A stretch of DNA of 35,003 nt from Halobacterium sp. CBA1126. Its GTDB lineage: Archaea; Halobacteriota; Halobacteria; Halobacteriales; Halobacteriaceae. Shown here one piece after another: positions 1 to 35,003 of the stretch. How positions within the stretch are numbered: position 1 is the stretch's first letter; the number at the start of each line of letters is the position of its first letter. The position numbers and the translations under genes are program-made. The notes under the pieces were generated by a model. It worked only from the letters and a program-made list of their open reading frames with translations. It made no database searches and was not told the DNA's origin. The stretch covers positions 1 to 35,003 of the forward strand of contig NZ_WPCF01000014.1 in NCBI RefSeq assembly GCF_009741975.1, read 5' to 3'.

Positions 1-48
1 CAGCGCCGTCAGGAAGACCGCGCGAAGCTTATTTGTCGTGTCTGTCAT
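1..48 (-). CDS. S-layer/surface glycoprotein, N-terminal signal peptide start (partial)
   Basis: Only the first 16 codons lie in the window; the gene reads out of the left edge. The minus strand from 48 gives MTDTTNKLRAVFLTAL, which matches the start of the haloarchaeal surface-glycoprotein signal peptide family (Lys, then Arg-Ala-Val-Phe-Leu, then a hydrophobic core). Such proteins are Sec-exported, heavily glycosylated and usually anchored by a C-terminal PGF-CTERM segment. The rest is outside the window, so I cannot tell whether the gene is intact or is the main S-layer gene. Its position beside a glycan-biosynthesis island suggests it may be a substrate of that island (inference). Confidence 0.7.
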   Translation of the reverse strand, partial: MTDTTNKLRAVFLTAL

Positions 49-170
49 GTTTGAATTGTCATCGGGTGACTGAGTCAGGGTCAGTCCAGCCCAGACGCCT
101 GCTCCAACCTGATTCCGTCCGAAACGGTGAATCAGGGGGTTTTCACAGCCGCCATTTCGGGTAGGGGTGC

Positions 171-183
171 TCAAATATATGAG
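171..183 (-). promoter_or_regulatory. TATA-box promoter of the surface glycoprotein gene
   Basis: On the minus strand CTCATATATTTGA is a good archaeal TATA box. It lies about 125 nt ahead of the ATG at 48, implying a leader of roughly 100 nt. Long leaders are known for some haloarchaeal S-layer genes. The rest of 49-285 holds no gene that I can see. Confidence 0.4.
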
Positions 184-285
184 TGTCAGACGGTAAATAC
201 TCTGTGGCCGCCTTTGAGTCTCCAGACCACAACTCATTTATGCATCTGGGAAAATATTACTCTCACTTGGCATTCTCATAAAAGA

Positions 286-560
286 GGCACTGTCTAGTTA
301 AGCACGGCTTCAGCTGGCGTTCGTCCGTTGAGTGATTGATGCGGTCGCTGTTGGTTGTAGTAGTGCACGAACTGTTCAAACCATTCGCGTGCGCTTGCCC
401 GACTGCCGACCCACAAGTTGTGGAAACGGTCGATGCGCATTTTGAGCGTGTGAAACCACTTTTCGATGAGGTTTCGGTCTGTATAGTCTACCCGACCGTT
501 GAGTCCTAAGCGGGAGAGGGCAGTCCGGTAGCCGGTTTCGGTAGTGGCTCGCTATCTGAG
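286..560 (-). mobile_element. IS6-family insertion sequence remnant, transposase C-terminus plus one terminal repeat
   Basis: The minus strand from about 556 down to the TAG at 294-296 encodes the C-terminal third of an IS6-type DDE transposase: DYTDRNLIEKWFHTLKMRID, then a segment ending EWFEQFVHYYNQQRPHQSLN and EAVLN-stop. The glutamate in the IEKWF region is the likely last catalytic acid. GGCACTGTCTAGTTA at 286-300 fits the terminal inverted repeat of such elements and overlaps the stop. Upstream the reading frame meets an in-frame TAG near 550, and the N-terminal catalytic domain and the other end are absent, so this is a dead fragment. Confidence 0.8.
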
Positions 561-684
561 GGCACGCAGAGTGCTGTATTCAGTGAGACGCGCTGGATGT
601 TGAGAGGAGTGATGTTACTTTCGTTTGCGTGGAGTGTGGACGGGATATTGTTGGGGACGACTGAATCGGTGGCGGTCAGGAGAT

Positions 685-693
685 ATTTTAATC
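685..693 (+). promoter_or_regulatory. Possible TATA box for uppP
   Basis: ATTTTAATC stands in an otherwise GC-rich stretch about 125 nt before the chosen uppP start. It implies a leader of about 100 nt. Region 560-815 otherwise holds no recognisable gene. Confidence 0.3.
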
Positions 694-815
694 GTATAAG
701 TGGACTGCGCCAATCTCTCGCTGGAAAGGCGCTGATAACCCGAGCGGGACGGGGTCGTGCCTACCAACTGAACGGTCATCGGAATACACTTGCAAGCGTA
801 GCAGCCACGTCCGGT

Positions 816-1628
816 ATGGCTCGGTCACTGGTGGTGGCCGTCGTCGTCGGTGTCCTCCAGGGCATCTTCGAGTGGCTCCCAATCTCTAGCGAGGGAAATA
901 TTACGGTGGCGCTCTCGTGGCTCGGGGAGAGCCCCGAGCAGGCCGTTGCGTTTGCGTTATTCCTGCATCTCGGCACAGCCCTTTCCGCGACCGCCTACTA
1001 CCGCAGCGAAATCCGTGAAGAGCTTGCGTTGCTACGAACGTGGCGACCACGGCATGCTACCACCGCGACGCACGCCTCAACGACGTTCCTTGGTGTGGCG
1101 ACGCTCATCTCGGGCGTAGTCGGGCTTGCGTCGTACGCGGTGCTCGAAGAGGTCGTCTCCGCGCTGACCGGGGGAATGATCGTCGTCGTGATTGGCGTGT
1201 TACTTGTGGCGACCGGTGCGTTCCAGCGGCTGTCCACAGCTGTTGATCGGACGCCGACGAAACAGCCGGGGCTCTTGGATGCAGTCCTCGTGGGTGTGGC
1301 GCAAGGCGTCGCGATTCTCCCCGGGATTTCGCGCTCGGGGTCGACGACCGGCGTGTTGTTGCTGCGCGGCCACGAGGGACCGACGTCGTTCCGGCTCTCG
1401 TTCCTGTTGTCGATTCCCGCGGCCGTCGGCGGTGGGCTGCTCGCCGCCCTTGACACCGGGTTAGGTGGTGTGACACTAGTTAGTGGGGCTGCTGCGATTG
1501 CGAGCGCTGCCATCGTCGGTTACCTCACGATTGACGCGTTGATGCGCGTCGTCGAACGCGTCCCCTTCTGGGGCGTCTGTGTCGGGCTCGGCGGCGTCGC
1601 TATTGTGGGTGGCGTCCTGGTGTTGTGA
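816..1628 (+). CDS. uppP: Undecaprenyl-diphosphatase family protein (UppP/BacA)
   Basis: A 270-residue polytopic membrane protein. UppP enzymes remove one phosphate from polyprenyl diphosphate so that the lipid carrier can be reused in glycan assembly. The start at 816 (MARSLVVAVVVGVLQGIFEW) places the family's first signature near residue 18, with the catalytic glutamate of the E-W-L-P-I-S-S-E-G motif. The second signature is near residue 165, with P-G-I-S-R-S-G-S-T-T containing the conserved Arg and Ser residues. Length fits the family. The frame is open further upstream to 597, but that extension is not UppP-like. In archaea the substrate would be a dolichyl- or related carrier, which fits the neighbouring glycan genes. 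The gene ends one base before the convergent VanZ-like gene. Confidence 0.9.
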   Translation: MARSLVVAVVVGVLQGIFEWLPISSEGNITVALSWLGESPEQAVAFALFLHLGTALSATAYYRSEIREELALLRTWRPRHATTATHASTTFLGVATLISGVVGLASYAVLEEVVSALTGGMIVVVIGVLLVATGAFQRLSTAVDRTPTKQPGLLDAVLVGVAQGVAILPGISRSGSTTGVLLLRGHEGPTSFRLSFLLSIPAAVGGGLLAALDTGLGGVTLVSGAAAIASAAIVGYLTIDALMRVVERVPFWGVCVGLGGVAIVGGVLVL

Positions 1629-2054
1629 TTACTCGGGTTTGACGGATTCGTTGTCGAGCGGACGCACGTACCGCAGCCGGCGCTCGACGAAGAACCACAC
1701 GCTGGCGAGCAGGGCGCCGATGACGTTCGCGAGCGCGTCGCCGAGCGAGGCGTAGCGGCCGGGCTGGGTGCCTTGGAGGCCTTCGATGAGGAGGCCGTAG
1801 CCAACGGCGAGCGCGAGGACGGCGGCGATGCGCGTCCAGATGTGGTCGCGGAGGTGGACAGTAGCATACGCCAGTGCGAGACCCAACCCGAGATACCCGA
1901 GGACGTGGAGTTTCTTGTCCCAGAGCGGGTCCGGGCTCGACGGCTGGATTGGCGCGGGTGAGAGCACTGAATAGTAGAGGAGGAAGCCAGCGACGCCGAG
2001 CACGCCGGCGTAACGGAGCCAGCGCGGGACGAGGGGGAACGGAATGCTGCGCAC
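1629..2054 (-). CDS. VanZ-like membrane protein
   Basis: A 141-residue protein with four predicted membrane segments and the VanZ-family pattern: a D-K-x-x-H motif early (DPLWDKKLHVLGYLGLGLAL) and a glutamate in a later helix (LLIEGLQ), followed by R-Y-A-S-L-G-D-A-L-A-N. VanZ proteins are poorly understood; some alter cell-envelope glycan or lipid behaviour. I prefer the GTG at 2054 because it is preceded by a T-rich box (TTTTCTT, about 25 nt upstream) and the extra 27 residues from the ATG at 2135 do not look like the family. It converges on uppP with no gap. Confidence 0.75.
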   Translation of the reverse strand: MRSIPFPLVPRWLRYAGVLGVAGFLLYYSVLSPAPIQPSSPDPLWDKKLHVLGYLGLGLALAYATVHLRDHIWTRIAAVLALAVGYGLLIEGLQGTQPGRYASLGDALANVIGALLASVWFFVERRLRYVRPLDNESVKPE

Positions 2055-2216
2055 GACCGGAGATTCGTAACTGGGAAGAAAACAGTGGTGGTCTGCTGCT
2101 CCAGGAGACCGCCTCGTGGTCAAGCCCCGAGGCACTCGGCCTGCTCCACCGGTTGATACAACCTACTAGTAAGGAGGGGAATTCAAGTGTAATGAGGGAA
2201 TAGAATAGGTAAGAGA

Positions 2217-2486
2217 ATGGCTGTTTCAGTAGATGCGACTGTCACGAGTAAGGGACAAGTCACGATCCCGAAGCAGATCCGCGAGAAGCTCGGGATCGAC
2301 GAAGGAACGGAGGTTGAGTTCATCCTCGAGGATGACGGGAGCGTGAAAGTACGGCCGAAAACGCCCGCGATGGAGCGGCTTCGTGCGGTGAAAGAATCGC
2401 TCTCGAAACACGACGTTGCTGTCGAGCAGCTGCGCCGCGAGTCCAAAACCGAGTGGGATTCGCACTACGATGAGGATGCAGCGTGA
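2217..2486 (+). CDS. AbrB/SpoVT-type antitoxin (VapB-like)
   Basis: An 89-residue protein. Residues 5-50 form a swapped-hairpin AbrB DNA-binding domain (VTSKGQVTIPKQIREKLGID, then EGTEVEF and DDGSVKVRP). The C-terminal tail is charged and probably wraps the toxin. Such antitoxins neutralise the partner PIN toxin and repress their own operon. The downstream toxin overlaps it by four bases (GTGA), a strong sign of translational coupling. This is the first of three toxin-antitoxin modules in the left third of the window. Confidence 0.9.
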   Translation: MAVSVDATVTSKGQVTIPKQIREKLGIDEGTEVEFILEDDGSVKVRPKTPAMERLRAVKESLSKHDVAVEQLRRESKTEWDSHYDEDAA

Positions 2487-2899
2487 TTTTTCTCGACTCG
2501 TGGGTGTGGCTCGAGTACCTCTTTAGCGGGGACCAGGAAGCCGAGGCTGAGCGCGTCATCCAGCACGCAAACAGCGAAGCCGTCGGCGGACTCATCTCAC
2601 CAACAATCATCGCAGAGGTGTCCTATCGTATTCGGCGCGTCGATGATGAGGCAACCGCCGAGGAGGCAGTCCGTGCAATCCGCGAGTACGAGCACATCAA
2701 CTGTCTGCCGCTCATCGAGGAAATCGCCGAATACGCCGCCGAACTCCGCTTCAAGTATTATGACCCAGGTAAACGCGAGCTCTCGTACGCGGACGCCATC
2801 CATCTCGCAACTGCCATCGTCCACGATGAGTGTGACGCGCTCTATTCAGGCGATCCCGACTTCGATGGGGTCGACGAAATCGAAACCAAGATCTTGTAG
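2483..2899 (+). CDS. PIN-domain ribonuclease toxin (VapC-like)
   Basis: A 138-residue PIN-domain protein. The acidic Mg-binding residues are visible: Asp5 in MIFLDSWVWLEYL, Glu near residue 45 in IAEVSYRI, Asp in SYADAIHLATA (about residue 103) and Asp in YSGDPDFDGV (about residue 124). PIN toxins cleave RNA, often tRNA or rRNA. The GTG start at 2483 overlaps the antitoxin stop. Length and order fit a VapBC pair. It ends in TAG, showing that TAG works as a normal stop here. Confidence 0.9.
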   Translation: MIFLDSWVWLEYLFSGDQEAEAERVIQHANSEAVGGLISPTIIAEVSYRIRRVDDEATAEEAVRAIREYEHINCLPLIEEIAEYAAELRFKYYDPGKRELSYADAIHLATAIVHDECDALYSGDPDFDGVDEIETKIL

Positions 2900-2952
2900 C
2901 TCTAGTGGGAGCACGACACGGCTCCATCAGTTACGGTCTCCTACTCGACTCC

Positions 2953-3057
2953 GTGAGCATCGGGACACTCCGAGATATCGCCGAGAGCGCGGGCGCGACG
3001 AACTTCGACGCCGTCTGTACTAAATTGCCCAGAACCGTTGGCCACCCCGACAGCTGA
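2953..3057 (+). pseudogene. Short coding remnant, unknown family
   Basis: The frame from GTG 2953 reads V-S-I-G-T-L-R-D-I-A-E-S-A-G-A-T-N-F-D-A and then ends CTKLPRTVGHPDS-stop, with haloarchaeal codon usage. It looks like the tail of a lost gene rather than a complete 34-residue protein. I do not recognise the family. The rest of 2900-3125 shows no other signal. Confidence 0.25.
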
Positions 3058-3125
3058 AGCCGTGGCTTTCGGCCCCTCCCTGCATCATTCCTCGAGACGT
3101 AGATCGCGCCGTGTACGCGGGGATG

Positions 3126-3581
3126 TCAGTCTTTCTGAGACTGGTCGGCGTCGTCGCCCCGTTCGTCGGAGTATTCTGGTGGTTCCGGTGGCTCGAAGAG
3201 CGCCACGAGCAGGCGACCGGACCGCGTGTCCGCGGCCTGGGCGGCGAGTACAGCGAGCACGTCGACGCCGCGCTTGAGGAGGGACTGCCGATAATAGGGG
3301 ACGAGTGTCTCCACGATGCGGTCGAGGATGGCGATGAACGGGCCGACTGTGTACGTCTCCCGGAGGTCGATGACGATGACTTCGGGGTCGGGCTCGGCGG
3401 TGAGCCACCGGTAGAGGAACGACCCCTGGACGACGCGTGTGAGTCGGTCGGTCGTCGAACCCAACCAGCGTGTGGCGGTCGTCAACACGCGCTGGGCGGC
3501 GTCGACGATGCGAGACCCATCAAGGACGCGTTCGATGGTGGAGCGTGCGTCGGTAGCGTCTGGACTGGAGTTCGTTGGCAT
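3126..3581 (-). CDS. Hypothetical protein coupled to the DUF4330-type gene
   Basis: A 151-residue soluble protein that I cannot assign. Its ATG directly follows the TAG of the upstream gene (TAGATG), so the two are almost certainly co-translated. Residues 15-45 look like an amphipathic helix (RSTIERVLDGSRIVDAAQRV), the middle has VIVIDLRETYTVGPFIAILD, and the tail is very acidic and Pro/Glu-rich. No membrane helix or signal peptide is evident. The tight coupling suggests it works with the membrane-anchored DUF4330-like protein, perhaps at the inner face of the membrane (inference). Confidence 0.7.
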   Translation of the reverse strand: MPTNSSPDATDARSTIERVLDGSRIVDAAQRVLTTATRWLGSTTDRLTRVVQGSFLYRWLTAEPDPEVIVIDLRETYTVGPFIAILDRIVETLVPYYRQSLLKRGVDVLAVLAAQAADTRSGRLLVALFEPPEPPEYSDERGDDADQSQKD

Positions 3582-4676
3582 CTACGTTACGGTGACAGTC
3601 GCGCGGATGGTTGTCGTGCCGAGGTCGAGCGTGACGGGACTCCCCTGCTGGATGGGGTGGCCTTTGAACGTTACACCGGTGGCGGTTTCGCGGACGGTGA
3701 GTTCGGCGGTGAGTGTGAGGTCCTGATTCACGGGGTGGTTGCGCTCGTAGATGTTGCCGTCGCGGCTCGTGAGGATGACCGTCGCAGCTTCGCGGTCCAC
3801 ATCGGTGATGTCGGCGATGGTGGTGCCGCGGACGGTTTCGGTCAGCCCCGTGTGGATGCTGTCTGCTTTGGTTGGCGGGACGTCCTCCAGCTGGAGGGTC
3901 ATCGTACGCGTTGCCATCTCCCCCTGTGGGTCGGTGGCGCCAACACGCTGGATGGAGCCAGCGAGCGAGTACTCGCTCGTCCGGACGGGGATGGTCGTGC
4001 CCGCTTGGATGGTGGTGCCGCCGAAGCGCACGTCGCCGTCGTCCTGGAGCGTGGCGAGGGAGAGACCGACGAGTACGCGTTTGCGGTCCGTGTTGTTCGT
4101 GCCGTAGGCGTGCACGGATTCGACGGTTGCGATTTCCGTGTCGCCGAGCGTGTACGTGTCGCCCGGTTCGATGGTGGTGGCTGTGTCGGTGCTAACGGTG
4201 TCCTCGATGACGACATCCGTGGTGGTTGTCTGGGGGCCGGAGCCGAGATCGCGCAGCGTCCCCGAGACTTGGTACGTCGATGTCTGGATGTCGAGACTGC
4301 GGCCGACACGTGGCGGCGCGCCCGCGTACGTGATGGTGTCTTCTTCTGAGGCGGGGCCGCTGAGCGTCACGCCGAGGATGACGCGCGTGCTGTCGTCCTG
4401 TGGGGCGAGATGGACGTCAGTGATTTCGAGTTCCGCATCCCCGGACGGCGAATAGGTGTCGCCGGCGTCGATCTCCTCGATGAGGTAGCTCGGCTGCGTG
4501 CCGAGATCCAGGGTCGCATCCATGGTGACGCGGTCCGGTTCCGGTGCGGGTTCGGGGTCGGGTTGGAGGACGAACGCGGCGCCCGCGGCGACGACCGCGA
4601 GAACGAAGAGGACGACGAGCGCGTCGACGACGTTGACGATGCCGAAGAGATTACCCTCGTCGTCAAGCAACTGCAT
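3582..4676 (-). CDS. DUF4330-like single-pass membrane protein with three repeats
   Basis: A 364-residue protein with a short cytoplasmic start (MQLLDDEGNLFGIVNVVDAL), one membrane helix (about residues 17-38), a Pro/Glu linker and a large external region. That region holds three similar beta-rich units of about 90 residues, each with a GDTYS/GDTYT-type entry, a V-L-V-G-L-S or V-I-L-G-V-T strand and an S-x-Y-x-x-x-G-x-x-x-x-x-G end. The N-terminus and repeats match the DUF4330 pattern; the function is unknown. I choose ATG 4676 because GGTGG lies just upstream; GTG 4685 in the same frame is possible. Its stop abuts the next start. Confidence 0.75.
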   Translation of the reverse strand: MQLLDDEGNLFGIVNVVDALVVLFVLAVVAAGAAFVLQPDPEPAPEPDRVTMDATLDLGTQPSYLIEEIDAGDTYSPSGDAELEITDVHLAPQDDSTRVILGVTLSGPASEEDTITYAGAPPRVGRSLDIQTSTYQVSGTLRDLGSGPQTTTTDVVIEDTVSTDTATTIEPGDTYTLGDTEIATVESVHAYGTNNTDRKRVLVGLSLATLQDDGDVRFGGTTIQAGTTIPVRTSEYSLAGSIQRVGATDPQGEMATRTMTLQLEDVPPTKADSIHTGLTETVRGTTIADITDVDREAATVILTSRDGNIYERNHPVNQDLTLTAELTVRETATGVTFKGHPIQQGSPVTLDLGTTTIRATVTVT

Positions 4677-4800
4677 AAAAACCACCAGTCATGTTATCGT
4701 GAGTGGTCGACAGGACAACTAAACGATTCCGGAACGCCGCGTTCGTCGGCGACGATGATGCGTCGAGATGGCTGCTGGAACAGGTTCCTCACTTCACGGT

Positions 4801-5022
4801 GGAGCGACACCAAATCGGCTCGTCCCTAGAGATCTACAGTTGCCACGACAAACGCGGGTACTGTTTGACCAGTACGTCAATAACGGGGAAACCGCCTTCG
4901 ACATCGTAGCGAACGGATTCTGATACGCCCAGCACGACAGCAATCACCAAAGTCGTGCCGAGCGCCTTCGGGATGAACTGTACGGTGCGTGTTCGAACTC
5001 GGCGCGTCGATTCACGTGTTAA
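4801..5022 (+). pseudogene. Decayed gene fragment with an in-frame stop, unknown family
   Basis: This frame has haloarchaeal coding character: it reads QTRVLFDQYVNNGETAFDIV, meets TGA at 4921-4923, and continues in the same frame as YAQHDSNHQSRAERLRDELY to a TAA at 5020-5022. No start codon is clear. It looks like the C-terminal part of a lost gene. I do not recognise the family. The rest of 4690-5209 holds no intact gene. Confidence 0.35.
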
Positions 5023-5060
5023 CCAACAGAAACGGCGGAATCGCAAGCTGTGTTGGTTAA
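5019..5060. repeat. Perfect 10-bp inverted repeat around a 22-nt loop
   Basis: TTAACCAACA (5019-5028) and TGTTGGTTAA (5051-5060) are perfect reverse complements, separated by 22 nt. The left arm begins at the stop of the decayed fragment. It could be a stem-loop terminator, an operator, or the terminal repeats of a tiny remnant element. Confidence 0.5.
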
Positions 5061-5209
5061 TACTCGTGGTCGGACGGAATTGTCTTCGCACGCTCATCCA
5101 CAAAACGAACGGCCGGACAGTCCTCAGAAGTTCCTTGGGTTTCGGAACAGCAGCGTAAAAGTGGCAAACGGCCCCGGACCATCTTGCGGTAGCGAGGAAG
5201 CCCTGCCGT

Positions 5210-5719
5210 TCACGCGAGTTCGTCGAGTTTCGTGAGGAGGCGGGCGTAGAGGTCTGGCTGACAGTACCAGCCAGCTTCGAGCATTTCGTCGAGGGTCGCA
5301 CGTGCGTCCGCGGCCGAGAGACTGTCGTCGCGGACGAGCGAGAGGAGGAGGTAGGCTGTTCCTCTAGTGTTAATACCTTCAACGTCGGCAATATCACGGC
5401 CGTAGGCGTCATCCATCACAGCGGTGGCATTCCGGTCGGCCGCAAGTGTAAGGACAGCAACGTCGGCGTTGCTGACGTTTGGATTGTCGCTGAGACGGTT
5501 GAATAGCGTGTCTTCTGGTGCCGAGACGACGTCGAATTCGCCGGCATCGACGCGTTGTTCGACGCGGCGGGCGTCAGGATATCCGGCGTCAACACCAGCG
5601 GTAACGACCTCGTCGTAGACGCGTTCTGGGATGAGGCGGCGGCAATCAAGGTGGCTGAGTACCTGCAATTGATCGGCCGTTCCGAGATAGATGAGTGGTG
5701 TGGCGTCGAAGACGAACAT
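5210..5719 (-). CDS. PIN-domain toxin, DUF3368-like
   Basis: A 169-residue PIN-domain protein. It begins MFVFDATPLIYLGTADQLQV, with catalytic Asp5, and has VYDEVV in the middle, SNADVAVLTLAADRNATAVM with a conserved Asp, DDAYGRDIA, and a GTAYLLL segment typical of the DUF3368 branch. The tail ends in a helical part. I use the ATG at 5719 because it overlaps the antitoxin stop by one base (TGATG) and aligns the PIN core at the N-terminus. Role inferred from the family: RNase toxin of the second TA module. Confidence 0.85.
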   Translation of the reverse strand: MFVFDATPLIYLGTADQLQVLSHLDCRRLIPERVYDEVVTAGVDAGYPDARRVEQRVDAGEFDVVSAPEDTLFNRLSDNPNVSNADVAVLTLAADRNATAVMDDAYGRDIADVEGINTRGTAYLLLSLVRDDSLSAADARATLDEMLEAGWYCQPDLYARLLTKLDELA

Positions 5720-6009
5720 CAGAGGTCGTCGAGATCGGACGTAAGATGGTCGCCATCGACCCATGTAATATCCCGGTCGCGTGCAAGTCGTGCGAACTCC
5801 CACACGTCGACACCCGCGAGCTCAACCGCTCGGGTAAACGTTATCTCGCCCTGTTCGAGGGCCTCAAGGGCTTGGGTGGTCCGCCATTCGTCGAGACTCT
5901 CTGAGAGGAGTTTTCGAATAGCCGTGCTTCGGTCGAGGCGCTCGGCGTCGATGAATGCTTCGAGCTCCGCCTCCAAGTCGTCGGGGACGCGAGCGGAGAT
6001 CGTACCCAT
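5719..6009 (-). CDS. Ribbon-helix-helix antitoxin, UPF0175-like
   Basis: A 96-residue protein. Residues 1-45 form a ribbon-helix-helix DNA-binding domain (MGTISARVPDDLEAELEAFI, then RLDRSTAIRKLL). Residues 48-80 carry a UPF0175-type segment (ALEALEQGEITFTRAVELAG, then VDVWEF). UPF0175 proteins are usual partners of DUF3368-type PIN toxins, which is what follows with a one-base overlap. The start at 6009 follows a pair of GTATAC palindromes that look like its own operator. Confidence 0.85.
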   Translation of the reverse strand: MGTISARVPDDLEAELEAFIDAERLDRSTAIRKLLSESLDEWRTTQALEALEQGEITFTRAVELAGVDVWEFARLARDRDITWVDGDHLTSDLDDL

Positions 6010-6010
6010 A

Positions 6011-6038
6011 GCGTATACTACGTATTCATCGTATACAA
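6011..6038 (-). promoter_or_regulatory. Probable auto-operator/promoter of the UPF0175-PIN module
   Basis: Two copies of CGTATAC, each containing the palindrome GTATAC (6013-6018 and 6031-6036), are centred 18 bp apart, just upstream of the antitoxin ATG at 6009. Ribbon-helix-helix antitoxins bind tandem short palindromes, so this is a good candidate operator overlapping the promoter. Confidence 0.5.
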
Positions 6039-6154
6039 ACGCTCCGGTGCCAAATCCACCGACGGACATCAGGGCGCTGTCGTGGCCACAGACCAGTATC
6101 AGCCGACGGATTCTTTCCGCAGCCTGAATTCCGACGTGACGTGGCTTGAGGGAG

Positions 6155-7087
6155 TTAGCCTCGATAGTACGGAATCGTCGCCTCAAGCCCCTCCGCAAAG
6201 CTAACGTCCGGGTCGTAGCCGAGGAGTTTTTCGGCTTTCGAGATGTCGGCGTGGGAGTGACGAACGTCGCCGGGACGCGGGTCGTCGTAGACGGGATCGA
6301 TGTCAGTGTCGAGGACGTCGTTGAGCGTGTCGACGAGCTCGTTGATCGTGACGCGGCCACCACAGCCAATATTGAACGCCTCGCCAGTCACGTCGCTTTC
6401 TGCGGCGAGGATGTTCGCTTGGACGGCGTTGTCGATGAACGTGAAGTCACGGGACTGCTCGCCATCACCGTAGATGACGGGGCGTTCACCGTCGAGCATC
6501 AGCGAGATGAACTTCGGGATAACCGCGGCGTAGTCGCCGTTGGGGTCCTGGCGTGGCCCATAGATGTTGAAGTACCGGAGTGCGGCGGTGTCGATGTCGT
6601 AGAGCTCGCTAAACTGGAGGGCGAGCTTCTCCGTGTAGTATTTCGAGAGCGCGTACGGGGATTCAGGCTGTTCGGTCATCGACTCGACTTTCGGGAGCTG
6701 CTCTGTCGAGCCATATATCGACGAGGAGGAGGCGACGACCGCGGTGTCGACATCGGCCTCGCGGGCGGCGTTCAGCACGGTAGCCGTTCCCGTACAGTTA
6801 GCGTCTGTACTGGTGACGGGGTCCTCGACGCTCCGCGGGACCGAGGGAACGGCTGCCTGATGGAAGACGTAGTCGACACCCTCAGTGATATTGTCGATAG
6901 TTTCGGCGTCACGGATGTCTGCCTCGTGGAAGGTGAAGTCGTCGTCCGCATGTAGAGATTCGAGGTTCTGTTCGCGGCCGGTTTCGAAATTGTCGACGCC
7001 GCGGACATCGTAGCCGCGGTCGAGCAGCGCGTCAGCGAGGTTCGATCCGATGAACCCCGCGACGCCGGTAACGAGTGCGGTGGGCAT
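6155..7087 (-). CDS. NAD-dependent sugar-nucleotide epimerase (SDR, GalE/WbpP-like)
   Basis: A 310-residue extended short-chain dehydrogenase. The NAD site is at residues 7-13 (TGVAGFIGSN), followed by DNF and DIRD nucleotide contacts. The catalytic Ser cluster is in VASSSSIYG and the Tyr-Lys pair in YALSKYYTEK. Later motifs RYFNIYGPRQ and GDGEQSRDFTFI are typical of UDP-glucose or UDP-N-acetylglucosamine 4-epimerases. The RQDPNGDYAAVIPKF stretch resembles the WbpP/TviC branch that acts on N-acetylated sugars, but sequence alone does not fix the substrate. With the UDP-sugar 6-dehydrogenase at 10258-11529 it could supply a hexuronic acid for the glycan. Confidence 0.9.
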   Translation of the reverse strand: MPTALVTGVAGFIGSNLADALLDRGYDVRGVDNFETGREQNLESLHADDDFTFHEADIRDAETIDNITEGVDYVFHQAAVPSVPRSVEDPVTSTDANCTGTATVLNAAREADVDTAVVASSSSIYGSTEQLPKVESMTEQPESPYALSKYYTEKLALQFSELYDIDTAALRYFNIYGPRQDPNGDYAAVIPKFISLMLDGERPVIYGDGEQSRDFTFIDNAVQANILAAESDVTGEAFNIGCGGRVTINELVDTLNDVLDTDIDPVYDDPRPGDVRHSHADISKAEKLLGYDPDVSFAEGLEATIPYYRG

Positions 7088-7212
7088 GCATGCTGGTTTT
7101 CCACGGTGCGGGGTTAGTGTGTCGACTTCGAACAGGTGACTGCTGGGTCACGCACTGGAGCATTCCCGACCGGGCGATAGTTCTTTGACCGTGTGGCTCA
7201 CAACGTACACAC

Positions 7213-7536
7213 ATGAGTTCGGAGACGGGAGAGAAACAGCGGGTCCAGTTCCGGGCGCCTGAGAGTGTCGTCCAACAGGCAGATACGCTGGCGACAGTAC
7301 TCGAAACGGACCGCACATCGGTCATTCTCTCGGCACTCCGAGAGTACCTACGAGATGCCAGCCACGACGACGACCTCAAGCAGGAGCTCGCAGACGCGTA
7401 CTACGACGACGACATCGCCTTCGACGAGCTCAAGGCTGTCGTTGGCCACGAGGAGGCGGCGAACTTCCGCGTGCTCAAGGAACAACTCGACGAGGAGTTC
7501 GTCGACGCGACCGCCAACGAGTTCGCGGACTCGTAG
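7213..7536 (+). CDS. Ribbon-helix-helix antitoxin
   Basis: A 107-residue protein. Residues 8-48 are a CopG-like ribbon-helix-helix domain (QRVQFRAPESVVQQADTLAT, then ETDRTSVILSALREYL). The rest is acidic and helical and probably binds the toxin. Its TAG is immediately followed by the ATG of the PIN protein with no gap. This is the third TA module and differs from the other two in antitoxin type. Confidence 0.8.
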   Translation: MSSETGEKQRVQFRAPESVVQQADTLATVLETDRTSVILSALREYLRDASHDDDLKQELADAYYDDDIAFDELKAVVGHEEAANFRVLKEQLDEEFVDATANEFADS

Positions 7537-8058
7537 ATGCAGGTCGTCGCAGACACGTCCGCGCTCGTGAGTTTGGGGACGGTCGCCGACCACGAGTGGA
7601 ACCCACTTGACTACCTCCTCGACCAACACACCGTGCTCGTCCCAAAACTCGTAGTCGACGAACTCACAGAGACTGCGACGTACGACGACACGTCGGGTCA
7701 GGGAGCACTGCGCGTGCTCGATCGGCAACCAGCACTCGACGTGCGCGACATCACCCTCGACGAATCGTTCCCACTCGACGACGGTGAGAACGCGGCCGTC
7801 ACGCTCGCCAACGACTGTGGCGCTGCACAGCTGCTCTGTGACGAGTTCAATCAGCTCGCGCTCGTGCACGCGCCGCTCGTCGACACCCGGCTCGTGACCA
7901 CGCCGACTTTATTGCTCGCGCTCACTCGGAGCGATGAGGTCACGCCAAAGACAGCGCGGTCACTACTGGCCGCGATGCGTGACGCTCGTAGCTGGACGAA
8001 CAACCGCTACGTCGAACGCGCCGAGACGGTTCTCACAGACGCCAACGAGTCTTCGTAG
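7537..8058 (+). CDS. PIN-like toxin of the third TA module
   Basis: A 173-residue PIN-like protein starting MQVVADTSALVSLGTV with catalytic Asp6, then VPKLVVDELTET with a Glu, LDDGENAAVTLANDCGAAQL with the E-N-A-A motif of DUF3368-like PIN proteins, and LLCDEFNQL with another acidic residue. The C-terminal part (TPTLLLALTRSDEVTPKTAR) is helical. It abuts the antitoxin gene. Role inferred: RNase toxin. Confidence 0.8.
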   Translation: MQVVADTSALVSLGTVADHEWNPLDYLLDQHTVLVPKLVVDELTETATYDDTSGQGALRVLDRQPALDVRDITLDESFPLDDGENAAVTLANDCGAAQLLCDEFNQLALVHAPLVDTRLVTTPTLLLALTRSDEVTPKTARSLLAAMRDARSWTNNRYVERAETVLTDANESS

Positions 8059-8159
8059 TAAGGAGGACGTCGTGGAGACTCAGCGCGCGGGTATGACGGC
8101 CTCACTGGCCCGAGCCGCGAACCATTACCATCAAGACAAGAAACAGCTATTAAGGAAAC

Positions 8160-9608
8160 ATGACTAGCGAGAAAACTGACATTGAAAAACTGGAAGAACG
8201 CGTCGAAAAACTTGAAGAGCAACAGGAAGAGTTCACTGTAGAAGATGGCGATGGTGAGTCATGGTCGCTCACCGAATTGATGGACCGGTTCAGTATCAAG
8301 CGTCGAACAGCCCTCAAGGCAATCGGACTAGTCGCCATCGGGTACACCGCACCGCGTGCAGTGCTGCAAGCAGTGAGCGGGACCGCGCAAGCACAGCAGT
8401 CCACGGCCGATCTCACTGTCTCCGGCCAACTGGACGCTGGGTCGGTAAGTACAGATGAGGCATTCATCGGTTCTTCTCCTGTAGATAGACCGCTCATCTC
8501 AAACGGAGACACGACCGTGTATGTAGACCCTGATAACGGGTCTAACGACGGAGACGGGACGGAAACGGACCCGGTCGCAACCATTCAAGAGGCGGTCAAC
8601 AGAGCGCCGGTTTTCCTCCGCCACCAACACTACATCGACATTTCAACGGCCGCGTCGACGCCGACTACCTACGATGAAGACGTTATCATCAACGGGATTA
8701 TTTCTTCGGGGCAAGCATTTACCACCGGCGCAGGGGCTAATCCGGTCGAAGGTCCGGCCACGAATTTCCGAATCGAAGGTGACCCGGACGACAATACGGC
8801 TGTCACGGTTTCGTCCATCACTGCCGCAGGATGCACCGGTGTTGCAAGCCCCCATCTCAAGGACTTCACCGTAAATGGTATTTCGCCGTACTACGAGGCG
8901 AAACACGCGGTCGAGTTCTACGGCGGCGGCGAGTATCAGGCTTCGAATCTCAGGTTTGGGTCCAACGTGGATAACGGCATTCGTGCCTACGGGGCAATCG
9001 CTGAAGTTCGCGGCTGCGACTTTAGCAACTGCGACGAAGGCACAACGGCGAAGCGGAACGCCCAAATCCTCGCCCAAAATTGTTCGGGCACGCCGAACAA
9101 ATCCTACGTCGCACGTTCCGGCAGCACATTAGCGGTCTATGATGACGCTACAACGCCGACTGAGTGGCGGTTCGGAACCATCAACGGGGCGCGTATCTGG
9201 AACGATGACAAGCTGTGGTCCGGCAACAACAGTCGGGCATCGTTTATCCGCTCTGGAACTGTCTCGTCGAGCGACTTCGAGGAGTTCGTCGGGAACAACG
9301 TTACCGTCGGCGGTGGGTCCGACGAGACGATTTTTGACCTCTCCAATCCCGTGGACGTTATCAACGGGCAGGTGTTGGGGAACGCCCCCCGGAGGCTCAC
9401 GGCGACTTTCGCGGACGGGGCGGAGGAAACGGTAGCGGTAGACACGTCTAATGCATACGGCAGTGACGAAAACGGCGACGGTTTCGCGGTCCTATCGGTC
9501 CCGCCGTTGCATAACGTGACAAAACTCACGTTCAACAACGGGGTCGGGACCTCCACCGAGTACGGCTGGGCCGTGCAAACTGTAAGTTCCGCGTCGTGGC
9601 AGCCCTAA
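8160..9608 (+). CDS. Tat-exported, probably beta-helical surface protein
   Basis: A 482-residue protein with an unusual N-terminus: a 25-residue coiled coil (DIEKLEERVEKLEEQQEEF), an acidic stretch, then a twin-arginine signal at residues 46-78 (SIKRRTALKAIGLVAIGYTA, ending GTAQAQ). After it come a thrombospondin-like entry (VYVDPDNGSNDGDGTETDPV, then ATIQEAVN), typical of right-handed beta-helix proteins, and many short Gly/Asn-rich repeats. The end is beta-rich. I see no catalytic motif. AAGGA sits 5 nt before the ATG. It could be a secreted polysaccharide-binding or lyase-like protein, or a virus-related fibre; the first is favoured by the glycan genes around it. Confidence 0.7.
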   Translation: MTSEKTDIEKLEERVEKLEEQQEEFTVEDGDGESWSLTELMDRFSIKRRTALKAIGLVAIGYTAPRAVLQAVSGTAQAQQSTADLTVSGQLDAGSVSTDEAFIGSSPVDRPLISNGDTTVYVDPDNGSNDGDGTETDPVATIQEAVNRAPVFLRHQHYIDISTAASTPTTYDEDVIINGIISSGQAFTTGAGANPVEGPATNFRIEGDPDDNTAVTVSSITAAGCTGVASPHLKDFTVNGISPYYEAKHAVEFYGGGEYQASNLRFGSNVDNGIRAYGAIAEVRGCDFSNCDEGTTAKRNAQILAQNCSGTPNKSYVARSGSTLAVYDDATTPTEWRFGTINGARIWNDDKLWSGNNSRASFIRSGTVSSSDFEEFVGNNVTVGGGSDETIFDLSNPVDVINGQVLGNAPRRLTATFADGAEETVAVDTSNAYGSDENGDGFAVLSVPPLHNVTKLTFNNGVGTSTEYGWAVQTVSSASWQP

Positions 9609-9661
9609 GGCCTAAGATTCGTTTCCCGGCCAATTCAAACCAAACTAAGTGAAATAAAGTA

Positions 9662-10257
9662 ATGAAACGACGGACTCAGATTGCGCTCGTCGCGTTCGGC
9701 GTATTCCTGAGCGTTGCCGCCCCGTTATCGGATCGGTGGTGCTTTAGGACGGCAAGAGCGCTGGCTAGAACGTCGAATTCGATAAATCAAATGGTCCGGG
9801 GGTTGTCCTTGGTGAGTCCGTCGACTCCACCAACGAGAATCCCTAGCACGAATCGAACACAATCATCCTCGAACCGTGTGGTGAATCCCATTTGAAAGGC
9901 GACACAAGTCTTCGCGTCACACAATTCAACGGGATGTGAACAAACGCCACTAACATCGACGCGACGAATGCAACGCTCAGTATTCGGCCGAACGATAAAC
10001 CCGAGCTGGCCGTCCATGGCGGCGTCACAGCTGTCTCATACCGCGGCGACATCACGCTCGACGACAACGCGGTCGCCCTCGAATACTCAGCAAGTAGCAC
10101 GGGAACGATTACGGTCAACGCCCCCCGACGTGAACACGGGTCGAGCCGCCGCCACTACAGGCGGTAACGCTGTTGACTCCGAAACCACGTCATCAACCGG
10201 TATCACGACGATTTCCGTCAACTCGGCGACGAATGAAGATCTCGTCAAAGCGGTTGT
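9662..10257 (+). pseudogene. Decayed exported surface-protein gene
   Basis: It starts with a clean signal peptide (MKRRTQIALVAFGVFLSVAA). A missing base in the following C run shifts the frame, which then reads as coherent protein: GPGVVLGESVDSTNENP, KGDTSLRVTQFNGM, NATNIDATNATLSIRPNDKP and SYRGDITLDDNAVALEYSAS. That frame is broken by TAG at 9745, 9766 and 9844 and TGA at 9937. An extra C in the six-C run at 10121-10126 shifts it again, and it runs on as TTGGNAVDSETTSSTGITTI up to the end of the convergent dehydrogenase gene, which seems to have cut it off. It resembles the N-terminal region of a large cell-surface protein. Confidence 0.7.
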
Positions 10258-11529
10258 TCAAAGCCGGACGACGTGGTCGTCGTCCCGGTGGTTAGTCGCG
10301 TTCCGCGCGTCGAACAGGAGCGTCGACTCGTCGACGAGGCGGTCGACATCCAGCATCGAGTGATCCGTAACGATGAGGACGCAATCCGCATCGTTGAGCC
10401 GCGTGTCTGTCAGTGGGACCGACTCGTGGGTCGCTGCACCGACGTCGAGTTCGGGAACGTGGGGGTCGTGGTAGTCGACGGTTGCGTTCCAGTCGTCGAG
10501 TTCGGTAATGATGTCGATTGCCGGGGATTCGCGGATGTCCGAGACGTCGGGCTTGTAGGCGGCGCCAACGACGAGGACATTCGCGTTCGACAGCGCAGTG
10601 CCGCGGTCGTTGAGTTGTTCGACGACGCGCTGGACGACGTGCTGGGGCATCTCGCGGTTGACCGTGTCCGCGAGGTCGATAAAGCGCGTGTCGATGCCGT
10701 GCTGGTCGGCTTTCCAGGAGAGGTAGAACGGGTCGATGGGGATGCAGTGGCCGCCCAGGCCGGGGCCGGGGTAGAACGGCATGAAGCCGAACGGCTTCGT
10801 CTCGGCGGCTTCGATGGCGTTCCAGATGTCGACGTCGAGTTCGTGGGCGATTTGTGCGAGTTCGTTGATGAGGCCGATGTTCACCGCGCGGAACGTGTTC
10901 TCGAGGAGTTTGACGAGTTCGGCTTCCGTCGAGGAGTCGACGCGGACGACCTCGTCGAAGACGGGCGCGTAGAGCGCTTCCGCGCGGTCGCCACACTCCG
11001 GGGTGACGCCGCCGAGGACTTTCGGGATGTCCGTCGGGCCGTACTCCTCGTTGCCGGGGTCGATGCGCTCGGGCGAGAACGCGAGGTAGATATCTTCACC
11101 GACAACCGTCCCGTTCTCCACGAGGACGTCGGCGACGGCCTCCTTGGTTGCGCCCGGGTAGACGGTGCTTTCGAGGACGACCGTGCAGTCGTCGACGACT
11201 GGTGCAAGTCGTTCGGCAGCGTCGAGGACGTAGGAGAGGTCCGGCGTGTCGGTTTTCCGGAGCGGCGTGGGCACGCAGATGGAGACACCGTCAGCGTCCG
11301 CGAGCTGGTCGTAGTCGGTCGTGAACGTGAGGCCGTTGCGTGTGGCCTCGACGACCTCCTCGTTAGTGACATCGTTAACCGTGGATTCCCCCTTGCGGAG
11401 TCGTTCGACCTTGCCGGCGTCGACGTCAACGCCGACCACATCATAGCCTGCGTCGTGCATCGCGAGCGCCAGCGGTAGGCCGACGTATCCAAGTCCGACG
11501 ACGCCGACGCGCGTCTGCTCGCCTTCCAT
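10258..11529 (-). CDS. UDP-sugar 6-dehydrogenase (UDP-N-acetylhexosamine/UDP-glucose dehydrogenase family)
   Basis: A 423-residue enzyme that oxidises the C6 alcohol of a nucleotide sugar to a carboxylate. The NAD-binding motif is VGVVGLGYVGLPLALAM at residues 8-24, followed by GVDVD. The catalytic cysteine is in GPGLGGHCIPIDPFYL, with LLENTFRAVNIGLINE ahead of it and the C-terminal KPDVSDIRESPAIDII motif. The HCIPIDPFYL form points to the WbpA/WecC/TviB branch (UDP-GlcNAc or UDP-ManNAc) rather than UDP-glucose dehydrogenase; substrate not certain. A TATA-like box lies 25-32 nt upstream of the ATG, consistent with leaderless transcription. Confidence 0.92.
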   Translation of the reverse strand: MEGEQTRVGVVGLGYVGLPLALAMHDAGYDVVGVDVDAGKVERLRKGESTVNDVTNEEVVEATRNGLTFTTDYDQLADADGVSICVPTPLRKTDTPDLSYVLDAAERLAPVVDDCTVVLESTVYPGATKEAVADVLVENGTVVGEDIYLAFSPERIDPGNEEYGPTDIPKVLGGVTPECGDRAEALYAPVFDEVVRVDSSTEAELVKLLENTFRAVNIGLINELAQIAHELDVDIWNAIEAAETKPFGFMPFYPGPGLGGHCIPIDPFYLSWKADQHGIDTRFIDLADTVNREMPQHVVQRVVEQLNDRGTALSNANVLVVGAAYKPDVSDIRESPAIDIITELDDWNATVDYHDPHVPELDVGAATHESVPLTDTRLNDADCVLIVTDHSMLDVDRLVDESTLLFDARNATNHRDDDHVVRL

Positions 11530-11553
11530 ATACGCTGTCAGATACGCTACAAG

Positions 11554-11561
11554 CGTTTTAG
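11554..11561 (-). promoter_or_regulatory. TATA box of the UDP-sugar dehydrogenase gene
   Basis: On the minus strand CTAAAACG lies 25-32 nt before the ATG at 11529, the spacing expected for a leaderless haloarchaeal mRNA. Confidence 0.4.
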
Positions 11562-11632
11562 GGTGTCGTTACTCGAAACGGTGGCCGGTGTCGGTTTAGA
11601 GAATGAGGCTTAAGACACCGAGGGACATCGCT

Positions 11633-11639
11633 GGAGGTG
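11633..11639 (+). promoter_or_regulatory. Strong Shine-Dalgarno for the GT4 gene
   Basis: GGAGGTG lies 10 nt before the ATG at 11650 and pairs well with the archaeal 16S rRNA 3' end. It sets the start of the GT4 and is stronger than at most other genes here, which look leaderless. Confidence 0.55.
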
Positions 11640-11649
11640 TGACTAGTCG

Positions 11650-12771
11650 ATGACCGGCAGCGAGCGGCCGCGAGTCTTCCATCTGATTACGCGCCTGCTG
11701 AAGGGTGGCGCGGAAGCGAAGACCATCGCGACCGTACAGGGACTCGACGACTACGAGTTCACGGTCGGGTACGGCGCGGAGTACGACCAAGAGCAAGTCG
11801 ACCAACTGGAGCACGCTGGTGTCGAGACGAAGCGCTTCCCGCTGATCCGCCACTACAATCCCGTGACGACGGTCCCAGCGGTGCTGTCGTTGGCGTGGTA
11901 CCTTCAACGCGAGAACTTCGACATCGTACACACGCACAGCACGGAAGCCGGCATCATCGGGCGCTTCGCGGCGGCACTGGCTGGTGTGCCGAACATCGTA
12001 CATACTGTACACGGCGTGCCGTTCGCCGATGATCGTAGTGGCTTGTTGAATCGGTTTGTGCTCGCATGCGAGCGGCAAGCCGCAACGTACACGGACCGCA
12101 TCGTCACGAACGCGGACGTCATCGCCGACGACTACCTGGAGCGGGGCATCGGGCAGCGGGAACAGTACACGACCGTGTACAGCGGCGTGGATCTGGACGC
12201 GTTCGCGGACGCCGAGCCCGCCGACGATTTACCCGGGGAGCAGCCGCGCGTCGTTATGGTTGGGCGGCTCACGGACGGGAAAGGTCACGGCGTTCTGCTG
12301 GACGCCGTGGAGTCGTTGGGTGACTTCCAGGGATCCGTCTGTATCGTCGGCGACGGTTCGCTGTACGACTCGCTGGTCGCGGCGGTCGAGGACCGTGGGT
12401 TGGCCGAGGACGTGTTCCTGACCGGCTTCCGAGACGATGTCCCGCGTGTGCTTGCGGCGAGTGACGTGCTCGTCTTGCCGTCGTTCCGCGAAGGGACGCC
12501 GCGAGTAATCACGGAAGCGATGGCGAGTGGGTTGCCCGTCGTGGCGACTGACATCGCAGGGATTCCCGAACAAGTCGAAGACGGCGAAAACGGCTACCTA
12601 ATTCCGACCGGGGATTCGGACGCGCTGGCCGACCGGCTAGAGCGACTGCTGGCGGACGAGGAGTTGCGTGAACAGATGGGTGCGCGTGGACTAGAGCGTG
12701 CTAACCGGTTCTCCGTCGCGACGATGGTCGAGGAGCTAGACAGGCTGTACGAGGAGTTGCTGGCAGAATAG
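11650..12771 (+). CDS. GT4 family glycosyltransferase
   Basis: A 373-residue GT-B fold enzyme that transfers a sugar from a nucleotide donor to a lipid-linked glycan. N-terminal acceptor domain: FHLITRLLKGGAEAKTIATV and DIVHTHSTEAGIIGRF. C-terminal donor domain: RVVMVGRLTDGKGHGVLLDA, VCIVGDG and the E-x7-E motif in REGTPRVITEAMASGLPVV. Full length, no membrane segment. It is followed after 92 nt by a phosphodiesterase-like gene and then a deacetylase on the same strand, so an operon is likely. Sugar specificity unknown. Confidence 0.92.
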   Translation: MTGSERPRVFHLITRLLKGGAEAKTIATVQGLDDYEFTVGYGAEYDQEQVDQLEHAGVETKRFPLIRHYNPVTTVPAVLSLAWYLQRENFDIVHTHSTEAGIIGRFAAALAGVPNIVHTVHGVPFADDRSGLLNRFVLACERQAATYTDRIVTNADVIADDYLERGIGQREQYTTVYSGVDLDAFADAEPADDLPGEQPRVVMVGRLTDGKGHGVLLDAVESLGDFQGSVCIVGDGSLYDSLVAAVEDRGLAEDVFLTGFRDDVPRVLAASDVLVLPSFREGTPRVITEAMASGLPVVATDIAGIPEQVEDGENGYLIPTGDSDALADRLERLLADEELREQMGARGLERANRFSVATMVEELDRLYEELLAE

Positions 12772-12863
12772 CAGGTGCGGAACCGACGAGAGGAGAGCCA
12801 CGACGGGCGGACTTCGTGAGGGGAACGCAGACCATTTAGTCGTCGGCTGCCGAGTACGAGGAA

Positions 12864-14414
12864 ATGACGACGGTCGTGCTCGGGCTGGACGGGGGCTGTT
12901 TCGAGTTGATCCAGCCGTGGATCGACGACGGGTCACTCCCCAACTTCGCTACGCTGACCACAGACGGCACGTCGACGGACATGCAGAGCTGCCTACCGCC
13001 GGTGACGTGTCCGAACTGGCAGTGCTACGCGACCGGAACGAACCCAGGGAAGCTCGGCGTGTTCTGGTGGGAAGCCGTCGACGAGGACGAACGGAAGATA
13101 GAGAACCGGAGTGCAGCTGGCGACTTCGACGGCACGCACTACTGGCGCTTCCTCGACGGCGACGCCGCGGTCGTGAACCTCCCCACGTCGTACCCGCCCT
13201 CGGAGGTCGACGGGATTCACGTCGCCGGTGGCCCTGGCGCCGAACAGACCGGCTACACGTACCCCGAATCGCTGGAGGAAGACCTGGAGAGGAAGTACGA
13301 CTACGCCGTCCACCCGGAGAAGATGTCGCTGCTGTCCGGCGACAACCCGGACAACGACTGCGTCCCCGAAATCTACGACCTAATCGACTCGCGGTTCGAC
13401 GTCCTCGAAGACGAACTCGAGAGTGGCGAGTACGAGCTCGTCCACGTGACCGTGTTCTACCTGAACGTGCTCCAGCACTTCTACTGGGACATGGACGTCG
13501 TGAAGCAGGCATGGGAGAAAATCGACGAGCGCGTCGGCCGGCTGCTGGAGATGGACGAGCTCGATCACTTCGTCGTGATGTCCGACCACGGCTCCAACGA
13601 GATCGAGACGACCTTCCGCATCAACACGTGGCTGGAGCAACACGGCTACCTGCAGACAGAGTCGGGTATCAGCGACTACCTCCACAAGGCGGGGATTACG
13701 CAGGAACGCGTCCGGCCAGTGCTCGCGAAGCTCGGCGTGGAGTGGTGGGCCCGGCGACTGCTCCCAGAGCGCGTACAGATGCTGCTTCCCGACGATGAGG
13801 GTTCGGTCGACAAGAGCGCAAAAGGCGACGTTATCGACTGGGAGCGTTCACAGGCGGTCGCGAGCGGCCAGGGACCCGTGTACGTACTCGCCGACGACCC
13901 CGCGGAGCGCGAGGAAATCGTCGATCAGCTGATTGCCGACCTAGAAGGGCTCACTGACGAGGCCGGGAACGCGGTGTTCGACCAAGTGCTGCGTGGCGAG
14001 GACGTGTACAACGGTCCACACACTGGCCGCGGTCCGGATGTCGTGCTCGACCAGGCTGCCGGCGTCCACATCGAGGGGAAGATCGGGAACGACGACGTGT
14101 TCGGCGAGCCGAGCAAGTGGCACGGCGAGAACAAGGACACGGGGATGTTCATCGGGTATGGGACAGACATCGACGAGACTGCGGCGCTGTCGGACATGCA
14201 CATTCTCGATATCGCGCCGACACTGCTCCACCTCCACGGCGAGGACGTCCCGGAGCGAATGGACGGCGAGGTCCGCAGTGATCTCTTCGATGCGGAGTCG
14301 GAGCCGGCGAACCGCGACGTCTCGCGCGTCGACGTGGATGTGGGCAGCGCTGATTCACAGACTGTCGAGCGCGACGTGACCGACCGGCTGGAGAATCTCG
14401 GGTACATGGAGTAA
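12864..14414 (+). CDS. Alkaline phosphatase superfamily phosphodiesterase (NPP-like)
   Basis: A 516-residue metal-dependent hydrolase or transferase. Residues 4-10 (VVLGLDG, Asp9) begin the metal site. The nucleophile is the Thr48 of PPVTCPNWQCYATGTNPGKL, matching the type I phosphodiesterase/nucleotide pyrophosphatase pattern. VVMSDHGSNE (near residue 240) gives Asp and His ligands, and the C-terminal HILDIAPTLLHLHG gives a further His. No signal peptide, so it probably acts in the cytoplasm. It sits between a GT4 and a deacetylase, and a diverged paralog lies at 23269-24861. Possible roles are cleaving a nucleotide-sugar or lipid-linked phosphodiester, or moving a phospho-group onto a glycan. 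Confidence 0.88.
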   Translation: MTTVVLGLDGGCFELIQPWIDDGSLPNFATLTTDGTSTDMQSCLPPVTCPNWQCYATGTNPGKLGVFWWEAVDEDERKIENRSAAGDFDGTHYWRFLDGDAAVVNLPTSYPPSEVDGIHVAGGPGAEQTGYTYPESLEEDLERKYDYAVHPEKMSLLSGDNPDNDCVPEIYDLIDSRFDVLEDELESGEYELVHVTVFYLNVLQHFYWDMDVVKQAWEKIDERVGRLLEMDELDHFVVMSDHGSNEIETTFRINTWLEQHGYLQTESGISDYLHKAGITQERVRPVLAKLGVEWWARRLLPERVQMLLPDDEGSVDKSAKGDVIDWERSQAVASGQGPVYVLADDPAEREEIVDQLIADLEGLTDEAGNAVFDQVLRGEDVYNGPHTGRGPDVVLDQAAGVHIEGKIGNDDVFGEPSKWHGENKDTGMFIGYGTDIDETAALSDMHILDIAPTLLHLHGEDVPERMDGEVRSDLFDAESEPANRDVSRVDVDVGSADSQTVERDVTDRLENLGYME

Positions 14415-14415
14415 C

Positions 14416-15357
14416 ATGAGCGACGACACGGGCGTGTTCACGATTTCGCTGGACACCGAACTCGCGTGGGGCACGTTCGACAAGGGGAACGCCGAGCGGT
14501 ACGAGGAAGCGTACCGGAACACGCCGGAGGTCATCGACCGGCTCTGCGACTTGTTCGACGAGTACGAGATTCCCGCGACGTGGGCGGTCGTCTCTCACCT
14601 GCTGGAGGACTGTGACGGCGACCACAGCGACCGGACAGCGCCGGACTTCGAGTGGATCGACGACTGGTTCGGCGATCTGCCGTGCGCGAGCGGGATGGAC
14701 GAGGACCTGTGGTACGCGCCGTGGTTGATTGACCGGATTCAAGACTGCGAGACTGAGCAGGAAATCGGGCTGCACGGGTCGACGCACATGCAACTGGGCG
14801 CCGACGGCTGTTTGCGACAGCACGCCGAAGAGGAGATTGGGACTGCCGTCAAGACGCTGCGCTCGCACGGCGTTGAGCCGAAAAGCTTCGTGTTCCCGCG
14901 GAACGACGTCGGTTACGTGGACGTGCTCCGCGAGCACGGAATCGAAGCTTATCGCGGCGTCGACGCGCGCTGGTACGAGCGTGCGTCTGTGCCGAGTGCC
15001 GTGAAGCCGCCGCTACGGTTCGCCGACGAAGCGATTCGGGGGACACCACCAGTAGTCGATCCGGTGGAACGCGATGATGTGGTCGAGGTTCCAGGGTCGC
15101 AAGTGTTCCGCCCCTCGCACGACGGCTGGCAGTACACGCCAGGAGAAAGTAGTGTTGCGCGAGCGAAGAAGGGGCTTCGGCGTGCGGCTCGTACGGGTGG
15201 CGTGTTCCACCTGTGGTTTCACCCGTTCAATCTGGGGCACGAACCCGAGCAGGACCTGGAACGGTTAGAGCGCGTGCTAGCGGGAGTGCGTGACTTCGTC
15301 GATAGGGGGGAACTGGAGTGTCGACCGTTGAAGAGTGTATCGCCGGGCCGTCAGTAG
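14416..15357 (+). CDS. Polysaccharide deacetylase (NodB-like)
   Basis: A 313-residue carbohydrate esterase-4-like protein that would remove N-acetyl groups from a glycan or sugar. Motifs: SLDTELAWGTF at residues 10-20, with the catalytic and metal-binding Asp; IGLHGSTHMQL, with two metal-binding His; FPRNDVGY; and VFHLWFHPFNLG near the end. No signal peptide, so it may act on a cytoplasmic lipid-linked sugar. Only one base separates it from the phosphodiesterase stop, indicating co-translation. Confidence 0.88.
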   Translation: MSDDTGVFTISLDTELAWGTFDKGNAERYEEAYRNTPEVIDRLCDLFDEYEIPATWAVVSHLLEDCDGDHSDRTAPDFEWIDDWFGDLPCASGMDEDLWYAPWLIDRIQDCETEQEIGLHGSTHMQLGADGCLRQHAEEEIGTAVKTLRSHGVEPKSFVFPRNDVGYVDVLREHGIEAYRGVDARWYERASVPSAVKPPLRFADEAIRGTPPVVDPVERDDVVEVPGSQVFRPSHDGWQYTPGESSVARAKKGLRRAARTGGVFHLWFHPFNLGHEPEQDLERLERVLAGVRDFVDRGELECRPLKSVSPGRQ

Positions 15358-15370
15358 CGATAGCGACGCC

Positions 15371-16696
15371 TCACTTGTACCCGAGTGCCTTGAGACGTTC
15401 TTCTACGGCTTCGTCGTCGTCGATATCCGGAACTTCGACGTCCTCAGAGGTCTCTTTTATCATCTCGAATCGGTCGTTCAAGCGTTCACGGAATCGCTCA
15501 ACCGTTTCCGGATGCTGGTCTGCAACGTCGTTCGTTTCTTTCGGGTCGTCCGCGAGGTCGTAGAGATACTGGTCGTCGGTTTTGCCGTCGTAGAGATACT
15601 TCCAGCGGTCGGTCCGGAACCCAATCCGGAGGTAGTCCTCACCCCGGACTTCCTTCTCCGTGACGACGGCGTCGTAAGTCGGACTCTCTCCGTTAATGAC
15701 CGGGAGGAGTGATTCGCCTTCGAGACGTCCGGCCATCTCAGTCGAGTAGTCGGCGTCGGCGAGATCGAGCAACGTCGGGAGGATGTCGATGGTGCGGACC
15801 ATCGAATCGACAGTCGTCGGCTGGTCGATGGGAGCTGAATCCGGGAACCGGATCAACAGCGGGACTCGCGTGAGTTCGTCGTACGGGAGATTCTTGTGCC
15901 CGTACAGGCCGTGCTCGTCGAACTCGTCCCCGTGGTCGCCGACGACGACGATAGCAGTGTCTTCGAGCTCGCCGCGTTCCTCGAGCGTGTCGAGGAAGTT
16001 CCCAATTTCCCGGTCGAGGTACTCGACTTCCTTGCGATAGTTCGTCCAGAGTTCGTCGTGCTCGTCAGGTGTAATCTCGTCCGGAGCATTCACGGCGGCT
16101 TTCCGCCAGAGGCGCTCGGCGCGGAACTTGTTCCGGTACCCGAAGTCGTCGCCCGGGAGGTACGGGCCGTGGACGTCCATGTACTGCGTCCAGAGGAACC
16201 AGGGCTCGTCGGTCGAGCCAATCCACTCCGCGAGACTTCGGTTCACTTTCTCTGCCGGGAGGTACGGAGTCCGTCGAAGGATGCGAGCGGCCTTGTTCGC
16301 GTATCGGAGCAAGGAGTCCGGAGCGTTGTCGACGAGTCCGTCGGGGTCGTAGGGGAGGATGTTCTCCTCGAAAGTGTCGAACCCGCGGTCGAAGTTCCGG
16401 AGCCGGGAGACGTTCGGGTTCGAGTGGATCGCACCCGTAGTGTAGCCGTTCCGCTGGAACTGTTCGGCCATCGTCGGCTGGGCTTCTTCGAGGTACCAGT
16501 GGCCGCCGTAGTCCAACGGGTAGCGGCCGGTCAGCATCGCCGTCATCGAAGGGGCGGTGCTGATGCCCTGGGCGAAACACCGCGAAAACGAGACGCCCTC
16601 CTCGGCGAGCGCATCGAGGGCCGGCGTGTCGAACTCGTCGCCGGCAACCGCGTCGTACCGCAGCGAATCGACGACGAGAAAGAGGACGTTGGTCAT
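15371..16696 (-). CDS. Sulfatase-fold protein with Thr at the nucleophile position
   Basis: A 441-residue member of the sulfatase branch of the alkaline phosphatase superfamily. Metal motif VDSLRYD at the N-terminus (Asp10), VVGDHGDEFDEHG further on, and a C-terminal part with IGFRTDRWKYLYDG, a sulfatase hallmark. The canonical C-x-P-S-R core is here T-A-P-S-M in GISTAPSMTAMLTGRYP (Thr47). With no Cys or Ser to become formylglycine, true sulfatase activity is unlikely. Thr at this place is known from phosphoethanolamine transferases and lipoteichoic-acid synthases. No membrane segments. It converges with the deacetylase gene with a 13-nt gap. Confidence 0.88.
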   Translation of the reverse strand: MTNVLFLVVDSLRYDAVAGDEFDTPALDALAEEGVSFSRCFAQGISTAPSMTAMLTGRYPLDYGGHWYLEEAQPTMAEQFQRNGYTTGAIHSNPNVSRLRNFDRGFDTFEENILPYDPDGLVDNAPDSLLRYANKAARILRRTPYLPAEKVNRSLAEWIGSTDEPWFLWTQYMDVHGPYLPGDDFGYRNKFRAERLWRKAAVNAPDEITPDEHDELWTNYRKEVEYLDREIGNFLDTLEERGELEDTAIVVVGDHGDEFDEHGLYGHKNLPYDELTRVPLLIRFPDSAPIDQPTTVDSMVRTIDILPTLLDLADADYSTEMAGRLEGESLLPVINGESPTYDAVVTEKEVRGEDYLRIGFRTDRWKYLYDGKTDDQYLYDLADDPKETNDVADQHPETVERFRERLNDRFEMIKETSEDVEVPDIDDDEAVEERLKALGYK

Positions 16697-16735
16697 GTGG
16701 GCTCGTCTAGTCCGACTGCGGTAAAATGACTTGTG

Positions 16736-18013
16736 TCATCGCTGTTTCCAGCGAACGTCGAGTTCCACATTTGAGAGTCCGATGACAGCCAAGAGGAGGA
16801 GAATCGGGATGAATTGGATTCGCCGACGAACGGCAGCACCGTAGTTCATCTCGATAATCGAGTACGTGACGACACCGGTCAAAAAGTACGAGAGGAGAAG
16901 TCCAAGATAGTAGGGCCGGTCTTGGAGGAATACGATGCCGCGCCGGACGAACAGCGTGGCGACGAAGAGCGCGAGAGCGCTCATTCCGACGAACAGCTCC
17001 GTGATACTCTGGATATGCCACGGGAAGGGCGTATACAGGAAGTACAGGGCCTTCATCGGCGCATAGAGAATTACGTCCAGCCAGGTTTCGTAGTGGAGCC
17101 CGAGTAGATACACGGCGTCTCCGTGGGCGCGTCCGTACGCGAACGACTCCAGCGCAGCCGGAGAGAGAGTCGTACCGTGACCGGTGAACGTCTCGAAGTT
17201 GAGTACGAAAAACGCCAAGAACGGGAGGGTGAGAAGAGAGAGTCCAGCGAGATAGTACGGCTTGTCGCGAGTCTTCACGAGACTGACAAACCCGACAATT
17301 GCGGCAATTAACAGGAGGTTCTCCCTGCGGAGGGAGAACATCATAGCGGTGGCAAGGAATACAACAGTGGCTGTCGGAAGCGTGATGGAATCGAGCCACT
17401 GGACGGCTGCCCAGAGGACCGCCAAGAGGAGGACTGTGTGGATAACCTCACGCTGGATGACCACGGACCGGTAGACGATGGTCGGCCAGAAGAGAACGGC
17501 CGCAGCAGCCAGGACGGACGTTCGGCGGTCTGTAACGTGGCGGGCAATTCGGAAGGTCAGGTAGCCGACGAATAGGCTGAAGAACGCGATCCCGACGCGA
17601 CCGGCGACCGAGGACTGGCCGATGACGACGTAGAATGGAGCGAGCAGGTGCGCCATCAGCACTCGCATCGCTGTGAAATCGAGTCCGAGTGTGGCGAACT
17701 GGCCGTTGGACCACGCCGTCGCAAGTTCCATCGCTCGCTGATTGTGACCCGACGAGATCGGGACTGTGGGGAGGAACCCGACGACGGAGTCGAGGACGAT
17801 GAAAGCGAGCCGGAAGAGGAACGCGCCCGAAAGGACCGTCAGAAGGTAGTTCTGCAGTCGGTAGGCGGCGACGCCGAGTCCAGCAGTGAGGAGGGTGATT
17901 AGTGGGACTGTTGCTTCTGTTGGAAGGAGTGATAGGGCGAGGAACGTAGGAGTGACTGGCGCGACAAGCGGTAAGAATCTGCGGAGACGACGGTTGTGTT
18001 GGGTACGGATCAT
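16736..18013 (-). CDS. Polytopic membrane protein, GT39-like or polymerase-like
   Basis: A 425-residue protein with about 10-12 membrane helices. After two N-terminal helices there is an external loop (GHNQRAMELATAWSNGQFAT), then repeated helices, FSLRRENLLLIAAIVGF and a later loop around FETFTGHGTTLSPAALESFA. The layout resembles membrane glycosyltransferases of the dolichyl-phosphate-mannose type (GT39/GT83) or Wzy-type polymerases, but no decisive motif is visible. Same strand as the sulfatase-fold gene, 39 nt apart, so probably one transcript. Likely acts on lipid-linked glycans outside the membrane (inference). Confidence 0.7.
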   Translation of the reverse strand: MIRTQHNRRLRRFLPLVAPVTPTFLALSLLPTEATVPLITLLTAGLGVAAYRLQNYLLTVLSGAFLFRLAFIVLDSVVGFLPTVPISSGHNQRAMELATAWSNGQFATLGLDFTAMRVLMAHLLAPFYVVIGQSSVAGRVGIAFFSLFVGYLTFRIARHVTDRRTSVLAAAAVLFWPTIVYRSVVIQREVIHTVLLLAVLWAAVQWLDSITLPTATVVFLATAMMFSLRRENLLLIAAIVGFVSLVKTRDKPYYLAGLSLLTLPFLAFFVLNFETFTGHGTTLSPAALESFAYGRAHGDAVYLLGLHYETWLDVILYAPMKALYFLYTPFPWHIQSITELFVGMSALALFVATLFVRRGIVFLQDRPYYLGLLLSYFLTGVVTYSIIEMNYGAAVRRRIQFIPILLLLAVIGLSNVELDVRWKQR

Positions 18014-18234
18014 CTATAATCCATAAGGAAAGTCTATAGATATTCTTGCATAACTCTAGTTAATCAAGGAATGCGGGGTCGAGACGACGAAACTCTATTG
18101 TGATAATCATAGTAGGGAATTCTGACGACGTTAAATTTGCTATCCAAACTCAGGATCTCCGGTCCAACGACAGTGATAGTCCGCCAGAAGGGTCGAAGCG
18201 AATTTAAGTAGAGGATTGTAATTTCCTTCATACT
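18014..18234 (+). promoter_or_regulatory. AT-rich divergent promoter region
   Basis: No gene seen in 18014-18234. AATTTAAGT at 18201-18209 is a good TATA box 26-34 nt before the GT2 ATG, so the mRNA is probably leaderless. This is where base composition changes from GC-rich to AT-rich. Confidence 0.5.
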
Positions 18235-19137
18235 ATGACCAAGGTAAGTATTATAACTCCAACATATAACCGAGGGGATATACTACCTAGGGCTATTGAT
18301 AGTGTTCTCAATCAATCATTTGAAAATTTTGAGTATATTGTGGTTGACGATGCTTCAACGGACAGGACTCAAGCTATAGTTGAGGAATACGAGGATGACC
18401 GAATTAGGTATCTTCGGCACGAAGCAAATAGACGACAGGCGGCAGCAAGAAACACTGGTATTGAGGCTGCAAACGGTGAATACGTCGCATTCATCGATTC
18501 AGATGATGAATGGCTCCCCAAGAAGCTTGCCAGACAGATGGATGAGATCAGTCAACGAGATAATGACTGGATTGGAATCTATTGCGACAGCACGACGCAA
18601 CGGACCTCACGACTAAAGGAGGTAATCACTAAACTGTTCCCGTACGAGGTGCGTGAAGAAGGGCGAGAGGAACTCATGCGGGACATCCTCGCGATGCAGG
18701 GTAATATTTCAGCCGGCTCTAGTCTGGTTGTGCGTACTAATGTTGCGCGTGAGATAGGCGGTTTTGATGAGACGCTACCACGGCATGAGGACATCGATTT
18801 TGTACTCCGCTTACTCCAAGAAGGTAATTTAGCCTATCTTGATGAGGAACTCGTTATTGTTCATGAATCTCCTGATCCGACTGCAGAGCAGATCAAAAAT
18901 TCTAAGGAGATCTTATTGGATAAATTCGAAGAGGAAATTACCCAGATTGAAGAAAAAGGCTATCCTGTGCGAAGGTATCACCAGTTTCACTTAGCTCGAT
19001 GCTACTTTCAAGACGGGGAGTTCCTAGAGGGTATTCGCCACTTATCTGGATCAAAGGCGTCAAACCCGAGGCAATATATTCGGCTTCTTGTCTCTCTCCC
19101 CCAAGGTTTACGGCAGAAATATCCTCTAAAAAGGTGA
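18235..19137 (+). CDS. GT2 family glycosyltransferase
   Basis: A 300-residue GT-A enzyme: VSIITPTYNRGDILPRAIDS at the start, YIVVDDASTDRT with the nucleotide-binding Asp, ARNTGIEAANGEYVAFIDSD with the metal-binding D-S-D-D, and EIGGFDETLPRHEDIDFVLR, where the E-D pair is the usual catalytic base region. Soluble, with no C-terminal membrane helices. Codons are much more A/T-rich than in genes to the left, suggesting acquisition by transfer. Confidence 0.92.
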   Translation: MTKVSIITPTYNRGDILPRAIDSVLNQSFENFEYIVVDDASTDRTQAIVEEYEDDRIRYLRHEANRRQAAARNTGIEAANGEYVAFIDSDDEWLPKKLARQMDEISQRDNDWIGIYCDSTTQRTSRLKEVITKLFPYEVREEGREELMRDILAMQGNISAGSSLVVRTNVAREIGGFDETLPRHEDIDFVLRLLQEGNLAYLDEELVIVHESPDPTAEQIKNSKEILLDKFEEEITQIEEKGYPVRRYHQFHLARCYFQDGEFLEGIRHLSGSKASNPRQYIRLLVSLPQGLRQKYPLKR

Positions 19138-19316
19138 TGTTTCTACATCCACTTCAACCGGTTATTTGTTCTTACTTGGATAACTATACGATTGGAGTAT
19201 TTGTAATGGAATGCGCAGCCCAGCATAGTACTATTGTGGCACGTTTTTTTGACATCAGATAGTGCCGAACAACAATCACGCCACTTAACCAAGTTTGGAG
19301 AAATAGGATTCACTAA
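19138..19316 (+). other. Intergenic region with weak promoter
   Basis: AT-rich, no convincing gene. CTTAACC at 19284-19290 lies about 30 nt before the next ATG and may serve as a TATA element. Confidence 0.25.
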
Positions 19317-20442
19317 ATGACCGAATTAGACCCGGATGTTAGCCTATTTGTATCCTCACTAGCAGGAGGTGGAGCACATAAAATGGTGGTCCAGATTGCA
19401 AAAGGACTAGATGATCTTGGGTATACAGTAGATATTGTGGCTGTTACGAAGGAAGGACCATTTGTTGATAGCATCCCTGAAGATGTGGGAATAGTTGATT
19501 TAAATGCAAATCGAGCGCTAACAAGCGTGCCTAAGTTAACGCAATACCTGGCAAAGAACAATCCAGAGTCATTATTGGCAACACCAGTCAGCGTTACAAT
19601 TCCGGCAATTTGGGCCAATATTCTATCTCGATCAGATACTAAGTTAGTAATTCGAGCTCCGACCGTCATTTCCAAAAATGATTTTTATGCGAGGCCAAAG
19701 ACGTTAAATGACCAGATATTGTCGAGATTAGTTGACTATTATTATCCAAATGTTGACCATATGGTTGCAATATCGAATACCGTGAAGGAGGATTTAATTA
19801 ATAATATCGGGCTAAATAGAGATATGGTTACAACAATTTATAATCCAGTTATTGACGACGGAATTATTGCGAGAAGCAAAGAACCATGTGAACACCCATT
19901 TTTTTAATGAATCAGTACCAGTAATCGTAGCTGCTGGCCGGTTGACAGACGAAAAAGACCCAGACATGTTAGTTAAGGCATTTAACAAGTTGCTTGAACA
20001 GCGGGATGCTCGTCTAATACTATTAGGCGAAGGAGAGGATAGGAGAAGATTAGAGAATAAAATTGAGAATTATGATATTATTTCAAAAGTATCAATGCCA
20101 GGTTTCGTTAAGAACCCGTTCCGGTATATGCGTAGAGCAGACGTATTCGCACTCTCATCAAAATGGGAAGGATTTGGTAATGTTATTGTTGAGGCGATGG
20201 CGTGTGGGACTGAAATTGTAGCAACGGACTGTGGTGGGCCACGAGAGATTCTAGTTGACGGAAAATTTGGAAAATTAGTTGAAGTCGGAAATGCGGACGC
20301 TATGAGTGAAGCAATACTGGAAACCATTAGAAAAGATACGAGCAATCAGAAACTCATCTCCAGAGCAAAAGATTTCCACGTCGAGAAGATTATTAAGGAG
20401 TATGAATCGGTATTGGTGAATCGTTCTAATCTTTCATCCTAG
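19317..20442 (+). pseudogene. GT4 glycosyltransferase, frameshifted at a T7 run
   Basis: Two frames together make one GT4 of about 375 residues. The first part (19317-19907) has the acceptor domain (VSLFVSSLAGGGAHKMVVQI, then MVAISNTVKEDLI and IYNPVIDD). The second frame continues FNESVPVIVAAGRLTDEKDP, ILLGEGEDRRRL and the E-x7-E motif in WEGFGNVIVEAMACG. The break is exactly at T7 (19899-19905): with six T the reading is EHPFFNESVPV, with seven it stops at TAA 19905-19907. Nothing else is damaged. Either a phase-variable gene switched off, a recent mutation or a homopolymer sequencing error. Composition is AT-rich like the GT2 before it. Confidence 0.88.
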
Positions 20443-20623
20443 AAACTACAAAAGCTCGTGGGCCGATTGTTCTTTGCGGGATAAAGAGGATTTGGTCTGA
20501 ATATGGGCATCGTCGTGGACATCAATCCGTATTAGAGTATGGTGTCCAACGGAAGTCACGTGGTTGCCCGAGGTCGAGAATGTTGGTCATATCCATCGGA
20601 AACGGCATCTATATAGTGTTGTA
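20443..20623. other. Intergenic region between convergent GT4 genes
   Basis: No recognised gene. On the minus strand a short frame reads MDMTNILDLGQPRDF and stops soon after; it may be a remnant. I see no clear terminator. Confidence 0.25.
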
Positions 20624-21758
20624 CTATCGGATTTGATCATACTTATTTTCGAGTTCAGGTGAAAGATTGGTGATATCATGTCTATTTTGAATTCGTTCGA
20701 CACCAGCTTGTCCAAATTCCACCATCATATCCGGGTCACTTGCGAAGGTCTGGAGGGCTGTGGCAAGTTCAGAAACGTTTCCTGGTTGTGCGAGCAGGCC
20801 AGTTTCACCATCTGCAACGACATAAGGTATGTCTGCGTGAGTAGTTGTGACAACTGGTTTGCCAGATGCCTGAGCTTCAAGTAGGACAGTGGGGGCCCCT
20901 CCTTCGGAATCACCGGAGGCAGCTCGCTTACTAGGGGCGAGCAGAATACTACAGTCGTGGACCTCGGCGAGATAGTCGTTGTAGTCAAGATAACCGGTGA
21001 ACGTGACTTGATCACGAACACCAACTTCATCTGCAATAGATTCCAATCGCTGGCGACTATACTCTACATTGCCACCGACAATACGGAGTTCCGCATCAGT
21101 ACCAGCAAACGCGGTGGCGAACGCCTTGATGCCGTCCGGGAGGCCCTTTTTTTTCGACAAAACGTCCAACCATTAGTACGCGGAGTGGTGAGTCTGGGTC
21201 AGGATATTCTGGGGTGATTCGGGACGTGTCAATCGCGATTCGCTGAATCAGGGTTTTTGATTTCGGACATCCTAGATCAAGGAGCTTTTCTTGCATAGAC
21301 GGCCCTTCAACAAGAAAAAGGTCTCCCTGTTCAAACAGATCCCGATAATTAGCGCGCATTTCATCATTTTCTTTTACCAGACGTGAAGCATCATAGCCGT
21401 AAAATGAAGTAACAAGTTTGCGTTCCGGCTTCCGGTGTTGGGAAAGGCGTACTCCATTCGGACCGAAATGGGCGTGTATGATATCAGGGTCGTGGCGTTC
21501 GATGATGCGGCGATAGTACGTATCATAAAGTTCATAGATATCGAGTTTTGCGAGAATCCCGTATGTCCAGAACCGTGGACTCCACCGAGGAAGGTCCATA
21601 AAAATCTCACGTGGCTCAAACTCGAAGAGATCAAGGTTTTCACTAAATGTACCACAAACAAACGGATCGTATCGATTATGGTGAGAGAGGTATTGATAGA
21701 TGAACGTCTCCGTTAGTGGGAGATAGCTGGTGACGAAGTGGCCAACGGAGTTACTCAT
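20624..21758 (-). pseudogene. GT4 glycosyltransferase, frameshifted at an A8 run
   Basis: One GT4 of about 378 residues in two frames. N-terminal part (from ATG 21758): VGHFVTSYLPLTETFIYQYL, DIIHAHFGPNGVRLS and LRVLMVGRFVEKKG. C-terminal part: LPDGIKAFATAFAGTDAELR, VTFTGYLDYNDYLAEVHDCS and the E-x7-E motif in EGGAPTVLLEAQASGKPVV. The shift lies in the run of eight A on the coding strand (T at 21147-21154): seven A give FVEKKGLPDGIKAF in one frame. As in the previous GT4, the lesion is one extra base in the longest homopolymer. It overlaps the upstream aminotransferase gene by 8 nt. Confidence 0.88.
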
Positions 21759-22881
21759 TTGCTGCGGAACGAAGTGCTGCGATGACGGTTTCCTGCTCGG
21801 TATCGGTCATTCTCGGGAACATCGGTAGTGAGAGAATTTCATCGTACAGGTCATCAGCCGTGTCATGATTCCCGCAAACGTCCCCGTAATAAGAAAGCTC
21901 GGAAATAGGCGGGTAGTGGACGCCAGTGACGATGTCGTTCGTCGAGAGGTGGTTGTATAATGATTGGCGAGTCAGAGGGTAGTCGTCAGTTACACGAACG
22001 ACAAAGAGATGAAAAACGTGGTCAGCAAACGAATCTGAATCGCCCACCCACTCAAGTCCGGGAATATCTTCAAGCGCAGCAAGGTACTGCTGAGCGACCT
22101 CCCGTCGATTATCATTCATTTCCGGAAGACGCTCCAACTGGCTCCGCCCCATCACAGCTTGGATCTCGCTCATCCGAAAGTTGAAGCCAAGCCCATCGAC
22201 GTCGTATCCCCAGTTATCTTGTTTCTCGTCCGGTGATTTCGTCTGATGGTGGTTCCGAAGCTTTCGGACTCGATCCGCAAGGCTGTCGTCATTCGTGACG
22301 ACCATGCCTCCTTCCCCCGTCGTCATATTCTTCGTCGCGTAGAAACTGTAGCAGCCTGCGTCCCCAAACGACCCGACCGGCTCACCAGCGATCGACGCGC
22401 CCGGTGCATGGGCGCAGTCTTCGATGACGGCCGCTCCGTGCTCATCGGCGAGCCGGCAGATTTCGGGCATGTCAGCCGGTAACCCATACAGGTGAACTGG
22501 GATCACGGCTGCGACGTCGTACCGCTCAAGCTGTCGCGCCAGACTCTCTGGGTCCATGTTCCCCGTCTCAGTGACATCACAGAGAACTACGTTGGCATCC
22601 AGCAGCCGAACAACGTTCGCGGTAGCCGAGAACGTCATCGCAGGCACGACAACCGTATCGCCATCACCGACACCGAGAGTCCGCAGGCACGTATAGAGGG
22701 CAGACGTACAGGAGTTCACTGCAATTCCGTGCTCACTGGAGTGCGCCGTCGAGAACTCGTCCTCAAACGACCTCGTTTTCGGCCCGAGTGTCAGCCAGCC
22801 GGACGCGAGGACGTCCCGAATTCCATCGATAACCTCGTCCCCGATGACATTCTCCGGCTTATATAGGGGGACTGAAACCAT
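21751..22881 (-). CDS. DegT/DnrJ/EryC1/StrS sugar aminotransferase
   Basis: A 376-residue PLP enzyme that adds an amino group to a keto-sugar nucleotide (4-amino or 3-amino sugar). Motifs: VNSCTSALYTCLRTLGVGDG, VVPAMTFSATANVV, VIEDCAHAPGA, the PLP lysine in CYSFYATKNMTTGEGGM, and FNFRMSEIQAVMGRSQLERL. Full length. Its stop lies inside the start of the GT4, so both are one transcript. The keto-sugar supplier could be RmlB or the SDR epimerase; the exact product is unknown. Confidence 0.92.
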   Translation of the reverse strand: MVSVPLYKPENVIGDEVIDGIRDVLASGWLTLGPKTRSFEDEFSTAHSSEHGIAVNSCTSALYTCLRTLGVGDGDTVVVPAMTFSATANVVRLLDANVVLCDVTETGNMDPESLARQLERYDVAAVIPVHLYGLPADMPEICRLADEHGAAVIEDCAHAPGASIAGEPVGSFGDAGCYSFYATKNMTTGEGGMVVTNDDSLADRVRKLRNHHQTKSPDEKQDNWGYDVDGLGFNFRMSEIQAVMGRSQLERLPEMNDNRREVAQQYLAALEDIPGLEWVGDSDSFADHVFHLFVVRVTDDYPLTRQSLYNHLSTNDIVTGVHYPPISELSYYGDVCGNHDTADDLYDEILSLPMFPRMTDTEQETVIAALRSAANE

Positions 22882-23268
22882 ACCAGAAATCCACTACAGT
22901 GGACTCATAACTGTTTCGAATCCCATCCTTCGAACCGCACTTAACCATCAGAACTTGGCAAAGCAAGAAACTGCCCAACAGTGGTGGCTTATTGAGGCTA
23001 CTTTTTGGACCGCTCCTGTGATGTAAATTGTTTGTGAGTTGGAATGTAGTTTCGAGGTACTGGATTCGCCGTTTGAGACGCAACTAAGACAGGAATCTAC
23101 TTACTCGACTCTAACGTGAGGTGCACTACAACTACCGAAGATGTCTCCCGGAACAGGGATACGTTTCGCAGGCGCTAGTTATAAACTTCGCAAACCTCAC
23201 GTTCGCCCCGATAAGCAACGTCAGCTATTGAAAACGGCATTATCGCTGGGTGGGAATTCTCCACCGGA
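22882..23268. other. Intergenic region, mostly non-coding
   Basis: A TATA-like TTATGAG on the minus strand near 22907 may drive the aminotransferase. A 46-codon plus-strand frame (23141-23281, beginning MSPGTGIRFAGASYKLRKPH) overlaps the end of the convergent phosphodiesterase gene; I have no support for it as a gene. Confidence 0.25.
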
Positions 23269-24861
23269 CTACTCGAGATAACCGAGTTCCTGAAGACGGT
23301 CCTCTACGCTCTCAGAGGTTGACCGGTCTCCACGAATCTCCTCGCCTGGGATAGTTTCGGGAGTAGATATCGCCGGCTTACTCTCTGGCGCATAGAGATC
23401 GTCAAGGACCACTCCGTCGAGATCGTCTGGAATGGGCGCTCCATGGAAATGCAAAAGGGTGGGAGCCAGATCGATCAGATGAGGATTAATCGCTGCATCC
23501 TCGGCAATTCGTGGGCCAGCCGCTATGAGGGTTCCGTCTGGCCTATTGTCGGCACGGAACTTCTGTGGCGGGCCGAAGACGCGCGACTCTTCATCTGCAT
23601 TAATGTCCTTGATTTCGAAGCCCGACGTCCACCGAGCGATGAGATCAGGCGCATCTTGGGGGATGGGCTCAGAGTACACGTCGTCCGCGAGCTCAATCGA
23701 AGTGAAGACAGATGTTCCCGTCTGGCCATCGCTGACTGCGGCGAGAGCAGTCATAAGCTCGTCTCGACGCGCGTCGTCGTCGGTCAGAACGTAGATGAGA
23801 CCATGTGGGAGGGCAACTGCGTCGCTCGCCTCGAAGTCGATCCGCTGCTCGAATGACGACGCATCGACGATTCGTCCGCCCGAGTCTCCGTTAGGTATCG
23901 ACCTTCGAACCCGATTAGGAATCAAGTTGGAAAGGAGATTCTCGACTCCAAGTCTTTGAGCAGTGGACCGACCGGTATCCCAGGCAGTGGTCACCACATC
24001 AGTCCAGTCTAGTCCGGAATACCTATCAGCGACCTTGGACGCAGCGGCGTGGTTTACCTTGGTATCATCACGGAGTTGTAGATAGCCCTCCCGGCGAAGC
24101 CAACCATTCAGGTAGAAGACGCGCTCCGTTTTCGCGAGGCCGTGGTCGGAGTGGATTATCACATCGTCTCCGTCGTCGATGAGTTCGGAAAGCCGCTGGT
24201 CGACGGTCATCCAGAGTTGCTTGACTGCGTCGTCATCCCACGCTTTATGCTGGAGATGGTTGATATAGAAGAGCGTAAGATTGAGGAGATCGGGGGATTC
24301 CGTCTCCTTGAGCCAGGTGGCAACATCGAACCGCTGGTGGATCATCCCCTCTAAGTCGTCTACAATCCCAGTGGTTGTTGGATCGTCGACAGATGGGGGG
24401 TCGACCTTCGGGTGGAGTTGATAGTCGAACTTTGATTCAAGTGTATCCTGAAGCGAAGCCGGGTACGTGTAGTCGTCAGGGTCGGCATAGGGGCCGCCAG
24501 CGACCAGGTGGCCGTTCACCTCTCGCGGTGGGGTGTTGAGTGGGACACCGATAATCGCGACACTGTCGCCTTCCTCAGAGAGATACTCCCAGTAGCACTT
24601 ACTCGTGAGAGGAATATCAGTTGCACCAACGTACGTGTTTGTCTTTCGGTCTAGTTGCCTCCACCAGTAGACACCTAGACTGGCGGGGTCTTTCCCGGTC
24701 GCATAGCATCGCCAAGCCGGACTCGTGACAGGGGGGTCACAGCTCCAGAGCGTGCTGCTAGTCCCTTCGTCGATGAGTGCGTTAATAGTGGGGAGGTCGG
24801 GAAGCCAATCCTCGAAGAGGTCGAAGGTAGCGCCGTCAAGGCCGAGAATGATAGTCGTGAT
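23269..24861 (-). CDS. Second NPP-like phosphodiesterase, start codon damaged
   Basis: A 530-residue paralog of the protein at 12864-14414. It reads ITTIILGLDGATFDLFEDWL (metal Asp9), PPVTSPAWRCYATGKDPASL with Thr46 as nucleophile, VIIHSDHGLAKTE, and HLIDLAPTLLHFHGAPIP, ending LQELGYLE like its paralog's LENLGYME. No ATG, GTG or TTG exists in frame between the TGA at 24868-24870 and GTG 24519, which lies well inside the catalytic domain. Options: an ATC start at 24861; an ATG at 24876 whose third codon is the TGA; or a GTG at 24869-24871 with one extra C nearby. The TATA box at 24901 supports a start near 24876. Confidence 0.82.
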   Translation of the reverse strand: MTTIILGLDGATFDLFEDWLPDLPTINALIDEGTSSTLWSCDPPVTSPAWRCYATGKDPASLGVYWWRQLDRKTNTYVGATDIPLTSKCYWEYLSEEGDSVAIIGVPLNTPPREVNGHLVAGGPYADPDDYTYPASLQDTLESKFDYQLHPKVDPPSVDDPTTTGIVDDLEGMIHQRFDVATWLKETESPDLLNLTLFYINHLQHKAWDDDAVKQLWMTVDQRLSELIDDGDDVIIHSDHGLAKTERVFYLNGWLRREGYLQLRDDTKVNHAAASKVADRYSGLDWTDVVTTAWDTGRSTAQRLGVENLLSNLIPNRVRRSIPNGDSGGRIVDASSFEQRIDFEASDAVALPHGLIYVLTDDDARRDELMTALAAVSDGQTGTSVFTSIELADDVYSEPIPQDAPDLIARWTSGFEIKDINADEESRVFGPPQKFRADNRPDGTLIAAGPRIAEDAAINPHLIDLAPTLLHFHGAPIPDDLDGVVLDDLYAPESKPAISTPETIPGEEIRGDRSTSESVEDRLQELGYLE

Positions 24862-24900
24862 GGATAATCACTCCATTACGTTGACGGACGTACCGAGCAG

Positions 24901-24910
24901 GTATAAATAT
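24901..24910 (-). promoter_or_regulatory. Strong TATA box ahead of the second phosphodiesterase
   Basis: GTATAAATAT on the plus strand (ATATTTATAC on the coding strand) is the best TATA sequence in the window. Its centre is 30 nt before the ATG at 24876, the spacing for a leaderless mRNA beginning there. Confidence 0.6.
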
Positions 24911-24936
24911 TCACGGTGTCAATTCGACTTAACAGG

Positions 24937-26445
24937 TTATACTGTTGATTTCAATATGGAGACTGTGTCTCGGATTTCGTAGCCGGTCAGAAGAGCGATT
25001 GCAACCATTACGACGGCATATGTGAGGACGCCGAGTCCGACTAGAAGGAAGAAGTCAAGGAGGTTCCAGGGGGTAGAGTACGTGGCGTCCACAGCGAAGA
25101 CTGCGCCGCCCATCAGCAGGCTGCCGACTGCAGGATAAGCGAGACTAGCGAGAAAGCGCCGATAGCTCCCGTCAACGATGTTGATTGCGAGGTAGTCGGC
25201 AACGGGATTCGTGATAAGGGTGTGGCCGACGACGACTGCTGCTGTCCCGACGATGCCGTACGCTTCGGTAGCGGGCAGAATGAAGATTGCCATGAAGATT
25301 ACTTTGAAAATCTGGAATTTCGTGTTGTAGTCTGGGCGGCCAACGGCATTGAATAGTGGGCCAACGGTGGCCCCAATTGATCGGAGAAGTCCCCAAGCGG
25401 CGAGGAGTTGCATTGCGGGGACGATTGGCAGCCACTTCTCGCCAAGGAATGCAAGGACGAACGTCGGTGCAATTACTGCGATACCAGTTGCCATTGGAAA
25501 AGAGAAAAACATAGTCAAGTTTAACGTCCTATAGAATCCCTCGCGGAGCTGGTCGATATCGTCCTGAATTTCCGAATAGGCTGGGAAGGCGACAGACGAG
25601 ATAACATGTGAAACCTCGGTCGCAGGTGCGTTCGAGAATCTATATGCAAATTGGTAATATCCGAGGGCTGTTGCGGTAAGGAACCAGCCGATAAAGGCAT
25701 CATCGCCCTGGTTCACAATAAAGATTAGGCTGCCCTGGATTGTCAGCCATTTTCCGTAGCTGAATAGTTCCTTGGCGAACTCAAGGTTAAACTCAATCGA
25801 CGGACGATACTCATGGATGAGATACGAGGCAGTTGTGATTGTAACGTTTCCTGCAAGAAGGCCGAAAACGAGCGCCCAGACGTTCTTGAAAATGATGGCG
25901 AAAGCAACCGCGATCGAAACCTCGGCGACTGTCCCACTGATCTTATAAATGAACTGTTTGTGGAACTGAAGATTTTTCCGGAAATATATGATACCGGGGT
26001 TCTGGAATCCTGTAATGAGTGGGACTAACGCAAGGACACGAATGAGATCCGTGGCACGGGGTTCTCCAAACGCCGACGCGACGTAGGGAGCAGCAGCGAA
26101 CGCAAGGAGGCCAAGAACAATTCCACGGCAGACTTTCATTACCCAGGCAGTATTCAAATACTCATCGACGTTGTCCTCCCTGCGCTGGATGAGAGCTTCG
26201 TCGAATCCCAAGCGGGAAAACTGCTCGAGGACGGCTATTGTCAGGAGTGCAATTCCCATAAGTCCGAAGTCTCCAGGAGCGAGTAATTGCCCCAAGACGA
26301 CGAGTTTTCCCAACTGAAGAATGCGGTCGAAGACGTTGATGAGCGTCGACCAAATCCCGCTTGCAACAGTCCGGTCAGTAACGGCATCGCTCTCGGGAAA
26401 AAGGATCCCCCTGAGTCTTCTTAGGACCGCCAAGAGTGATGACAA
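24937..26445 (-). CDS. Polysaccharide/lipid-linked glycan flippase (Wzx/MOP superfamily)
   Basis: A 502-residue protein with about 12-14 membrane helices, typical of Wzx/RfbX flippases that move lipid-linked glycans across the membrane. Early signature: TVASGIWSTLINVFDRILQL, then GQLLAPGDFGLMGIALLTIA and EALIQRRED; later FNAVGRPDYNTKFQ, characteristic of the LPS-biosynthesis flippase group. The only usable start is TTG 26445, since an in-frame TAG lies just upstream. It is the probable export step for the glycan made here. Confidence 0.9.
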   Translation of the reverse strand: MSSLLAVLRRLRGILFPESDAVTDRTVASGIWSTLINVFDRILQLGKLVVLGQLLAPGDFGLMGIALLTIAVLEQFSRLGFDEALIQRREDNVDEYLNTAWVMKVCRGIVLGLLAFAAAPYVASAFGEPRATDLIRVLALVPLITGFQNPGIIYFRKNLQFHKQFIYKISGTVAEVSIAVAFAIIFKNVWALVFGLLAGNVTITTASYLIHEYRPSIEFNLEFAKELFSYGKWLTIQGSLIFIVNQGDDAFIGWFLTATALGYYQFAYRFSNAPATEVSHVISSVAFPAYSEIQDDIDQLREGFYRTLNLTMFFSFPMATGIAVIAPTFVLAFLGEKWLPIVPAMQLLAAWGLLRSIGATVGPLFNAVGRPDYNTKFQIFKVIFMAIFILPATEAYGIVGTAAVVVGHTLITNPVADYLAINIVDGSYRRFLASLAYPAVGSLLMGGAVFAVDATYSTPWNLLDFFLLVGLGVLTYAVVMVAIALLTGYEIRDTVSILKSTV

Positions 26446-26587
26446 GGATACCTATCTATGTCGAGTGCGAAGTAATAAATGCACATATCCAAGGAGAGTA
26501 CCCCCAGTGATCGTCGGAGCGCTCGTCTTCTAAGGGGCCAGATATTGGTACTGTTCAGATAATGACCCTCTCGACAGCCTTCTCTAA

Positions 26588-27229
26588 CTAGAAGTCAGTT
26601 TTGTTGAGCACCACGCCAGTCACGATGTATTCTTCACGGTGGTCATGAGAGACTATTGGCGCAGCAATTGTGTTCATCGCTGCTGTCAGTATGCCACCGA
26701 TTGTAGGAACAGCGGAGAGGACGTAATTAATCTCACAGCAGACTCGCATAGGTAATGTCCCCTCCTCAATAATCTTGTCAACCGTTAGGCCAACTTCTTG
26801 GGATAAATGGCTGAGCCCATACCGCGTGAACCGGAAGTAGTCGTTTGGTTCCTCGTGGAGTGGATACATTTGGTTCGTGGAAACAAACGCTCTCCCGCCG
26901 TCTTTCAGAACCCTAGCCATCTCAGTAAAGAACGCTGTCGGGTCGGGTACATGCTCCAATACTTGGGTTGAGAAAAATACATCAAATGACTGGTCTTTAA
27001 AGGGGAGTTTCGTTGCGGATCCACAAACATCAATATCTTTTTCGACATTGGTGACATCTAATCCAGTGTAGGACTCAGTGTCCTCAAAGAGACCTCGGTG
27101 GGGCTTGTCCCCACAGCCCACATCAAGCACATCCCCAGTCGCACTTGCGGCAAACTGGTGTATGTGTGGGTGAAAACGACGGTTAATATGGTAGTTCTTA
27201 GCGCTGAGTGATGGGTTAGCCATATACAT
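26588..27229 (-). CDS. Class I SAM-dependent methyltransferase
   Basis: A 213-residue methyltransferase. SAM-binding motif I is DVLDVGCGDKPHRGLFED (residues 33-50), followed by YTGLDV, the loop ATKLPFKDQSFDVFFSTQVL and EHVPDPTAFFTEMARVLKDG. These are typical of Methyltransf_11 proteins in glycan clusters that methylate a sugar or lipid-linked glycan. Start is ATG 27229 or ATG 27223 two codons later; a TATA-like TATTATAAT lies just before. Substrate unknown. Confidence 0.88.
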   Translation of the reverse strand: MYMANPSLSAKNYHINRRFHPHIHQFAASATGDVLDVGCGDKPHRGLFEDTESYTGLDVTNVEKDIDVCGSATKLPFKDQSFDVFFSTQVLEHVPDPTAFFTEMARVLKDGGRAFVSTNQMYPLHEEPNDYFRFTRYGLSHLSQEVGLTVDKIIEEGTLPMRVCCEINYVLSAVPTIGGILTAAMNTIAAPIVSHDHREEYIVTGVVLNKTDF

Positions 27230-27350
27230 TATAATAGGTTTCCTCGCGCCACTTTCTCCATGTCCACAGCTTTCGCAATCATACCCACGGTGAAAATGAC
27301 ATTACCATTACGCATATTGCGTGCCGTCGTACTCCGGACGAATGACACCC

Positions 27351-28310
27351 TCATAATCCTAACTTTTCTTTTATCATACTAGCGAACTCAATTTTCGGAT
27401 CGGTATGCGTCCTCCTGTATATTTTCATCCGCTCTGGCCCAAACTCACTCTTGAACTGTATGACGCCCTCATGACCGCCACTTGGATTAAAATCATACCA
27501 CCGATACCCGGCGTCGATAGCGTCCTCAATTATCGAATACTGAAGCAGATCGTTCGGGTTGTAGTCGAAGTACTCCGAAAACGACGCCCCGTGCCAATAA
27601 TCAACGTGTTGATTCCACGAGAAAATAATCGCCCCAGATGCGATATTCCCCTCAACACAAGCTAACTTCAACGAAATATGGTCGGGGTACTCTTGTCCCA
27701 GATCATAGATACGTTCAAAAATCGGCCAATCGTAGTTGCTCGTCGGGTTATCCCATCGCTCAAGCGAATCTTGGTAGGCCTCAAAATAGGTCTTCCAATC
27801 GCTCTCTGAGTTCGCTTCACGAACAGTCACTCCCTTATCACGGGCAGCGTCGATACCCTTCTGACGACTCTTAGTAAATCCATTTTCCACTTCATCCATT
27901 CCGCCAGATAGGTCCAGTATTTGTGTGAAGTCCTCGGAACTGTCCCAGTCCAGATCAAATTCACTCCTGAGAGGATTGCCAACCACATTCACAACATCGG
28001 CCATATCCTTGACCTCTTGGTAAAATTCACCAGCATCAGTTGCGTTGTCTTTTGCGATAATCCCTCCATAGCACCCGGCAAATGTCGAATGTAGAATTGA
28101 GATATTTAGAGTGGCGCCAAGTTTTGATACCGAGGTCGTCTCTCTCACGGCAGGGAAGACAGCGTCGCGTTGTCCTGTCGAAGGAAACTGCGGGGCAGGA
28201 TCACAGCCAGTGGCTTCCGCAACCTTTGCCCAAAGGGGAGAGTGAAAAAACGTGGCTGTCGAATCTGACTGAGCGATGTTCCACCAAGCTCTCCAATCCT
28301 CATCATCCAT
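27351..28310 (-). CDS. FemAB/GNAT-fold acyl- or aminoacyl-transferase-like protein
   Basis: A 319-residue protein of the FemAB-like double-GNAT group. Features: WWNIAQSDSTATFFHSPLWA at the start, TKSRQKGIDAARDKGVTVRE in the middle, and a C-terminal GNAT part with KLACVEGNIASGAIIFSWNQ, HVDYWHGASFSEYFDYNPND and FNPSGGHEGVIQFKSEFGPE. Relatives transfer amino acids to peptidoglycan precursors or acyl groups to exopolysaccharide sugars. As archaea lack murein, acylation or aminoacylation of a surface glycan is the likely job (inference). 121 nt separate it from the methyltransferase gene. Confidence 0.8.
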   Translation of the reverse strand: MDDEDWRAWWNIAQSDSTATFFHSPLWAKVAEATGCDPAPQFPSTGQRDAVFPAVRETTSVSKLGATLNISILHSTFAGCYGGIIAKDNATDAGEFYQEVKDMADVVNVVGNPLRSEFDLDWDSSEDFTQILDLSGGMDEVENGFTKSRQKGIDAARDKGVTVREANSESDWKTYFEAYQDSLERWDNPTSNYDWPIFERIYDLGQEYPDHISLKLACVEGNIASGAIIFSWNQHVDYWHGASFSEYFDYNPNDLLQYSIIEDAIDAGYRWYDFNPSGGHEGVIQFKSEFGPERMKIYRRTHTDPKIEFASMIKEKLGL

Positions 28311-28461
28311 ATTACAGTAGCGGAGTTTGGCAGAGTTAAAACCTCAGATTCTAAGCTCTAGGCAACAAATCCACCACTCGCCGACGAAACGTTGTTGTAT
28401 GCATTAGTCCAGGCCATGGTTCTGTTATGACCGCTGGGGAGAGTGATTTCTGAATGACGCC

Positions 28462-28511
28462 ACTCAAGAGTCCTGTGTCGCCCCTCCCTATCTGAACACC
28501 GCCTCTTGAGT
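28462..28511. repeat. 9-bp inverted repeat upstream of rmlA
   Basis: ACTCAAGAG (28462-28470) and CTCTTGAGT (28503-28511) are perfect reverse complements with 32 nt between. The right arm ends about 42 nt before the rmlA ATG, next to a weak TATA-like stretch (AGAAAGATAG), so it may be an operator. The rest of 28311-28553 holds no gene that I can see. Confidence 0.4.
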
Positions 28512-28553
28512 AGAAAGATAGTTGTATCCCGTATCTGTGGCTAGTATCTAGTA

Positions 28554-29627
28554 ATGAGGGGAGTGCTGCTTTCCGGAGGAACCGGGTCACGGCTGCGACC
28601 AATTACGCATACAGGTCCGAAACAGTTGGTGCCGGTCGCGAATAAGCCCGTAATTGAGTACGCGATTGAGGATCTGAAAGCCGCAGGTGTCACCGAGATT
28701 GGCGTAGTTCTGGGGCACAAGGGCCGCGAGGAGATTCAAGAGCTTCTGGGTGATGGCTCGAAATACGGGGTTGACATCACGTATATCGTACAGGGGAACC
28801 CGCTGGGGTTGGCTCACGCTGTTGGCTGCGCTCGTGAGTTCGTCGACGATAGTGATTTTGTAGTGTATCTCGGAGATAACATGCTCCGTCACGGTGTCTC
28901 GGACCTCATCGAGAGCTTCCAATCGGACGAGTATGGGGCAGGAATCGCCCTTCAGGAGGTGTCGAACCCGGAAGCCTTCGGAGTTGCTGATGTCGACGAC
29001 CAGGGCACGGTGAAACGGCTCGTCGAGAAACCCGACGATCCTCCGAGTAATCTGGCGCTGATCGGGATGTACGTGTTCTCGCCGGCGGTCTTCGACGTCA
29101 TCGAGGACCTCGAGCCGTCGTGGCGCGGCGAGCTTGAGATTACGGACGCTATCCAGAGTCTCCTTGAGAACGGTTACGAAATCGACTCCCACGTCGTGAC
29201 GGGCTGGTGGAAGGACACCGGAAAACCCGAGGACATCCTCGAAGCGAATCGGCTCGTCCTCGAGGACGCCGAACGCTCCCTCCGAGGGACAGTTGAGGAC
29301 GGCGCTGAGATTCGAGGGAAGGTCCAGCTGGCGAAATCAGCGACTATAGAGAGCGGTGCGGTCGTGCGTGGCCCAGTCTCTATCGCGGACGACGTGACGA
29401 TAGAGGATGGCAGTTACGTCGGTCCCTACACGTCCATCGGTGAGAATACCCGAATCGCCGGCCCCCACATCGAGAATACGGTTATTGTCGGCGAGTCAGA
29501 AGTGACTACGAACGGACGTATCATCGACAGCCTCATCGGCCGTGCAGCACAGGTCGAGAGCGCCGAAGGGATGCTCCCGGAAGGTCGTCGCATGGTCGTC
29601 GGCGAGAACTCCCAACTACACCTCTAA
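28554..29627 (+). CDS. rmlA: Glucose-1-phosphate thymidylyltransferase, long archaeal form
   Basis: A 357-residue nucleotidyltransferase that makes dTDP-glucose (or UDP-glucose) from glucose-1-phosphate. The N-terminal domain has GVLLSGGTGSRLRPITHTGP, KQLVPVANKPVIEYAIEDLK, YLGDNML with the metal Asp and GWWKDTGKPEDILEAN. The C-terminal 110 residues are a left-handed beta-helix of hexapeptide repeats, as in the archaeal long form. It is followed one base later by a zinc-ribbon gene and then by the other rml genes. Confidence 0.93.
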   Translation: MRGVLLSGGTGSRLRPITHTGPKQLVPVANKPVIEYAIEDLKAAGVTEIGVVLGHKGREEIQELLGDGSKYGVDITYIVQGNPLGLAHAVGCAREFVDDSDFVVYLGDNMLRHGVSDLIESFQSDEYGAGIALQEVSNPEAFGVADVDDQGTVKRLVEKPDDPPSNLALIGMYVFSPAVFDVIEDLEPSWRGELEITDAIQSLLENGYEIDSHVVTGWWKDTGKPEDILEANRLVLEDAERSLRGTVEDGAEIRGKVQLAKSATIESGAVVRGPVSIADDVTIEDGSYVGPYTSIGENTRIAGPHIENTVIVGESEVTTNGRIIDSLIGRAAQVESAEGMLPEGRRMVVGENSQLHL

Positions 29628-29628
29628 G

Positions 29629-29808
29629 ATGCGCATCATCACTCACTCGTGTCCGGAGTGCGGAACCGTCGTCGCAGCGAACGAACTCGAAGACAACCGC
29701 GTGATGAAGTGCCCACGCGAGGGCTGCCAAGAGGTTCTCCGTTTTGACGACCTCACCGAGGAAGAACAAGAGTTCTTCCTCGACAACCGCGACCAGTACC
29801 AGATTTAG
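29629..29808 (+). CDS. Small zinc-ribbon protein
   Basis: A 59-residue protein, MRIITHSCPECGTVVAANEL, with a second knuckle C-P-R-E-G-C: C-P-E-C plus C-P-R-E-G-C makes a four-Cys zinc ribbon. An acidic tail follows (LTEEEQEFFLDNRDQYQI). I choose ATG 29629 because it lies one base after the rmlA stop and gives a compact domain; the frame is open further upstream inside rmlA, but that part is not real. Role unknown; translational coupling to rmlA is likely. Its stop overlaps the convergent rmlD end by 4 nt. Confidence 0.75.
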   Translation: MRIITHSCPECGTVVAANELEDNRVMKCPREGCQEVLRFDDLTEEEQEFFLDNRDQYQI

Positions 29809-30698
29809 AAGTACGACGCAATCGAATCGACATCTTGTTGCAGCGTCGGCTGGGAACAACCAAGCCGCGTTTCGACGTTCTCGACGTCGAGACACGTATT
29901 TGAGGGACGCGCTGCTGATCGGTCAACGTCGCTTTGTGAACCTTTGTCGAGTGCGTCAGTCTCGACGCCCATCGTGGATGCGATTATGCGACCAAACTCG
30001 TACGGTGTCACACAGGACCGAGCGGCGACGTGATACGTTCCGGACGCACTATCGTCGATTAAATCCAGTAGCGTCTCCGCAGTCGAACCTACACGACTCG
30101 GCGTCACGTACTGGTCCGTAAACAGAGGGACAGCCTGACCGGACCTTAGACGCGACCGAACCCACGCTGGAAATCCTTCTAGGTCCGCTGTCTCGGGCGC
30201 TCGATTGACACCGTATACGAACGACGGCCGCACGATGAGTGGCGAGTCGTGAGCCGAACGGACGTTCCGGTCGCCGACCAACTTCGACCGGCCATACGCC
30301 TGCAGCGGGTTTCGCTCGCTCTCCTCGTCGTATCGCTCGTCCGTTTCGCCGTCGAAGACGTAATCCGTCGATACGTGGACGAAATCAATTCCTCGTTCAG
30401 AACACTAACAGGCCATCGCCTCTGGTGCGTCCGCGTTAATCTCGTGAGCACGCTCGGGCCGCTTCTCACACTCGTTGACGTCAGTCATCGCGGCACAGTT
30501 GACGACGACCGAGGGACTGAACTTAGCCACTAGCTCCTCAAAGTCCTTGGACGCCCGAACGTCGAGTTCGCGAAGCGGGATTTCGAAGTCCGGCCGGCCT
30601 GAGTGATACGAGCCAGCTACGGATAGAGCTCGATTGACCGCCGTCGTGACCACATTACCCCCGAGGAGCCCGCCAGCACCGACGACGAAAACGTCCAT
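29805..30698 (-). pseudogene. rmlD: dTDP-4-dehydrorhamnose reductase-like gene with an in-frame amber codon
   Basis: One uninterrupted frame except for a single TAG. Before it: MDVFVVGAGGLLGGNVVTTA (NADPH motif), VVVNCAAMTDVNECEKRPER and AHEINADAPEAMAC. Codon 98 is TAG (30405-30407). After it, in the same frame: CSERGIDFVHVSTDYVFDGE, NPLQAYGRSKLVGDR with the Tyr-x-x-x-Lys catalytic pair, LIVRPSFVYGVN and a normal C-terminus. Intact it would be 297 codons, the usual RmlD length. The change could be a single substitution from CAG, GAG or AAG. TAG is a normal stop elsewhere in the window, so readthrough is unlikely. Confidence 0.88.
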
Positions 30699-30720
30699 GC
30701 CTGTGGCAGGAGAAGAAAGG

Positions 30721-30729
30721 ATAAATAAT
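30721..30729. promoter_or_regulatory. Shared bidirectional TATA box of rmlD and rmlB
   Basis: ATAAATAAT is centred at 30725, exactly 27 nt from the rmlB ATG (30752) and 27 nt from the rmlD ATG (30698). Read on either strand it is an acceptable TATA box at leaderless spacing, so one element may drive both divergent genes. Confidence 0.5.
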
Positions 30730-30751
30730 CGTTGTCACCACGACTTCGATA

Positions 30752-31672
30752 ATGCGCGTTCTCGTCACTGGCGGTGCCGGCTTCATCGGCTCGAACTTCG
30801 TTCACCATCTTGTCGAAGATACGGAGGATTCTGTTGTTACGCTCGACGCGCTCACCTATGCCGGCTCAAAAGAGAACTTGGAAGGGGTTCTCGACCATCC
30901 GCGACACGAGTTCGTCGAGGGCGACATCCGGAACCGCGAGCTCGTCGACCAACTGGTCGCTGATGTCGATGCAGTTGTGAACTTCGCCGCCGAGTCGCAC
31001 GTCGATCGCTCAATTGAGGGCGCGGAACCGTTCGTCTCCACGAACGTACAGGGAACGCAGACGCTTCTTGACGCAGCGAGTAACAGCGATATTGAGCGAT
31101 TCGTTCAGGTGTCGACAGACGAGGTATACGGAGAAATTGAGGACGGCGAGTTCAGCGAGGACGACGCGCTCAATCCGAGAAACCCGTATGCGGCGACCAA
31201 AGCCGGTGCAGATCTCCTCGCAAGGAGTTACTACACGACTCACGACGTCCCAGTTGTGATTACGCGGTCGTCGAACAACTTCGGGCCACGTCAGCATCCG
31301 GAGAAGCTCATTCCGAAATTCCTCAAGAAAGCGAACGAGGGTAAGTCACTCCCCGTGTACGGGGATGGCTCGAACGTTCGGGAATGGATTTACGTCACGG
31401 ACAACTGTCGAGCGATAGACACAGTTCTGCGTGACGGTACAGTCGGAGAAGTGTACAATATTGGGAGTGGAATCGAACTGGAGAACATCGAGGTTACTCG
31501 GAAAATCCTCGACGTGGTGGGGGCGTCCGACAACCTCATCGAGTTTGTCGACGACCGTGCAGGACACGACCAGCGGTACGCACTCGACACCAGCAAGATG
31601 GAGATACTTGGCTGGAAACCACGAATCTCCTTCGAGGAAGGGTTAGAACGAACTGCGGAGTACTATCGATAG
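30752..31672 (+). CDS. rmlB: dTDP-glucose 4,6-dehydratase
   Basis: A 306-residue extended SDR that turns dTDP-glucose into dTDP-4-keto-6-deoxyglucose. NAD motif VTGGAGFIGSNFVHHL at residues 5-20; LDALTYAGSKENL, the signature of RmlB; AAESHVDRSI; QVSTDEVYGEI with the Thr-Asp-Glu catalytic triad; YAATKAGADLL with the Tyr-Lys pair; and RSSNNFGPRQHPEKLIP. No RmlC epimerase gene is visible in the window, so either it lies elsewhere or the product is another 6-deoxy or amino sugar. Confidence 0.94.
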   Translation: MRVLVTGGAGFIGSNFVHHLVEDTEDSVVTLDALTYAGSKENLEGVLDHPRHEFVEGDIRNRELVDQLVADVDAVVNFAAESHVDRSIEGAEPFVSTNVQGTQTLLDAASNSDIERFVQVSTDEVYGEIEDGEFSEDDALNPRNPYAATKAGADLLARSYYTTHDVPVVITRSSNNFGPRQHPEKLIPKFLKKANEGKSLPVYGDGSNVREWIYVTDNCRAIDTVLRDGTVGEVYNIGSGIELENIEVTRKILDVVGASDNLIEFVDDRAGHDQRYALDTSKMEILGWKPRISFEEGLERTAEYYR

Positions 31673-32134
31673 GACTTGGCGGTGATCAGATACTCGTAAA
31701 CAGATGATTATTACGTCGGCTAATCTATTCGTAGGACAGTGAACGGTCGGGACGGTGTATTTGTGACTGAAAGCACACAGCGGTGCATCCGAGGAAATTC
31801 TCACGAATACTGGGTGGTTACCAAGAGTCCGTCAGCTTCACTTGCAATAGTGGTGTGTCTACACTTGCTACAGACCGGCAGTCAAACACCACCACGACGG
31901 AGGGTTTTGAACGAGAATTACCCCCACACCCCACCGCGTCGAGTGTTCCAGGCAGTGAGCCACCCCACTCCGTCGAATGTTCAGAGCACTGGTTCCAATC
32001 TGCTGAATCAGTACTCCACGGTGTCGAGTGTTCACTGAGAAACATCCAGCGTCTTCCTCCCACACTCCACCGTGTCGAGTGTTCTCAATTAGAGCTGAGT
32101 AGCCGAAAGCGACGGTACGTATCCCGCAAAGTGT
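31673..32134. other. Putative replication origin region
   Basis: No gene. The first part (31680-31740) is AT-rich (GATGATTATTACG, TAATCTATTCG) and could be an unwinding element. The second part holds four repeats. It lies just past the end of orc1/cdc6. In haloarchaea origins are normally next to an orc1/cdc6 gene and contain origin-recognition repeats, so this is a candidate origin. I could not find inverted copies of the repeat on the other side of the AT-rich part. Confidence 0.5.
31927..32084 (+). repeat. Four direct 22-bp repeats (candidate origin recognition boxes)
   Basis: Copies at 31927-31948, 31961-31982, 32012-32033 and 32063-32084. Each has the form CAC(C/T)CCAC followed by three variable bases, then GTCGAGTGTTC; copy 2 has GTCGAATGTTC. 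Starts are 34, 51 and 51 bp apart, and the equal 51-bp steps are about five helical turns. The sequence differs from the commonly described haloarchaeal ORB, so the match to Orc1 is inferred from location. Confidence 0.6.
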
Positions 32135-33310
32135 TCACTCAACTGATTGGGTTAATTCGACAACCCGACGCGGTAACGTGAGCCCCTCAAAGTCACTGAC
32201 CACATTAGCGACAAGGTCAAGCTCGACGGAGAATTCGTACTCGTAGTACTGGCCACCGGAGCGCCCCTCGTTTCGGGAGTGGCGGTCGAGGATCCCGAGT
32301 ATTGCGAGATCCGCGAGGTGGTCGTGCATCCGTCGGCGAACCAGTGGGTCGATGTCTGACTGTTCGGCGATTGTCCGATAGCGTGGGTAGATATCGCGAA
32401 CGCGGAACGGCCCGTTCGACTCCAACGCGAGGTGGAGGACGGCGACCAACGAAAGATGTCCGTGACGGGTGAGTTCGCGCATGCCGTGTTCGACCTGGCT
32501 TCGTTCGAGTTTGTTCCGGGCCGCGTGAACGTCGTCTTCGTTGATCCGTTCACGGTCTGCCGCGCGTGCGAGCTCGCCGGCCTGATAGAGGAGATCAAGC
32601 GCTTGCCTTGCACTCCCAGAGTCTTGCGCAGCGACCGCGGCACACAGCGAGAGCACGCCTGATTCAGTCGCGTCCTCGTAGAGGGCGCCTTCCGCACGAC
32701 GTTCGAGAATTGCCTCCAGATCGGGCGCGTTATACGGTGAGAAATGGATTTCTTCCTCACAGAGCGTGTCTTTCACTTTCGGGGAGAGGTCATCACGGAA
32801 GCCGAAGTCGTTGCTAATACCGATGACGCCGGGCTTCGTTTCAGTGAGGTGGCCGTTCGAGCGTGCTCGCGGAATTTCGTAGAGAATCTCGTCGTCGTTG
32901 CCGATATGGTCAATCTCATCGAGTACAATCAGGACCGTCCCGCCAATTGCGTCGAGTTCGCTGTACAGGAGGTCGAAGACGCGTTGCTGTGGGTAACCAG
33001 TCGTACTAATCTGGTTGTCGTCCGGTCGCAGCGTATTGACGAGGTTAACGGCCACTTGGTACGACGAGGAGAGGTTCGTGCAGTTGAGCCAGAATACTGA
33101 AAGGGAGACGTCGTCGTACTGGTCGGAGTCGTGTTGCAGTTGCTCGAGGATGTATCGGGAGACCGCTGTTTTCCCAACGCCCGTCTTCCCGTAGAGGAAG
33201 ATGTTCCGCGGTTGGGCGCCGTTGATAACCGGCTGGAGTGCAGTCTGGTACGCGCTCAACTCTGACTCCCGAGCCATAATCGAATTCGGCTGGTAGTCGT
33301 CCCGAAGCAT
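32135..33310 (-). CDS. orc1: Orc1/Cdc6 replication initiator, N-terminus clipped by an insertion sequence
   Basis: A 391-residue AAA+ ATPase. Walker [15 protein letters not shown] at about residue 40; Walker [15 protein letters not shown]; sensor 1 [15 protein letters not shown]; arginine region [18 protein letters not shown]; and a C-terminal winged helix. These bind ATP and origin repeats and load the helicase. The chosen ATG at 33310 begins [10 protein letters not shown]. The frame upstream still reads IFRDED, normally part of the conserved N-terminus, and then runs into an insertion-sequence end at about 33330, so the native start and promoter appear lost. Expression may depend on the element's sequence. 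Confidence 0.88.
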
Positions 33311-33330
33311 ATCCTCGTCGCGAAAGATGT

Positions 33331-33392
33331 GACATCCTCCCCGCCGTGAACGGCGGGGCTTCCCCTACGAAGGGAATCCGGGGTGGCAGGTT
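33331..33392 (-). ncRNA. tnpB right end and possible omega-RNA 3' hairpin
   Basis: A perfect palindrome CCCCGCCGTGAACGGCGGGG (33339-33358; 9-bp stem, 2-nt loop) sits 34 nt after the tnpB stop and is followed by GAGGATGTC on the minus strand. This layout is typical of the right end of IS605/IS1341-type elements, where the guide RNA (omega-RNA) overlaps the tnpB 3' end. With most of tnpB gone it may be inactive. Directly after it comes the orc1 coding sequence. Confidence 0.55.
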
Positions 33393-33600
33393 TCAGTCCG
33401 AGTAGGCCGCGAGCGTCATCTGCGAGGATTTCTCGCTCGTCTCGCGGTGGATTGTGGCGCTGTCACAGGCGCTCCCGTCCTGTGGCGAGTCATCGCGTCC
33501 GGGTTCCCAACGGACGCTCTCTCCCCACGGGTTAGCGCGACGGGCGATATTCGCCGCCGCGTTGATGTCTGCTTGGAACTCTGTTACGTGGCAGTCGTCG
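33393..33600 (-). pseudogene. tnpB: tnpB C-terminal remnant A
   Basis: The frame reads DCHVTEFQADINAAANIARR, ANPWGES and on to AAYSD-stop. The D-x-N-A-A-x-N-I-A-R-R motif is the final RuvC part of a TnpB protein; the A-N-P-W-G-E tail is common in haloarchaeal copies. The N-terminal part and most zinc-ribbon cysteines are missing. It points toward orc1. Confidence 0.75.
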
Positions 33601-33604
33601 CGTC

Positions 33605-33793
33605 CACGCCTACTACGCGATTGGGGAAACGTATCGAGCTGAATTCGAGTTCGAGCCGATCGACTTCTCGTACGTCGCGTTGAGTGACGATTCCGACTGA
33701 TTTCTGCAGGACCTCCAGCATGACCGCGACCGGCTCAGCACGCGAGTCGATTGGCTGCAAGGCGACTTCACGAAACTCAAGCAACGCGGCTAA
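33605..33793 (+). pseudogene. Gene 3' remnant with an in-frame TGA, unknown family
   Basis: Plus-strand frame HAYYAIGETYRAEFEFEPID then FSYVALSDDSD, TGA at 33698-33700, then FLQDLQHDRDRLSTRVDWLQ, GDFTKLKQRG and TAA. Coding bias is good. No start remains; it was probably cut by the tnpB element on its left. A coiled helical end is visible; family not recognised. Confidence 0.5.
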
Positions 33794-33823
33794 GCTATTC
33801 CAAAACAATCTCTGAGAGGGGTG

Positions 33824-34030
33824 TCAGCGATCCACGTCTGAACCCTTGGGCGTGTCGGTGGACTCCGATTCCCCGCCAGTGAAATCGCCGGCATATGTGA
33901 GAGACCCCGACATCAGCGCCAGCTGGTGAGCGCTCCTTTCAGACGAGCCCGTGCGATTGGGCTCAACTGGGATGTACTTGATTGACAAGCGTAGAGCGGC
34001 GTTGATTACCTGCGTGTACGTACACCGAGA
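33824..34030 (-). pseudogene. tnpB: tnpB C-terminal remnant B
   Basis: The frame reads CTYTQVINAALRLSIKYIPV then EPNRTGSS, and SAHQLALMSGSLTYAGDFTG before TGA at 33824-33826. C-x-Y followed by N-A-A and the Q-L-A-L-x-S-G-x-L-x-x-x-G-D-F tail are known from TnpB C-termini. Different in sequence from remnants A and C, so a separate element. Confidence 0.55.
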
Positions 34031-34228
34031 ATGGCTAGAGGTTTTTTCGCTTCGGAACCGCTCAACGTATACTCTGTTCTAGTGTGTTCATCCCAAAAAG
34101 CACGTCAGCACGGCGTCGACACAGCCCGCTGGAAGAACTCCCTCACTCGCGAGCGCGAAGAGAACGTGGGGATGGTAAATTGCTCGGAGGCAAGCCTGGG
34201 GCGTGCCCGTAAATTTCCGGTCTCTGTC

Positions 34229-34564
34229 TCAGCCGAGGTAGTGGGCGACATACTCCCCACTCACGTTCAGAGTCCAGCGATTCAAGCGCATAATACGGGT
34301 TCGCCGCCACCGTCTGTGTTTTGCCGACGGCAGAGGCGCTGCAAACCAGTATTCTTCGCAACCGTATAATCCGCATATCTCATACTCGCCCTGATGACAC
34401 TCGAACGATTCGCTTGACCAATAGTTGTCGTGATTAAACCTACACGTCAAGCAACTCTTCGACGTATTTCAAGAATCAACCTGCACGCCTTCGACACTGT
34501 GTTCCTTGGCCTTGTATTCCACGTACTCGTAGAGGCGTCGGAACCCCCCGACATATTGCCACAT
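34229..34564 (-). pseudogene. tnpB: tnpB remnant C (RuvC/zinc-ribbon part)
   Basis: The frame reads GGFRRLYEYVEYKAKEHSVE, VQVDS, TGA at 34469-34471, then NTSKSCLTCRFNHDNYWSSE, SFECHQGEYE and, near the end, RIMRLNRWTLNVSGEYVA. This follows TnpB order: F-R-R-L-Y-E-Y-V helix, V-Q-V-D-x-x-N-T-S-K, zinc ribbon and L-N-x-G-T-L-N-V-x-G-E-Y tail. The A-D-Y-N-A-A-x-N motif has decayed to G-L-Y-G-C-E-E-Y, and ribbon cysteines are lost. Confidence 0.75.
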
Positions 34565-34885
34565 GCTTCAGGGAAGCTCTCTTAAATGTGGGTCAAGCCC
34601 CCGAACACGAGGGGTGAACAGTTGTTCTCGACAGCCTCCTCAATAAGTCCGCTCCCTACTGTCGCAAAATCAACAGCGAAATCGTATCGACTACGATTAT
34701 CGACTAGTCAATCGGCGTTAAGTTAATGACGCTAGTACCAGATTCCTCTCCGAAATCTGAGGTTGACAACCATCAAACGGTACTGTAAGGATGGTGCTGT
34801 GGCTGGTGAATTCTAGGTTTCGAAAGAAAACGGGTAGGGTGACGGGACTGCGGTGACCGCGTTACGGGCGTCAGGTCGTGATTCG
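34565..34885. other. Intergenic debris
   Basis: No gene seen. Mixed base composition; it probably contains further decayed element sequence, but I recognise none of it. Confidence 0.3.
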
Positions 34886-35003
34886 TTAGTTTCTGGCGGA
34901 GTGCCAGCAGGGCGGCGCCGAGCACGGCGATGAGCGCGATGCCCCATGCCGGAAGCCGGGGATGCCGCTACCGGATTCGCCACCAGTATCCTCCGTGGTG
35001 CCG
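34886..35003 (-). pseudogene. Surface protein C-terminus with a broken PGF-CTERM anchor (partial)
   Basis: The frame entering from the right edge reads GTTEDTGGESGSGIPGF, a typical spacer and PGF motif, but then becomes RHGASRSSPCS and ends RN-TAA at 34886-34888. Removing three single bases (one C after the PGF codons, one G in a GGGG, one A in AAA before the stop) restores PGFGMGIALIAVLGAALLAL then RQN-stop, a perfect PGF-CTERM membrane segment. The three insertions add up to a whole codon, so the original stop is still used. PGF-CTERM tails are removed by archaeosortase and the protein is lipid-anchored; without the helix this would fail. Confidence 0.75.

Follow-up and report, generated by a model that had tools for sequence, protein, structure and literature searches.

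The 35,003-nucleotide stretch of Halobacterium sp. CBA1126 analysed here (the window) contains a conserved glycan-assembly cassette in which two cytosolic alkaline phosphatase (AP)-superfamily proteins, SULF and NPP-A, both have Thr at the nucleophile position (Table 1). The cassette would tailor an acidic glycan, and we tentatively assign SULF as a cytosolic sulfotransferase, with NPP-A and its neighboring deacetylase as a second module, a reading that we favor while giving it not quite an even chance of being correct. The group that the two proteins would add to surface glycans within the cell is probably sulfate, and less likely phosphate. The presence of sulfated glycans on the surface of halophilic archaea has been recognized for decades, and just two haloarchaeal glycan sulfotransferases had been named as of 2025, both with the AP fold. 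Archaeal surfaces are sulfated by means other than the usual sulfotransferases, hence the interest in the Thr-type enzymes of such a cassette.

Table 1 Features of the cassette and of the neighboring island (window coordinates)
Feature	Position	Strand	Supporting match
NAD-dependent nucleotide-sugar epimerase, TviC-like	6155..7087	-	Best match NCBIfam TviC (NF011728), E 1e-74, below its cut-off
Nucleotide-sugar dehydrogenase UGD, WecC/TviB type	10258..11529	-	TIGR03026, E 8.9e-129, over cut-off
GT4 glycosyltransferase, TIGR03088-like	11650..12771	+	
NPP-A, NPP/phosphonoacetate-hydrolase-like AP-superfamily protein, 516 aa	12864..14414	+	PF01663, E 2.7e-31
Polysaccharide deacetylase, NodB-type	14416..15357	+	PF01522, 1.9e-6 (above cut-off); PF10096, 4.9e-7
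SULF, Thr-type sulfatase fold, 441 aa	15371..16696	-	PF00884, E 6.5e-48; SGSH_C, 1.7e-17
Multi-pass membrane protein, candidate GT-C or polymerase	16736..18013	-	PMT_2, 4.2e-4, below cut-off
NPP-B, second NPP-like protein, variable island	23269..24861	-	42% identity to NPP-A over residues 1-516

Conservation of the cassette

NPP-A and SULF are real genes, with orthologues at 55-98% identity. Genome G293, from the same genus, retains window positions 10243-17930 at 90.6% DNA identity, and the order of six genes is kept both there and in G063, a genome of another family (~81% DNA identity). Neighborhood comparison places the dehydrogenase within the conserved cassette, and the epimerase directly adjoins it in G093 and G063. 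The GT4 gene adjoins or lies near NPP-A in G063, G093, G293, G179, G205 and G199. The gene of the membrane protein, which has ~10 hydrophobic segments by hydropathy, shares its strand with SULF and precedes it by 40 bases, and a homologue adjoins SULF in five loci (L072, L073, L074, L077 and L078). The deacetylase begins one base past the NPP-A stop codon, a coupling that the original prediction had pointed out and that recurs in G063, G093 and G293; in G199 the two genes overlap by 4 bases instead. The deacetylase carries NodB-type metal motifs, with D-x/E present as SLDTE and HxxxH as HGSTH.

SULF neighborhoods are rich in GT4s, nucleotide-sugar enzymes and additional AP-fold genes, and a second Thr-type protein is the immediate neighbor of SULF in five loci. 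In 13 of 110 cases a relative of NPP-A is found no more than 15 kb from one of SULF, compared with 0.8 expected. Plasmid records give such genes generic names only ("sulfatase", "alkaline phosphatase family protein").

Three AP-superfamily proteins had been proposed to form one set between 12864 and 16696. NPP-A and SULF do lie in this interval, while NPP-B lies outside it, and the idea of a single set fails, since G293 has other genes where the window has 17930-28588, which removes NPP-B from the conserved cassette. NPP-B is part of a variable, partly broken island (19-31 kb) that contains other broken genes, among them two apparently split GT4 genes and an rmlD with an apparent stop. Comparison of the upstream sequence shows ATC at its expected start, where homologues have ATG, and open reading frame finders begin it at an internal GTG (24519), with loss of the nucleophile. 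NPP-B may therefore be start-less, or the base may be an error, and it is possibly an extra, decayed copy.

Nucleophile, metal ligands and predicted folds

Thr occupies the nucleophile position in all three proteins, as originally predicted (T47 in SULF, T48 in NPP-A and T46 in NPP-B). None has a hydrophobic segment, the highest mean hydropathy over 19 residues being about 1.0, which agrees with the earlier claim that they have no membrane helix. The catalytic columns are invariant in the alignments. Conserved residues in SULF include D10, T47, H176, D254, H255 and H267, and close orthologues all have T47 within TAPSM or TAPAM. The motif T-A-P-S-M, originally singled out as a replacement of C-x-P-S-R, is thus present but not peculiar to this protein: the nucleophile column, where readable, contains 76 Thr, 3 Ser and 2 Cys in 81 SULF homologues, and in a sample of 77 from across all bacteria and archaea it contains 74 Thr, 3 Ser and no Cys. 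A Cys-to-Thr substitution particular to the SULF gene was rejected, the whole family being Thr-type. In NPP-A the first-metal ligands and nucleophile (D9, T48, D241 and H242) are invariant in 26 of 26 sequences; the second-metal Asp is Asn (N201) in all 26, so that the Asp/His/His set of NPPs is incomplete, and an invariant N423 stands where NPPs have the HGYDN motif, as placed by motif rather than from a solved structure. On these residues, canonical NPP chemistry for NPP-A appears doubtful.

AlphaFold models were obtained with pLDDT values of 89 (SULF) and 86 (NPP-A). Comparison with EptA, LtaS and NPP had been suggested for these proteins. Foldseek places SULF nearest to sulfatases and phosphonate monoester hydrolases (PMH), with E values of about 1e-25 and query-normalized TM scores of 0.67-0.75 to 4upl, 4uph and 2vqr; the 50 top-ranked matches comprise sulfatases, choline sulfatase and PMH, and EptA and LtaS, absent from these 50, were rejected as its nearest relatives by fold. 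The best matches of the NPP-A model are PhnA (1ei6) and NPPs (2gsn), at 13-14% identity in the structural alignment.

SULF has the S1 sulfatase fold by PF00884 and Foldseek, and lacks the Cys/Ser of C-x-P-S-R. Searches with the Pfam model for the formylglycine-generating enzyme (FGE, PF03781) found none in this genome (G000, 87% complete) or in G293; PF03781 was present in just 2 of the 15 genomes searched, leaving 12 of the 14 other genomes without FGE. Because Thr replaces Cys and the genome has no FGE by this model, SULF as an S1 formylglycine sulfatase is ruled out.

Sulfation precedents and machinery

Agl30 (VNG1056C) and Agl31 (VNG1057C), from a glycan cluster of H. salinarum, are AP-fold proteins identified as sulfotransferases by genetics; Agl30 is membrane-bound and Agl31 is soluble and annotated as an arylsulfatase (PMC11980604). 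Deletion of both lowered the sulfated tetrasaccharide more than 300-fold, and either one alone led to sulfation of the host glycan in Hfx. volcanii (PMC11980604). Our literature search turned up no other genetic test of comparable proteins in haloarchaea. The sulfate in H. salinarum was identified by NMR and earlier work, and the sulfated sugars are uronic acids. Sulfate and phosphate shift the mass by +79.957 and +79.966, respectively, a gap of about 9.5 mDa. The heterologous evidence is mass spectrometry at a quoted precision that cannot separate the two groups (PMC11980604).

SULF orthologues (at least 55% identity) occur in 11 of 292 genomes and are over-represented in Halococcus (genus g27; 3 of 8 sampled genomes, p 0.002, the three genomes being related); the wall of this genus is a highly sulfated polysaccharide (PMC13321033). 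One of the three, G253, is Halococcus morrhuae, and Halobaculum gomorrense also has a SULF orthologue.

P-loop sulfotransferases were found in none of the haloarchaeal genomes searched (Sulfotransfer_1, PF00685, 0 of 25; Sulfotransfer_3, PF13469, 0 of 15), so sulfation there needs another enzyme. Matches to the APS kinase model PF01583 were all below 30 bits and mostly covered a partial P-loop; as they occurred in 41 of 41 genomes, the model does not discriminate and was rejected as a marker of sulfating genomes. ATP sulfurylase (PF01747) was searched for and not found. The lack of a convincing match to either enzyme speaks against a sulfotransferase role, as do the relatedness of the three Halococcus genomes, the precision of the Agl30/Agl31 mass spectrometry and the finding of no characterized glycan role for NPP-A relatives in the literature. 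To our knowledge, the known Thr nucleophiles of the superfamily act on phosphorus, which we also count against sulfate.

Proposed mechanism and alternatives

We propose that the mobile cassette (10258-18013), together with the epimerase, directs the synthesis and tailoring of an acidic surface glycan. A uronic acid, possibly of HexNAc type, would come from the epimerase and dehydrogenase, and the GT4 and membrane protein would build the glycan. SULF is predicted to be a metal-dependent cytosolic transferase that, most likely, passes a sulfuryl group via Thr47 to one of the hydroxyls on the lipid-linked glycan, in the way that soluble Agl31 does in H. salinarum, with D10, T47, D254 and H255 as metal ligands and H176 and H267 as helpers. 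The deacetylase would free an amine or expose an acceptor in partnership with NPP-A, which may transfer or remove a sulfo or phospho group at the deacetylated site. The assignment of SULF draws on the Agl30/Agl31 genetics, the over-representation of its orthologues in Halococcus with its sulfated wall, the presence of the dehydrogenase in the cassette given that uronic acids are sulfated in H. salinarum, and the glycan-rich SULF neighborhoods in which NPP-A and SULF relatives co-localize. The original suggestion of cytosolic tailoring, probably of lipid-linked glycans, is a fair reading of Thr-based cytosolic proteins within a glycan-assembly cassette; its choice of phosphate or phosphodiester as the group has little specific support, since Agl30/Agl31 sulfate and SULF is enriched in Halococcus.

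That the nearest folds of both proteins (sulfatases, PMH, PhnA and NPP) are all hydrolytic suggests a different assignment, in which SULF would hydrolyze sulfate or phosphate monoesters, or phosphonate monoesters, in the cytosol and NPP-A would be a pyrophosphatase of nucleotide sugars or of nucleotide by-products, the latter such as could come from the neighboring glycosyltransferases, the pair editing precursors or recycling, for example, PAP. We consider this somewhat unlikely: the cassette setting, the Halococcus distribution and the Agl30/Agl31 precedent point to addition, and in NPP-A the invariant Asn at the second metal and the apparent replacement of the HGYDN-type motif by N423 argue against it. 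Transfer of phosphoglycerol, phosphoethanolamine or sugar phosphate to lipid-linked glycans through a phospho-Thr, in the manner of LtaS and EptA but in the cytosol, is unlikely. The Thr and D/T/D/H ligands resemble the EptA/LtaS set, the LtaS and EptA models of NCBIfam matched weakly, and the NPP-A fold matches phosphodiesterases and PhnA. LtaS and EptA, however, use lipid donors at the outer face, whereas the window proteins are soluble, and the fold ranking of SULF does not favor these enzymes; the genetically tested haloarchaeal comparators sulfate, and our literature search gave no haloarchaeal phosphodiester glycan. The wide distribution of the families named "sulfatase" and "alkaline phosphatase family protein" (280 and 103 of 292 genomes) and the broken genes next door would fit relics of island turnover with no joint pathway, which we judge very unlikely given the gene order kept in two genomes, the invariant catalytic columns and the conserved NPP-A/deacetylase coupling.

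If the sulfotransferase assignment of SULF is correct, the Thr-type class, automatically annotated as "sulfatase", would consist largely of transferases, turning many annotations round and raising the question of the identity of the sulfate donor. The conserved cassette and the Halococcus morrhuae orthologue offer a concrete experimental target.

Comparison with known systems

By its published description, Agl31 is a close likeness to SULF: both are soluble AP-fold proteins with no membrane helix and a sulfatase or arylsulfatase annotation, encoded in a glycan cluster beside a second AP-fold gene. Agl30 and Agl31 appear by locus number to be neighbors, as are SULF and the second Thr-type protein in five loci, and a C-terminal LxxLGY motif is common to SULF and Agl31, as judged from the translated published primer. 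The window differs in having no aglB and, instead, a deacetylase, an NPP and uronate enzymes. Agl30 shares the AP fold but has a predicted helix at residues 21-39, in contrast to the three window proteins.

SULF shares its fold and the PF00884 and SGSH_C domains with S1 sulfatases and PMH (4upl, 4uph and 2vqr), and differs from S1 sulfatases in having Thr rather than Cys/formylglycine, Met rather than Arg in C-x-P-S-R, and "D-S" rather than "D-D"; H267 lies near where sulfatases have Lys. NPP-A resembles NPP and phosphonoacetate hydrolase (2gsn and 1ei6) in fold and in its D, T, D and H first-metal ligands, and differs in Asn201, in having no HGYDN-like motif and in being cytosolic. The membrane anchor and outward catalytic domain of LtaS and EptA are absent from both proteins. 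Like eukaryotic NDST, the cassette couples a deacetylase closely to what may be a group transferase, within a pathway for acidic glycans, but the folds are unrelated and the polypeptides separate, so the resemblance is one of layout only. As a long shot by this analogy, the NPP-A/deacetylase pair might be an archaeal NDST counterpart, in which the deacetylase would free the HexNAc(A) amine, the Thr-based AP enzyme would N-sulfate it from a non-PAPS donor and SULF would O-sulfate, giving heparin-like glycans through different folds.

Gene organization and extent of the conserved cassette

The original prediction placed three alkaline phosphatase (AP)-superfamily genes together in a single range; NPP-A, which is NPP-like, and SULF, which has a sulfatase fold, are real genes there, and the second NPP-like gene, NPP-B, lies outside it. 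All three proteins have threonine at the nucleophile position, and none contains a hydrophobic segment, in agreement with the predicted lack of membrane helices. The NPP-B frame extends to 24861, where ATC is found in place of the ATG start of its homologues, and because of this replacement automatic gene calling sets the start at an internal GTG and drops the nucleophile. The proposed single-base coupling to a polysaccharide deacetylase is likewise present, the NPP-A stop and the deacetylase start being 1 base apart; this spacing is identical in G063 (Halobaculum gomorrense, from another family), G093 and the same-genus genome G293, with a 4-base overlap in G199.

Positions of genes in the window
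Feature	Position	Strand	Domain or structure
482-aa protein	8160-9608		N-terminal RR...GYTAP-type segment
NPP-A	12864-14414	+	PF01663
Polysaccharide deacetylase	14416-15357	+	
SULF	15371-16696	-	PF00884
Split GT4, first	19317-20442		overlapping ORFs 19317-19907/19852-20442
Split GT4, second	20624-21758		overlapping ORFs 21096-21758/20624-21169
NPP-B	23269-24861	-	AP superfamily
FemAB/GNAT-like protein	27351-28310	-	TIGR03019-like, below cut-off
rmlD	29808-30698	-	one in-frame stop

The segment from 10243 to 17930 is present in G293 at 90.6% DNA identity, while that from 17930 to 28588, including NPP-B, is swapped there for other genes. H. gomorrense has the identical six-gene set as the window, in the same order (dehydrogenase, GT4, NPP-A, deacetylase, SULF and membrane protein) and at approximately 81% identity, and G093 has only the first four of these genes. 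Given this pattern of conservation across the three genomes, the conserved genes are best taken as a mobile cassette in which GT4/NPP-A/deacetylase form one module and SULF/membrane protein the other; the variable island is where NPP-B belongs. Relatives of NPP-A lie within 15 kb of SULF relatives in 13 of 110 cases versus 0.8 expected, a figure that presumes random placement, when glycan genes cluster in any case. A deacetylase is found within 1.5 kb of 9 of the 29 other NPP-A relatives.

Several further features were observed in and around the variable island. Two of its GT4 genes are each broken by a frame change, one of them at a run of T, and it also encodes the FemAB/GNAT-like protein, a candidate for aminoacylating an amino sugar; N-glycyl-glucosamine is a known constituent of the Halococcus wall. 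Beyond the island, the interrupted rmlD is 87% identical to an intact gene in G293, and a search of the window gave no relative of the rmlC-like gene located after rmlA in G293; the rhamnose pathway may be defective in this strain. The 482-aa protein, encoded between an epimerase and the dehydrogenase, has no Pfam or NCBIfam match and is missing at the corresponding place in G293, G093 and G063.

Threonine is the normal nucleophile of the SULF family

Threonine is the norm at the nucleophile position of SULF homologues (T47 in SULF). It occupies this column in 76 of the 81 homologues in which the column is readable, the remainder having serine (3/81) or cysteine (2/81), and in 74 of 77 matches from a second sample covering all bacteria and archaea, which was retrieved with peptides excluding the nucleophile and contained three serines and no cysteine (0/77). 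Residues D10, H176, D254, H255 and H267 of SULF are almost invariant across these 77 matches. The close SULF orthologues come out as a single well-supported group in a 93-protein tree; outside it, the two cysteine proteins cluster together, on long branches that make their placement unsure. The formylglycine-generating enzyme, searched for with its Pfam model, is absent from the window's genome and from 12 of 14 other genomes searched. Threonine being the norm and this enzyme being absent by that model, the classification of SULF as an S1 sulfatase was ruled out.

A second Thr-type sulfatase-fold gene, from a clade with the motif WTLPSH, directly adjoins a SULF orthologue at five loci (L073-L077) spanning four genera and three families. 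Members of this clade are also present in the same-genus genomes G003 and G012.

Predicted structures of SULF and NPP-A

The AlphaFold models are good, with a mean pLDDT of 89 for SULF and 86 for NPP-A. The nearest folds to the SULF model are dimeric sulfatases, choline sulfatase and phosphonate monoester hydrolases; those nearest to NPP-A are phosphonoacetate hydrolase and NPPs. NPP-A retains D9, T48, D241 and H242, but differs from the NPPs in that the second-metal aspartate is replaced by asparagine (N201) in all 26 of 26 relatives, and the position of the HGYDN motif, as placed by motif, is an invariant asparagine (N423).

Sulfate or phosphate as the proposed transferred group

SULF may be a glycan sulfotransferase, a function that we consider to fall just short of probable but rank above the original prediction, in which a phospho group is what is moved and which appears unlikely. 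Sulfate is favored because the haloarchaeal genomes tested contain no Sulfotransfer_1 or Sulfotransfer_3 proteins, and because the cassette includes a nucleotide-sugar dehydrogenase, uronic acids being the sulfated sugars of Halobacterium salinarum. It is favored also by the presence of SULF orthologues (at least 55% identity) in three of eight sampled genomes (p 0.002) of the genus that includes Halococcus morrhuae; the Halococcus wall is a highly sulfated polysaccharide (PMC13321033). The weak points of the sulfotransferase assignment concern the sulfate donor and the mass evidence. Nothing convincing as an APS kinase was found in the window's genome, G293 and 39 other haloarchaeal genomes, every PF01583 match in these 41 scoring below 30 bits and mostly covering a partial P-loop, and no ATP sulfurylase of the PF01747 type, as distinct from CysDN, was found in 15 genomes, in contrast to the glycan sulfation carried out by haloarchaea. 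Moreover, the masses of sulfate and phosphate are inseparable at the mass spectrometric precision quoted for the heterologous expression of Agl30 and Agl31 in Haloferax volcanii.

The decisive comparison for a sulfotransferase function is with Agl30 and Agl31, AP-fold proteins of H. salinarum shown genetically to be glycan sulfotransferases, in a study that does not discuss their nucleophile, metal or donor (PMC11980604). Loss of both genes lowered the sulfated tetrasaccharide more than 300-fold, and either protein on its own sulfated the Haloferax volcanii glycan upon expression in that host. Agl31 is soluble, as is SULF.
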